From a virus, in IMG/VR virus record IMGVR_UViG_3300045999_007840, positions 1 to 46,732 of that record: a DNA stretch of 46,732 nucleotides; one strand, 5' to 3'. Below the pieces are notes generated by a model. It made no database searches. It was not told the DNA's origin and was given only the letters and a program-made list of their open reading frames with translations. The position numbers and the translations under genes are program-made. The first letter of the stretch is position 1. Each line of letters starts with the position of its first letter. Positions 1 through 46,732 of the stretch are shown here, in pieces.

Positions 1-6
1 AGGGAA

Positions 7-19
7 TCTTCGGAGGAGT
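7..19. repeat. 13-bp direct repeat, left copy
   Basis: TCTTCGGAGGAGT occurs here and again at 46714-46726, close to the two ends of the window. If the molecule is circularised the two copies lie 25 bases apart, immediately upstream of the terminase genes. That position fits a packaging recognition site or an assembly junction; the sequence alone does not decide between them. Confidence 0.5.
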
Positions 20-147
20 GGCACGAAGAGAGGGACCGCCGGGAGGACCCTAGATTTTCTCACTTCTGAGAAAGCTGCCACAATGGCGGTTTTTCTTGCG
101 TTTGGGAATGCTGCCGTTTTGTCAGTCGTGCTCACTGCTGCCCCCCC
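20..147. other. Left-end non-coding segment with small hairpins
   Basis: No gene is seen here. The segment follows the stop codon of the last minus-strand gene (thyX). It holds a perfect 7-bp hairpin (TTTCTCA/TGAGAAA with a CTTC loop, 56-73), and next to it a second stem (CTGCCA/TGGCGG, one G-U pair) followed on the plus strand by TTTTT. Either could terminate transcription weakly, but neither is a strong minus-strand intrinsic terminator. A run of eight C lies just before the thyX stop. Confidence 0.35.
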
Positions 148-963
148 CTATTCAAACGCCAGTCTTCGGAACGTCCGCCATGCGCCGCGAATACACTGCT
201 GGTTGCTGCGGTCGTCTCTGTGAACCACCACACAGTGCTCAAATGGGCTCAGGTGTCCGGGTTTGGCCTCGCCCAGTCTGGTGGCCAGCTCGATATTCGC
301 GGCGTCGCTGTGCGATCCGTCGAATGCAGCGTAGGACACCCGAGCGCAGGCACCTGCAGCGGCCCACGCCATCCTGATTCCCCGCTCTGATTTTGGCAGG
401 TGCGAATAGTACGGCAGATGCCATTGTCCCCAGTCGAGGATCTCCCATTGAGACTGTCTGCGGGCCTCGAAAATGAGTTCTGCGATCCGCTGAATTTTGG
501 GGTCGGCGTCGGCATGGCGGCGGAGCTCGTCGAAATTGCCCCAGGCCCAATCGTTGCCCGTGACCACCGCATCGACCCACTGCCATGGGGCCAGCAGGCG
601 GTTCGCGTCCTGCTTGTGCAGGCCCAGTAGCGACATGACGTAGGCGGCGAGGATTGCCGGCCAGCGAGCCAGCAGCCAGATCCGGCGGCAGGCTGCTGAT
701 CGCAGGCGACTGAGCTGCGTGGCGGCCTGCATGCCCCGCTGGTTGCGCCCCCAGCAGTGCGGGACGAATGGATTCCGGATCACCTCGCCGATTACGACTC
801 GTGAGGGGACTGCCCGATTCGATCGGGCGTTACGGGCGAAAGTGCGGTGTGTCAGGAATTCAGCCCAGACACACAGCGGCATGCGGATCTGGATTGTGGT
901 GATTCGCTCGCCGACTGGATTTATGGAGTCGGCGAGGATTGTTGCGCTGTATTGCTGGGTCAT
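148..963 (-). CDS. thyX: Flavin-dependent thymidylate synthase (ThyX-like)
   Basis: The product (271 aa) is probably a flavin-dependent thymidylate synthase, which methylates dUMP to dTMP using methylene-tetrahydrofolate and FAD/NADPH, supplying dTMP for phage DNA synthesis. The ThyX signature RHRx7S is recognisable as THR-x7-S (His39, Arg40, Ser48), followed by NR (49-50); the first Arg is replaced by Thr. A second family-like segment near the C terminus reads LSPFEHCVVV. The length fits ThyX (about 220-270 aa). The start overlaps the stop of the upstream 73-aa gene by 4 bases. It is the last gene of the minus-strand operon, far from the other DNA-metabolism genes. The altered signature residue means activity should not be assumed. 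Confidence 0.8.
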   Translation of the reverse strand: MTQQYSATILADSINPVGERITTIQIRMPLCVWAEFLTHRTFARNARSNRAVPSRVVIGEVIRNPFVPHCWGRNQRGMQAATQLSRLRSAACRRIWLLARWPAILAAYVMSLLGLHKQDANRLLAPWQWVDAVVTGNDWAWGNFDELRRHADADPKIQRIAELIFEARRQSQWEILDWGQWHLPYYSHLPKSERGIRMAWAAAGACARVSYAAFDGSHSDAANIELATRLGEAKPGHLSPFEHCVVVHRDDRSNQQCIRGAWRTFRRLAFE

Positions 964-1181
964 TGCTGCACTCTCCGGATCTGTGCTGCCTCACTGACTG
1001 CTGTCAGGTTTTCCAATCGAATGTAATATTTGGTCTCAGTCGATGGCCGCACGCGTACGCCCACCACCTCACCGCGTCGCCACTCGCGAAACCACAAAAC
1101 CTCCACCACCTCACCCTTTGCGTACTCGATCTGATTCCAGTGCATGGTCAGTTTCCCAGTCGTTTGTGCCGTAAATTTCAC
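960..1181 (-). CDS. Small hypothetical protein, 73 aa
   Basis: A short protein I do not recognise. The middle is rich in beta-strand-forming residues (GEVVEVLWFREWRRGEVVG and the following VRVRP), which resembles a small SH3/KOW-like barrel, but this is only an impression. It sits six bases after the upstream 120-aa gene and overlaps thyX by ATGA, so it is probably co-translated with them. No membrane segment or cysteine motif is visible. Confidence 0.6.
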   Translation of the reverse strand: MKFTAQTTGKLTMHWNQIEYAKGEVVEVLWFREWRRGEVVGVRVRPSTETKYYIRLENLTAVSEAAQIRRVQQ

Positions 1182-1187
1182 CCCGAA

Positions 1188-1550
1188 TCAGCCACTCTGG
1201 GCGGCCTGACCGTCGCTCACACTGCAACCACTGCCACCAGCGGATGGGATCGGGCCTGCACCAATACGATCCAGCAGTTCGTTGATTACCTGCTGGCGTT
1301 CTGCTGCGGTTTCCGCGTCTTGAATTTTCTGCAGCATCTCCGGCATTCTGAGCCGCAGGTCGAGCATCACAAAAACAGCAGCGGCGGCGGCGTCTGTGAT
1401 GGGCTGCCAGTTCATTCCACGCTGAAATGCGTATGACAGTGTGTCTGGAACAGAGTGTTTTTCGACACATGTTTCCAGCCACCCATAATGCCATTGGTTG
1501 ATCTCAACACGGCGCAAAATCTTATCCATTGGACGACTCGGAAAACCCAT
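1188..1550 (-). CDS. Hypothetical protein, about 120 aa
   Basis: An unrecognised, mostly helical protein. An open frame continues upstream to 1634, but I place the start at ATG 1550 because a GAGAGG ribosome-binding site lies about 10 bases before it; ATG 1529 is the alternative. With the 1550 start the gene overlaps the end of the upstream helix-turn-helix gene by 29 bases. The core has an aromatic stretch (NQWHYGWLE), an Ala-rich helix (AAAAAVFVML) and a charged helix, ending in a Gly/Ser-rich tail. No function is assigned. Confidence 0.55.
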   Translation of the reverse strand: MGFPSRPMDKILRRVEINQWHYGWLETCVEKHSVPDTLSYAFQRGMNWQPITDAAAAAVFVMLDLRLRMPEMLQKIQDAETAAERQQVINELLDRIGAGPIPSAGGSGCSVSDGQAAQSG

Positions 1551-1773
1551 TGAACACCGCCCTCTCGCACCGCCAAACGTATTCAGTTCCGGCCCCACGC
1601 CACACCGTTTTGGAGACCACGTAATCGCCGCCAACAGCCCGCAGCACTCTAATCAGGCGGCGGACTGTCCGCTCGCTGCAGTCGAGATCCTGAGCGATCT
1701 GAGCGAGGGTGAATTCGCCCCGTCCGATCAGGTGCTCGAGATACTGCAGCCGTTGCAGGGATTCAGGTGACAC
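1522..1773 (-). CDS. Helix-turn-helix DNA-binding protein, 83 aa
   Basis: A small probable transcription factor with a DeoR/HTH_11-like winged helix-turn-helix. Residues about 19-45 read as a HTH: GEFTLAQIAQDLDCSERTVR followed by RLIRVLR, with the recognition helix SERTVRRLIRVL. The remainder (YVVSK...TEYVWRC) could form the wing. The start is GTG 1773, two bases after the stop of the long coiled-coil gene, with AGGG upstream. It may control phage operons, perhaps its own; no operator is identified. It is the only clear HTH protein in the window and has no repressor-protease or dimer domain. Confidence 0.7.
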   Translation of the reverse strand: MSPESLQRLQYLEHLIGRGEFTLAQIAQDLDCSERTVRRLIRVLRAVGGDYVVSKTVWRGAGTEYVWRCERAVFNGFSESSNG

Positions 1774-1775
1774 GA

Positions 1776-3053
1776 TCAGCCCTGTTCCGCCTCGCTGGTT
1801 TCATCGTCATCGCATTCGACGTCGTCGAACACCTCGAGGATTGATTCCAGCAGCGTGCAAAAATTGCTTCGGTCTGTGGTGGAATTCAGTGACACCAAGC
1901 ACCGCATATGCCCCAGCATGTCGCGGACCATCGTCTGAACTGTGCTGCAGGCGGCTGCCATCGGCTGCAGGGCCTCGAGCTGGGCCAGCTTGTCGTTGGC
2001 CTGCGGCACCTGCTGAGCCGCGTCCAGCTCGATCCGCAGATCTCGGATCTGAGCGTCTTTCTGGTCGAGCTGCTTGTCGGCCGCGTCGATCGCTGCCCGC
2101 AGCTCGTCGTTTTGCTTGCCCGCATCGACGACTGCTTTCTCCTGTGCAGTGGAGATCGTATCCAGATCGAAGATGCGGAGCGCTCGTTTTTGGAGCTCCC
2201 GCTGCTGCTGCTGGATCTCTTGCTGCATGCGACCAATCGTATCGACATGCTTCTCGACCAGCGTTTCCAGCTCGACCACCCGCCGCAGCTCAGGTGAGTC
2301 TGCAGGCACCTGCTGCGCGGCGTCCAGTTCGATCTGCAGTCTCTGGCGGTCTGCTGCCGCAATTGTCAATTCTTCCTTAGCCACTGCCAGTTGCCGCTGC
2401 AGCCCTCCGATCTCCATGTTCAGATCGCGGGCCTCCCCCTGCAGGGCACCGATCTTGTCCGCCTGCTCGCGGTTCGCAGCAGCAAACAGATCTCGGCCCT
2501 GTATCGCCTCACCCAGCTCTCTCTGCAGATAGTGGATCTCGCTGCGTAGTTCGTCGGCTGTGTCTGCCGGCTGTGGCTGTGGCTGTGGATCAATCGGGCG
2601 AATGTAGCGGTTCGGCCCCCTCACGTACTGATCCCTGCCAGGTATATCCAACTCCTCGTGCGTTTCCACCAGCCGCCAGCCCTCCGGTGGTGTGTATTGC
2701 GTGGCCTGTCGCTCCGGCTGTGGCTGTGGCTCCGGCTCCGGCTCAATCGGCCCGAGATACGCGACCAGATCCAGCGGGCCCTTTCCGTCAAAGTAATAGC
2801 GACCGTTTGCACGCCAAAAATGGCGATCTGCAGCGTCCCACCACGGCCACCGCTCCGCCAGGCCGTCACCCTCCGGCGTCGGTGTCACGTTGCGGACCTC
2901 ACCGTCCCGCGTCTTCCAGCGGCCCTCGCGGACCTGAACCGGCTCCGCCTGTCCCTCAATCTCCGCCAGTTGCTCGCTATTCGTTTTCGGCTCCGGCTCA
3001 CTCGCCTGCTCCGCCCGCACCGACTCCAAAAACTCACCACTCATGTCACTCAT
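1776..3053 (-). CDS. Long coiled-coil protein with EP/PQ-rich linkers, 425 aa
   Basis: An unrecognised modular protein. The first 100 or so residues are acidic and contain a Trp/Tyr-rich segment (RWPWWDAADRHFWRANGRYY). Two low-complexity hinges follow (EPEPEPQPQPE near 105-115 and DPQPQPQPAD near 155). From about residue 165 to 380 the sequence is a nearly continuous heptad coiled coil rich in Q, E, L and R. It contains an internal duplication: ELDAAQQVP appears twice, about 105 residues apart. The C terminus is acidic (DDVECDDDETSEAEQG). AGGGGTG precedes the ATG. A structural spacer or scaffold role is possible but unproven. Confidence 0.75.
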   Translation of the reverse strand: MSDMSGEFLESVRAEQASEPEPKTNSEQLAEIEGQAEPVQVREGRWKTRDGEVRNVTPTPEGDGLAERWPWWDAADRHFWRANGRYYFDGKGPLDLVAYLGPIEPEPEPQPQPERQATQYTPPEGWRLVETHEELDIPGRDQYVRGPNRYIRPIDPQPQPQPADTADELRSEIHYLQRELGEAIQGRDLFAAANREQADKIGALQGEARDLNMEIGGLQRQLAVAKEELTIAAADRQRLQIELDAAQQVPADSPELRRVVELETLVEKHVDTIGRMQQEIQQQQRELQKRALRIFDLDTISTAQEKAVVDAGKQNDELRAAIDAADKQLDQKDAQIRDLRIELDAAQQVPQANDKLAQLEALQPMAAACSTVQTMVRDMLGHMRCLVSLNSTTDRSNFCTLLESILEVFDDVECDDDETSEAEQG

Positions 3054-3196
3054 CGCGCACCCCTATCTGCTCGAGGTCTCATCACAGCCTACCAGCATCC
3101 TCACACCGTCACTGTGAGGGGTAGACAGTCACCAATCGACAGATTACAGGCCGGACAACACTCTGGCAAGGGTGATTTTTGCCGGCGGCGGCAAAA
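3054..3196. other. Intergenic segment with GTCAC-rich inverted repeat
   Basis: No gene is seen. A perfect 7-bp hairpin CCTCACA/TGTGAGG lies at 3099-3119, with a loop containing part of TCACACCGTCAC (3101-3112); that 12-mer also occurs twice at 11086-11113. Another inverted repeat at 3174-3199 includes the stop codon of the upstream gene, but its T-rich arm is on the wrong side for a minus-strand intrinsic terminator. The segment is the natural place for a promoter of the left-end genes; I could not pick clear -10/-35 boxes. Confidence 0.4.
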
Positions 3197-3688
3197 TCAG
3201 CGGACCATTTCCCACGTGAACTGGTATGTGGACATATGCAGGCCATGCCCAAACAGGGCGTCTCGGCTGATCGGAAACGGCTCTGAACCCGTCAGGATTG
3301 CCACCTGATTTGAGTCCAACCGGACGCCATTCTGGGCGGTCTCATGAAAGAATTCCTGAACGCGCTCAGCCCAGTATCCACACTCGTCCAGAGCGTCGTT
3401 TGTGACCACACCGCCGGTTAGTTTTTGGTGGATCGCTAGGTAGACGATGTAGCTCCGATCCCCATCGCGGCGATTCCTCGGAGTGAATCGGGCCCCCATC
3501 CCGATCAGGTCCACAATCATTTGCCCCTCTCGCAGCTGCTCCAATCGTCGCCGCGGGTCTGCCACCTGCTCCGCGGTCAGAATTGCGGAGAGCTCCGGAT
3601 CGGCATTGATGGCGGCGGCCATGGCGGCGGCGATCATCCGTTGGATCGGGCGTTTTGTGTCGATGGCTGGGATGATGCCGATACTCAT
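3197..3688 (-). CDS. Hypothetical virion-associated protein, 163 aa
   Basis: An unrecognised protein, probably structural by context. The N terminus carries an Ala-rich helix (RMIAAAMAAAINADPELS), then a charged helical region (DPRRRLEQLREGQMIVDLIG) and a mixed alpha/beta C-terminal half ending in an aromatic stretch (STYQFTWEMVR). The size and pattern are reminiscent of small head-tail or tail completion proteins, but no diagnostic motif is seen. Its start overlaps the stop of the upstream 423-aa gene by ATGA, so the two are probably made together. Confidence 0.6.
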   Translation of the reverse strand: MSIGIIPAIDTKRPIQRMIAAAMAAAINADPELSAILTAEQVADPRRRLEQLREGQMIVDLIGMGARFTPRNRRDGDRSYIVYLAIHQKLTGGVVTNDALDECGYWAERVQEFFHETAQNGVRLDSNQVAILTGSEPFPISRDALFGHGLHMSTYQFTWEMVR

Positions 3689-4956
3689 GCTGCAAACTGC
3701 CTCTCAACAATCCGTGTTGTGCCACCACCGAGCCACCGGACCAGCTCGCCGATCTGTGCACCAATCTGCCACGTGACTGAGCCCAGCGGCGTTGTGTCGG
3801 TGTCACCTGCGGCCAACTCAATCACCAGCTCGTCTGTGGTGTCATCCCAGCTGCAGGCCCCGGCCACCAGTCGCGGCTGGCGGTCAGTCCCGAATCCAAA
3901 CAGCCACGTGATTTCGGCCACTGGCGTGCCACCGATTTCGGTGATGGGGTTGTTCTCGAGGTCCAACAGCTGCAGGCGGATTTCGGATTCCAGCGTTGTG
4001 TCGTAGTCTGATCCGCGGCAAATCGTCGCCGGGAATCCGGTGATTTGGGTTTCGAGCTGCAGGCGGGCCACCGCGGCGGACACAGCCCCTGTCACGTTGT
4101 CGAGGTTGGCCAGAATCAGCTGCTGATTCTCCAGCGTGGCTGAACCACCGCCGCCACCGCCTGGGGCGTTTTCGAGCATGTTCACAGTGAACTGGTAGAC
4201 CGCACCATCAAGAACCAGCCCCGTGTTGAGTTTGTCGGTCACTGATTTGATCGCGGTCTGGTTGGTCGCGTTGGCGTAGTTGGCTGACGTGAGTGTGCGG
4301 GCCTCAAATTCTGCCACCGTTGGGATGTCCGCCAGCTGCGTGTCGAGGTTGGCAGATGCCAGTCCCAAGGCTGCCCGTGTCTCTGCTGCAGACAGCGGTG
4401 CTATGTAGGCTGAAGCTGCCAGCCGAGACAGGACATTCGTGTTCACCGTTCCGAGATTGATTGAAATGGTGCCGATCGTCGCGTTGTCCGGTGCCGTATA
4501 ACTGGTGGTTGGCAGCGGCATACCCGTAACCGCCACACCACCCCATTGATCAGTATTTGCTGTGACTCGATTGGTCACACTGGCCACCACCTGGCTCACG
4601 CTGATCGTCGTGTTGGTCAGTGCCACCGCCGCTGTGGCTCCAGTCACTTTGCTCCAATCAACACCAGCATATCCCGCCGTTGCAGATGCCGATGTCACAA
4701 CTGTGACCGATGCAGGAATGCACCCCGTTTTCTTCGCAATCAGGACGAAGCTTGTGTAGTTCGTCTCGGCCTGTGTCGGAGTGTACAGCACCACGCCGTC
4801 TGTGCTGTAAGCCGTTGTTCCACCGCCATCCGCTTCAGCCACGCCAACCGGCTTGATCCTGACCGTAACGCCGGACGATTGCACAGCCCCGTCTGTAATC
4901 TGCACAACGGGACCGATTGCAATAGGCTCAGGAGATGCTGCATTCCTCGGATACAC
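3685..4956 (-). CDS. Putative virion surface/fibre protein, 423 aa
   Basis: A Thr/Ser/Ala/Val-rich protein, low in Cys and charged residues, as in phage fibre and baseplate-decoration proteins. Residues 1-130 look like beta-sandwich repeats; residues 190-240 are more helical (LSAAETRAALGLASANLDTQ); a Gly hinge (APGGGGGGSA) near residue 270 precedes a helical strip; the last 110 residues are beta-rich and acidic. Nothing identifies the binding target. Its first base is shared with the stop of the lectin-fold gene upstream and its end overlaps the 163-aa gene, so it belongs to a four- or five-gene virion-like cluster at 3.2-6.8 kb. Confidence 0.6.
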   Translation of the reverse strand: MYPRNAASPEPIAIGPVVQITDGAVQSSGVTVRIKPVGVAEADGGGTTAYSTDGVVLYTPTQAETNYTSFVLIAKKTGCIPASVTVVTSASATAGYAGVDWSKVTGATAAVALTNTTISVSQVVASVTNRVTANTDQWGGVAVTGMPLPTTSYTAPDNATIGTISINLGTVNTNVLSRLAASAYIAPLSAAETRAALGLASANLDTQLADIPTVAEFEARTLTSANYANATNQTAIKSVTDKLNTGLVLDGAVYQFTVNMLENAPGGGGGGSATLENQQLILANLDNVTGAVSAAVARLQLETQITGFPATICRGSDYDTTLESEIRLQLLDLENNPITEIGGTPVAEITWLFGFGTDRQPRLVAGACSWDDTTDELVIELAAGDTDTTPLGSVTWQIGAQIGELVRWLGGGTTRIVERQFAA

Positions 4957-5807
4957 TACACACCTCCACCGATAATCTGATTCTGCCGTCGTGCCCAGTA
5001 TGCCTTGAATGCCGCACCCTGCTCAACCGCCACTCGTCGCCTGCGTCGCCGCTCCAGCATTCCGCCGCGACCCAGATTATAAAGTGTGCGAATGCTGGCA
5101 GCGTCCAGCCCTCGCTGCCACAACACAACGTCATCCATCAAGCCGTTAACATTTCGCCCCAAATCGCTCGAAGTCGGCGTGTAAAACCCAAATCCACCGA
5201 TTGTCAGAGCCTTCGTTGCCGATCCCACGATGCCTTTACTGCCGCTGACCGTAAACACGCTGACGCCGTTTGCGTACACCGTCAGCGTGCCGCCCTGTCG
5301 TGATGCGATTAAATGCACCCATGTATTCGTCGCCAGCGTATACGCTACGTCTGCCCCGCCGCCTGAGGCTGTTCCGTCAGCCATTATAAAACCCAGCCGC
5401 TGTGTGCCTGCATCGTTGCGCAGCCGAAAGTCGATCCCGAATATGTTTGACGATACCACGTCATAGCTGCACAGCAGCGAGGCAAATCCACCGGACGACG
5501 GGAGGCTGCGATTATACACCCACGCACCCACTGCGTATTCCGTTCCCGGGCTGTACGGTCTGGCTGCACCTGTCACAATGTTGTCGTTAGTGCCGTCGAG
5601 ATCCAGCGCGTATTGCCCGCCATTAATCACCCAATCCGTCGCCGCGTCCATATTCGTTAACGTGCCCCAGTTGTTATACCGTGACACGTCGAACAATCGC
5701 GTTCCCGTCGGCCCCAGACACGGCGCCCAATAGCCGACCACACCGTCCCACAGATCCGGGTGGGCGGATTCGTCGTAGGTGCCGTAGTGTTGCCATGATG
5801 CTCTCAT
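4956..5807 (-). CDS. LamG/concanavalin-A-like lectin-fold virion protein, 283 aa
   Basis: Probable carbohydrate-binding or receptor-binding protein. Residues about 25-240 fit the Laminin-G_3/ConA-like jelly roll: YALDLDGTNDNIV, then an AVGAWVY strand, TWVHLIASRQGGTLTVYANG (the usual W-h-a-...-l-Y-v-N-G block), GGFGFY, and the terminal GLMDDVVLWQRGLDAASIRT strand. The C-terminal 40 residues are strongly basic (LERRRRRRVAVEQ) and may anchor it to the virion. No signal peptide is present. The gene sits between two other virion-like genes with 1- and 4-base overlaps. I infer a tail-tip or decoration role; binding specificity cannot be read. Confidence 0.8.
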   Translation of the reverse strand: MRASWQHYGTYDESAHPDLWDGVVGYWAPCLGPTGTRLFDVSRYNNWGTLTNMDAATDWVINGGQYALDLDGTNDNIVTGAARPYSPGTEYAVGAWVYNRSLPSSGGFASLLCSYDVVSSNIFGIDFRLRNDAGTQRLGFIMADGTASGGGADVAYTLATNTWVHLIASRQGGTLTVYANGVSVFTVSGSKGIVGSATKALTIGGFGFYTPTSSDLGRNVNGLMDDVVLWQRGLDAASIRTLYNLGRGGMLERRRRRRVAVEQGAAFKAYWARRQNQIIGGGV

Positions 5808-6361
5808 GTCAACGCATCCACAATTGCGGGATACATCGGAACAACGATAAGTCGACTGCCGTTGTCGGTGGCTGTGGTCTCGTTACGGACTGCCTGCCCG
5901 AGGTTATTATCGGCGATGGGGGAAACGTATCGCCCCCGAGGATACCATACCGATGGCACCTGAGTAATCACCGTGTTCCCGTCTGCAGTTGCAACCAGTG
6001 ACACGACTGGCGGACCAGCCTGCCGCAAATTGGCGTCACTTGTCCCAAGGGTGTAACTGCCGTTGCTGCCTGTGACCTTTGCTGGCCACAGTGTATTGTC
6101 ATGACTGCTGACAAGATACGCCTCAAACGAAGTGCCAGCAGCCGGTGCGGTACCTGTCTCGATCGACAAATACACCCAGCAAAATTCCGGCAACAACTGA
6201 ATGCCCCCGACACTCAGAGCGAGATCCGCAGATGCTCCTTGCTGTGCCGATCCGCTTGCGAGATTGTTGAATGATAAATCTTTGGTGACGCCTGTAGCAC
6301 CAGACTGTCCCCACACAATCGCAGTGCCCTGAACAGTGCCTGCAAAATCAGGTAGTGGCAT
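5804..6361 (-). CDS. Hypothetical virion-like protein, 185 aa
   Basis: An unrecognised, Gly/Ala/Thr-rich beta protein without cysteine clusters or membrane segments. It has the look of a phage head-decoration or tail-surface domain (for example FCWVYLSIETGTAPAAGTSF and VPSVWYPRGRYVSPIADN). The 3' end overlaps the lectin-fold gene by ATGA and the 5' end overlaps the 152-aa gene by 14 bases, so the set appears to be expressed as one unit. Confidence 0.6.
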   Translation of the reverse strand: MPLPDFAGTVQGTAIVWGQSGATGVTKDLSFNNLASGSAQQGASADLALSVGGIQLLPEFCWVYLSIETGTAPAAGTSFEAYLVSSHDNTLWPAKVTGSNGSYTLGTSDANLRQAGPPVVSLVATADGNTVITQVPSVWYPRGRYVSPIADNNLGQAVRNETTATDNGSRLIVVPMYPAIVDALT

Positions 6362-6806
6362 TAGTTAATCCTCCGGTCACTCGGAACCATTCGCGGGCTG
6401 CGCCCACCTGCTGCTGCGTGATCGTTTGGGCGACGTTTGCGAGTGCCTGCAGCGCGTCCAGTTGTGGCTGCGTTGCGAGATTGTATGAGAGCAACACCTG
6501 CCCGACTCCCTGCACCGTTCCGCCGTCCATGTCGATCGGTCGTCCGGCTTCAATCCAGTCGACAAATGACATTGCCGCCCCTCGTGGCGGATTTGGTAAG
6601 GCCGTGTTCTGTGCTGCAATCTTGACGATTGCCCACAGCCCGCTTGCGATTGCTGCGGCCTGAACACGCTCCGCCGCCACCGGCTGCCGGATCGGTGGTG
6701 CAATGGCAGAACATCGCAGCGCGCACCCCTCATCGTTGCCCTCGGCATACAGGGCAGCCGCCTGCGTGTCGCCCTGAATCAGCGTGTATAGTTCTGCGTC
6801 TGTCAT
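6348..6806 (-). CDS. Hypothetical phage protein, 152 aa
   Basis: A mostly helical protein. The beginning (MTDAELYTLIQGDTQAAALY, then GNDEGCA) resembles small helical proteins that occur beside tail-fibre genes in many siphoviruses, whose function I do not know. Residues 85-110 include FVDWIEAGRPIDMDGG; the C-terminal third is a Gln/Ala-rich helix. It overlaps the 185-aa gene by 14 bases and is 38 bases downstream of the 109-aa gene. It may be a minor virion or assembly protein; this is inference from position. Confidence 0.6.
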   Translation of the reverse strand: MTDAELYTLIQGDTQAAALYAEGNDEGCALRCSAIAPPIRQPVAAERVQAAAIASGLWAIVKIAAQNTALPNPPRGAAMSFVDWIEAGRPIDMDGGTVQGVGQVLLSYNLATQPQLDALQALANVAQTITQQQVGAAREWFRVTGGLTNATT

Positions 6807-6844
6807 TGTTGTTCCCGCTGTGTCACAATCTTGATTTCTTCAAC

Positions 6845-7174
6845 CTAAGATTTCGCCATTTTCACCGCAGCATCAATCAGCTGCTGACCCATCGCCAGAT
6901 ACTCCAGCGGATCGCTGACCTCAGAACCGTTGGCCTCGAATCCGGAATTCGTCGCCCCGTTTGCCAGTCTGCACTCCCTCAGGATTTCCAGCCGCTGCCG
7001 CAGAATCTCCAAGGCTGTCGAGACGTTTGCCCCAGCCGCCTGCACTGCGTCGGATTGCAGGCAACATTTGTCCGGCACTGTCTCCGGCGGTGAGGGTTCC
7101 CCGGTGAGTTCGTCCGGGACCATAAGTCTCAAATTCGGCTTGCCACCCATCGGGGGATTTGTACCTGTCGACAT
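6845..7174 (-). CDS. Hypothetical soluble protein, 109 aa
   Basis: An unrecognised protein with a Pro-rich N terminus and two helical stretches (STALEILRQRLEILRECRLA; LEYLAMGQQLIDAAVKMAK). The ATG at 7174 has AGGTGA a few bases upstream, supporting this start. Remarkably its first 254 bases lie inside another open frame on the same strand (6921-7463, the two-membrane-segment protein). Both frames look usable, so this may be a genuine overlapping gene pair. Confidence 0.6.
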   Translation of the reverse strand: MSTGTNPPMGGKPNLRLMVPDELTGEPSPPETVPDKCCLQSDAVQAAGANVSTALEILRQRLEILRECRLANGATNSGFEANGSEVSDPLEYLAMGQQLIDAAVKMAKS

Positions 7175-7463
7175 GCGTCACCTGTGCTATCTGGACCTCT
7201 GAAATTGAATGGGCAGCACCGTCGCCACCCTCTGATTTACTGACCACCTCAGCGAGTGCTGCGTACTCGCGAACCGTGTGATCGCCGAACCGCGTCAGGA
7301 TCAGCATCGCCATCAGGACTGTGCAGCGTGCCAGCCATGCAGCTGCGGTCCGCCGCCATCCCGTTTCTCTCACCGCCTCACGCGCCACCAGCAGGCCAAT
7401 GGTGAGGCAGGCCCACGCACAAAATGCCACTCGGTACCAGTGCTGTAAAATCTCAGGGGTCAT
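6921..7463 (-). CDS. Membrane protein with two predicted TM segments (holin candidate), 180 aa
   Basis: The start is placed at ATG 7463 because it overlaps the stop of the 70-aa membrane gene as ATGA; the open frame extends further upstream without need. Two hydrophobic segments lie near the N terminus (YRVAFCAWACLTIGLLVA at about 10-27 and ARCTVLMAMLILTRFG at about 43-58), with Arg-rich residues between and after them. The rest is soluble and, in its last 85 residues, low in obvious structure; that part overlaps the 109-aa gene in another frame. Two TM segments in a cassette with a protease suggest a holin or a similar lysis protein, but this is inference. Confidence 0.55.
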   Translation of the reverse strand: MTPEILQHWYRVAFCAWACLTIGLLVAREAVRETGWRRTAAAWLARCTVLMAMLILTRFGDHTVREYAALAEVVSKSEGGDGAAHSISEVQIAQVTHVDRYKSPDGWQAEFETYGPGRTHRGTLTAGDSAGQMLPAIRRSAGGWGKRLDSLGDSAAAAGNPEGVQTGKRGDEFRIRGQRF

Positions 7464-7672
7464 TTCAATGGGCTCCAGATCAGTCCAGCAGAGTAGGTGA
7501 CGATCGCGACAGCGAGGGCATACACAACCCACCGCCAGGCGGTTCCGGTGTGCTCCATGATCGTCTTGAGGGTTCGCGGCGAGATGCGAACCGAGAACCC
7601 AGGGCCCTGAATGTGCAGGACGTCGGGCTCGCGATCGTCGGGAGTTGTATCGTCCGTTTTGTGTTCGTCCAT
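7460..7672 (-). CDS. Small single-pass membrane protein, 70 aa
   Basis: The first 45 residues are charged and soluble (MDEHKTDDTTPDDREPDV...), and one hydrophobic segment (WVVYALAVAIVTYSAGLIW, about 49-67) ends the protein. This tail-anchored pattern is common in phage antiholins, spanin-like and other small envelope proteins. Its stop overlaps the start of the two-TM protein by ATGA, suggesting the two act together, possibly in lysis. No homologue is recognised by eye. Confidence 0.6.
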   Translation of the reverse strand: MDEHKTDDTTPDDREPDVLHIQGPGFSVRISPRTLKTIMEHTGTAWRWVVYALAVAIVTYSAGLIWSPLK

Positions 7673-7739
7673 TGCGCCCCGCCGTCGCTGTCATGGATTG
7701 AGGGTTTCCCCGGAGTCCTACAGTGTGCAGGCGGGGAAA

Positions 7740-8225
7740 TCAACCTGATTCCGGCGGCGGCGGTGTCGGCTGCTCTGGATTCTGTTTTGGGGCCTGCGGA
7801 ATTCGTGCGGCGAGGGATTTCGCGGTCTGGTAGCCGATCGCCTGCCAGACCGGGATTCTGTCGGATCGGCGGACCACCTGAAACGTCGGCAGCGATGTAA
7901 TGCCGGGAATCAGGACCCGCTGATTTTTGGCCTTGTCTGTGACCCATCGCGGTTGATTCCACTGCGGCTGCTCATCAACATCGACCACAGTCACCGCCAC
8001 GCCAGCAGCCCGCAGGCTGGCCAGCTCGTCGCGTCTCCACCGCTGGCAGGGCCCGCACCATTTGGCGGAGTAGACCACCACGTAATAGCCAGCCGGATCG
8101 ACTGCGGCGGGGGCTGCAGCCGCGGCCGGCGGCTTTGGCTGTGCTGGCGGAGCTGGCGGAGTGCGGACCGTGAAATTGATTTCGTCGCAGACGATGCAGG
8201 CCAGCAGTAGTGTGAGTGCAGTCAT
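7740..8225 (-). CDS. Thioredoxin-fold protein with CGPC active site, 161 aa
   Basis: Probable thiol-disulfide oxidoreductase. The start is ATG 8225, which overlaps the stop of the papain-like gene by ATGA. Residues 1-13 are hydrophobic (MTALTLLLACIVC) and may be an export signal or lipobox-like anchor, though they lack the usual positive charge. A Pro/Ala linker (22-45) leads to a thioredoxin domain: strand YYVVVYSAKW, CGPC at 57-60, a VDVDEQP strand, and the cis-Pro loop SLPTF. The C-terminal tail is Pro-rich. Being coupled to a cysteine protease, it may keep the catalytic thiol reduced or reduce disulfides in the host envelope; both are inference. Confidence 0.85.
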   Translation of the reverse strand: MTALTLLLACIVCDEINFTVRTPPAPPAQPKPPAAAAAPAAVDPAGYYVVVYSAKWCGPCQRWRRDELASLRAAGVAVTVVDVDEQPQWNQPRWVTDKAKNQRVLIPGITSLPTFQVVRRSDRIPVWQAIGYQTAKSLAARIPQAPKQNPEQPTPPPPESG

Positions 8226-9052
8226 TTGCGAGACCCCTTCGCGTTTGTGTTGGCGGCCCGGATTGAGATCGGACCACAAGCGTCATCGGGCAGCATCCGG
8301 CTGCCCTGCAGAATGCCATAGCCGTCCTTGCCCCAGTTCTGCCAGCTGTTGCGGATCCGGATTGCAATTGTGCCATCAAGCCACAGCGGATCGCAGTTGG
8401 TAATCTCGTGTCCCCACCAATTGTATCCGCCGGCAATCGGGATATCTCGCAGCAGGCAGCTCACCAACTGGTCGAGATTGCGTGGCTCGCACTCGATCCA
8501 CTCACGGTAACGATAGGATTTCGCGGCCTCCCATGTGTCCGGTTTATCCCATCGCCGATCAATTGCTGTGTCGGGCCAGGCAGCGGTCGGAACTATGCCC
8601 TGCTGGAAACAGAATTTGACGGCCTCCAATCCCCAGCCGCCCACGTTGCGGAACCCCTTAATCTTACAGGCGATTGAGGCCGGGCTCAGTGAGACATAGG
8701 GCAGGCCATGCCTTACGCGCAGAAGCTCGGCTGCGTGCACTGGCGCGTTAGCCCAGCAGAAGTTTGTGCTCTGCTGATTTTTGTGCGGGATGCGAAGTGC
8801 GGTTGTCAACTGCATCCACGTCCCGGCCTTTTCGGTCCGCTCCTGTATGCGGGCCTGCCATTCACTGCGAGGGATCAGCAGATCGTCGGTGAATTTGCGA
8901 GCGAATCCGGTGTAGGCGTAGCCCTCACGCGGTCGCTCAGCGAGAGTCAGACCACGGCCACAGTCCTCACCTGCATCGTGTGTGACGTGCTCAGGTGTCG
9001 ATTCGTTGATAATGGGTTCGCCGGCAAATACGCGGCTTGAAAAATTGCTCAT
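8222..9052 (-). CDS. Papain-family (C1-like) cysteine protease, 276 aa
   Basis: The catalytic layout of papain is clear: oxyanion-hole Gln93, nucleophile Cys99 followed by Trp100 (NFCWANAPVHAAE), His215 in WGHEIT, and Asn235 in IRNSWQNWGKDGYG, the familiar NSW...WG..GY block. About 80 N-terminal residues precede the catalytic domain and could be a propeptide-like or targeting region; no signal peptide is seen. It is coupled to the thioredoxin gene downstream and to an exported PQ-linker protein upstream (both ATGA). The only obvious candidate wall hydrolase in this region is this protease, so it could be a lysis enzyme acting on a protein-based envelope, or it could process virion or host proteins. 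Confidence 0.85.
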   Translation of the reverse strand: MSNFSSRVFAGEPIINESTPEHVTHDAGEDCGRGLTLAERPREGYAYTGFARKFTDDLLIPRSEWQARIQERTEKAGTWMQLTTALRIPHKNQQSTNFCWANAPVHAAELLRVRHGLPYVSLSPASIACKIKGFRNVGGWGLEAVKFCFQQGIVPTAAWPDTAIDRRWDKPDTWEAAKSYRYREWIECEPRNLDQLVSCLLRDIPIAGGYNWWGHEITNCDPLWLDGTIAIRIRNSWQNWGKDGYGILQGSRMLPDDACGPISIRAANTNAKGSRK

Positions 9053-9873
9053 CGGCCTGAGAGCCTCTTGAGTTCGGAGAGTAGCGAGTCGGTGTCTGTG
9101 ATCGGGACGATATCCACCTGCGTGCCAACTGCGATCACAGCCTGTGGACCATCGGGCAGTTGCGGCCGGACCGCGGTCCAGAGCTTCTGAAATACTGGAT
9201 CATCCTCGTCCAGCTCGCCGTCCACTGAGATCGTCGAGCGGTCGTAGCGTCGCCACTCGGGGGCTCCGCTGGCGGCCTTGCGGCAGTTCGCGTCGAGCCA
9301 CTGCCTCACGGTCAGGCTGGAAATTGCCAGCAGGGCGGCGGGGTCGTCTGTCTCATCGGCTAGCAGCATCACGCGGATGCCATCTGAGGGTTTTGGTTGC
9401 GGTTGCGGTTGTGGTTGTGGTTGTGGCGTCGGCCCCGGGGGCGGCTGAGGCCCACCCCCAGAGACGACGAAAGTCCGCTTCACTACCGATTCAGCCTCGA
9501 GACTGCTCACGAAAAACACCGTCGTGGCGCCCGGTGTCCCAGCAGTCAGCAGATACACGTGCGGCTCACCAAACGTGCTCCAAGATGCACGCGGCGAACC
9601 ATGCAAGCGGGCAAACACTCTGATAGGGCCCTCTGAGTGTTCCACCTGCAATGCCTGAGGGTTCGTTGACAAAATCAGCATCGGCTGAACGCTGCCAACC
9701 ACATAGACAGCGTCACCGCTCAATTGGATCTCCGCCGCCGGCCCGAGATCGACAGCAGGTGGTGACGGTACCGGCTGGATCACGACTGGTGCCGGCGGCG
9801 GAGGGTCGGTATGCAGGGTAATCGGTTTCGCCGAATCCTGCAGTAGTATGAGAGCAGCGAGAATTTGCCACAC
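9049..9873 (-). CDS. Putative exported protein with PQ-repeat linker, 274 aa
   Basis: Two domains joined by a low-complexity linker. GTG 9873 gives good spacing (9 bases) from GGAG; TTG 9879 is the alternative. The N terminus (WQILAALILLQ) is a short hydrophobic export-like segment, followed by Pro-rich residues and a beta-sandwich-like domain of about 110 residues. PGPTPQPQPQPQPQPKP (about 148-164) then separates it from a C-terminal alpha/beta domain beginning IRVMLLADETDDPAALLA. I do not recognise that domain. Coupling to the papain-like protease suggests a shared job at or outside the host membrane. Confidence 0.6.
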   Translation of the reverse strand: MWQILAALILLQDSAKPITLHTDPPPPAPVVIQPVPSPPAVDLGPAAEIQLSGDAVYVVGSVQPMLILSTNPQALQVEHSEGPIRVFARLHGSPRASWSTFGEPHVYLLTAGTPGATTVFFVSSLEAESVVKRTFVVSGGGPQPPPGPTPQPQPQPQPQPKPSDGIRVMLLADETDDPAALLAISSLTVRQWLDANCRKAASGAPEWRRYDRSTISVDGELDEDDPVFQKLWTAVRPQLPDGPQAVIAVGTQVDIVPITDTDSLLSELKRLSGR

Positions 9874-9879
9874 AGTCAA

Positions 9880-10302
9880 TCACTCCAGATTGAGGGAGCT
9901 GCCGTAAGCGGAGGCAGCAGCGATAGCCTTCGAGGGTGCCGATACAGTTTCCTGAATCGCAGCCTGAGCGAGCTGGCGGGCCTGATCGTCAGTCAGTTCC
10001 CATTCGCTGCGGATGAATCGCTTGCCCTCAAGTCGGCATTTGCGGCGAGCGGCCTTCAATGTCGCCGTCTGGAAGTGTTTTGCAGCTCGTGCCACCGCCC
10101 GCGAATTGTCGTCATTGTGGGCCTTCACCACTGCGGACTGGACGTCGGTATCGTCCTGAATCCTGAAGCATTTTTTGATCAGTCCGTTAACGATCGGAAC
10201 CACTGTCGGCAGCAGTGCCAGAATCGCCGGAGAGATGCCGTAGCCGCCGCCCACGCGGGCCTCGACATTGCCACAAAAATCGTTGAGAGCTCTCTGAGTC
10301 AT
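9880..10302 (-). CDS. Hypothetical protein with hydrophobic segment, 140 aa
   Basis: A basic helical protein. A hydrophobic stretch (ISPAILALLPTVVPIVNGL, about 23-41) could insert in or peripherally bind the membrane; the remainder is Ala/Arg/Lys/Gln-rich helix. ATG 10302 (or GTG 10305) is preceded by GGTGA. It lies between a DUF1353-like gene and the PQ-linker exported protein, four bases and seven bases away. A holin-like role is possible but not supported by any motif. Confidence 0.5.
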   Translation of the reverse strand: MTQRALNDFCGNVEARVGGGYGISPAILALLPTVVPIVNGLIKKCFRIQDDTDVQSAVVKAHNDDNSRAVARAAKHFQTATLKAARRKCRLEGKRFIRSEWELTDDQARQLAQAAIQETVSAPSKAIAAASAYGSSLNLE

Positions 10303-10306
10303 CACG

Positions 10307-10720
10307 TCACCACTTTCGTTTTTTTGACCACTGCCAGGCGGTCAGACCATAGATCCGCACCGCAGCCCACATGAGCATGCGGAGCGGCTTCGAAACACCA
10401 GCTGCAGCCAGCAGCCGGAGAAACACAGCGTCGGCGATTGTGCGGTCCTCGATCGTCCGAGACGACTCGCACAACCTATCATGCCAGAGCGATGCCCAGC
10501 GATATTCTGCGAGCAGCGGGTGTCCAATCACTGACCACGCAGCCCGGGGAATTGACGCCCCGTCCCATGAGTCACCCTCGTACTCATACCGACTGATTCG
10601 TGCCTGCCCGTGGTGCAGGACGATTTCGCAGTCTCGAGTGAATTGCAGTCGACCATCCTGCGTGAGGCAGACTGGCAGCGACCGACCATCGAGCACAGTG
10701 AGAGTGTCGAGGTCTCTCAT
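10307..10720 (-). CDS. DUF1353-like protein, 137 aa
   Basis: Resembles the DUF1353 family found in phages and prophages, often close to lysis or tail genes. The supporting block is GDSWDGASIPRAAWSVIGHP, then the AEYRWASLWHDRLCE segment with the conserved His-Asp, and a hydrophobic C-terminal helix (RMLMWAAVRIYGL). The start at ATG 10720 overlaps the stop of the nuclease gene upstream by ATGA. The biochemical function of DUF1353 is not known to me; the His-Asp pair hints at metal binding. Confidence 0.65.
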   Translation of the reverse strand: MRDLDTLTVLDGRSLPVCLTQDGRLQFTRDCEIVLHHGQARISRYEYEGDSWDGASIPRAAWSVIGHPLLAEYRWASLWHDRLCESSRTIEDRTIADAVFLRLLAAAGVSKPLRMLMWAAVRIYGLTAWQWSKKRKW

Positions 10721-11064
10721 TTTTTGCCCCCGAAATAGGCTACGCCATGCCCCTCGGAAATCATGACAGGTGCCACGTGCACAGGCCATCCGTTGAGTAT
10801 GACGGTTAGCCGAACCAGCGTGCGGCCAAATTTATCAGGCCTCAGAGTCTCAGCCACTGTCACGCCATTCGCCAGCAGCTCTCGCAGCCTGTCGGCCGCA
10901 GCCTCACCGGCCTGTTTGGTCTCGCCGTGCATTTCCGGGGTGTCGATGCCATACAGGCGGAAGTGCTCCTGCCACCAGCAGCGGTTTCCGAGATCAATCC
11001 GCAGCTCGACGGTGTCGCCGTCGATAACCCGGATAACCTCCACATGCTCGTACCGATAGGCCAC
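10717..11064 (-). CDS. Staphylococcal-nuclease-like (SNase) nuclease, 115 aa
   Basis: A compact thermonuclease-family domain. It carries VIDGDTVELRI (metal-binding Asp), RLYGIDTPE (Arg36, Asp41, Glu44) and KFGRTLVRL (Arg81), i.e. the catalytic Arg-Asp-Glu-Arg set of micrococcal nuclease. The start is GTG 11064 with GAGGTG five bases upstream. No signal peptide is present, so it probably acts inside the infected cell or is released on lysis, degrading DNA or RNA. It is coupled to the DUF1353-like gene. It is shorter than the secreted bacterial enzymes (about 150 aa) but has the full core. Confidence 0.85.
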   Translation of the reverse strand: MAYRYEHVEVIRVIDGDTVELRIDLGNRCWWQEHFRLYGIDTPEMHGETKQAGEAAADRLRELLANGVTVAETLRPDKFGRTLVRLTVILNGWPVHVAPVMISEGHGVAYFGGKK

Positions 11065-11223
11065 TGCTGCACCTCGCAGTCACTGTCACACCGTCACACT
11101 GTCACACCGTCACGACGTCACTCGCTCACCACGGCAAATGCTTAGCGGAGGTGCGGGCAGGTTTCAAGGCCTGCAGCTGCGGAATTTGCATCTCCCTGCG
11201 TTTTGCGGGATTGCCTGGCGTAA
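11065..11223. other. Intergenic segment with 16-bp tandem repeat and orphan coding-like stretch
   Basis: Next to the SNase start there are two exact tandem copies of ACTGTCACACCGTCAC (11082-11097, 11098-11113), part of a longer GTCAC-rich tract. Beyond it, minus-strand 11111-11223 is open without a good start codon and reads as a basic peptide ending KPARTSAKHLPW. This frame differs from the end of the upstream DpdA-like gene, so it could be the remains of a longer C terminus after a frameshift, or a tiny gene; I do not call it. Confidence 0.4.
11082..11113. repeat. Tandem 16-bp repeat (two copies)
   Basis: ACTGTCACACCGTCAC is repeated exactly twice. Its core TCACACCGTCAC is also found in the loop/arm of the hairpin at 3099-3119. 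Both places are gaps directly upstream of minus-strand genes, which is where an operator or promoter element would be expected. Confidence 0.6.
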
Positions 11224-11856
11224 TCAGAACAATGTTGGCGAGCGATCCAGTGACTGCAGATACCTTAAAAACTGGAGAATATACCTGTCCGGATACATGG
11301 AGCAGGCGGTTCCGTCCACTGTGTCTGCCCCGAGATCGTAGGCGAATCGCAGCCGTCGCAGTGTGTTGACTCGCCCGATGTGCACCAGTTTTTTTCGCTG
11401 CTGTGCAGCCCGAACCAGCGGTTCAGACTGTCGCAGCTTGAATGCGGTGGATCCACCGACAAACACTGCCCTGATGTGCTGCCACGGGATCTCGTCAATT
11501 GTGCATCCGTCCTGCAGCACAAATGCCAGCGGAAATGGGATGCAGCCCAGTTCCTCCTGCCAGTATTCCAGCCACCAGCCAAACATCTGCAGCGTGGCTG
11601 AGTGATTGCCGACAACATCCGGCACCGCCACCCACTCCGGCGGGCAATGTCGATCCATCGCCCACGACTCCATACACAGCCGCCAGAATTTGTGGTCATC
11701 CGGCTTGCTGAACGCAGCATTGTCGCAGGCCCACGGCAATGGCAGGCTGCAGACTCGATTCCAGTTCTGCGGCGTCATTAGGACGCCCAAATGCTGCCGG
11801 TATTTGTCGGCGAGCTGCCTGACAGTCGCAGTTGCCCCGCTGACAAGGATTCTCAT
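11224..11856 (-). CDS. DpdA/TGT-like protein (deazapurine DNA modification family), 210 aa
   Basis: Resembles the short phage and bacterial proteins related to tRNA-guanine transglycosylase that are annotated as DpdA-family deazapurine DNA modification proteins. Supporting segments are VAVPDVVGNHSATL, PLAFVLQDG, VFVGGSTAFKL (TGT-like GG motif), VHIGRVNTLRRLRFAYDLG and ADTVDGTACS. TGT-fold enzymes exchange a guanine base for a 7-deazaguanine; DpdA does so in DNA. No queuosine or preQ0 synthesis gene (FolE, QueC, QueD, QueE) is seen here, so the phage would depend on the host for the precursor. The start overlaps the 139-aa gene by ATGA. Family membership is likely; substrate is inference. Confidence 0.65.
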   Translation of the reverse strand: MRILVSGATATVRQLADKYRQHLGVLMTPQNWNRVCSLPLPWACDNAAFSKPDDHKFWRLCMESWAMDRHCPPEWVAVPDVVGNHSATLQMFGWWLEYWQEELGCIPFPLAFVLQDGCTIDEIPWQHIRAVFVGGSTAFKLRQSEPLVRAAQQRKKLVHIGRVNTLRRLRFAYDLGADTVDGTACSMYPDRYILQFLRYLQSLDRSPTLF

Positions 11857-12272
11857 TTCCGCACCGTCGCAGGATTGCCCGATGGGAAATCGTCGGGCCC
11901 GTGGCAGTCTACCAGCTCGCGAGGGCAGCCGGCGTACCAGCTGGCCGACAGATCCGCCGGCGGCAGTGGACCAGCAGGTAACTGGCCTGCAGCCCTGCCG
12001 GCCCTCAAAACCTCGTCCAGCATCGTCTCAGCCTCGCTGGCCCTGTCAGCCATCTTGCCAGACCGGATCGCGGCAGCGAGCGAGCCAGAGAGCCAAGCGG
12101 CGGTCTCAGCGTCCAGCCGGCGGAACCAATCCGGGGACAGGACCAGCAGCTGCACCCACTGGCCGTAGGCTGGCGAGTCCGGCAGGGTCAGGGTCTGCAG
12201 CCGGTGAGAGACGTAGACCATGGCTGTTGCGCTTCGCGCAACGGTTGCGCCTGCTGTTTTCTGCTGAATCAT
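11853..12272 (-). CDS. Hypothetical protein, about 139 aa
   Basis: An unrecognised Ala-rich protein. The start is uncertain: GTG 12293, ATG 12272 and ATG 12221 are all in frame and none has a convincing ribosome-binding site. GTTGCGC repeats run through 12226-12250, so the shortest form would place them all outside the gene. The core includes YVSHRLQTLTLPDSP, SPDWFRRLDAETAAWLSGSL and a helical strip (SEAETMLDEVLRAGRAAGQL). It overlaps the DpdA-like gene by ATGA and may work with it, but nothing shows how. Confidence 0.5.
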   Translation of the reverse strand: MIQQKTAGATVARSATAMVYVSHRLQTLTLPDSPAYGQWVQLLVLSPDWFRRLDAETAAWLSGSLAAAIRSGKMADRASEAETMLDEVLRAGRAAGQLPAGPLPPADLSASWYAGCPRELVDCHGPDDFPSGNPATVRK

Positions 12273-12539
12273 GGGTTTCGCTAGGTAAAACACTGGGTTT
12301 TTGAAAAGTGTTGCGCTGTTGCGCTATTTTCACCCGAAGATACCCCTATATGTGTGAGTATGCGGGTATATATGAGAGTGTGTGAGTGAGTGAGAGAGAG
12401 CACCGCGAGCCCCTCGCCGGCAGGCGCAACAGCGCAACAGTTACTACTTACTAAACTACTAAACTACTACTACATAATGCTTTAGGGAATACTCAGTAGT
12501 GTTGCGCTTGTCAAAAATCGAGGCGCAACGCTGCGCAAC
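12226..12539. repeat. Ten GTTGCGC heptamers in both orientations; origin-like region
   Basis: GTTGCGC occurs at 12226, 12244, 12310, 12318 and 12501; its complement GCGCAAC at 12236, 12424, 12432, 12523 and 12533 (first base given). Two pairs with an 8-base period form an exact 15-bp inverted repeat, GTTGCGCTGTTGCGC (12310-12324) and its complement (12424-12438), around about 100 bases. Between and after them lie TATATAT/GTGAG-rich DNA (12350-12400) and an AT-rich block of ACTAC/ACTAA repeats (12440-12485), striking in a GC-rich genome. It directly follows the primase-helicase gene. Iterons, an AT-rich unwinding element and a replication gene suggest a replication origin; a regulatory array is the alternative. 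Confidence 0.6.
12486..12514 (-). promoter_or_regulatory. Weak candidate promoter in the repeat region
   Basis: On the minus strand a perfect TTGACA (12514-12509) is followed after 17 bases by TATTCC (12491-12486), a poor -10 box (3 of 6). It is correctly oriented to transcribe the 139-aa gene, the DpdA-like gene and those beyond. The -35 match is good; the -10 is not, so this remains tentative. Confidence 0.25.
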
Positions 12540-15334
12540 TACTGGCTCATTCTCTGCCCGAATGGGTCCAATTGTTCACCGGGTTCGGATGTTTCGCCCT
12601 TGAGCTGGCCGAATAGGGAGCGGGGAATCGCAATGAATCGCAGGCTGGCTTTCCCTGAACGCCTGACCACTCGGGAGACTCCGGGAATGCGGCTCAGGAT
12701 CTGGTCAATCCGTTTCCCCCGCCATTCCGAGCTCAGCAGGTATCGTGTGGCGAGCGATTTGTTGAACAACACAGCATCACCCTCTGCAATCACACCCACG
12801 GCCTCCAGAGACTCCTCAATCTGTGACTGGTACTTGTGTTCCAGGCAGAACGCCAGAGACAGCCTGCGGCCCCCTGGCAGCGGAATCTGAGATAGCATCA
12901 GCTCGTGCAGCAGCATTTCCGCATCTGACTCCACCTGATCAGATTCGGAGATCCCCGCCAAGGCCCGCAGGAACAGGTCCAGAGCCTCGATCTCACTCAT
13001 CCCGACCGATGTGGCATACATGCTGATCGGGACTGCGTATGACTCGCACACGCGGCCGTGCACGCCCTCAGGCCGGCGAGCCAGGCAATAGTCCGCCACC
13101 TCCCGAGCTCGACGGACATTCAGGATGGCGGTGGCGGCCAGCCGTCGGCCCAGTGCCTCGAGATCCTCGTTTTGTGGGACGTCGATTTTTTGATTGGTCT
13201 TCTGCAACTCAATCACGATGAAGCGGCTGGAGTCCGCCTCATTCAGCAGGCCGGATTCAATCGAGGCGCACCAGAAAATGTGCTGCAATTTGTACGCCAT
13301 ATGACCGTGCTGGCCAGCCGTGCCACGAAACACCTCGTCACCGCGGCCTGATGACCGCACCATCTCAAATATCTCGGGGCGGTGTTTGTTTTTCTCGAGC
13401 TCATCACAGAGGGCAATCCGGCCGGAATTCCGCAGGGCCTGCCGGATCCCAGCCGCAGACGACTGAGCGGAGTTGGCCTGCAATTTGCCGAACAGGGCGG
13501 CCAGCGCGTGCATCATCGTTGTTTTCCCGGCGTAGGCCTGGCCGATGAGGAATACCTGAGGCCTCCACCGCCAGAGCGTCTGGACAAAACTGGCCATGAC
13601 CAGCCCCGTCAGGACCTCGGGAATCACCCCGTCTGGATTGCGGTAGCTCCATCTTGCGAACAGGGCCTGCAGCGCGAACACGTCATCCACGTGCAGCGTG
13701 CCGGGCTGCGCCCCAACCCCGCAGATCTGGTCTGCCAGTGCGTTCATGTCGATCCACTCGCAGCGGTCGCCGACGTCGTAGGCCTGATTTTTGAAGACCG
13801 GATTCTGCGAGATCGACAGCTGCGGACTGCCGTTCAGGATCCCGAGCTGGCGGCTCGAGACGATGACCAGGTTGCACCCCGATTCCCACACACCCACTCC
13901 GCGCTTGTCGGTGACCGCAGACGTCTGAGCGGCCACTGATGCAATGGCCAGCTTAACCTGAGCCAGCGTGAACTGCCCAGAGTCATCGCCACCCCGCTGA
14001 ACATGGACCATCACGGGATGACCGGCCGCCAGCACCAGCTGCTCGTATTTGATGCTGCTCGGGTCCTTGAACCTCGAAAACTTGCGGGTGGCGTCGCTGA
14101 AAATCTCGATCGCTCCGCTGGTGTCATCGGCAGCACAGTAGATGATTCCGAGCGTGTCCAGAATCGCCTTGTGCAGCTTGAGGTGCTCCGGGATCACCAC
14201 GGGATCCGGATCCTGCACCAGTTGGACATGGGCGGGAATTGCCACCACTGCTGGCTCACGCGGCCGAATTGGATCCGGCTCCCACCGGTCCGACTGCAGC
14301 GCCCGACCTCGCTCTCCGGGGGCCTTGTCGGCGTCGCTTAGTTTGTGGAGCAGCTCCCGATCTGACCACGGTGGAGAGCAGCGGTCATTCCACTCCGCCA
14401 GAATCGGCAGGGCGTCTTCGATGCTCAGATCAAAATCGCGGACCAGCACACAGGCCGCATGGAATGTCGTGTCATGCCCTGACTCACCAGAGACTGCCGG
14501 CGGGATCTTCGCGAGGTAGGCCGCCGCCCGATCGACCACCGATTTTCGCGGCCGCGTCTTGCCTCGCTCGCGGGTCCCTTTGGCTTTTTCTTTTGGGGCT
14601 TCCGCTGCCAAGGCCTCAATCTTCGACCAGTCACAAACATGGATCGTCTCAGGGACCTTCACCAGCTCACTCACTCGGTGTGGTCGCTCTGGTGAATGGT
14701 CACCCTTGCGGCTCACAGTGCCGTACAATTTGCAGACCCTGGCGGCGTTGAAGACCTTCGTGTCGACCTTCACGCTGCCGTTATCGAATCGGTTGGCAAT
14801 CTCCCGCAGTGCGTTCCGGATCGTCTCAGTGGCCTCATCGTTGTTCGGAACGTCGATCCGGTAATGCAGGTGCCAACCGTTGCCAGAGCTTGCCAGAATG
14901 GGTGCGGGGAATGCTCGGCTGGCCAGAAATGCAGCCACCGCATCGGCAGTAGCTCGAGCTGCCAACCATTCAGCCTCACTCGAGGAAATGCCTGCCGGCC
15001 GCTTCGGGTCGCAGTCGATGAAAAACCACTTGCGGCGGATGATGTCTGCATCGGCTGCGGTGCTGTCAATCCGCTCCGCGATCCGGTTGTTCGCTCGGTT
15101 CTGCAGGTCCGCCGGAAACTCATTCAGGACGAAATAAATCCCCGAGTTTTTCGGGTGCATCGCATGGCCTGCGATTGCACCTGCAGCGATTTCGTAGCGT
15201 GAAAAATAGCCCGCATCAGTTCGGGATTTACTCCCGAATGCGTTGATGATCCGGACCTCTGCGACTGAACCGCCGCAGAAAATTTCCAGCGTTCGCCGAA
15301 CGTCTGCCGCATTGAATGGAACGACTGCTGCCAC
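12539..15334 (-). CDS. Primase-helicase (AEP-type primase fused to SF3/DUF927-like ATPase), 931 aa
   Basis: Probable replication initiator. I place the start at GTG 15334, seven bases after GGAG; a TTG-started extension to 15469 lacks such a site. The N-terminal 200 residues look like an archaeo-eukaryotic primase-type domain: FFIDCDPKRP (metal-binding Asp-x-Asp, about 100-110), SGNGWHLHYRI (about 148) and KVFNAARVCKLYGT. The C-terminal half has a helicase ATPase: GQAYAGKTTMMHAL (Walker A, about 595) and IALCDELEKNKH (Walker B-like, about 640). Such fusions synthesise primers and unwind DNA at the fork. It is followed by the iteron-like region. No phage DNA polymerase is found, so host polymerase would extend its primers. 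Confidence 0.8.
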   Translation of the reverse strand: MAAVVPFNAADVRRTLEIFCGGSVAEVRIINAFGSKSRTDAGYFSRYEIAAGAIAGHAMHPKNSGIYFVLNEFPADLQNRANNRIAERIDSTAADADIIRRKWFFIDCDPKRPAGISSSEAEWLAARATADAVAAFLASRAFPAPILASSGNGWHLHYRIDVPNNDEATETIRNALREIANRFDNGSVKVDTKVFNAARVCKLYGTVSRKGDHSPERPHRVSELVKVPETIHVCDWSKIEALAAEAPKEKAKGTRERGKTRPRKSVVDRAAAYLAKIPPAVSGESGHDTTFHAACVLVRDFDLSIEDALPILAEWNDRCSPPWSDRELLHKLSDADKAPGERGRALQSDRWEPDPIRPREPAVVAIPAHVQLVQDPDPVVIPEHLKLHKAILDTLGIIYCAADDTSGAIEIFSDATRKFSRFKDPSSIKYEQLVLAAGHPVMVHVQRGGDDSGQFTLAQVKLAIASVAAQTSAVTDKRGVGVWESGCNLVIVSSRQLGILNGSPQLSISQNPVFKNQAYDVGDRCEWIDMNALADQICGVGAQPGTLHVDDVFALQALFARWSYRNPDGVIPEVLTGLVMASFVQTLWRWRPQVFLIGQAYAGKTTMMHALAALFGKLQANSAQSSAAGIRQALRNSGRIALCDELEKNKHRPEIFEMVRSSGRGDEVFRGTAGQHGHMAYKLQHIFWCASIESGLLNEADSSRFIVIELQKTNQKIDVPQNEDLEALGRRLAATAILNVRRAREVADYCLARRPEGVHGRVCESYAVPISMYATSVGMSEIEALDLFLRALAGISESDQVESDAEMLLHELMLSQIPLPGGRRLSLAFCLEHKYQSQIEESLEAVGVIAEGDAVLFNKSLATRYLLSSEWRGKRIDQILSRIPGVSRVVRRSGKASLRFIAIPRSLFGQLKGETSEPGEQLDPFGQRMSQ

Positions 15335-15469
15335 CGTGCATCTCCAGCATGTATTCGCCGCCGCTGCGGTGCGAGCGCAGACGGCGGCAATCCGGCGTTG
15401 TACCGGACTGGAAACGAGAGGCACACGTCGGCGGCTCGCACCCGCTGACGTGGTTATGTCACCACACAA
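15335..15469. other. 135-base gap upstream of the primase-helicase
   Basis: Open in the primase frame without a stop, but the only upstream starts lack ribosome-binding sites, and its translation (Arg/Ala/Thr-rich) is unlike a folded domain. It may be a leader. I see no strong promoter or terminator in it. Confidence 0.35.
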
Positions 15470-16228
15470 TCAACCGAAAATCTGATCGAGTCGTGTTTGC
15501 CACGACTGCTCCGCCAGCTGCCGCTGGTGCTGCCACCAGAATTTCTCCAGCAGCCGGAACGTCACCTGTTCAGCGTGGGCCCTGCCCTCGCAGAACCACC
15601 AGTGTACTCCGGGGTAATCAATCTGCCACTGGAGCACGGTGCGGAATATCGAGCGGGCCCGAGCTCCGTGCTCGTGAGTGTCCTGCAGGAAATCCCGCCA
15701 CGGATGCTCTACCACCACGGCCGCAAACTCGCAGCCCTCAGACAGCCTGCGGATTTCGCCTTCAAATTCTTCGCGTCGGCCACCGAGTGACGATGGCAAA
15801 TCATCGCCCTTTCGCTCGATCTGCACGAGATGTTCAATCCCATCAATCGAGTAGTCTGCCAGACCAATGGACCACTGAGAGCGTCGAGTTGTTGGCACAC
15901 TCACTGGCCGATCGTCGCTATCGAGGATGTCGGAAAACTGAAACGGAAGCGTCTCATTCACGTCGACCACAATGGTAAATGGACACACCCCGCGGGCTTC
16001 GGCCGGATCCTTAGGCGGCGTCAGGGCCTGCAGCCAATAGGCTGGTGGGTTGTCGTGCCTGAGTGCGATCTGGTGATGTGCCAGATGCAGGCGGAGCTTG
16101 TTCAAAAATCCTTTGCCGATGCCCTGCACCGCCAGGATCTCCGCAGCGGTGATGCTGCGGAAATCCTGTAGCTGGCGAATCCCGAACAGGCTGGCCACGG
16201 TCCTGTAGGCCTGCGTTTTCAGGTTCAT
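15470..16228 (-). CDS. HhH-ERCC4 (XPF/Mus81-like) structure-specific nuclease, 252 aa
   Basis: Probable flap- or junction-cutting endonuclease. Residues about 25-52 form a helix-hairpin-helix (SITAAEILAVQGIGKGFLNK). An ERCC4 nuclease domain follows: TIVVDVNETLPFQF (acidic metal ligands), GLADYSIDGIEHLVQ and the signature ERKGDD (138-143), equivalent to the XPF ERKxxxD motif. The domain order (HhH before nuclease) is reversed compared with XPF. The protein ends QTRLDQIFG, which resembles a PCNA-type clamp-binding box (Q..L..IF). It is coupled by ATGA to the sliding clamp gene, so a clamp-guided nuclease is plausible though unproven. Confidence 0.8.
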   Translation of the reverse strand: MNLKTQAYRTVASLFGIRQLQDFRSITAAEILAVQGIGKGFLNKLRLHLAHHQIALRHDNPPAYWLQALTPPKDPAEARGVCPFTIVVDVNETLPFQFSDILDSDDRPVSVPTTRRSQWSIGLADYSIDGIEHLVQIERKGDDLPSSLGGRREEFEGEIRRLSEGCEFAAVVVEHPWRDFLQDTHEHGARARSIFRTVLQWQIDYPGVHWWFCEGRAHAEQVTFRLLEKFWWQHQRQLAEQSWQTRLDQIFG

Positions 16229-17370
16229 GTCGACATTCCTGCGATAATCATCGTGCCGATTGAACAGTCAATCTGCAGCGCGCCTTCCTCGTTTGATCGC
16301 AGTTCGCAGCGAGTGTTTTCCTCGAGACTTTTCAAGGCCTCGGCAATGTACTCCGGCTTCATCGTCAATTTCTGCGGCTGGTGAACCACCAGGCACCATC
16401 CGGTTCCAGTGGATCGTCCCAGTGTACTGGTACAACTCACCACAACAGTCGGTGGCGGATCGTCCTCACCTTCCGTGGTCTCTGATCGTGTTGGCGGCAG
16501 CCGGAATTCCACCTCCACTCCGCTGGTTTCCGGATCCACACACACCGCCGCCACCTGCACCGCCTGGGCCAGCTGATCGCTGGCAACGGCAGCAAACGGC
16601 ATGGCCTTGATTGCGGTCCCGCGGACCGCTGGAAATCGGCCCTCCATCAACTTGCTGATGACGATCAGTGAGCCTGCTCGGAACTGCAGTTGGTCGCCAT
16701 TCTCCACCAGCTCAATCCGATCGTCGAGGTGGCACAGAGCCTTCAGCGTCGGCAGATTCGCGGCAGGAATCACCACAGTTTTTTTGCCGGTCTTCGACTC
16801 CTCAGCCTCATCGGCCAGCTCAACCTGCACGAATGCGAGGCGGCGGCCGTCTGTGGCCTGCACCCAAATTTTCGAGCCCCACTGGATCTCGAGACACACT
16901 CCGCTCAGGGCGTACTTGCTGCTGCCGTTGTCCCGGTCGATCGCGTGTTCGACGAATTTGACGGCCTCAAGAAACTTGTCGGCCGGAACGCTGCCGTCAA
17001 TCCCGCTGGACCAGTTGACTACGGGATAATCACCGGGGTCCTGAGTCGGAAACACCCACGTATCCTCACCGATCCGCACCTCAACGGTGTTGTCCTCTCC
17101 GGGCATGATCAGGACCGATCCACCAGTCTCAGCCTGCAGTGCTCGCAGGATCCGCGGCGGCAGGACGATCTGGCCAGTGAAATTGGATTCAACCTCGATT
17201 CGGTGAGAGAGCAGGATGTTGCCATTCGTCGCTTCGACAGACATTTCGCTGCGGTTGACCACCAGCAGCAGGTTCGGGTTGTTCAGGTTTTTTTGAGCCT
17301 GCGGCACCAGCAGCCGCAGGGCCTTTGAGAACTTTGCGTAGGGAATCGCCACAATCTGTCGATCACTCAT
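16225..17370 (-). CDS. dnaN: Beta sliding clamp (DNA polymerase III beta subunit), 381 aa
   Basis: A phage DnaN homologue that should form a dimeric ring on DNA and tether polymerase and other factors. Length is typical (about 366-380 aa). Recognisable blocks include VNRSEMSVEATNGN and ILLPP-like strands of domain 1, KYALSGVCLEI with VQATDGRRLAFVQ (the strongly conserved domain-2 TDG-RL motif), and a C-terminal third domain that contains an acidic insertion (SETTEGEDDPPP). It is coupled to the ERCC4 nuclease downstream and the RecD2-like helicase upstream. With no phage polymerase in the window, the clamp could recruit host Pol III or phage repair enzymes. Few phages carry a bacterial-type beta clamp. 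Confidence 0.9.
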   Translation of the reverse strand: MSDRQIVAIPYAKFSKALRLLVPQAQKNLNNPNLLLVVNRSEMSVEATNGNILLSHRIEVESNFTGQIVLPPRILRALQAETGGSVLIMPGEDNTVEVRIGEDTWVFPTQDPGDYPVVNWSSGIDGSVPADKFLEAVKFVEHAIDRDNGSSKYALSGVCLEIQWGSKIWVQATDGRRLAFVQVELADEAEESKTGKKTVVIPAANLPTLKALCHLDDRIELVENGDQLQFRAGSLIVISKLMEGRFPAVRGTAIKAMPFAAVASDQLAQAVQVAAVCVDPETSGVEVEFRLPPTRSETTEGEDDPPPTVVVSCTSTLGRSTGTGWCLVVHQPQKLTMKPEYIAEALKSLEENTRCELRSNEEGALQIDCSIGTMIIAGMST

Positions 17371-19718
17371 GTCACCGCTCCTGAAAACACCTCATCGACG
17401 GTCAGTCTACGGCGAGCGCCGGAGATTCGCCGAATTTCATCCACCAACAGGGTCACACGTCCCGTTAGTCCGTCACGTCTCATGCTCTGGTCAATCGTCG
17501 CGGCCGTCCCGACCACAAACGTGGCTCTCTCCGCTCGACTGATGACAGTGTAGGTCCAGTTCCGACTTTGCACCATAGCGCCGGCCCGATCAATCAGGAC
17601 GATCACCCAAGGCCACTGAGAGCCCTGCGAGCGGTGACCGCTGAGGCAATAGCCAAGATCCCAATCGCCGACAGCCCCGCGGGCCTGCTCACCCTCGGCG
17701 GGCTGCCCCTCAGTGCTGGCGGCGGAGTAAGTGACGATCACCTCGCGGATTGGATCCTGCAGCAGCACAACCATCCGGCCGGGGTTGATTTCGCGGACTG
17801 AGCCCAGCTCACCATTCGCCACGAAATGTGTCTGCAGCCTATCGTGGGCGTCAGGATAGGCCCCGTTTTTAACACAGACAATTTTATCCCCAACTCGGAA
17901 TGGATTGCCCTTAACCTGCGTTTTGTTGCTGTTCAGCAGCTCCTGCAGCATCTTGTTCAACTCGACTCGCCGGTCATTTTTCGCACACAGAATCTGTACG
18001 TCATCGACCACGTTGTTGGTCAGCCGCTGAGCGCCCTCGAGCAGCCTTTCGACGGTCCGGATTGAGTCCTCGTCCGGCGAATTCACGAGAATCAAATTGT
18101 CCCCGCGGTCCAGATCCATCTGCGGCACCGACAGGAATTTTCGATCATCCCGAATCGAGGCACAGCATTGGACGATCAGGCCGGAGTTGCGGCGGATCTC
18201 AGTGAGGCGTCCCGTTGGCAAAACCTCCTGCAGGTCCAGAAACGGCCTGCCGTGGCCCACCGGCGGCAGCTGGTTGCTGTCACCGACCAGCAGGATATGA
18301 CACTGCACTGAGCAGGCTCGCAGCAGGGCGGCCATCAAGTCTGTGTCGATCATCGAAGATTCGTCGATCACAAGGAAGCGGAACGGCAGCGGTTTTTTGG
18401 CGTTGAAGTGAAAACTCCAGCCGCCACCCTCACCGCCAGTTTTCACCTGCAGCATTCGGTGAATGGTGCAGGCCTGAACGTGCACCCCGTTGCTGACCAT
18501 GGCCTGCGTCATCCTGACCGCTGCCTTGCCGGTCGGAGCTGCCACGCCCACGTTCTCGATCCCATAGGCTTCCATAATCGCCTTAACGATGCAGGCCACC
18601 GAGAACGTCTTGCCCACTCCCGGCGAGCCTTGCAGGCAGCCGTACCGCTGAGACGTCGCAATCTCGATCGCCGCCAACTGGTGACCGCTGAGCGGCTTGC
18701 CGTCGGGGGCCTGGCGTGCAATGTCTGCAATCGCCGGCCACTCGAGCGAGCCACTCAATTTTGCGTGTCCGACAGCCATGGCAATATCGAGTTCATGGCT
18801 GGTAGCCGACTCGAGAGCGATAAATTTTTGGCATGGGCTCAGACGCAGAATCGCATCACGCTCGGCGTCCTCAATCGCTTGCTTTGCGTTCGCCCGCGGA
18901 CCGATCAATCCATTCAGGCGGCCGACCATATGCAGCGTGGCGTGCCACGTGCTGCCGGTGCTGCGGGTCTCGGTTGAGACGGTGTCCCACAGGGCGTGCA
19001 TCTGGCGGAACGGGCCAGCCATCGCCTCCGCCAGCTTCTCGCTGTCGCCGCCGTACTTTTCGCGGCACAGCGAGCAGTATAACTGGTCCGCCAATTTGAA
19101 CCCGATGCCGCGGAACGAACACAGCAGGAACGGGTTCTGCCGGATCTCTGACGATGCGGCAGCCCCGAATTTTCTGATCGCTGCGTCGACTGTCTTTTTG
19201 GGAAATTTGAATCCGTCGAACAGCTGGATTAGGTCAATCTTCGTGCGCTGCGTCAGCCGCTGCGTCCCGAGAATTTTGGCGGCGATTCCCGCCTTCGATG
19301 CGTCCCACAACTTAATCCCTTCGGCGGCCTCCGCTGGGTTATCAATCAGCCGCTGCACCGCATCAACCCCGTATTTCTCGACCAGTGCCTCAGCTACCCG
19401 GATACTGATGCTGCCGCGCTCAGGCCCACGGCATTGCATCAGGTAGCTGACCACAGCCTCAGGGTCCAGCGGCGTTTCCTCAACGAATGAATTGAACGCG
19501 AACTGCCGCCCGTATTTCGCGTGGTTGCTGTAGTGGCCAAACAGCCGGTATTGAATGCCCTTGCTGAATAAGCCATCGGCCGCCAGCCCGCGGCAGCGGA
19601 GTGTTTCGCGGTTCGGCAGCCGGACCGTAATGACAACGGATCGCGTTTCCGGACCGTCGTTCTCGAACACATAATCTTCGCTGAGAAATACAGCGGTTAG
19701 CTCTTCGTTTCGCATCAT
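17367..19718 (-). CDS. recD2: RecD2-like SF1 DNA helicase, 783 aa
   Basis: A 5'-3' superfamily 1B helicase close to RecD2/TraA in length (700-850 aa). The N-terminal OB-like part begins RSVVITVRLPNRETLRCRG and leads to helix-hairpin-helix repeats (FKFPKKTVDAAIRKFG; FLLCSFRGIGFKLADQ). The ATPase core has GSPGVGKTFS (Walker A, about 366), FLVIDESSMIDTDL (Walker B, about 450), LLVGDSNQLPPVGHG (motif III) and the late motif GYCLSGHRSQGSQWP. It probably aids replication or recombination by unwinding DNA. Start and end overlap their neighbours by ATGA, placing it in one operon with the clamp and ERCC4 nuclease. Confidence 0.88.
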   Translation of the reverse strand: MMRNEELTAVFLSEDYVFENDGPETRSVVITVRLPNRETLRCRGLAADGLFSKGIQYRLFGHYSNHAKYGRQFAFNSFVEETPLDPEAVVSYLMQCRGPERGSISIRVAEALVEKYGVDAVQRLIDNPAEAAEGIKLWDASKAGIAAKILGTQRLTQRTKIDLIQLFDGFKFPKKTVDAAIRKFGAAASSEIRQNPFLLCSFRGIGFKLADQLYCSLCREKYGGDSEKLAEAMAGPFRQMHALWDTVSTETRSTGSTWHATLHMVGRLNGLIGPRANAKQAIEDAERDAILRLSPCQKFIALESATSHELDIAMAVGHAKLSGSLEWPAIADIARQAPDGKPLSGHQLAAIEIATSQRYGCLQGSPGVGKTFSVACIVKAIMEAYGIENVGVAAPTGKAAVRMTQAMVSNGVHVQACTIHRMLQVKTGGEGGGWSFHFNAKKPLPFRFLVIDESSMIDTDLMAALLRACSVQCHILLVGDSNQLPPVGHGRPFLDLQEVLPTGRLTEIRRNSGLIVQCCASIRDDRKFLSVPQMDLDRGDNLILVNSPDEDSIRTVERLLEGAQRLTNNVVDDVQILCAKNDRRVELNKMLQELLNSNKTQVKGNPFRVGDKIVCVKNGAYPDAHDRLQTHFVANGELGSVREINPGRMVVLLQDPIREVIVTYSAASTEGQPAEGEQARGAVGDWDLGYCLSGHRSQGSQWPWVIVLIDRAGAMVQSRNWTYTVISRAERATFVVGTAATIDQSMRRDGLTGRVTLLVDEIRRISGARRRLTVDEVFSGAVT

Positions 19719-20617
19719 CGTACTCGCTTAATTGTGAAGGTTGTTTCGGTGTAGCAGGATGTTTCGTAGATCGCGGCCTGTGGTCTGTTCTTCGCGAAGT
19801 CCCGGTTCAGGCGTGCCAGCAGTCTCCAGCGGTTGCGGGCATGGCCGTGGAACTGGCGTTCCTCCTCTACCTGCCAGTTGCCCAGATCGTACAACGGGCG
19901 ATCGACCATCCGCAGGACCCGCAGCCGCTTGCCCTCTGGTGTGTCGACCACCTTAAATCGGAATCGCCTCACCCTGTCCCGATATCTGAGCCGTTGCGAT
20001 TCCACGATCTTGTAAGCCCGCTGCCGCTCGCAATCAATCAGGCAGGTTTCCAGCTCGCTAAGAGCCCAGATCTGGCTGCGGATGCCGGCGGTTGTTTTTC
20101 CCTTCACGTGCTGCGTCGTCACGTAGCCCTTTTCGTGCTTCAGGATTTTTACCTGATGGGTCCAACTGGTGAGCGTGGCCACTTGTGTTTTCTGGCAGAT
20201 GCAGCCGCCAGTCTGAACAGAGCCATCCAACACCACGCGAAATCTGTGCTGTTCGCGTTTGGCCTTCGCCTCGCTGTTCCACACCTCGCACAGTTTACGC
20301 CCGTCGTACTCACAGCCGGAGAACGTCCGCTCTGTGCCGATCATCCACTGCGGCCGCTGCTGAAACATCTCAGGACCAGGCTTAATGCGAACCCACAGCG
20401 GACCGCGGTTGCCCACGTTTCGCGGGATGCTGAGAGAGACCCCGGCATCACGGCAAATCGTTTCGATTCTCCGCCGCCAGACGATGAGATTTGTCTGGAT
20501 GTCATGGATTCGCACCACCTTCCCGCACTGTGTCACATGCGGCCGGATGAATTCATAGATCGTTTTTTCGATGGCGGCGATGTCCGCGTCTGCCATCTCT
20601 GGAAGCTTCGTGCTCAT
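19715..20617 (-). CDS. Hypothetical protein of the replication operon, 300 aa
   Basis: Not recognised. It is basic and rich in Arg/Lys/Gln. The N terminus (DADIAAIEKTIYEFIRPHVT, then IHDIQTNLIVWRRRIETICR) looks like a helical DNA-binding domain; the middle holds KHEKGYVTTQHVKGKTTAGIR and the C-terminal part is Arg-rich beta sequence. Its place between a small phage protein and the RecD2-like helicase, with ATGA overlaps on both sides, suggests a role in DNA replication or recombination. No catalytic motif is evident. Confidence 0.6.
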   Translation of the reverse strand: MSTKLPEMADADIAAIEKTIYEFIRPHVTQCGKVVRIHDIQTNLIVWRRRIETICRDAGVSLSIPRNVGNRGPLWVRIKPGPEMFQQRPQWMIGTERTFSGCEYDGRKLCEVWNSEAKAKREQHRFRVVLDGSVQTGGCICQKTQVATLTSWTHQVKILKHEKGYVTTQHVKGKTTAGIRSQIWALSELETCLIDCERQRAYKIVESQRLRYRDRVRRFRFKVVDTPEGKRLRVLRMVDRPLYDLGNWQVEEERQFHGHARNRWRLLARLNRDFAKNRPQAAIYETSCYTETTFTIKRVR

Positions 20618-20880
20618 TTTGTTTTACTCCGCTTCGTCTCGATCTGCTGAGTTTTCAGCAACTGCATAGCCCGATCAATTGAGAACCGGGATTCGATCAG
20701 ATCCTGCATCGCGTCCTTACCGCCTCGCTGCCCCGGGCACAGCAGCTTTTTCACTGCGTGCTGAATCGCCGGGCATGTCACATTGAAGGCTTTCAAGACG
20801 TCATAGACGTCGACGTCCATTGGATCGCGGCCATCGTTGTACAGCGATTCGTGAATCTGCTTAACGTACTTCCCCGCCAC
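20614..20880 (-). CDS. Small conserved-looking phage protein, 88 aa
   Basis: The start is GTG 20880, seven bases after GGGAG; the open frame extends upstream through the terminator hairpin and is not used. The text YDVLKAFNVTCPAIQHAVKKLLC followed by GQRGGKDAMQDLIES (given here in two parts) resembles a recurring small phage family located near DNA-metabolism genes, whose function I do not know. The C terminus is basic. It overlaps the 300-aa gene by ATGA. Confidence 0.65.
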   Translation of the reverse strand: MAGKYVKQIHESLYNDGRDPMDVDVYDVLKAFNVTCPAIQHAVKKLLCPGQRGGKDAMQDLIESRFSIDRAMQLLKTQQIETKRSKTK

Positions 20881-20892
20881 CGTCACTCTCCC

Positions 20893-20921
20893 AAAAAACG
20901 GGGGCCACGATTGCGGCCCCC
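20893..20921 (-). terminator. Intrinsic terminator between SSB-like gene and the replication genes
   Basis: On the minus strand GGGGGCC and GGCCCCC form a perfect 7-bp GC stem with an 8-base loop, followed by G and six T. It lies 27 bases after the SSB-like stop and 12 bases before GTG 20880. It should end or attenuate transcription from the recombination block (RecT, SSB-like), lowering expression of helicase, clamp and primase. Confidence 0.8.
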
Positions 20922-20947
20922 TTGCGTCACCCAAAACACACCGACGA

Positions 20948-21535
20948 TCACCAGGGCAATTTGCTTCCGCCAGACGGTGCTGCCGTGCTGATGGCTGTGG
21001 TCCACTGCCCAATCACCGACAGCGAGCGATTCAAGACGGCGGCGCTTTTCGGCCAGTCCTTCGTGCGCGGGTCCTGACAATGCCAGAACCCGAGCCCGAT
21101 GTTGCCGATCCGCAGATATTTCTTCGACGGGTCCTTCTGGTCAGGCTCTTCAGCGAGCTCGATCATGATGGGTCGATTCACCATGGCCTGCATGTCGATC
21201 GACGGGTTTTTCCGCTCCGCCTTCCAGCGTGCCACGTCCGCCGGAGTGAACAGGCCGGCGGCCATCGCCAAGGCAGTCATCCGCTTCATCGGGTGCCCCT
21301 TGCCTGAGCGGTCCTGATGGAAAATTGACTCATCATGAAACTTGCCGACGTCTGTGGCAGTAGTCCACGCCACCAACTCGAGAGCGAGCTTGTGGGCCTG
21401 CCCGTTGACGGCTCCATACTCCACCCACTCCCGAATCACAGCCATCCCGCGGCCGGGTGATGGACGATCCCCGCCGCCGTCCTGAATGCGGCTCGCATCC
21501 TCTGGAACATTGCTCAGGTCAAACTCAAAACTCAT
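20948..21535 (-). CDS. Putative single-stranded DNA-binding protein (DUF669/SSB-like), 195 aa
   Basis: Probably a phage ssDNA-binding or recombination accessory protein. The start ATG 21535 has GAGGAG nine bases upstream. It begins MSFEFDLSNVPE, then carries an OB-like set of strands (MAVIREWVEYGAVNGQAHKL; LELVAWTTA), a helical insert with MKRMTALAMAAGLFT, and a second beta part (RPIMIELAEEP; KKYLRIGNIGLGFW). This pattern resembles DUF669-type proteins next to RecT/ERF recombinases. The acidic tail typical of SSB is absent. It lies two genes downstream of the RecT-like gene and just before a strong terminator. Confidence 0.6.
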   Translation of the reverse strand: MSFEFDLSNVPEDASRIQDGGGDRPSPGRGMAVIREWVEYGAVNGQAHKLALELVAWTTATDVGKFHDESIFHQDRSGKGHPMKRMTALAMAAGLFTPADVARWKAERKNPSIDMQAMVNRPIMIELAEEPDQKDPSKKYLRIGNIGLGFWHCQDPRTKDWPKSAAVLNRSLSVIGQWTTAISTAAPSGGSKLPW

Positions 21536-21759
21536 CTGTACCGACTCCTCAAAAACTCGAACACGGCGTTCTCGACCAGATCCGCCTCGGTGTGCGTATC
21601 CACCCACGTCGGCGGATACTCCAGAACCTGCAGGCCCACGTCATACACCACGCGGGGCCCAACCAGCCCAATCAAACTGTGCATCAGCCAATGCCACCGG
21701 ATACCGATGTCCTCGACGTCCTCACCGTCCCTAATAACGCCGTGGAATGTCTGCGCCAC
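21532..21759 (-). CDS. Small hypothetical protein, 75 aa
   Basis: Unrecognised. GTG 21759 is chosen because GGAGG lies six or seven bases upstream; a longer form from ATG 21792 would overlap the RecT-like gene. The product contains WHWLMHSLIGLVGPRVVYDV and an acidic C-terminal helix (EADLVENAVFEFLRSRY). The stop overlaps the SSB-like start by ATGA. A role in recombination or replication is inferred from position only. Confidence 0.55.
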   Translation of the reverse strand: MAQTFHGVIRDGEDVEDIGIRWHWLMHSLIGLVGPRVVYDVGLQVLEYPPTWVDTHTEADLVENAVFEFLRSRYR

Positions 21760-21772
21760 GACTCGCCTCCAT

Positions 21773-22792
21773 TCAACGGGAGAGGGCTGCACGGCAGCGA
21801 GTGATCAGGCTCCGCACCTGACCGCGGGTTGCAGCGCTGGGGCTGTCGACGGACGCGAACCGACACAGGCGAGCGTTGATTTCGTCGGCTGTGATCCGTG
21901 CACCATTCTCGCCAGGGAACTGGCTGGCCACAGCTACCAGCTCCTGCAGCAGATCCGCTGTGACTGGCAGATCGTCGTCTGCAGTCGTATTGATCACCGG
22001 GACCACCTCGCTGACCTCGACATGTTCCGGCGGGATTGTGGTGACGGTTGGCGTCACCGTGAAATCCGCGTCGATCACGTCGGGGTCTGTCTCGACAGTC
22101 GGCTGCTGCGCCGGCTGCACCGGCTGCACCGGCTGCGGCTCGGGGGCTGCTGGCGGATCAGCTGGCGGCGGTGCTGTGGCCTTGCGGGTGGATCGCTGCG
22201 GCGGTGCTGCCGTCGGCTCCGCCACGTCCTGCAGTTCCTCTGGCGTGTATACACCGACCACGATGTGAGGGGCCAGAATGCGGACAGCCTTGCTCACCAA
22301 GCGGGCCCGCAGCATCGCTCCGGGGTCTTTCTGCCAGTTGCTGTTCGGCTTGTCGATAACGTCGGTTCCGTCCTTCGTTTTGCCCAACATGCGGCGAGCA
22401 TCGTCGAGCGAAAACGCCATCGGGATCGTCTGACGGCCAAACGAGAATGTGGCAGATGCCGGCTTGCCAGCCTCTCCGATTTCGTGCCACTCAATCAACC
22501 CACCAGCAGCGAGGAATCTCGCAGCCATCGCGTCGGCTCGCATGGCAGGCCGGCCCTCGATGATGTGGTAGGTACGGACAAACTCGAGCGGAGTAATGCC
22601 CTCGCAGATACACGTGAGAGCCAACACAGCCCCGTCACCGGGTGTTGAGACTCGCATGATCTGGCTTTTAAAGAACTGCTCGCCCAGCTGAGCCACCGCC
22701 GCCATCGGGTCGGAGATTTTCGCGTAGACACTCAGGGCGTTCGCCGCTCGCGTCTCCTGCTCAGTAGGCTGGTGGTTAGGACCGGAACTCAT
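21773..22792 (-). CDS. RecT-like single-strand annealing protein, 339 aa
   Basis: Probably a RecT/Red-beta family recombinase that coats ssDNA and anneals complementary strands. The N-terminal 190 residues fit the family: YHIIEGRPAMRADAMAARFL, then GLIEWHEI, an FSLDDARRMLG segment, WQKDPGAMLRARLVSKAVRI and GVYTPEEL, the usual C-terminal RecT block (p.eMl..Ra.s...R...G.Yt.eE). A Pro/Gln-rich linker (PEPQPVQPVQPAQQP) and an acidic C-terminal part follow. It stands downstream of a DEDDy exonuclease and upstream of an SSB-like gene, the typical recombination set. Confidence 0.75.
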   Translation of the reverse strand: MSSGPNHQPTEQETRAANALSVYAKISDPMAAVAQLGEQFFKSQIMRVSTPGDGAVLALTCICEGITPLEFVRTYHIIEGRPAMRADAMAARFLAAGGLIEWHEIGEAGKPASATFSFGRQTIPMAFSLDDARRMLGKTKDGTDVIDKPNSNWQKDPGAMLRARLVSKAVRILAPHIVVGVYTPEELQDVAEPTAAPPQRSTRKATAPPPADPPAAPEPQPVQPVQPAQQPTVETDPDVIDADFTVTPTVTTIPPEHVEVSEVVPVINTTADDDLPVTADLLQELVAVASQFPGENGARITADEINARLCRFASVDSPSAATRGQVRSLITRCRAALSR

Positions 22793-22857
22793 AGCGTCAC
22801 CTCATTCAGAATGAAAAATCGAGCCACACAAACACACAGACAAACGTCACCGATCAA

Positions 22858-23796
22858 TCAATCGAGCTTCACGTACTCCTGCACTTTTTGAAACAACTCA
22901 CGCTCGATAATCGCGTCGGAGTGAACGTAGTTCAGGACGGTGTCATAGTCACCGGCCTCAACATAATCCAGGACCTTATCGCCGCTCATTTCGTAGCCTG
23001 CCGGCGGCACAATCTGCAGCAGGCGGCACAACTCTTTCAGCTTCATCGGCTGGCCAGCGGGGAACAGAGCAGTCATCAGGTCGATTGACTGGCGGTTGCC
23101 GAATTTTCGGCGGTCCAGCGGTGTTTCTGGTGCGTCAAGTCCCAGCATGATGCTGCGGGCGATGATCACCGCATCATCAAATGCGTTGATGTTGTAGCCG
23201 ATGCGTGTTGGGCAAGTGTGGATAAACCCCCACAGCTTCCTCAGCAGCGTCCGTTCCTCGTCGAGGTTGCGAGCCACCTCGGCGAACACCGCGTTTTTCT
23301 GAGCCACTCCGACAGCCACCACCCGGCAACCAAAGGGGTTGAATGACAGCCGCTTCCATTCGTCCACAGCCGACATGTCACAGCCGGTCAGGATCTGGAT
23401 TTCATCGGCGATCGCTGACAGCAGCGTCGCCCTGTTTTTGCCACCGGCCTCAATCGTGGCCAGCTCCCGCAACTGCGGTTCGGCCAGTCGCGTCAGCATC
23501 GGCTTGATGTTCGCAATGGGCTTTGTGAGCAGGTCTCCTAGATCGCACTGCACAGGCGGCCGCGGATCAGGCTGTTTGGCCTCCGGCTTTGGGCTGCGGG
23601 TCTCATCAGGAACCGTCTCAAGGTCGAAGACAAACCAGCTTGATCGCTGGATGTCTTTCGCCTCCGGCAACGGTCTGATCGCTGCTGATGCAGGCACCGG
23701 TTTTGCCGTTGCCTCAGTCGCCGGCGGCGTTGCGGCTGCCGGCTTTTGCGTGCCTTTGGCAGGCGGCGCAAAAATGTCGTTGAACGTGAATTCCAT
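22858..23796 (-). CDS. DEDDy-type 3'-5' exonuclease (DnaQ-like/PolB-exo-like), 312 aa
   Basis: A stand-alone proofreading-type exonuclease fold. ExoI motif FVFDLETVP has Asp58 and Glu60; ExoII lies in IGYNINAFDDAVIIARS; ExoIII is YVHSD near the C terminus, the Y-x3-D form. An Ala/Pro-rich tail of about 50 residues precedes the domain. I choose ATG 23796, ten bases after GGAGG; GTG 23802 is also possible. It probably trims 3' ends for the RecT-like protein, 65 bases downstream, or proofreads. Its ribosome-binding site can be paired in a small hairpin (ATCCT/AGGAT). Confidence 0.8.
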   Translation of the reverse strand: MEFTFNDIFAPPAKGTQKPAAATPPATEATAKPVPASAAIRPLPEAKDIQRSSWFVFDLETVPDETRSPKPEAKQPDPRPPVQCDLGDLLTKPIANIKPMLTRLAEPQLRELATIEAGGKNRATLLSAIADEIQILTGCDMSAVDEWKRLSFNPFGCRVVAVGVAQKNAVFAEVARNLDEERTLLRKLWGFIHTCPTRIGYNINAFDDAVIIARSIMLGLDAPETPLDRRKFGNRQSIDLMTALFPAGQPMKLKELCRLLQIVPPAGYEMSGDKVLDYVEAGDYDTVLNYVHSDAIIERELFQKVQEYVKLD

Positions 23797-23985
23797 CGTC
23801 ACTCATCCTCCGTCACAGGATACACACAAGCGGCACCGTCGCCGCAAGACTCCGCCGCGGTTGCGAGCCGCGGAACTCCCCACCAGAGAGTTAAGGCGCC
23901 TTCGGAGCCATCTGCTGCAGGATTGCGCTGCGTAACGCGGGCTCTCTGCAGTCACCCAACCGATTCCGCTGGTTTCGCGGCGGAT
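23797..23985 (-). promoter_or_regulatory. Structured 189-base leader between csrA and the exonuclease gene
   Basis: No gene is seen. Transcribed from the minus strand, it can form several stems: CCGCGG paired with CCGCGG around a 7-base loop, AACTC/GAGTT around a 9-base loop, and ATCCT/AGGAT (23804-23820 area) that would mask the GGAGG of the exonuclease gene. Five GGA triplets occur, the preferred contact of CsrA, whose phage homologue is encoded immediately upstream. It may be a CsrA-responsive leader; the fold is judged by eye. Confidence 0.35.
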
Positions 23986-24177
23986 TCAAGCCGTCGGTCG
24001 GGGCGGGCACACATGTATCAACTGGTGAATTTCCTTGCGGTGAACCTCAACACCGGCGGGGGCCTCGATGCCGATGCGGGCCTTGCCCGGTCGCAGCTCG
24101 ACTAGCCTCACGACGATCTGCTGCTGTCCGCAGGTGATCACGATGTCCTCGAATTTTCGTCTGCTCAGAATCAGCAC
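23986..24177 (-). CDS. csrA: CsrA-family RNA-binding translational regulator, 63 aa
   Basis: A clear CsrA homologue. GTG 24177 is the start, eight bases after GGAGGG, giving (M)LILSRRKFEDIVI, the canonical first strand. The core follows: QQIVVRLVELRPGKARIGIE and APAGVEVHRKEIHQLI, with the HR-x-EI end typical of the family. Length (63 aa) fits bacterial CsrA (about 60 aa). CsrA dimers bind GGA motifs in mRNA leaders and alter translation or stability. A phage copy could retune host metabolism or control phage genes; candidate targets in the window are the leader just downstream and the ACAGGAG repeats at 26128-26203. Confidence 0.92.
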   Translation of the reverse strand: MLILSRRKFEDIVITCGQQQIVVRLVELRPGKARIGIEAPAGVEVHRKEIHQLIHVCPPRPTA

Positions 24178-24262
24178 TGTAGTAACCCTCCGAAAAAGAA
24201 TCCACACAGCAAATCGTTCGCGGCAGACTGGCGGCTGCCCCACCGGTCTCCATTAGCCCGGA

Positions 24263-25111
24263 TCACGCGCTGTCTTGCGTATGGTGTGTGGGTGTTTGTT
24301 TTTTCCACGACTCTGGCAAAAACCGCAAGGCCACAGTTCGCATCTCGTGGACTGAACGGTCATCCGCTGTAACTCGAATGATCCTTGCAGAAAGTGTCGA
24401 CCAGTCGAATGTTTTCCATGCCCGTATCAGCTTCCAAGTCTCAGCACCTTGTCCCTGCAAGTGCGTTACTCCGTGATCGAACTGCTTTATTAGGCTTTGC
24501 GTACTGGGCCAGCACTGGTCAAAATTTAATCCTACAAATGCCGTGTACTGACGCAAAATAGCTTCCCTTATTTCCTCACTGTCGGCATGGTGCAATCTGA
24601 GAACAACTGCCGCTCTCACGGGTGATGCATTCCTGCGCATGCATTTTTGCGGGGCGGCGTTATTCACCAATTTGATGGTTGAACCGAAAGCCTCCAGAAC
24701 ATCACGAACCTTGTCTACTGCCACAGATCTGTAAACGCCAATCAACATCAAACGACATATGATTGATGCCACTTCAGTGACTCGCCGATCCTGCTGCAGA
24801 ATGTCCGCAGCGTTGCGTCGTGCCTGCAGGTCAATCGGAAGGCCCATTGCTGTATTTGCGTAATCGTATGTGCACAGCCAAAACCAATGTGACAAGCCGC
24901 TCTTAACGATGGCTGACAGCCTGTGCTGACCATCAATAACATTTCCGTCAGCACCCACGGCGATTGCCTGATGAGTGGCTTTCCATTCGTTGCGTTTCAT
25001 CTGCTCCGCGTAGTGATCGACTACTGTTGACCGCAGATTCCGATTGTTTGCGTTCCGTTGCAGTAATGCAGCCGCATATTCGGGTGTAACGCAAACCCAT
25101 TCCATGATCAT
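24263..25111 (-). CDS. ParB-like N-terminal domain protein, 282 aa
   Basis: Resembles phage proteins with a ParB/Srx-type fold. The signature region reads VDHYAEQMKRNEWKATHQAI, then GNVIDGQHRLSAIV, the DGQHRL motif. The remainder is helical with conserved-looking NAAPQKCMRRN and LRLHHADSEEIREAILR; function of these proteins in phages is unclear (transcription regulator or nucleotide-dependent DNA/protein modifier). ATG 25111 has GGAG seven bases upstream. Local base use is somewhat more AT-rich and CpG-poor than the neighbours, so it may be a recent acquisition. Confidence 0.7.
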   Translation of the reverse strand: MIMEWVCVTPEYAAALLQRNANNRNLRSTVVDHYAEQMKRNEWKATHQAIAVGADGNVIDGQHRLSAIVKSGLSHWFWLCTYDYANTAMGLPIDLQARRNAADILQQDRRVTEVASIICRLMLIGVYRSVAVDKVRDVLEAFGSTIKLVNNAAPQKCMRRNASPVRAAVVLRLHHADSEEIREAILRQYTAFVGLNFDQCWPSTQSLIKQFDHGVTHLQGQGAETWKLIRAWKTFDWSTLSARIIRVTADDRSVHEMRTVALRFLPESWKKQTPTHHTQDSA

Positions 25112-25144
25112 GTTTGATCTCCAATTTCTGCCACACGAAAAAAG

Positions 25145-25375
25145 TCACCACCTACGCCAACTCTGCCCGTTTGGTCCGCCCTGCGACTCGTACCGGCGGA
25201 TGCGTTCCACCGGTGGCGGCTGGGGCTTGCGTTGGCCGACCACTAGCCTGGCAAGCAGGTCCAGACACGCAAACATCACCACCAGTCCAACCACCCCGAC
25301 GAAAACGCCGCACACAAAGCCAAACTGGCAATCGTGGTTCCAAAATTCCGCCCACGTCACATGTCTCGCAATCAC
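25145..25375 (-). CDS. Small membrane protein, 76 aa
   Basis: GTG 25375 overlaps the stop of the 25-residue gene upstream by GTGA. One long hydrophobic segment (GFVCGVFVGVVGLVVMFACL, about 19-38, continuing to LLARLVVG) is followed by a basic, Pro-rich cytoplasmic tail (RKPQPPPVERIRRYE). Topology is probably N-out. Function unknown; co-translation with a tiny membrane peptide suggests a two-part membrane complex. Confidence 0.65.
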   Translation of the reverse strand: MIARHVTWAEFWNHDCQFGFVCGVFVGVVGLVVMFACLDLLARLVVGQRKPQPPPVERIRRYESQGGPNGQSWRRW

Positions 25376-25449
25376 TGGTCACCCCCGATTTGACTCCCCA
25401 CCACTACCGCAAACGCCACCGCAATCAGACAGGCAATCACCGTTTGCAT
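25372..25449 (-). CDS. 25-residue membrane peptide gene
   Basis: A very short gene that is easy to miss. ATG 25449 is preceded at ideal spacing by GGAGGAGGTG, one of the best ribosome-binding sites in the window, and the frame ends in a GTGA overlap with the 76-aa membrane gene. The peptide is one hydrophobic helix (QTVIACLIAVAFAVVVGSQI) and a short polar end (GGDQ). It could be a small membrane regulator or simply serve translational coupling. The signal and overlap make real translation likely. Confidence 0.65.
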   Translation of the reverse strand: MQTVIACLIAVAFAVVVGSQIGGDQ

Positions 25450-25450
25450 G

Positions 25451-25672
25451 TCACACCTCCTCCGCCGTCAGAACGTCGAGCAGGCCCCGCAGCTGCTGCA
25501 CCCGCACCTGAGACAGGACGATCCCGCCGCTGATCGGGTTGTTGATGCAGTGCGTGATCCGCTCGCGTAGTGTGCCAGTCGAGTCGTCAAACACCGGCCC
25601 AGCCAATTGGCTGGCGGACTGAGCCACCGCCTGAAACAGGGCCCCAGTATTGCCTCGGATTGGTCGACTCAT
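25451..25672 (-). CDS. Small hypothetical protein, 73 aa
   Basis: Unrecognised. Helical at both ends (GALFQAVAQSASQLAGPVFD; VLSQVRVQQLRGLLDVLTAEE) with a Gly/Asn-rich turn (HCINNPISGG) between. It ends one base before the 25-residue peptide gene and overlaps the 150-aa gene by ATGA. No cofactor or DNA-binding motif is visible. Confidence 0.6.
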   Translation of the reverse strand: MSRPIRGNTGALFQAVAQSASQLAGPVFDDSTGTLRERITHCINNPISGGIVLSQVRVQQLRGLLDVLTAEEV

Positions 25673-26121
25673 GGCTGCAGGCTCCCGATCTGGCGGAGCA
25701 GGCTGACCAGCGTCGCGGCGTCGCTGGCCTCAAATGCCGCCACCGCAATCCACCCACGCGGCCCCTCGGCGATGCTGACCTCCACCACATTTTTGTGGCG
25801 ATCACACTCACTGGCGGCCACCAGCAGCCTCTCTCGCTGCTGCATGCTCGCCGTCGGGCACATGGCCATACTGCCAACCGATCCGTTGTGGTACCCTGTC
25901 GCGTAGTAGTCGCCGCTCGGGGCCTGCACCACGTCGACCACGGTGTAGTCTGGATCGGGACCGACGATCTCGCCAGTCAGGCAGCCGTCGGTATCAACCA
26001 CTGGCCATTCAGCGTCCCATTCCCACTGCGAGAGCTGGGCGGAGAGGTTTGCGGTCAGGATCTCGTTGCGTTTGGTCGAGAGAAATGCGTTGCGTTCGGT
26101 GATGGAGTTGCGTGAAACCAT
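25669..26121 (-). CDS. Hypothetical protein behind a repeat-built leader, 150 aa
   Basis: Unrecognised alpha/beta protein. The N terminus is helical (STKRNEILTANLSAQLSQWE), the middle acidic and beta-rich (DTDGCLTGEIVGPDPDYTVV), and the C-terminal half has a regular pattern (VVEVSIAEGPRGWIAVAAFE, then SDAATLVSLLRQIG). Its ribosome-binding site, AGGAG seven bases before ATG 26121, is the last element of a 34-bp repeat array and can be masked or freed by alternative hairpins. That unusual leader suggests its expression is tightly regulated. Confidence 0.65.
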   Translation of the reverse strand: MVSRNSITERNAFLSTKRNEILTANLSAQLSQWEWDAEWPVVDTDGCLTGEIVGPDPDYTVVDVVQAPSGDYYATGYHNGSVGSMAMCPTASMQQRERLLVAASECDRHKNVVEVSIAEGPRGWIAVAAFEASDAATLVSLLRQIGSLQP

Positions 26122-26125
26122 GATG

Positions 26126-26209
26126 GAGCTCCTGTTTTATGGTTGAAAACACAGGAGCAGAGCTCCTGTTTTATGGTTGAAAACACAGGAGCAGAGCTCC
26201 TGTTTTATG
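26126..26209 (-). repeat. 34-bp tandem repeats forming alternative hairpins over a ribosome-binding site
   Basis: Two identical 34-bp units (26126-26159, 26160-26193) and a 16-base partial third. In the minus-strand RNA they give the order A1-B1-A2-B2-A3, with A = ACAGGAGC and B = GCTCCTGT (A1 26196-26203, B1 26185-26192, A2 26162-26169, B2 26151-26158, A3 26128-26135). A1:B1 and A2:B2 make tight 8-bp hairpins with a TCT loop and leave A3, the Shine-Dalgarno of the 150-aa gene, free. B1:A2 and B2:A3 make longer stems (plus TTTT/AAAA) that hide it. GTTTT after each tight hairpin also gives them a terminator-like look. Confidence 0.75.
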
Positions 26210-26221
26210 CTGAAAAAAACG

Positions 26222-26374
26222 TCAGATGAAATTGGCCTCGACCCACCCATCGACCAACTCGGCGATGGTGGCGGCTTGCTCGCGGGTGGTGTAGCGGCCG
26301 AAAACCTGCACCACCCCCGACATAGTGCGGACACAGACGAGGTACTCGATATTGCGGATGACTGGCGTCGACAT
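26222..26374 (-). CDS. Small hypothetical protein, 50 aa
   Basis: ATG 26374 follows GGAGCAGGGAATC, a layout almost identical to that before the next upstream gene (GGGAGCAGGGACA), so I prefer it to the longer frame. The product (IEYLVCVRTMSGVVQVFGRY, then TTREQAATIAELVDGWVEAN) looks like a compact beta-beta-alpha domain. Function unknown. The 34-bp repeat array begins right after its stop. Confidence 0.55.
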   Translation of the reverse strand: MSTPVIRNIEYLVCVRTMSGVVQVFGRYTTREQAATIAELVDGWVEANFI

Positions 26375-26469
26375 GATTCCCTGCTCCATAGGAAAAGCGT
26401 GGAAAATGCCGTCTCTCCGGCTGTCACGGTGAATCATTTGCAGAGGCTCACACCGTTTCGCCTGTGATG

Positions 26470-26709
26470 TCACTGACGATAGAGGAAGATTTCCCCGCCA
26501 ACCTCAACACGGCCAGATTCTTCAGTGTTGTTGTTCGGGCTACGCTCGCCGCGATTGTCGCGGCAGGTGCACTCCATGATCTCGTCGACAATTGCCTCAA
26601 CCACGTCGCGGCTGGTCATTTCGTCGGCGGTCATCCAAGGGCCGTAAGCACACTGGCCGTTGTGGCGACGAATTTCGACTGACTTCTCGATCTGCTCTGC
26701 GTAAAACAT
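26470..26709 (-). CDS. Small hypothetical protein, 79 aa
   Basis: ATG 26709 has a GGGAGCAGGGA ribosome-binding site. The protein contains EIRRHNGQCAYGPWMTADEM and DVVEAIVDEIMECTCRDNRG, a charged helix with a Cys-x-Cys pair. It shares the aromatic/helix arrangement of the 50-aa gene downstream, and the two could be diverged duplicates, though similarity is weak. It is the first gene after the putative late/early boundary at 26.71-26.90 kb. Confidence 0.55.
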   Translation of the reverse strand: MFYAEQIEKSVEIRRHNGQCAYGPWMTADEMTSRDVVEAIVDEIMECTCRDNRGERSPNNNTEESGRVEVGGEIFLYRQ

Positions 26710-26896
26710 TGTCCCTGCTCCCTGAGATATCGCCGGAATACTTTTCCGACTGGTTGTCACCGTCACTCTGTCGCTCGCACCGTCTTGCGTCGACAGGGGA
26801 ATAGTACAATATTCGGCAGCGGTTGCAATTCCACTTTCCCTATTTTTTTCGAAAAACTCCGGAAACAGTGAAAACTGCCGTGTTTTTGCGTCGCCT
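26710..26896. other. AT-rich gap between the glycosyltransferase and small-gene blocks
   Basis: No convincing gene. After the stop of the 241-aa gene the minus strand shows short stems (CAGT/ACTG) and the palindrome TTTTTCGAAAAA within a T/A-rich tract (26840-26860), a possible weak termination zone. A candidate promoter (26801-26828) follows. This is one of few AT-rich stretches, consistent with a regulatory boundary between modules. Confidence 0.4.
26801..26828 (-). promoter_or_regulatory. Candidate promoter for the small-gene block
   Basis: Minus strand TTGCAA (26828-26823), 16-base spacer, TACTAT (26806-26801): 4 of 6 matches to each sigma-70 box, in an AT-rich gap about 95 bases before ATG 26709. 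Host promoter consensus is unknown, so this is a suggestion. Confidence 0.35.
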
Positions 26897-27622
26897 TCAG
26901 AGTTGGAGTGGCTTTAGATGGATGCGGTCCATGAGATTTACGGGGCTGCAGCCCCACAAAATCACCTCCGGAAACGGAAAAACGCCGCTCCGGTAGACGT
27001 CGGCAGGCAGGCCCGCTGTGTTGCCAAACTCCGCGTCATACGATTGCCAAACGTCGTAGGCTGTCGGCGGGTCGATCGTCTGCGGGGCGGTCCGCGGAAA
27101 CATCGACCATCGCCGCAGGTCATCACCCTCGGTAATCGTCGGGCGGCCCGCCACTGGTGGATTCTCCGGCGGCTCGGCGAATCGAGCCCCCGGCGGCAGG
27201 TATTCATTGCATTGGATCGTGTATGTTTTCCCGGCCCATTTTGGGTGCTCGCGGCCCGATCCGGACCAGAAAAACCCGGCCAAATTCCCATTCAGCGTAC
27301 TAATGTTTCGCCGCCGGCAGAACTGCCAGTTGAACAGGTCGCGATAAATGCGGCTGCCTTTCTCCGGCCCCTCGGTTGCCACCAAATCTGCCAGCAGTGT
27401 CGTGTCATATGACACGAGATAGCCAGTGGTCTGCAGCACCCGCCGGCAGACGTCGATCAGCGTATCGTCCTGATAGACTGCGATCAGGTACGGCACACCG
27501 ATAGCGTCGAAACACCCGCGGTTGGTCACCGCAATCTCGGGGGCCATCGGGTCATCGAGGGCCCCAGGGTGCAGCCAGCCAGGCATGGGATTCCATGGAT
27601 TACAGATTGTGCTCGCGTGCAT
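26897..27622 (-). CDS. Hypothetical protein of the glycosyltransferase block, 241 aa
   Basis: Unrecognised and rich in Trp, Tyr, Pro and Gly. Segments such as FDAIGVPYLIAVYQDDTLID and SRIYRDLFNWQFCRRRNIST, and later GKTYTIQCNEYLPPGARFAE, suggest a globular mixed fold. It overlaps the GT2 gene by 23 bases and is the last gene of the block. It might process or anchor the glycan, or be a virion protein; no motif decides this. Confidence 0.55.
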   Translation of the reverse strand: MHASTICNPWNPMPGWLHPGALDDPMAPEIAVTNRGCFDAIGVPYLIAVYQDDTLIDVCRRVLQTTGYLVSYDTTLLADLVATEGPEKGSRIYRDLFNWQFCRRRNISTLNGNLAGFFWSGSGREHPKWAGKTYTIQCNEYLPPGARFAEPPENPPVAGRPTITEGDDLRRWSMFPRTAPQTIDPPTAYDVWQSYDAEFGNTAGLPADVYRSGVFPFPEVILWGCSPVNLMDRIHLKPLQL

Positions 27623-28358
27623 AGAGAACCTGCGTGTAGATGTCGAGCTGGGGGTTGAGCGTCTGCACCCATTCGCGTCCGAGCTGCTGCCGCTCGTGGT
27701 CCCGATACCATTGCGTATCTCCAGGCCCGCTGGCCAGCGATTGCCCGTGGTAGTGGTTTGTGTGCCACCTGAAAACGTAGGACGGTGGAGCCCACTGACA
27801 TGGGTCGACTGTTTTGCCGGCGGCCGCGAAATGACTCATCATCTGCTGATCAAAATTTGCGGCGTCAGTGAGCGGCCATCCGCCGCGCTCAGCCCAGTGA
27901 GTTCGGCGGAATGCGATCGAGCCGTGAAATCTGCCAGCAGCCTCCTCAATAATCGCCTCACCAAGGCTGCAGCCGTAATCACTGAGCACTTGCGAGGGCT
28001 TACTGAAATCGCCATCTTCCAATGCTGTCACATGAGCCATCGTATGATGCGGCAGGAATGAATCATCATCCTCCGCCACGATGATGATGTCATGTTCATC
28101 GCCAATCTCAGCGAGTGAAACCAAGGCGTTAAATTTGCCCGGCAGCGAGTTGAATCGCTGGTTAATCGAAATCACCTTCCACCGATCTCCGCGGCAGTCC
28201 TCAGAATACTGGCCAGCATCGTCGAGGATGATCAGTTGCAGTTGCTCTGGCGGATACTGCTGAGCCTGAAAACAGGCGATCAAATTCGGCAGCGTTTGCG
28301 GCCGGCAGTAAGTCGGTGTAATCCACGTGACACGTGGCAGGATCAGTTGGTTTTGCAT
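27600..28358 (-). CDS. Family 2-type glycosyltransferase (GT-A fold), 252 aa
   Basis: A GT-A glycosyltransferase by motif: WITPTYCRPQTLPNLIACF (nucleotide-binding start), LIILDDAG, and IIIVAEDDDSF at about 91-101 with the metal-binding acidic cluster Glu96-Asp99. Later WAERGGWPLTDAANFDQQMM resembles the acceptor-side block of GT2 enzymes. There is no signal peptide or membrane segment, so it should act in the cytoplasm with a nucleotide sugar. It overlaps the genes on both sides (16 and 23 bases), implying tight co-expression with the two other glycosyltransferases. Confidence 0.8.
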   Translation of the reverse strand: MQNQLILPRVTWITPTYCRPQTLPNLIACFQAQQYPPEQLQLIILDDAGQYSEDCRGDRWKVISINQRFNSLPGKFNALVSLAEIGDEHDIIIVAEDDDSFLPHHTMAHVTALEDGDFSKPSQVLSDYGCSLGEAIIEEAAGRFHGSIAFRRTHWAERGGWPLTDAANFDQQMMSHFAAAGKTVDPCQWAPPSYVFRWHTNHYHGQSLASGPGDTQWYRDHERQQLGREWVQTLNPQLDIYTQVLYAREHNL

Positions 28359-28999
28359 CGCAGTAGTCCGCTCCAGTGTGTGCCAGCTTGATGATCATCG
28401 CGGCTCAGATAGTGCCTGTGATCGTCTGGCAGATTGTTGATGTCAAGATACCATGGGAGGTGCCGTGCCATCGCTAAGCTACAGCGTTCCGCTGGGTAAT
28501 ATCCATGCCAGTCCGGCGTGCGATAAATTGCCAGCGTCGTGTCGATGTCGGCTGCGAAAAATCCCGGTCCGGTTTGGTGAGTCCAAAACTGCGACTCGTG
28601 CTTGAATGCCTTGCGGCCCAGCTCGGTGTCCGGCAGGTCGTTAATCGACAAGGCAGATCCCACCTTGATCAGCTGCTGCTGACTCCGCAGCCGATCCAGC
28701 ATGATGTCGATTTCCTCGCCGGTCCAATGGCTGATGTCCAGATCCCCGTCTGTGACGAGATAGAACGGTGGTGCGTTCACAAACTTAAATCGCTCCCAGT
28801 ATGCCCTGCAGCCGTGGTTCTGACCGTAGGAAACTGAGATTCCGCCGGACAAACGCGAATAGGCTTCCAGCAGCGGCCTGTAGGTTGAGTTGCAATCCAA
28901 GACCCAAACCGAGCTAATCGCCCTGCACTGCCGCAGCTTCTCAGCCATGTCGATTACTGACGTGAGATCGCGTGATGTAATGAATGCGGGGATTCGCAT
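28343..28999 (-). CDS. Putative glycosyltransferase with DxD motif, 218 aa
   Basis: Probably a GT-A type transferase. It has an early Rossmann-like half (IPAFITSRDLTSVIDMAEKL; VWVLDCNSTYRPLLEAY) and LVTDGDLDISHW with Asp84-x-Asp86, then VGSALSINDLP and GPGFFAADIDTTLAIYR. No membrane segment. It is shorter than its neighbours. Its position between two other glycosyltransferase genes supports a shared glycan pathway. Donor and acceptor cannot be read. Confidence 0.7.
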   Translation of the reverse strand: MRIPAFITSRDLTSVIDMAEKLRQCRAISSVWVLDCNSTYRPLLEAYSRLSGGISVSYGQNHGCRAYWERFKFVNAPPFYLVTDGDLDISHWTGEEIDIMLDRLRSQQQLIKVGSALSINDLPDTELGRKAFKHESQFWTHQTGPGFFAADIDTTLAIYRTPDWHGYYPAERCSLAMARHLPWYLDINNLPDDHRHYLSRDDHQAGTHWSGLLRCKTN

Positions 29000-29007
29000 G
29001 GGATGCC

Positions 29008-29934
29008 TCAGCAGAACAGTGAGAGTGCAGGGTAGGCTATCGGATTGCTGGCCAGCGTCGCAAACTGTGCCGACGTCAGGCGGCCATCGCGGGATTCACC
29101 CAGCCCGGTATCCTCGTTAATCCCGTAGACGTAGTGGTTCCGCAGTCGCTCCAGACTAATCCCAAGCTCCTGATGTCCGATCATAAAATTGCGGATCTTT
29201 CCATGGAGGCTAAGCGGTGATTTTCTGCCGCCCACCGGATCGCCGAATCTGTGCTGCCATCGCAGGAACGGCAGGCATTTGCAGTCGTAGCCGGCCTTGC
29301 GAAACTTCTCATGGATGTACCATTCTTCCCCGCCAAACTCGCGGAAATGCGGATTGAAGCCCAGCCACGCATCGCGGCGGCAACTGAACAATCCGAGCCC
29401 CATGGCGGGAATGGAAAACGGCTCCGCGTCGATGTCTCGGCCCCGATCGTCGATGCCCCACGTCCCCCACATGCCATCTCGCCACGTGTCGGTAAAATGC
29501 GTGTAGACTGTGGAGTGATTATCCAGCAGCAGCGGGCCTGACAATAGGTCTCTGCAGTCTGGATTTTGGCGGTAAAACGCCAGCAGTTTTTCAACGGCTC
29601 CGCCCACCAGCATAACATGCGAATCCATCACCAGCACAGCATCGCCGGCGGCTTCGTGGAATATCCTATCCCGCGGTGCGGACGTCCCCTGAATCTCGCC
29701 GAACGGTATCCAGCGAGCGGAAAACGGATGCCCCGGCTGACCACTTTGAATGCCGGAGTTTATGTGGCTGAACAGGCCCTTCGCCCGCTGCCCACATGGT
29801 GAGTCCGGGGCGTTGTCGATGACGATTAGCTCCACGTCCTCTATCACATGCGAGTGATACAGTCGGAGAGCGTTAAGCGAGAAATACAGGCCATCAAAAT
29901 CGTTGTGTGTCGCGAATCCGATTGTCAGTTTCAT
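29008..29934 (-). CDS. Polypeptide GalNAc-transferase-like glycosyltransferase, 308 aa
   Basis: A GT-A transferase with features of mucin-type polypeptide GalNAc-transferases (GT27). The metal motif is Asp104-Ser-His106 in VLVMDSHVMLVGG (GT27 enzymes use D-x-H, commonly DSH). The second block, FREFGGEEWYIHEKFRKAGY leading to LPFLRWQHRFG, closely parallels the GT27 GGENxEISFRxW...P-S-R-x-x-H-x-F region. The start is IGFATHNDFDGLYFSLNALR. There is no lectin domain or membrane anchor. The gene overlaps by ATGA the 3' end of a tail gene that encodes a Thr/Pro-rich mucin-like tail, making that protein the obvious acceptor. GT2 of other specificity is the alternative. Confidence 0.75.
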   Translation of the reverse strand: MKLTIGFATHNDFDGLYFSLNALRLYHSHVIEDVELIVIDNAPDSPCGQRAKGLFSHINSGIQSGQPGHPFSARWIPFGEIQGTSAPRDRIFHEAAGDAVLVMDSHVMLVGGAVEKLLAFYRQNPDCRDLLSGPLLLDNHSTVYTHFTDTWRDGMWGTWGIDDRGRDIDAEPFSIPAMGLGLFSCRRDAWLGFNPHFREFGGEEWYIHEKFRKAGYDCKCLPFLRWQHRFGDPVGGRKSPLSLHGKIRNFMIGHQELGISLERLRNHYVYGINEDTGLGESRDGRLTSAQFATLASNPIAYPALSLFC

Positions 29935-30782
29935 GGGGGCATTAGTCCGCCTGGGGTGGTGGTGGTTTCCGCTGGTGTTGTGGTTGTCGGCGTTGCTGTG
30001 GTTGTGGTTGTTGTCGGTCCCGCGGTCGTGGTTGTGGTCGGCCCTGTCGGAGCGGCCGTGGTTGTCGTGGTCGGCTGATAAATGATCCCGCTGTATTCTT
30101 CGTAAATGCGAGGTTCAACAGCCCCGATCATCAGCCCCAGTCCCTGAGTGTACCAGCCCAGTGCGAGGGCCCCAGCTGCGATCCGCGGCGAGGTTGTGCG
30201 GTTGACCAGACACCAGCAGGGGAACACCATCGGAGCCACCGACAGCGGCGATTCCGAGACCCGCAGGACCACCGTGTCTAGCGTGCCAGCGGTCAGTGGT
30301 ACTGCGGTCAGGCCGGAGAATCGCTCCGGCAGCGAAACAAACCATCGGCCGGGATAGTACGTTTCGCCAGTGGCCACAGTGTCCGTGATCGTCCCGCCGG
30401 TGACCTTGCACAGATCCCGCAGCGGTTGTGGCAGGGCGGCCCGGAATTGGACCGCCGTCGCGTTAAACGGGATCGGCTGGGACTGCACGCCCTGCCATGC
30501 TACGCGGAATGTTCCCGGCTGGATCTGTCCCGCATTGTAGGCCGCCGGATAACCGATCAGACAGACGTCGTAACTGTAGGGGTAAGCGGCGTCGACGATC
30601 ATGGGAGCGTAGCGCCCGAGAGTCCAGCCCTCGGGAGCTCGCAGAATCATCAGCGGCACAGCCTCAGCCCCGCCGCCGGCGGAGAACTGCGGGCCGTTAA
30701 TTGCCACCCGCTTCCACCAGTCCACCAGGTCGTTGAACGGCCGGCGGTCTGCCGGCTCAATCGCGAATAATTCCTCTGCCAC
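29931..30782 (-). CDS. Tail-associated protein with mucin-like Thr/Pro C-terminal tail, 283 aa
   Basis: Residues 1-230 form a beta-rich domain of virion type (MILRAPEGWTLGRYAPMIVD; TGETYYPGRWFVSLPERFSG) that I cannot name. Residues about 235-283 are a low-complexity tail with five runs of 4-6 Thr separated by Pro, Ala and Gly (PTTTTTAAPTGPTTTTT and so on). Such tails are ideal O-glycosylation acceptors. The gene stands directly upstream of, and overlaps, the GalNAc-transferase-like gene, and three bases after the 952-aa tail protein. I infer a surface-exposed tail protein that is glycosylated. Confidence 0.7.
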   Translation of the reverse strand: MAEELFAIEPADRRPFNDLVDWWKRVAINGPQFSAGGGAEAVPLMILRAPEGWTLGRYAPMIVDAAYPYSYDVCLIGYPAAYNAGQIQPGTFRVAWQGVQSQPIPFNATAVQFRAALPQPLRDLCKVTGGTITDTVATGETYYPGRWFVSLPERFSGLTAVPLTAGTLDTVVLRVSESPLSVAPMVFPCWCLVNRTTSPRIAAGALALGWYTQGLGLMIGAVEPRIYEEYSGIIYQPTTTTTAAPTGPTTTTTAGPTTTTTTATPTTTTPAETTTTPGGLMPP

Positions 30783-30785
30783 CTA

Positions 30786-33644
30786 TCACCCCCGAATCGT
30801 CACCACTCCACTCGCAGTGAGCTGTCGCATGATCATGCGGCCGGCGTTTTTGGTGAGTGTCGTGAGTGCCACCGAACCGCCAACCACCAGCCCGTTGTTT
30901 TGCTCGAGCGTTCCAAGTGTCACGGACTCGCCATCAAATGCCGCCAGCCCAAGTTCGCCCGAAATCACCTCGGCTGTCGCGCTGGTATTGCTGACCAGTG
31001 CACAGCAGGCAGCCTTGTCCGTCTCGTTGCTGCTGCCCGTCCTCACCACTCGCAGTGTACCGGCGGAAATGCCAAGATCAAGGCGAATCAGATCAGATCC
31101 ACGGCCCAGCCCATTGCCGATCTCAGCGGCGGCGGACGACGGAACGCCAATCATTAAATACCGTGGCAGATATTCCACCGCGTTTGCGGTCGTCCGCTCG
31201 CTGCGCCCCAGTTGTGCCGTGTAGGCTGCAGCAACCCGGAAGGATGAAACCTGCAGCCCACAGTAAATCACGCCAGAGCCCGCGCTAGTGATCGTGATCG
31301 CGCTGCCGGTTGCTGTCGCTGACAACTGGAATGTTCCGGCCTCATTGTCCGAGTCCAAAACGTAATAGTTGGTGCCGGCAGACAGCCCACCCGGCAACGT
31401 GCCAGTGGACTGCAGACGCACAATCTGACCAGTCCGAAAATCATGCCCACCCGAAGCCTTCAGACGATTCAGCGAGCCCAGCGGCGCGGCAGTTGTGGTG
31501 GTCGTGGAACTGGTAGTGGTTGTCGGCAGTGGTGTGTAAATCACCTCGACCGCAACAGGCACCCACTGGCGAAGCCCGTACCGAATATCTCCGGCGGCGT
31601 TGTCAATCGTCACGTCGTCCGTAGCCCCAGGCAGTCGCCCCAGAGTCCAGTTTGTCGGGTCCGCCCAGTTCCGCGGGCCAGTGGCTCGCTGACTGACTGA
31701 GACCGTGGCCACCGTCGAAATGTCGATTGCGTTCTGAGTGATCGCAAATGCCGGCAGCAACTGACTGGACAGACCACTGGTGAACGTAATCAGGTAACTC
31801 GTGGAATCGCTGGAGTACGTCACCACCACGTTGTCCACACTGCCAATTGCAGGCAACGTGGCCAGCAGTGTCCGCAGTGATGCGGCAGACGTCCCCACAG
31901 CCACGTAGAGCGGGCCCTGAGTTCCGAAGGACAAATAGAACCCACCTGAGACTGCAGAGCGGCTGACAGCAATCGTGGCGGTCTGCGTGCGTGCCACAAC
32001 GTGACTGCGATACACACTGGCGGACCCGGTTCCATTGCCTCCCAATGCAACCGCAGTCGGGACTGGCAACACTCGCGTTTTCTGGCTGGCAGCGTATGTC
32101 ACCAGCCATGGGCTGGCCTCTGTGCCAGATCCCGTGACTGATGTTCCACTCCCGATCAATCCATCAAACTGAGCCTCTACGGTCGCGGCTGAGGCGTTCC
32201 ACGCGATGGAGGCCGTCAGACCCTCAGGCAGTGTCAGTTTGAATGTTCCTGAGCTTGTGCGAGCCGGCACTGAGATTGCGTGCACGGCACCCGATGCGGA
32301 GCTTCCAGCGTCGTTGATTTTGCGGAGCGTGCCAGTGCCACCAACCTGCCGCAAACTGCCGTCGATTGCAGCTGCTGCGAGGTTCGTTGAATTGTCGATC
32401 AGGTGCACCAACTGCGGGTGGTAGAATGACCCCGGAGCGTAGGAGGCGGCGCCCCACGTCTCGGCGTTGCCGATGTGCTTTCCCACAATTCCAAGGAAGT
32501 CGCTGAAGTCGCTGAGGTCATTGAGGGCGTTTGCAGCAGCAGCAGCCACAGCAGCATAGGCAGCGTTTGCCGTGCTGTTGCTGTAATCCGGCTGAATGGT
32601 CCCGCCCGCGTTTGTGATTGTGGTCTGGCGGCCCTGATATTCCAGCGTGATGCTGTTGCCGGCCGTGAAGTCCAGCAGAAAATGGGCAGCGTATCCGCGG
32701 TTCGCGTTGCCGGAGAAATCCGTCGATACCGACAACTGCGCCGTCGGGTTGTTCAGGATTTTGAGTGCCGTTGCACCCACCACACTGCTGATCGAAATCG
32801 TCGGGCGTGAAGCGGACGTGTAGCCCGTGAAATCCAGAACATAGTGCGCACCGCGGACCCCGTCACCACTGGCCAGGATTCCGCCGTACACCTCTACGTT
32901 GTTTGTCGCCAGTGATTTGACGATTTGCCGAACGCGGGCGATGCCGTCATCAGATCGCACCGTCGCAGAATTGCCGTCGATTGTCAGACTGAATGAGGAA
33001 TTGGCCTCCACGCCCAGCATCCACACGTCATGCGGTCCAGCCTTGTACGGCGTCTGTTCTCGGACGTTGACCAGTCTGCCATTCTGCAGCGTCGTGGCGT
33101 CCATCACCACTGACACCGGGGCAGCGGCCAACTCGCCAATCCACTCCAGGTAAATTTCATCTGCCGTGGACGATCGGATTGTTGCGGATGCTGCTTTCCC
33201 GGTTGCCCCAGCAATTGCCGTCAGCAGACCAGCGGCATCGCCGTAGGTGATCGCACTGGTAATCACGCCGTTGATGGTCAGTTTGTACGTACCCGCTCGA
33301 GCCCCATTGAAACTCAACAGCGTGATTTGATTGACGGGTGTGGCCCCGAAGTCATTGCTCACTGTGACCGTTGGGCGAACGGCCATCGAAATGATGAAAT
33401 CGTCATCGTCCGGACCGGCGGCCACAACGTCCTGCCCATCGGCAGTGAATGCGATGTTGGCGAATTCCGGGGCGCCGGAATCCTGCAGCGTCTGAGCAAT
33501 CGTCGAGGCGTTCCACGTGCCGAATTTGAACACTCTGGACCCGCAACTGATTTCCACCTCCACCAGTCCGGCAGTACCCGGGGACAGCAGGCGGAGGATC
33601 TTCGGTTGCGGCAGTGCGTCACCGCGGAATTTATTCAGTGGCAT
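30786..33644 (-). CDS. Large tail protein with repeated beta domains, 952 aa
   Basis: A Ser/Thr/Ala/Gly-rich structural protein, the largest in the tail module. The first 350 residues contain repeating beta units (TYKLTINGVITSAITYGDA; FSLTIDGNSATVRSDDG). A helical Ala strip (AAYAAVAAAAANALNDLSDF) lies near residue 370. Near residue 706 is a Thr/Ser run (TTTTSSTTTTTAAP) like those in other virion proteins, followed by a domain with NWADPTNWTLGRLPGATDDV slightly before it. The C-terminal 200 residues look like a beta-helix or adhesin-type end. Probably a tail-tip or fibre protein exposed to the host. Confidence 0.7.
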   Translation of the reverse strand: MPLNKFRGDALPQPKILRLLSPGTAGLVEVEISCGSRVFKFGTWNASTIAQTLQDSGAPEFANIAFTADGQDVVAAGPDDDDFIISMAVRPTVTVSNDFGATPVNQITLLSFNGARAGTYKLTINGVITSAITYGDAAGLLTAIAGATGKAASATIRSSTADEIYLEWIGELAAAPVSVVMDATTLQNGRLVNVREQTPYKAGPHDVWMLGVEANSSFSLTIDGNSATVRSDDGIARVRQIVKSLATNNVEVYGGILASGDGVRGAHYVLDFTGYTSASRPTISISSVVGATALKILNNPTAQLSVSTDFSGNANRGYAAHFLLDFTAGNSITLEYQGRQTTITNAGGTIQPDYSNSTANAAYAAVAAAAANALNDLSDFSDFLGIVGKHIGNAETWGAASYAPGSFYHPQLVHLIDNSTNLAAAAIDGSLRQVGGTGTLRKINDAGSSASGAVHAISVPARTSSGTFKLTLPEGLTASIAWNASAATVEAQFDGLIGSGTSVTGSGTEASPWLVTYAASQKTRVLPVPTAVALGGNGTGSASVYRSHVVARTQTATIAVSRSAVSGGFYLSFGTQGPLYVAVGTSAASLRTLLATLPAIGSVDNVVVTYSSDSTSYLITFTSGLSSQLLPAFAITQNAIDISTVATVSVSQRATGPRNWADPTNWTLGRLPGATDDVTIDNAAGDIRYGLRQWVPVAVEVIYTPLPTTTTSSTTTTTAAPLGSLNRLKASGGHDFRTGQIVRLQSTGTLPGGLSAGTNYYVLDSDNEAGTFQLSATATGSAITITSAGSGVIYCGLQVSSFRVAAAYTAQLGRSERTTANAVEYLPRYLMIGVPSSAAAEIGNGLGRGSDLIRLDLGISAGTLRVVRTGSSNETDKAACCALVSNTSATAEVISGELGLAAFDGESVTLGTLEQNNGLVVGGSVALTTLTKNAGRMIMRQLTASGVVTIRG

Positions 33645-33652
33645 GGGATACC

Positions 33653-34675
33653 TCAGGTAAACAACAGATTGAAATCGAGTTTGCGCGGGATCAGATACTT
33701 GACGAAATGCAGATCAGATTTTTCCAACTTTTGTTTTAGCACCCATTCGTATTGCGGAGTTTCGTCGGGTGGCGCCACGTTTTTGTATTCACGAATTTGA
33801 TTTCCGTCTTTGTTGAGCGGAACGGGCTTTTGCACCGCTTTGCCGGCGGAGTCTGTTGCTGGCCTGCGGATCTCCTGAGTGTATGCTAGGATCTTCCGCG
33901 GCTGGCCAATCAGCGTTTGCTCCCATGGTGCATAAATTGGTTTCGGCGGAAAGTACTCGGTGAGTCCCTGATTCAGGTATTCGCTTCGCCAAGTCGATTC
34001 ACGATACATGAATTGCAGCGGCATTTCACGGTATTCGATTTCGCGTCCGTCAACCTCTGTGTACTGCGGAAGTGACAGCCGAATGCCTCGCATTTTGAGC
34101 GTCTCAGGTGCAGCAATAAAGCCGTCCAGTTCGACCGGATCAGAGTTCACGCACACATTCGCGAACTGTCCCAGCCACTGCGGAATTTGCGTGACGTATC
34201 GCGTTCCGGAGAACACCAGAATCTGTTCCTCGCGAACGATGCCGATCAGTGCTTCGCCGGCGGTGTTTACCAGTGGGTTGCCCTCGCCGTCAATCTCGGC
34301 CGGCACCTCATCAAAGTCCGTTTCCACCTCAAATTTCAGCGGGCGCCGAAGGGGGTTCGGGTCGCTGGTTGTCCCTCGTCCGGTGCCAACTCTCAGCACC
34401 AACTCAACCACCGCCTGGCAGTGCTCGCTGTTGGCGATTTTTTCGATCTTCAATCGCTCGACGTAGTATCCGGTTGAGCGGTAAATGCCCGGCGACAGAT
34501 CCGGAAACAATGAGGCGCAGAGGTCCTCGGACATATCCGCCTGATCGGTCAGGCAGATCAGATTCCAGTATTCTGTTACGCGGCGTTCTGGCGTGCCGTC
34601 CTGAGGATACGTCAGTTCGCCGTCTCGCTGGTGGGCGAGTTCGCGGCGCCAAAGTCTGGCCTGTGGCAGTGCCAT
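33653..34675 (-). CDS. Hypothetical tail protein, 340 aa
   Basis: Directly downstream of the tape measure gene (their stop and start share one base), the place of distal tail or baseplate hub proteins in siphoviruses. The sequence is mixed alpha/beta with YWNLICLTDQADMSEDLCAS, GYYVERLKIEKIANSEHCQA and a C-terminal Tyr/Lys-rich part. I see no diagnostic Dit or Tal motif. Function is inferred from gene order. Confidence 0.6.
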   Translation of the reverse strand: MALPQARLWRRELAHQRDGELTYPQDGTPERRVTEYWNLICLTDQADMSEDLCASLFPDLSPGIYRSTGYYVERLKIEKIANSEHCQAVVELVLRVGTGRGTTSDPNPLRRPLKFEVETDFDEVPAEIDGEGNPLVNTAGEALIGIVREEQILVFSGTRYVTQIPQWLGQFANVCVNSDPVELDGFIAAPETLKMRGIRLSLPQYTEVDGREIEYREMPLQFMYRESTWRSEYLNQGLTEYFPPKPIYAPWEQTLIGQPRKILAYTQEIRRPATDSAGKAVQKPVPLNKDGNQIREYKNVAPPDETPQYEWVLKQKLEKSDLHFVKYLIPRKLDFNLLFT

Positions 34676-36864
34676 TATCTGCGGCTCCCTCTGATCACGA
34701 CTGCATTCTGCCGGGTCTCGCGGCGGGTCCGCTCAAACTCATCCTCAAGCGTCCCTTCGAGCGATTTCACGGCCTCAGTGGTTTCGTCCTGTGCGGCCTG
34801 CTGATTCAGCGATTCGTAGATCGCTCGCTGACCCTCCTGCGTGCGTTTGTCCACAGCGTCGACGAATGCAGCCCGCTCTTGCTGAACTGCGGTCACGTTG
34901 CGGCGCACCTGGGTGGCCAGCTGGTTGCCCGGTGAGGTTCCGCCGGGCTGGGTCGGATCAATCTGTGAGATCTGTTTTTGGTCCTTTTTCAAGACCTCGC
35001 TGCGGGCCTTTGCCTGATCCACTGCGGTCTGCAGCTCGAGCTGAACAGCCTGCACCTCGGCGGCGTAGGCCTGCCGCTCCGCCTCGTATGCGGCCTGTCG
35101 CTGATCTTCTTCGGCTCGGACCATCTGATTCAGTTTTTCGACGTTGCTGATTCGCTGCGGAACGTCACGCCCCACCATGCTATTTGCCCAGTCGGTCAGC
35201 TCCTGAATTTTGTCGCGGATCATTGCCACCGCGGAGGCCGGAGCCAGCGTGATGTTGTTCCACAACTGAGCCCAGATTTCGCGAATCGTGATGCCCATTT
35301 CATTCATCCCGGATCGGATGTTGATCAATCCGATTTGAATAGCGGCCCACGCTGAGGACATGGCCAACTCAAGAGCCCCTTCGAGGTCACCAGATCGGAC
35401 CATGTCCACAACCTGCTGGAATGCCGGGGTGAACGTCGTCAGCATCGTGTTGGCCATGCCCTGCAGGTTGACGTCAGCCCCTGCGATTGCCACGCCAGCA
35501 GCCGCCAGAACCACCGGGATTGCAATCCACGGATTCAACATCAGAGTGACCGCAGAACCCAGTAGGCCAGCGGCTGCCGTTGCGATCGCAAAAACCTTCG
35601 TGACGATTGCCACAGCCAGGCCGGCAGCCGCAGCCACCACAGCCAGAGACGACAGGATTTTTGCTGTCGCGATCAGGGCCACGCCAGCGGTGAACACGAC
35701 AGCGGTGAGCTTCAGAGCGTAGACGATCAGCTGCTGATTCTGTGCGATCCATCCAGTGATTCTTCCGGTGAGATCGGTGATGTACGTGCCGAATTGCTCG
35801 AGCATCGGAGACAGTGCAGTCCCGATTGCGATCGCGGCCCCCTCGATTGCTGAGGTGAATCGTCGCCACACTCCGCCGGGTCCGGCGTCCATCTGGTTGG
35901 CCGTTCGCTCTGCTGTGCCACCAGCACTCATGAGGGCCTGCGAAAGCCTCTCAGTTTCGGCGGCGGTGTTTGCAATCACCGTCGCTCCGGTGATACCCAA
36001 CAGGCCGAATGCCTCATTCATTTTGGCGATGCGCTGGCCACTGGGTAGGCCATTGGTTGCCCTAGCCAGTTCGCCCATGACGGTAACCAGCGGCCGGAGA
36101 TTGCCGGCGGCGTCCAAAAATTCCACCCCAAATAACTGCCGCATTTTGTCGGCCTCTGCGGCCGTGATCGTCCCAAGGCGGCGGAGTGCGGTTCCGGCGT
36201 TGCTGCCCTGAATGCCCACGTTTCCAAGTGTGCCAAGGATCGCGACTGTATCCTCGAGGGACATTCCGAGATCCGCGGCAACCGGGCCAGCATAGCTGAG
36301 AGCCTCGCCGAGCTGGTCCACCGAATTGAACGTGGCGTTTGCCGCCAGCGTCAAGACGTCAGCCACGCGGGTGGCGTGCTCGGCTCCGAGCGAAAACTGG
36401 CGGAGCGTGGCAGCCATGATCCCAGCCGACATGACAGCATCAGTCCCGCTGGCTCGTGAGAGATTTAGCACCGCGGCGGTCATTGTGTCGATCTCGTCCG
36501 GAGAGAAACCGGCCCTCCCGAGTTCGCCCATCAGCTGAGCCACCTGCACCGCCGTGAATGACGTGGTCCGCCCCAGCTCGAGGGCTGTTTCGCGGAGCTG
36601 ATCGAGCTGTGCTCCAGTGGCCTGCGAGACCGCTCCAGTCATCCGAATCGCATCGTCAAACTGGATCAGCTGAGCCACTGGCAAAGCAGTGGCTGCGAGC
36701 CCACCAAACCCCGCAGCGAATGCAGTTCGGCCAATGTTCTGGACCCTTGCACCGAACTGCCGCAGGCGGCGTTCTGCCACCGTCAGACCGCGCTTGAGCG
36801 GGTTGTCCTCGAGGAAGAATTCCACGAATGCCCGGCCCGCTCGTACTGATCGACTCGATGCCAT
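34675..36864 (-). CDS. Tail tape measure protein, 729 aa
   Basis: Determines tail length and probably helps DNA entry. It begins with a basic, helical region (VAERRLRQFGARVQNIGRTA), then the TP901-type core: FDDAIRMTGAVSQATGAQLD, ETALELGRTTSFTAVQVAQL, ELGRAGFSPDEID and ALSYAGPVAADLGMSLEDTV. Hydrophobic membrane-like stretches lie at about residues 395-455 (TAVVFTAGVALIATAKI; VVAAAGLAVAIV; ATAAAGLLGSAVTL). The C-terminal 200 residues are coiled coil. At about 0.15 nm per residue the tail would be near 110 nm. It starts ten bases after the stop of the frameshifted chaperone. Confidence 0.92.
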   Translation of the reverse strand: MASSRSVRAGRAFVEFFLEDNPLKRGLTVAERRLRQFGARVQNIGRTAFAAGFGGLAATALPVAQLIQFDDAIRMTGAVSQATGAQLDQLRETALELGRTTSFTAVQVAQLMGELGRAGFSPDEIDTMTAAVLNLSRASGTDAVMSAGIMAATLRQFSLGAEHATRVADVLTLAANATFNSVDQLGEALSYAGPVAADLGMSLEDTVAILGTLGNVGIQGSNAGTALRRLGTITAAEADKMRQLFGVEFLDAAGNLRPLVTVMGELARATNGLPSGQRIAKMNEAFGLLGITGATVIANTAAETERLSQALMSAGGTAERTANQMDAGPGGVWRRFTSAIEGAAIAIGTALSPMLEQFGTYITDLTGRITGWIAQNQQLIVYALKLTAVVFTAGVALIATAKILSSLAVVAAAAGLAVAIVTKVFAIATAAAGLLGSAVTLMLNPWIAIPVVLAAAGVAIAGADVNLQGMANTMLTTFTPAFQQVVDMVRSGDLEGALELAMSSAWAAIQIGLINIRSGMNEMGITIREIWAQLWNNITLAPASAVAMIRDKIQELTDWANSMVGRDVPQRISNVEKLNQMVRAEEDQRQAAYEAERQAYAAEVQAVQLELQTAVDQAKARSEVLKKDQKQISQIDPTQPGGTSPGNQLATQVRRNVTAVQQERAAFVDAVDKRTQEGQRAIYESLNQQAAQDETTEAVKSLEGTLEDEFERTRRETRQNAVVIRGSRR

Positions 36865-36873
36865 TCGTGAACC

Positions 36874-37044
36874 TCACAACCACCGCAAAAACGGACTGAC
36901 CTCAGGTTTTGGCGGCTTTGGTTTTTCGATTTTGTACGGATTGAATCTGAGCATGTCACCGGGCCGTTTCGACCACACGTCCACAGTCACAGCCATGACC
37001 GAAGAAACCTTGTCCCACTCCTCACACCGGCGGGCCCGATCCAT
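36874..37044 (-). CDS. Downstream (T-part) frame of the tail assembly chaperone
   Basis: A 56-codon open frame from ATG 37044 that is really the 3' part of a longer start-less frame open from at least 37269. Its translation upstream of the ATG reads ELVYAAAGRLGLSPDPYTWR leading to ELDTMDRARRCEEWDK, typical of chaperone C-terminal halves; the end is basic and Pro-rich (KIEKPKPPKPEVSPF). It is most likely made only as the -1 frameshift fusion described for 36874-37547, not alone. Confidence 0.6.
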   Translation of the reverse strand: MDRARRCEEWDKVSSVMAVTVDVWSKRPGDMLRFNPYKIEKPKPPKPEVSPFLRWL

Positions 37045-37547
37045 GGTATCGAGTTCCCGCCAGGTGTAAGGATCGGGGCTTAGTCCGAGCCTTCCGGCTG
37101 CGGCGTAGACGAGTTCCCAGGGCTCAAATCCATCGAGAGGATCTCCCGCGTCATCTCGCTCACCAGATCCGTCGCCGTGATCCTCTGAGCGAGAGTCTGC
37201 CGTCCTGCCTGTACTGTCTCGATCGCCTTCTCCAGTGCGGCGGCCATCTCTGGTTCGCCGCTTGATTGGAAAAAATCGCGAAGACTCTCATTCACTCCGC
37301 GGATCAGAGTTGCGACGTCGGCCCCGGTGGCAATCTCCGCCAGTTCCTCCTGCTGTGCCTCAGTCTGCAGACCGTAGAATTCGCAGACCACTGGCCAGCA
37401 AACATCAGACTGCCCGAGAAACTGGGCGAAGACCTTCACGTCACGACTCAACAGGTCGATGCCATGAATCCGTTTGATGCGTCGCAACAGCCCGAGCGTG
37501 GCTTCGCACTCGAGCTGGCGGCCGCGCTTCAGTTTAACCTGCGGCAC
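36874..37547 (-). CDS. Tail assembly chaperone GT-type fusion made by -1 frameshift, about 224 aa
   Basis: Reading starts at ATG 37547, uses 93 codons in frame 0, slips back one base on TTTTTTC (37269-37275, read as GAT TTT TTC) and continues 131 codons to the stop at 36874. The -1 frame has no stop in this span and, after an Arg/Asp/Gly-rich hydrophilic linker, gives a well-formed helical domain. In lambda and most siphoviruses, proteins G and GT are produced this way between the tail tube and tape measure genes, and coat the tape measure during assembly. Gene order here is exactly that. Confidence 0.8.
37080..37547 (-). CDS. Tail assembly chaperone (G-type), 155 aa
   Basis: The unshifted product. 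It is helical and acidic in the second half: RGRQLECEATLGLLRRIKRI, VFAQFLGQSDVCWPVVCEFY, EAQQEELAEIATGADVATLI and SGEPEMAAALEKAIETVQAG. No catalytic motif is expected. It lies between the tail tube protein and the tape measure gene, and overlaps a 64-aa gene by 14 bases. The frameshift site TTTTTTC lies at codons 91-93. Confidence 0.82.
   Translation of the reverse strand: MPQVKLKRGRQLECEATLGLLRRIKRIHGIDLLSRDVKVFAQFLGQSDVCWPVVCEFYGLQTEAQQEELAEIATGADVATLIRGVNESLRDFFQSSGEPEMAAALEKAIETVQAGRQTLAQRITATDLVSEMTREILSMDLSPGNSSTPQPEGSD
37269..37275 (-). promoter_or_regulatory. -1 ribosomal frameshift site TTTTTTC
   Basis: The heptamer is in the correct phase (T TTT TTC) and fits X-XXY-YYZ, allowing both tRNAs to re-pair after a one-base slip. 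It is placed where the -1 frame stays open to the end of the second half. Downstream is GC-rich and may form a stimulatory stem; none was modelled. Confidence 0.78.
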
Positions 37548-37728
37548 TGTCGCCCTCCTTCACCGCAGCAGACGCCTGAGCAATCTGCTGCTGAATGAAA
37601 TTCGGGTCTGCAATTTTGGCTGCTCCATACTCGCGAGCTTCCTCGAGAGTCATGAATGGGATAGCCGTGAATGACTGCAAACTGCCGTCGGCGTTGCGAA
37701 CAAAATGCACGGTTGGCTGAGGTTTCAT
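37534..37728 (-). CDS. Small tail-region protein, 64 aa
   Basis: ATG 37728 has GGGGGAG seven bases upstream. The product starts with a beta hairpin-like segment (PTVHFVRNADGSLQSFTAIP) and ends with a helix (TLEEAREYGAAKIADPNFIQ followed by QQIAQASAAV). It overlaps the chaperone gene by 14 bases. Small proteins are common between tail tube and chaperone genes; I do not know its function. Confidence 0.6.
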   Translation of the reverse strand: MKPQPTVHFVRNADGSLQSFTAIPFMTLEEAREYGAAKIADPNFIQQQIAQASAAVKEGDSAAG

Positions 37729-37769
37729 CGTTGCTCCCCCGAGAGCGTGAAACGGATTCAAAAATCAAA

Positions 37770-38240
37770 TCAGGTAGTCGTGGTCGTCGGTGCAGCAATC
37801 GTCTGGAACGTCGGCTGGTACGTGCTCACGGCTGCGGGCTGCAGCGTGAATTCGACCGAATTGAACGCGGCCAGATCGCTGGGCTTTGGTGCCGATGTCA
37901 CAACCATGTCTGCAAAAACACCCTTTGTCCCTGCGGTTGCAATAGCTCCATCCATGTCGGCCACTGCAATCGGCGTCCCGTTGCGGTATGCGGTCCACAG
38001 AATCGCCTGTGCTGCGTCGTCCGGATCGTAGGTGCAGGCCACGGTGTAGGACAGCGTGCGTTTCCCAACTCCATGCGTGGTGAATTCGCCGCGTCGGTTG
38101 GTCACGTCAGCAACCGCTCGCGAATCCTCCATTCCGATGGATTCAGTCAGGTCAACCTCGGACCACGTGATTGACGTGCCAGCCTGATGCAGTGTGGCCG
38201 AAACGTAAAATTTGCCGCGAAGGCCGTGTTTGTATGCCAT
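37770..38240 (-). CDS. Major tail (tube) protein with Thr-run C terminus, 156 aa
   Basis: The size and position (before the chaperone and tape measure, after the gp10-like protein) mark it as the tail tube subunit. The sequence is beta-rich: GLRGKFYVSATLHQAGTSIT, VADVTNRRGEFTTHGVGKRT and LSYTVACTYDPDDAAQAILW, with ADMDGAIATAGTKGVFADMV resembling tube-protein strands. The protein ends AAPTTTTT, the same type of Thr run found in three other virion proteins; on a tube subunit it would be displayed many times along the tail. Confidence 0.8.
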   Translation of the reverse strand: MAYKHGLRGKFYVSATLHQAGTSITWSEVDLTESIGMEDSRAVADVTNRRGEFTTHGVGKRTLSYTVACTYDPDDAAQAILWTAYRNGTPIAVADMDGAIATAGTKGVFADMVVTSAPKPSDLAAFNSVEFTLQPAAVSTYQPTFQTIAAPTTTTT

Positions 38241-38905
38241 CAGAATATGTCCCTAAAAATCCTCGGAATCTGTCGATCAATTGCCGTATCGAATGCCGGT
38301 CGCATGTATGGCCGCGGAGCCACGGTAACCGGCTTTTTTTCAAACGATGCTCGCACCTTGTTTTCTTCAGCCAGAAACCACCGCGGCCGGTATGCCACAG
38401 TGGTCCCACCATACTCCAGCAGCCCTGGGATGTCTTTGTTGTCGAAGATGATCGGGCCAATAACAACTGAGGCCAGATTCGGTTCGACAATGAACAGGAT
38501 CAGGTCACGAAAGCGGCTGAAAATCTTGCCACTGAACGTGTAATCCTTGCGGTAGTTCGGCGGTGAATTCGGGGCCGAAATTGTCTGCGGCCATGGCTGC
38601 ACAATGTCTTTCAGTTCCGCGTCTTGAGCTTTGCGAGCACCGGGCAAAAATCGCCCGCGTTTGTCGCGCTTGAGCTCGAATCTGTCGAGACCCACAAGTT
38701 CCTTAATTTCCTGCGGCAACTCATCCGCTCGCAGGTCCCGTTTCGGCTCCAGCGAGTTGCGAGCCACTCGCATGACGTAGGCCCCGAACGTGGCGAGGCG
38801 GCGGCGGGCCACCTTGTCCAGGCGGCTCACGATCGCGGGACGATCCAGAAACAGGGTCTTCGCCTGTTTCACGGTCATCCGTAAACCGAATTCCTCCACG
38901 CTCAT
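38240..38905 (-). CDS. HK97 gp10-like neck/tail completion protein, 221 aa
   Basis: ATG 38905 is used because it overlaps the upstream stop by ATGA; the frame is open further. A helical N-terminal part (RPAIVSRLDKVARRRLATFG followed by YVMRVARNSL) is followed by an insert and a C-terminal beta part with IPGLLEYGGTT and APRPYMRPAFDTAIDRQIPR, the G..P-R-PF-rP-A block of HK97 gp10-family proteins. It should join head and tail. Its stop shares a base with the tail tube start. Confidence 0.72.
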   Translation of the reverse strand: MSVEEFGLRMTVKQAKTLFLDRPAIVSRLDKVARRRLATFGAYVMRVARNSLEPKRDLRADELPQEIKELVGLDRFELKRDKRGRFLPGARKAQDAELKDIVQPWPQTISAPNSPPNYRKDYTFSGKIFSRFRDLILFIVEPNLASVVIGPIIFDNKDIPGLLEYGGTTVAYRPRWFLAEENKVRASFEKKPVTVAPRPYMRPAFDTAIDRQIPRIFRDIF

Positions 38906-39255
38906 TGCCACTGCCTCGAGGTGTAGACCTTCGCCGAATTGTCGTTGTTCCACCACTGCCAATGTCTGCCAGTCGTTGCCGACTCACAGACTCGATACTC
39001 AATTTCATCCACCGTGATCAGATCACCAATCTGTAGATCCTCGCCGCAAACATCGAGGCCGATGATCCACAGCTGCTCATTCGAGTCCACAGTGAAATCA
39101 CCACCGAACGACTGTAGATTCTTGCGGCTGCTCACCTTGGTGATCAGTATGTTCGCCGCAATCGTTTCATCGCCTCGCGTGATCGTCGCAGTGTCGCCAG
39201 CCACGGATTTTATCCGTGTTCTGACGTGCTCTGCGGCTTCAGTTCGGCGGCTCAT
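38902..39255 (-). CDS. Head closure/completion-like protein, 117 aa
   Basis: A beta-rich protein: DTATITRGDETIAANILITK, ANQLW-like WIIGLDVCGEDLQIGDLITV and a final RVCESATTGRHWQWWNNDNS. The ending, with Trp residues and a basic tail, resembles head-closure proteins that precede gp10-like proteins. ATG 39255 is ten bases after the U-tract of an intrinsic terminator, so it must be expressed by read-through or another promoter. The ribosome-binding site is weak (GAG). Confidence 0.6.
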   Translation of the reverse strand: MSRRTEAAEHVRTRIKSVAGDTATITRGDETIAANILITKVSSRKNLQSFGGDFTVDSNEQLWIIGLDVCGEDLQIGDLITVDEIEYRVCESATTGRHWQWWNNDNSAKVYTSRQWQ

Positions 39256-39264
39256 TGTGGTCTC

Positions 39265-39302
39265 AAAAAAAGCAGGCTGCAGGCTTTCGCACTGCAACCT
39301 GC
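39265..39302 (-). terminator. Intrinsic terminator after the head genes
   Basis: Minus strand GCAGGTTGCAG and CTGCAGCCTGC make an 11-bp stem with one G-U pair and a 9-base loop, followed directly by seven T. It lies 31 bases after the decoration-like gene and just before the neck genes. It probably reduces downstream transcription so that capsid proteins are made in excess over neck and tail proteins. Confidence 0.85.
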
Positions 39303-39333
39303 GGAGGGGTTGTTCGTTCGATCAATTGGTTGA

Positions 39334-39723
39334 TCAGACGGTCGTTGTGGTCGTTGGGATCTGTGCGGTGTTTGTCGGCTGTCCAGCGTTGTTCAAGGCG
39401 ACGATTCCGAACGCGGCATTCAGGGCCTTGTCCTTCACATAGGTGCCGATCACAGTTCCAGTCAGTGCCAGACTCTGCGTGGTCAGGTTGATGCGTGCCG
39501 GCTGTCCTGCGGCGATCGCCGCAAAATTGCCGGCGGTGATCTTCAGGACCACCTCGGTCTCGAGTGACGGAATCACCGCACCGCTGGCCACGTTCTGTGT
39601 GCCACCGTAATAGCCGATGCGGCCATCGGGGCACTCATGCAGGTGACCACTGCTCACAGCTCGCAGTGCGGTCACATTCTCGACAGTCGAATATTCGCCG
39701 TGCACAGTCGCGCCCATCGTCAT
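39334..39723 (-). CDS. Capsid decoration-like protein with Thr-run C terminus, 129 aa
   Basis: Fits DUF2190-like capsid cement proteins by place (just after the capsid gene) and composition: Ala/Thr/Gly-rich beta protein starting MTMGATVHGEYSTVENVTAL, with LETEVVLKITAGNFAAIAAG and NAAFGIVALNNAG. It ends IPTTTTTV, a Thr run like those on tail proteins. ATG 39723 has AGAGGAG five bases upstream and overlaps the 71-aa gene by ATGA. Its stop is followed by a strong terminator. Confidence 0.65.
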   Translation of the reverse strand: MTMGATVHGEYSTVENVTALRAVSSGHLHECPDGRIGYYGGTQNVASGAVIPSLETEVVLKITAGNFAAIAAGQPARINLTTQSLALTGTVIGTYVKDKALNAAFGIVALNNAGQPTNTAQIPTTTTTV

Positions 39724-39935
39724 TTACTCCTCTTGCGTTTGGGCTGCGTCTCAGCCTCGTTTTGTTCTGTGGATTCAGGATCAGTATTGAGTTCGAAAGC
39801 AGCCTCCGGAGCGTCTGAGACCAGCCCAAAAGCGGCCAACTGAACAGCTCGAGCGTCATCAAACTTAGCGGTATCCCCTGGCTCATAGGTCACGCCATCG
39901 TCGATGAATCGTCGTTCAATCAGGCAGGGCTTCAT
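39720..39935 (-). CDS. Small acidic head-region protein, 71 aa
   Basis: A short protein with a compact start (IERRFIDDGVTYEPGDTAKF, then DDARAVQLAAFGLVS) and a disordered charged tail (DPESTEQNEAETQPKRKRSK). Similar small proteins with G-x-x-Y-x-x-G-D and an L-x-x-x-G-L helix are common near capsid and connector genes in siphoviruses. Exact role unknown. It is coupled to the decoration-like gene. Confidence 0.6.
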   Translation of the reverse strand: MKPCLIERRFIDDGVTYEPGDTAKFDDARAVQLAAFGLVSDAPEAAFELNTDPESTEQNEAETQPKRKRSK

Positions 39936-39973
39936 GGTTAGTCTCAGACACTTCCGGAGGGTAATTCAGAGGA

Positions 39974-42217
39974 TCAGGCGTTGTTACGCTGAACCGACTT
40001 GCGGCGGACTGGTGCGATGCCTGCGGCCATGCTGCAATCGTACCAGAATCCGAACATGCCATTGCCAAGGGTGCCGGTTCGCAGACGTGGAACGCGGCCC
40101 AGTCCGGCCACGTAAACCAGTTCGATCGCCGGCTGTGTGGCGTCTGCAATCCACCACGTGGTTGGCACACCGGCCACCGTCGCCGGAATGTCGGCAGCGT
40201 CGGTCGGGTCCGTGAATCCGTTGTCGATTCGGGCGTCGCTCAGCACACCACCGATCTGGCCTGCCAGAACGTTCAGAGAGCTGCGGGTCGCATTCTCGCC
40301 GGTGATCAATGCAGACGGGCTCAGCAGTTCGGCGGCGGTGAATCGGGCCGCTCGGCTCACAATCAGGTGAGTCGGGCGAACGTCGATATTCACCCCGTTT
40401 TCCTGCTGCGTCTCGAAGGCGGTCAGGCCGCTGATCAGGTTGTCGCGGTTCAGGGCCTTACTGGTTCGCAGGTTCCCGTCCGTCGTGTTGAAGAACGCCC
40501 GCGTGTTGCTCATCGTCGGGTTGGCGATGAGAACGTAGGCGATCAGGTCATAGAGCAGGCGGCGGCTTCTCTGGCCCATCACTGCACCAGCCTGGCGGAG
40601 CGTGTCAAAACGCTCGTCGATCAGGTCCTGCTCAGAGAACTGGAACCGGTCAGCGTACATTTTCGCCCGGATCTGCTCGCCGTTGGCGCTCATCGAGATG
40701 TCCTTCGCCACACCCTGATTCGGGAGCGGGCGAGGTGCACCACCGGTCAACTCCAAGGCCTTGCGTTCTGCGGCCATGAAATTCTGGACGTCGGATTCGG
40801 TGACCAGCTGCATCAGCTCGCTGGTCTGCTCAACCCACGATGCCATCACGCGAGCGTTCAGGGCCTGCGTGTACATGTCGGTAATCGCCGTGCTGCTGAA
40901 TGCGGCTCGCAGCCACTCATCAGAACGCCAGTGGCCAAGAGATGCCAGATCCTGACCGCTGAGGCGTGCAGCCTGCGCGAACAACTCAACCATCCCATGA
41001 CCGCGGTATCGGTCAGCCTGATCCATTGCTCGCTGGCGGAACTGATCATTCACCGGCCGGCGAAGGCTGGCGTTCAGCGAGATCCGCGAATCGCGGGCTT
41101 CGTAGACTGGATGATCAGGCCGAACACCAAGGCGGTCAGCGAATGCGATCGCCAGCGAGGCCTGAATCAGATCACGATCAGGAGCTGCCGGAGTGTGCAC
41201 AGCCGGAGCCTGAGGGCGGCGAGAGCGGAGAGCGTGCAACTCGAATCGCTCCGGAGTCCAGCGGTTGGTGATCGCGTGAGCCAGTGCAGGCTGACCGTCG
41301 ATTGCCGGCGGCTGCAGTGAGGCGTTGAGGGCGGTCAGGGCTTCGACTCGCTGCACCTGTGCTGCGGCGTCCTGCTCATACTGGGAGATCGTCGGGCGAT
41401 TGTCGCCGGGCTGTGCCTGCTGCTGGCCAGCTGCGGGCTGAGCGTCACCCTGGGCGGCCGGAGCGGCCTGAGCGTCGCCCTGAGCAGCCGGAGCGGCGGC
41501 GGGCTGCGGAACGTCGTCCTCGGCGTCTGCGTTGGCGCCTCTCCATGCGGTCCGGAGTGCGGTGAGGGCGTCAGCGCTCAGCATTGCCACCGTCAGCCCC
41601 AGCGAGGTCAGGTATTGAGAAAATTTCACTGCGGTCGGCTCCTGTGCGAGTGTGCCAAAACTGGCGGCTAATTTTGCCACCGCTCCACCGGCGTCTGCGC
41701 CGGTCGCGGTGAATGTGATCTCTCTTAGCTCGGCATGCCTAGCGAGCAAGAATGGGCCTGTCAACAGCTGTCCATTCAAATTTTCTGAACGGCCCTCTGG
41801 AATCTCCAGGATGTTTGACCGGTCGACCACCACGCCAACCGATAGCTGCCACTGGAATCCGTTGGCGGCACTGTTCACCACGCGGTCACGCCACTCGGTT
41901 TCCGCGCTCGCGTAGCCTGTCGCAGTGATCGAGCTCGCACCGATTTTGATGGCCTCAGCATGGCCCACCGGCTGCGTGTTGTCGTGGTCAAGCAGCAGCG
42001 GCACTGGCATGCCGTCGACCAACTTCATGGTCGACAGATCGAACACCACTGGCATGGATCGGCCGGGGATGTGGGCCTTGCCGCCAGTGTATGCCAGCAG
42101 GTTGAATTTGCGGACCTTTGCGCCGCCGGCGGCTTCGATCGTCTCGAGTGTCGCCAGTCCGCCGGGGATCGGCATGTTTACCGGGTTCGATGCCTCAATT
42201 TTGAGTTTGCTGACCAT
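39974..42217 (-). CDS. Fused prohead protease-major capsid protein, 747 aa
   Basis: One polypeptide combines the capsid maturation protease and the HK97-fold shell protein. Residues 1-200 have the U35/S78 prohead protease pattern: MPVPLLLDHDNTQPVGHAEA (catalytic His), ITATGYASAE, NGFQWQLSVGV (catalytic Ser) and ELREITFTATGADAG. A Gln/Ala/Pro-rich linker with repeated AAPAAQGDAQ follows (about 240-280). The rest (about 290-747) is a major capsid protein with NTRAFFNTTDGNLRTSKALN, THLIVSRAARFTAAELL and a C-terminal FWYDCSMAAGIAPVRRKSVQ. ATG 42217 has AGAGG upstream, though 12 bases away; the gene overlaps the portal gene by 23 bases. The protease probably cleaves itself off during head maturation. 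Confidence 0.82.
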   Translation of the reverse strand: MVSKLKIEASNPVNMPIPGGLATLETIEAAGGAKVRKFNLLAYTGGKAHIPGRSMPVVFDLSTMKLVDGMPVPLLLDHDNTQPVGHAEAIKIGASSITATGYASAETEWRDRVVNSAANGFQWQLSVGVVVDRSNILEIPEGRSENLNGQLLTGPFLLARHAELREITFTATGADAGGAVAKLAASFGTLAQEPTAVKFSQYLTSLGLTVAMLSADALTALRTAWRGANADAEDDVPQPAAAPAAQGDAQAAPAAQGDAQPAAGQQQAQPGDNRPTISQYEQDAAAQVQRVEALTALNASLQPPAIDGQPALAHAITNRWTPERFELHALRSRRPQAPAVHTPAAPDRDLIQASLAIAFADRLGVRPDHPVYEARDSRISLNASLRRPVNDQFRQRAMDQADRYRGHGMVELFAQAARLSGQDLASLGHWRSDEWLRAAFSSTAITDMYTQALNARVMASWVEQTSELMQLVTESDVQNFMAAERKALELTGGAPRPLPNQGVAKDISMSANGEQIRAKMYADRFQFSEQDLIDERFDTLRQAGAVMGQRSRRLLYDLIAYVLIANPTMSNTRAFFNTTDGNLRTSKALNRDNLISGLTAFETQQENGVNIDVRPTHLIVSRAARFTAAELLSPSALITGENATRSSLNVLAGQIGGVLSDARIDNGFTDPTDAADIPATVAGVPTTWWIADATQPAIELVYVAGLGRVPRLRTGTLGNGMFGFWYDCSMAAGIAPVRRKSVQRNNA

Positions 42218-43769
42218 CGGGCTGCTGTCCTCTCTGTGCTGGTGCGGTGCGTTGTGGTGTCTGTCCCGGCCCGAGAATTGCCAGTGCAGCCTCGGGAAAC
42301 AGCGTGCGGAATCGGGCCTCGCGGAATTGTTCGATGGTGAGTCCGTAGGATCGGGCTGAAGCCAGATCTTCCTCTTCAGGATCCACACCGTCATCCTCCT
42401 GCCAGAATGCGGGAGAGGTGAGGCCGGCAGCGCAGGCCTTCTGTCGTCCGGTGTACTCTCGATTCGTGTCCTGATGCCGGCGGCGGGTCCATCGCCACTC
42501 ATGCGACAGCTCAGCGAGCTCGGCGATGTCCGCCGGGATCAGCCCCAGCAAAACCGCCTCGCTGAGGAAATGCCGCAGCAGTTTGTCGAGACACAGTGTC
42601 TCCCAGTCCTGCCGCTGAATGTCGACGTCCGCCTCATAGTCCTGCCGGCCCAACTGACCACCGGCGAAATTGATCCCGCCGCTGTCCCCGGTCGCAATCT
42701 GCGAGGGCTGCCCCAGCGGTCGAGCTGCTCCGGCGGTGTTGGTCCGGACAAAATCCCCGTGCTGTGCTGTGGGCTGTTCGGGCTTCATCTGCGTGGCCTT
42801 GTGGCCAGCAGGCAAAAACGACTGCATGCCATACCCGATTGGCATGGTTGCCCCAGCCTCAACCGGATCATAATTCTCATCACCGTCGGGGAAGGTGCTG
42901 ACATTGGTCTCGATCAGGACTGTGTGTTTCGCGGCCGTTGCGGCAGCGTCGACCACAGCCCGATCATAGGTGCGCAGCATCGGCCCCTCGCCGATCGACG
43001 TCGCCATTTCGGGATAACCGCGGCCCTGCGAGGGTCGCTTCCAGTCCCAGACGTCGATCACAAATTCCGCGTCGATCGGCTGCGGATTTAGTGCTGGCTC
43101 ATCGGCCGGATGATAGGGCAGGACATAGTAGCGAATCGGGTCGCCCTGGTCGTTTAATTCCTTGCCGTCCAGCAGGTATCGCGTGTTGAATGCATCGCCG
43201 TACAAATCAGCGAAAGGCTGTTGAATCTGATCTTCCTCAAACGGCACGAAATTCAGCGAAATGTCGCGTACTGTCGCCGGTCCGTCAGGAATCGCCTGAG
43301 GGTAATTTGTGACCATCGCAAGGCCGGTGCCGTCGGTGATTTTTGACCAGCACATAACGCGCAACTTGCGTGGTCCATTTCGCAGTCGAAACCACTGATT
43401 AAACAGCTGCTCAACACTGCGAGCGGCTTCGGCGTTGCCCTGTATTTTCACCTCGAGGAATGGTCCGCGGCCGATAACCCACGTGACCGCAGCTCTGGCG
43501 GAGCCCTGAAACCATTTGTTCGCCTGCAGGATCTCGTAGCGGCTGCGGTCGATCAGCGTGCGGCGGGCCTGCCGATCGTATCCAGTCATGCCGGATTCGT
43601 GTTTCGCTCGCGCGAACAGCTCGTTCAGCTCGGGGTTCAACTCAGCGAAATCAAATGCCGCGTTCAGCGTCTCCTGATTCCGCTGCACGTCGACGATCTG
43701 GGCAACCCGCTGCCGCTCGTGGCGAACACGTGCGGCCTGTTTGGTGACTCGATTTTTCTTGCGTGCCAT
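42195..43769 (-). CDS. Portal protein (lambda type), 524 aa
   Basis: Forms the dodecameric DNA gate of the capsid vertex. The sequence is lambda-portal-like: RRTLIDRSRYEILQANKWFQ near the start, AAVTWVIGRGPFLEV, a central VKHT-like AAATAAKHTVLIETN, INFAGGQLGRQDYEADVDIQ and QDWETLCLDKLLRHFLSEAV, and a wing WRWTRRRHQDTNREYTGRQK. It ends in a Gln/Pro-rich tail. It lies between terminase and capsid genes, as expected, one base after the 61-aa gene. Confidence 0.88.
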   Translation of the reverse strand: MARKKNRVTKQAARVRHERQRVAQIVDVQRNQETLNAAFDFAELNPELNELFARAKHESGMTGYDRQARRTLIDRSRYEILQANKWFQGSARAAVTWVIGRGPFLEVKIQGNAEAARSVEQLFNQWFRLRNGPRKLRVMCWSKITDGTGLAMVTNYPQAIPDGPATVRDISLNFVPFEEDQIQQPFADLYGDAFNTRYLLDGKELNDQGDPIRYYVLPYHPADEPALNPQPIDAEFVIDVWDWKRPSQGRGYPEMATSIGEGPMLRTYDRAVVDAAATAAKHTVLIETNVSTFPDGDENYDPVEAGATMPIGYGMQSFLPAGHKATQMKPEQPTAQHGDFVRTNTAGAARPLGQPSQIATGDSGGINFAGGQLGRQDYEADVDIQRQDWETLCLDKLLRHFLSEAVLLGLIPADIAELAELSHEWRWTRRRHQDTNREYTGRQKACAAGLTSPAFWQEDDGVDPEEEDLASARSYGLTIEQFREARFRTLFPEAALAILGPGQTPQRTAPAQRGQQPDGQQTQN

Positions 43770-43770
43770 G

Positions 43771-43956
43771 TCAGGGTCTCGTGTGTGTGAGTCGGGTTCG
43801 GCGGATCATTGAACGGCCATCAGGCAGGGCGGCGGCGGCGTCCTGCTGTGCTTTCCACTGCTCGTAGGCAATGCGGTCCTTGAGGTTGTGTTCCTCGATT
43901 GTCTCACCACCAATTACGCTTCTCAGGGGGGCGTTTGCCGCGTCGTTTATTTCCAT
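43771..43956 (-). CDS. Small hypothetical protein before portal, 61 aa
   Basis: ATG 43956 has an excellent GAGGAGG ribosome-binding site about nine bases upstream. The product is a charged helix (EEHNLKDRIAYEQWKAQQDA) with basic ends. Small proteins between terminase and portal sometimes act as connectors; this one has no recognisable gpW-type motif. It overlaps the preceding zinc-finger gene by 53 bases in another frame. Confidence 0.6.
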   Translation of the reverse strand: MEINDAANAPLRSVIGGETIEEHNLKDRIAYEQWKAQQDAAAALPDGRSMIRRTRLTHTRP

Positions 43957-44155
43957 TGTCTTGCGCCTCCTCAGCCCGTTTTTTGGCGATCCAGTTGTTT
44001 TCTGTCTGCGTCCGAGTCATAGCGTGACAGAAGTCACATTTCCACACCGCGTTGATGAATCCGCGGGTTTTGTATTGCCTCACGATGGTGAACCGCGGAC
44101 ATCCGCACCGATCACACTCGTCTGGCAGATTGCAGCCGTGTTCCTGTCGGGTCAT
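43904..44155 (-). CDS. Small zinc-ribbon-like protein, 83 aa
   Basis: Two Cys pairs, CDRCGC near residue 14 and CDFCHA near residue 40, separated by about 25 residues including a beta stretch (RFTIVRQYKTRGFINAVWK), suggest a zinc ribbon. The C-terminal half is a basic helix (NWIAKKRAEEAQDNGNKRRG) followed by RPPEKRNWW. It may bind DNA or RNA near packaging. ATG 44155 overlaps the terminase stop by ATGA. Confidence 0.65.
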   Translation of the reverse strand: MTRQEHGCNLPDECDRCGCPRFTIVRQYKTRGFINAVWKCDFCHAMTRTQTENNWIAKKRAEEAQDNGNKRRGKRPPEKRNWW

Positions 44156-46365
44156 TTTTTGCGGTCCAGTTTTGCGAGTAAGTCAGCCTGAGTCAGCCTG
44201 CGTTTTTTCGCGTGCGTTTTGCGTTCTCCAGTGGCTCGAAATCCGGCCAGTTCAGCCCCGACTCGACACAGGACACAGCAGTCCAGCCAGTGGTCCTGGT
44301 CGATGCCGGGCTTGTTCTGCCACACCTCAACCTCGCGTTTGGTCTCGGCGGATTTTTTGACGACTTTCGCGGCGAGGTGATTCGCCAGAATCGTGTCCGG
44401 TGCGGTGCCGTTGTATGTGATCGAGCCCGGCAAACCGGGGTCGGCGGCCAGCCCCTTTTGCAGCTGCGAGCGGTAAAAATTCGCGTCGAACAGCAGCATC
44501 CGGCGGTTGCTGCCCTCGCGTTTGGTGTACCACTCAACTGCCTTGTCGATGCGTTTGCTTCCGGGCTGCATTTTGCGGGAACTGATCGGGATCTCATTGC
44601 CGCTGATGAACAGACCGCCAGCCGGGATTAAGCGGCCGGAGTATCGCGAGTCTGAGGCCAACCTGTGGACCACGTCCTGGGCCTTGTGCCATCGGTTGTC
44701 GATCATCATCGGGCCGAATGTCAGGCCCTTCGGCTGCGGGAGATTGTCCAGCAGCTCGACGATCGCGGCGCTGTGTTCCTCTTCCCACGACATTTGCTGC
44801 AACGGGAATTTTGTGCGGGCCCATTGGTGAATCGTCCGCGGCGGTCGCAGGTGATGGAAGTCCGCCACGGGCTGGCGGGGGAATGTATCTCGTTCGATTA
44901 TCCAGCCGGTCAGCTGATCGGACCATGCAATCTGAGTCCAGTAGAGCAGGTGCTCCTGAACGTCGATCCCAGTGAGCACAATCGAGGCCTGTGAGGGAAT
45001 CTGACCGCGGCGGATGCCGTTGTAGCGTGACAGGATGCCGGCGTAGTCCAGATAGATCGACAGATCATCATCGCCCTGCGGGTCCTGCTGCTGCTCAGCG
45101 AGGAATGACATGCGGTCGGACAGGTACTTGTCCATCAGGCCCTGCAGGGCGTCGGCGCAGCCCTTCTCAATGCGGCTGGGCCACGTGATTTCAGCCCCGC
45201 GGCTCATCGCCTCCCGGTTGTCCAGATAGTACTGCGTCGCTCGTTTGCGGTCCTTGTCTCCGCCGGCCAGATCCTCGCGGCGGAGCTCGTCGTAGTGGTG
45301 CCAGAGCGGGTGATCCAGCTGCAGGTCGTCAGGCATGCGGGGCATGGCTGGAACGCGGCGGCCGGACCACTCGGGGCGTTGGTCGCGGTCGGTGAATTCA
45401 TAGGCGAGATCCCGTTTCGCGATGACTGTGCAGGGCATGAGGATAGCCAGTTTTTCGCCCGGGCCACGGGTGCCGGCCACGGCCTGTCGGATCTTTTTTG
45501 AGCGTGACTCAACCTCTTTGGGCTGCTTCGCGGTGTTGTCGTCTTGTGGGTCGTCCAGCATCACCAGTTCGGGGCGAACGGTGGTTCCGTCGGCCCTGTC
45601 ATAGTACCGGCCACGGATCGACCCTGAGTCGATACCGGTGCAGGAAATCACAGCCTCAGATCCTGGGGCCCCCGGGATGCGTGGCAAAACCAGATCGGGG
45701 CGGGAGCGGATCCGCAGCAGCTCACCACGGTAGGTGGCTGAGTTTTTTTGGCTGCCGGCCAGCGTCCGCATCGGGTAGCAGATCTCGGGGTACAAATCGA
45801 ACAGGGGCGGCGAGGTCTCGAGGCGTCGCTTGATGCCCTCTCGTTGGGCTGTCGCCATATCGGCATTCGCACCGATGATCAGGGCGTACCGTACCCTGCC
45901 GGTCAGGCACCCCCACACCGCGGCACCGATCGACAGCTGAGTCTTACCGAAGCCACGCTCGCACGCGAAAGCCTCGTAGCCTCCATGGGTTGCGGCCCGC
46001 TCAATTGCCGCGATCAAATCGAGGTGGGCGGTGCTGAATTCGAGGTGGAAGATGTCCGGGAAACAGTGCTCCAAAAACGCCTTCAGCGATTGATCACACA
46101 GAGCCCTTTTTGCGGGGTCGACCACGGCGGGAATTTCGCCGATCTCCCGCAGGGCTGCTCGGTGGCGTGCCACCTTCTCCCGGTTCTGCAGCCGGCGGCG
46201 AGCCGCTGCCGCTTCCTGCTCCTGCTGCCGTTGGTCCAGCTGGCTCTGCCGCTGGGTCGATAACAATCGCTCCAATGCCTGCCGCTCGCTGGTAGTCAGC
46301 CAGGATAGCTCGGAGTCGTTGGATTCGCTCAGAAGGCTCTGCAGGTCCCTGAGGTCCGTCGTCAT
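44152..46365 (-). CDS. terL: Terminase large subunit, 737 aa
   Basis: The DNA packaging motor. An N-terminal coiled coil (ERLLSTQRQSQLDQRQQEQE and following) precedes the ATPase: FACERGFGKTQLSIG (Walker A, about 133-147), and ELVMLDDPQDDN (Walker B, about 265). A C-terminal RNase-H-like nuclease begins VLTGIDVQEHLLYW, continues with TFGPMMIDNRWHKAQDVVHR and ends near DQDHWLDCCVLCR, supplying the acidic residues. This resembles the GpA family of lambda-type terminases, which cut at specific cos sites. Its first 272 bases lie inside the small-subunit frame; ATG 46365 lacks a strong ribosome-binding site. Confidence 0.9.
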   Translation of the reverse strand: MTTDLRDLQSLLSESNDSELSWLTTSERQALERLLSTQRQSQLDQRQQEQEAAAARRRLQNREKVARHRAALREIGEIPAVVDPAKRALCDQSLKAFLEHCFPDIFHLEFSTAHLDLIAAIERAATHGGYEAFACERGFGKTQLSIGAAVWGCLTGRVRYALIIGANADMATAQREGIKRRLETSPPLFDLYPEICYPMRTLAGSQKNSATYRGELLRIRSRPDLVLPRIPGAPGSEAVISCTGIDSGSIRGRYYDRADGTTVRPELVMLDDPQDDNTAKQPKEVESRSKKIRQAVAGTRGPGEKLAILMPCTVIAKRDLAYEFTDRDQRPEWSGRRVPAMPRMPDDLQLDHPLWHHYDELRREDLAGGDKDRKRATQYYLDNREAMSRGAEITWPSRIEKGCADALQGLMDKYLSDRMSFLAEQQQDPQGDDDLSIYLDYAGILSRYNGIRRGQIPSQASIVLTGIDVQEHLLYWTQIAWSDQLTGWIIERDTFPRQPVADFHHLRPPRTIHQWARTKFPLQQMSWEEEHSAAIVELLDNLPQPKGLTFGPMMIDNRWHKAQDVVHRLASDSRYSGRLIPAGGLFISGNEIPISSRKMQPGSKRIDKAVEWYTKREGSNRRMLLFDANFYRSQLQKGLAADPGLPGSITYNGTAPDTILANHLAAKVVKKSAETKREVEVWQNKPGIDQDHWLDCCVLCRVGAELAGFRATGERKTHAKKRRLTQADLLAKLDRKK

Positions 46366-46633
46366 GAGTCGGCTCTGGTGCTGGTGGTGTCGGTATCGGT
46401 GCGTGCAGGTGCACCGCTGGGATGCTCCGTGCGTTTGACTCGTTCAGCATTCGCAGAATGTTTGCGGCTCGAATGGATTCGCGTGGTTTGCCGGCCTGAA
46501 CGATCTTCCACAATTTTTGCGGCAGCTCGGAAAACACCGCGGCCGGAATGTCCCAGCCTTGTTTCACTGCCGTTTCGACGTGCTGCAGATCGCTGCGGCT
46601 GGGCTGCCTGTCCGGCAGTTGCTCGTTTGTCAC
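46094..46633 (-). CDS. terS: Putative terminase small subunit, 179 aa
   Basis: The first gene of the genome as transcribed. GTG 46633 has GGGAGGGG seven bases upstream, stronger than the site before the large subunit. Residues 10-60 are helical (LQHVETAVKQGWDIPAAVFS; KLWKIVQAGKPRESIRAANI) and could bind DNA; the rest is a Pro/Gly/Ala-rich tail with a basic end (NSRRGRPRKKGSV) containing an AT-hook-like RGRPRKK. The tail is read in a different frame from the overlapping large subunit. Position rather than sequence makes it the terminase small subunit. Confidence 0.65.
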   Translation of the reverse strand: MTNEQLPDRQPSRSDLQHVETAVKQGWDIPAAVFSELPQKLWKIVQAGKPRESIRAANILRMLNESNARSIPAVHLHAPIPTPPAPEPTHDDGPQGPAEPSERIQRLRAILADYQRAAGIGAIVIDPAAEPAGPTAAGAGSGSGSPPAAEPGEGGTPPSSPAGDRRNSRRGRPRKKGSV

Positions 46634-46732
46634 CCCTGACCCCTCCCGAGTTTGAGAAATTTACTGTCATTTTGCAAGCGATTTTACAGGGTTACGTTTG
46701 TGCAGAGGAGGGCTCTTCGGAGGAGTTTCCTC
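46634..46732. other. Right-end non-coding segment
   Basis: About 100 bases between the small terminase start and the window end. It holds the small-subunit ribosome-binding site, a short AT-rich stretch (46658-46690) and the right copy of the 13-bp direct repeat at 46714-46726 with nearby GAGGAGG motifs. It could contain a cos/pac element and the late promoter, but no clear promoter boxes are seen. Confidence 0.4.
46714..46726. repeat. 13-bp direct repeat, right copy
   Basis: TCTTCGGAGGAGT, identical to 7-19. It lies about 80 bases upstream of the small terminase start, an expected place for terminase binding. No longer terminal redundancy is present in the window. Confidence 0.5.

Follow-up and report, generated by a model that had tools for sequence, protein, structure and literature searches.

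Lysis of non-murein walls by thiol peptidases has been described for archaeal phages: PeiW and PeiP, the pseudomurein endoisopeptidases (family C71) of psiM100 and psiM2, are lysins of the papain superfamily (PMC2989375) and, by analogy, would be the best functional precedent for lysis by a protease. A second point of reference is the conventional holin-endolysin cassette, in which a signal-less enzyme encoded in the late region has exported and membrane proteins as its neighbours and can be exchanged among unrelated families next to a constant neighbour, DUF1353. To our knowledge, no phage has so far been shown to burst its host by digesting envelope proteins.

The locus described here lies in a complete IMG/VR virus record of the siphophage type (46,732 bases; hereafter, the window) and consists of three genes encoding an exported or membrane-anchored partner with a C-terminal domain that we refer to as pTrx, a papain-like cysteine protease and a thioredoxin. 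The trio has the papain-superfamily thiol peptidase in common with PeiW and PeiP, and the layout and exchangeability of the enzyme in common with the holin-endolysin cassette. However, in a comparison made via the literature, PeiW and PeiP belong to another family with other fold details and carry wall-binding repeats, and neither a thioredoxin nor an exported partner has been described for them; no C71 profile was reported in the Pfam scan of the window proteins. From the holin-endolysin cassette, the trio differs in that it includes no recognised peptidoglycan hydrolase but a protease and a thioredoxin instead, and in that the window holin is only guessed.

Transcription of the window proceeds almost wholly from the minus strand, and the genes follow the order terminase (44152-46365), portal, capsid-protease fusion, tape measure (34675-36864), RecT, helicase and primase (12539-15469). 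The cassette is placed after the primase and is followed by LamG and other fibre-like genes (Table 1). All the parts that had been noted from the letters of the window were recovered, including the PQ-linker protein, the flanking membrane proteins and a four-nucleotide ATGA overlap at both trio junctions, which is consistent with translational coupling. The same gene order was found in the related phage L002, whose papain is 49% identical, and members of the papain family were found in 58 further viral contigs; judged from this recurrence, the trio is well beyond chance. Upstream, the SNase-like gene is a conserved neighbour that is exported in some relatives and occupies the same place in L002, where its product has a signal-like N-terminus. 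In many loci, XG recurs as the gene immediately preceding the exported partner, and it may be a holin-like or membrane component.

Table 1 Features of the cassette and its neighbourhood in the window
Feature	Position	Strand	Evidence or remark
SNase-like protein	10717-11064	-	Pfam PF00565, E 1e-6; phrog_452 endonuclease, E 4e-21
DUF1353 protein	10307-10720	-	PF07087, E 2e-14
XG, small conserved protein	9880-10305	-	one hydrophobic segment near the N-terminus
Exported/membrane-anchored pTrx partner	9049-9873	-	GTG start at 9873
pTrx domain	9058-9402	-	strand order b-a-b-a-b-b-a; alignment of 36 homologues and model secondary structure
Papain-like cysteine protease	8222-9052	-	C1A fold (model); without signal peptide
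Thioredoxin	7740-8225	-	PF00085; CGPC site; export-type hydrophobic N-terminus
Small single-TM protein	7460-7672	-	conserved behind the trio; likewise kept in the sibling G034, whose trio is swapped
Second membrane protein, 180 aa	6921-7463	-	open reading frame, ATG at 7463; positional counterparts in L002 and G034

Two further features of the window lie outside the cassette. Two glycosyltransferase-2-like proteins (27600-28358 and 29008-29934), just under the Pfam cut-off, follow the tail genes and are strongly conserved in close relatives. As listed, the portal and capsid-protease reading frames share ~300 nt (42195-42502), read in different frames, probably as a result of an upstream start call.

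The match of the protease to Pfam Peptidase_C1 (PF00112) is only just over the cut-off (E 4e-4), and PDB cathepsins match it by sequence at E 2e-4 at best. Its AlphaFold model (pLDDT 91, pTM 0.90) retrieved xylellain (3ois) and procathepsin K (7pck) as the top Foldseek matches (E 3e-10 to 5e-10), and a C1A fold can be predicted with confidence. The complete papain layout recognised earlier was borne out: Q93, C99 (codon 8758-8756), H215 and N235, in the order Gln-Cys-His-Asn, are invariant across an alignment of 28 sequences with 34-51% identity to the window protein. The fold, this layout and an N-terminal segment ahead of the core are common to the C1A family (papain/cathepsin, xylellain), whereas the window papain is only ~20% identical to the solved members, phage-encoded, signal-less and always paired with pTrx, and it carries TNYCW in place of the usual CGSCW context. 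A function as head-maturation protease was rejected, as the capsid gene carries its own protease domain. The family was absent from the 50,697 deposited phage records searched, and among 84,980 species genomes, it was found in one 3.2-kb contig only, which belongs to a Burkholderiaceae MAG and is probably a stray phage fragment. Host assignment via genome matching was rejected, given this single contig and the lack of a host annotation for the records. One family member (L028:1349-2779) lacks the C-terminal H and N motifs beyond residue ~200, probably owing to a frameshift in the contig.

The exported partner starts with a hydrophobic N-terminus, followed by a beta-sandwich domain, a PQ linker and the pTrx domain, which is predicted to adopt a thioredoxin fold without cysteines. 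Both domains are modelled confidently (AlphaFold pLDDT 84 overall, mostly above 90 in the C-terminal domain). The conserved part comprises the last ~110 residues; outside pTrx, some partners have no more than one hydrophobic segment, and others have up to a beta-sandwich with a Pro-rich linker. Among the 36 aligned homologues, D54 and P86 are nearly invariant, P86 being the proline that precedes strand 3 of the modelled b-a-b-a-b-b-a fold, and a CxxC site is absent from all of them. Homology of pTrx to thioredoxins at the sequence level was rejected, as neither hhalign against the cassette thioredoxins nor a PDB profile search (best E 0.41) gave a significant result; with a Foldseek match to thioredoxin 5g31 of E 0.009, the likeness seen in the model is a fold resemblance only. 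A match of the partner to DUF2868 fell below the cut-off and was discarded.

The pTrx domain is encoded directly before the papain in all 55 testable loci, that is, those with enough upstream DNA, and in 39/39 after dereplication (papains clustered at 90%). Independent matches to a pTrx profile, made from 21 of these partner proteins, mostly reached E 1e-13 or better, with a weaker value in L059 (9e-4). Within the scanned papain loci, the domain was seen only beside papains, and a single-sequence scan for papain-free occurrences returned its own source contig as the sole match. Of the new findings, this strict pairing is the most robust, and it holds independently of function. It also modifies the view of the trio as a unit that the sequence-only reading had taken: the three genes are there, but the invariant partner of the protease is the exported PQ-linker protein and not the thioredoxin. 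Second, divergent pTrx-papain pairs were found in three loci (L012:15740-16662, L020:6494-7401 and L032:8619-9532), in tandem in L020 and L032 and ~5 kb away in L012, which suggests duplication or a functional split.

The thioredoxin assignment was confirmed by a PF00085 match over the cut-off (E 8e-6), by the invariance of C57, C60 and P113 among 14 homologues and by the match of the cassette thioredoxin profile to solved thioredoxins (E 1e-9). The CxxC site and the cis-Pro position are common to PF00085 thioredoxins, whereas the cassette proteins are phage-encoded, possess an export-type N-terminus and proline-rich extensions, and in two cases (L009:1548-2450 and L027:10862-11809) are fused, in either order, to a trypsin-like protease straight after the papain. 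A CxxC thioredoxin follows the papain in 31 of the 58 testable records (15/39 dereplicated), an underestimate, since the profile misses a CSPC protein at that position in L059. The thioredoxin is thus common yet optional. In several loci (L013:6729-7268, L017:5098-5760, L014:3435-4124, L023:10678-11187 and L030:10777-11340), a small His-rich domain (HLxxxHG ... LH...H), sometimes fused to thioredoxin, recurs C-terminally in the exported proteins right after the papain.

Export-type hydrophobic N-termini were present in 44/48 distinct pTrx proteins, 17/18 distinct thioredoxins and 0/53 papains, a pattern to be read as a strong tendency, as the choice of starts favoured the pTrx and thioredoxin groups; in L059, the pTrx protein begins with a twin-arginine-like motif. 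The earlier proposal that the thioredoxin keeps the papain cysteine reduced inside the cell is therefore unlikely, because the thioredoxin has an export-type N-terminus and the papain has no signal. Reduction of the papain after its release, or of disulfides in the substrate, would fit better.

The cassette slot itself is subject to replacement. In G034 (IMGVR_UViG_3300045999_006694, 45.5 kb), the closest full-length relative of the window, with a terminase 87% identical, the genome is collinear with the window from the terminase to thymidylate synthase; another relative, G031, ends before the cassette. G034 retains SNase, DUF1353 and XG before the slot and the small TM protein after it (38693-38866, 33% identical), but no copy of the window partner, papain or thioredoxin was detected in it at 1e-4 (tblastn). 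In their place are a different exported partner, a signal-less protease with papain-like motifs (QQRNDC, GGGH and WNSHGDG) and an exported CAPC thioredoxin. The exported protein has an N-terminal domain related to the partners of the papain family (36% to L004) and has no pTrx domain. This arrangement, type B, occurs in five further records, and the DUF1353-anchored scan adds more. For the type-B protease, homology was detected neither to the type-A enzyme nor to solved papains, and the protease may be called papain-like from its motif order. That one slot can hold either of two unrelated proteases, each flanked by an exported protein on one side and an exported thioredoxin on the other, suggests that an exported partner, a thiol protease and a thioredoxin cooperate.

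DUF1353 was also used as an anchor to survey the genes behind it in other phages. TtaP, the founding characterised member of this family, has phospholipase A2 activity, and fusions of the domain with protease, endonuclease or lysozyme domains are known elsewhere (PMC11525133); by analogy with TtaP, the window protein may have phospholipase A2 activity. The label "tail assembly chaperone", given to DUF1353 by PHROGs (phrog_1158) and in several deposited records, conflicts with this biochemistry and looks wrong. Right after DUF1353 or DUF1353-SNase, exported trypsin-like proteases are encoded in L205, L208, L221 and L222, and exported thioredoxin fusions are found behind DUF1353 in L161, L188, L213 and L214. 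Conventional lysins occupy this position in other records (M15_3 in L215 and L223/L224, lysozyme in L234 and amidase in L209), and holin families are also found near DUF1353 in the same set. Among eight deposited phages inspected, the Fnu1 amidase and the NrS-2 lysozyme lie close behind DUF1353, and the other six have no such gene there. Next to DUF1353-SNase, a conserved ~265-aa protein (WYNVG...) without a known family follows the exported thioredoxin fusion (L161:6354-7178, L188:6878-7675 and L214:6854-7642) and is a possible further occupant of the slot.

Another important question is whether a conventional lysin is present after all. The earlier impression that no muramidase, amidase or transglycosylase is visible held up in the PHROGs and Pfam scans, which revealed no peptidoglycan hydrolase among the window proteins scanned. 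Phage_lysozyme, SLT, M15_3, M23, CHAP and NLPC_P60 were found in 0/28 papain-phage records and Amidase_2 in 0/22, counts that come from records that are often fragments; lysins can, moreover, be unrecognisable. M15_3 was present in 5/12 conventional DUF1353 records and in 0/41 records with a protease or thioredoxin in the slot (Fisher p 3e-4, relatedness ignored). Amidase_2 and Phage_lysozyme were also absent in 30 terminase relatives without a papain match (by a papain search that had no positive control); their absence is therefore not diagnostic, and the lack of a lysin was rejected as stand-alone proof. As for holins, a holin of phrog_199 is encoded in L031, ~2.4 kb away from the papain gene, and uncharacterised small TM families are found elsewhere; in the window, XG and the TM proteins gave no holin profile match, and no clear holin was recognised.

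Taken together, these sequence comparisons lead us, with moderate confidence, to regard the trio as most likely a protease-based lysis or envelope-breaking module. The late-region position, the replacement by proteases and endolysins beside DUF1353 and the lack of a standard peptidoglycan hydrolase in the searched records support this reading, and the replacement, including the swap in G034, is the best functional evidence. The lysis cassette of the sequence-only reading thus stands in these three respects, but not in the role it gave the thioredoxin, in the identity of the invariant partner or in the protein wall of the host. In such a module, the trio would be the catalytic part and would do by proteolysis and thiol chemistry what a peptidoglycan hydrolase does in other phages. 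Late in infection, the CxxC thioredoxin and, usually, the pTrx partner would be exported and stand ready in the periplasm or at the membrane, and the signal-less papain, as is usual for endolysins, would accumulate in the cytoplasm. A holin-like protein would open the membrane, perhaps helped by the DUF1353 phospholipase, and the papain would escape, meet pTrx as a docking, positioning or activating partner and cut envelope proteins. The thioredoxin would reduce substrate disulfides, keep C99 reduced outside the cytoplasm, or both.

The fact that DUF1353 does not invariably lie beside lysins in deposited phages counts against lysis, as do cassettes in places atypical of lysis genes, which are among head genes in L052 and L056 and, in L031, between the genes for tail tube and tape measure. 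These places would suit a virion-associated protease, carried in or on the particle, that aids entry through cleavage of a surface layer of protein, or else processes proteins of the virion, with pTrx assisting folding or delivery; the lack of a signal peptide on the papain agrees with such a role, and so does the position among structural genes in general, before fibres in the window and L002 and before the terminase in 22/53 loci. We nevertheless consider it unlikely, as export-type N-termini on the obligate partner and the thioredoxin would be odd for virion assembly, slot swaps place the same DUF1353 marker next to trypsins or peptidoglycan hydrolases, and the window already has a head-maturation protease fused to its capsid protein. 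Cleavage of host surface proteins by the papain and its exported partner during infection, which would exclude other phages or change the host but not lyse it, appears quite improbable: the mobility of the cassette among differing late positions, its exported components and the duplicated pairs resemble accessory-gene behaviour, but the endolysin replacement next to DUF1353 and the missing peptidoglycan hydrolases would be left unexplained. We give very little credence to a counter-defence pair, in which a membrane-bound pTrx protein, as inhibitor or chaperone, restrains a toxic cytoplasmic papain until the protease attacks its target, a defence or regulatory protein of the host, since, despite the strict 1:1 pairing with tight overlap (55/55) and the minimal pTrx proteins made up of a TM segment and the conserved domain alone, most pTrx N-termini look export-type and would place the domain across the membrane from the papain, no association with defence genes was seen, and the type-B partner has no pTrx domain.

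If the trio does serve lysis, it may belong to an undescribed class, 'proteolytic lysis', a proposal that we put forward tentatively and hold to be possible rather than probable: unrelated proteases, secreted or released, together with an exported thioredoxin and a phospholipase would replace peptidoglycan hydrolases in phages of hosts with a disulfide-linked protein envelope. The proteases might be of at least three unrelated kinds, namely the C1A papain with its Cys-less thioredoxin-fold partner, the second papain-like family and trypsin. The protein wall suggested by the sequence-only reading hinges on the host, and planctomycetes are the obvious candidates. Their envelope was described in the older literature as proline- and cysteine-rich, disulfide-stabilised protein (PMC3035269), which fits the chemistry of the cassette, yet planctomycetes were later shown to possess peptidoglycan (PMC4432640, PMC4432595).

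Whatever its function, the papain and its exported Cys-less thioredoxin-fold protein, found together in 39/39 dereplicated phage lineages, form an uncharacterised pair that is amenable to testing. If the lysis reading is true, these phages would open their hosts by proteases together with thiol reduction, either in place of peptidoglycan hydrolases or in addition to them, which would explain the failure of standard lysin searches in this group of phages and provide new tools against lysozyme-resistant envelopes. Such cassettes would also be a genetic readout of the dependence of bacterial walls on disulfide-linked protein, the old and disputed claim made for planctomycetes.
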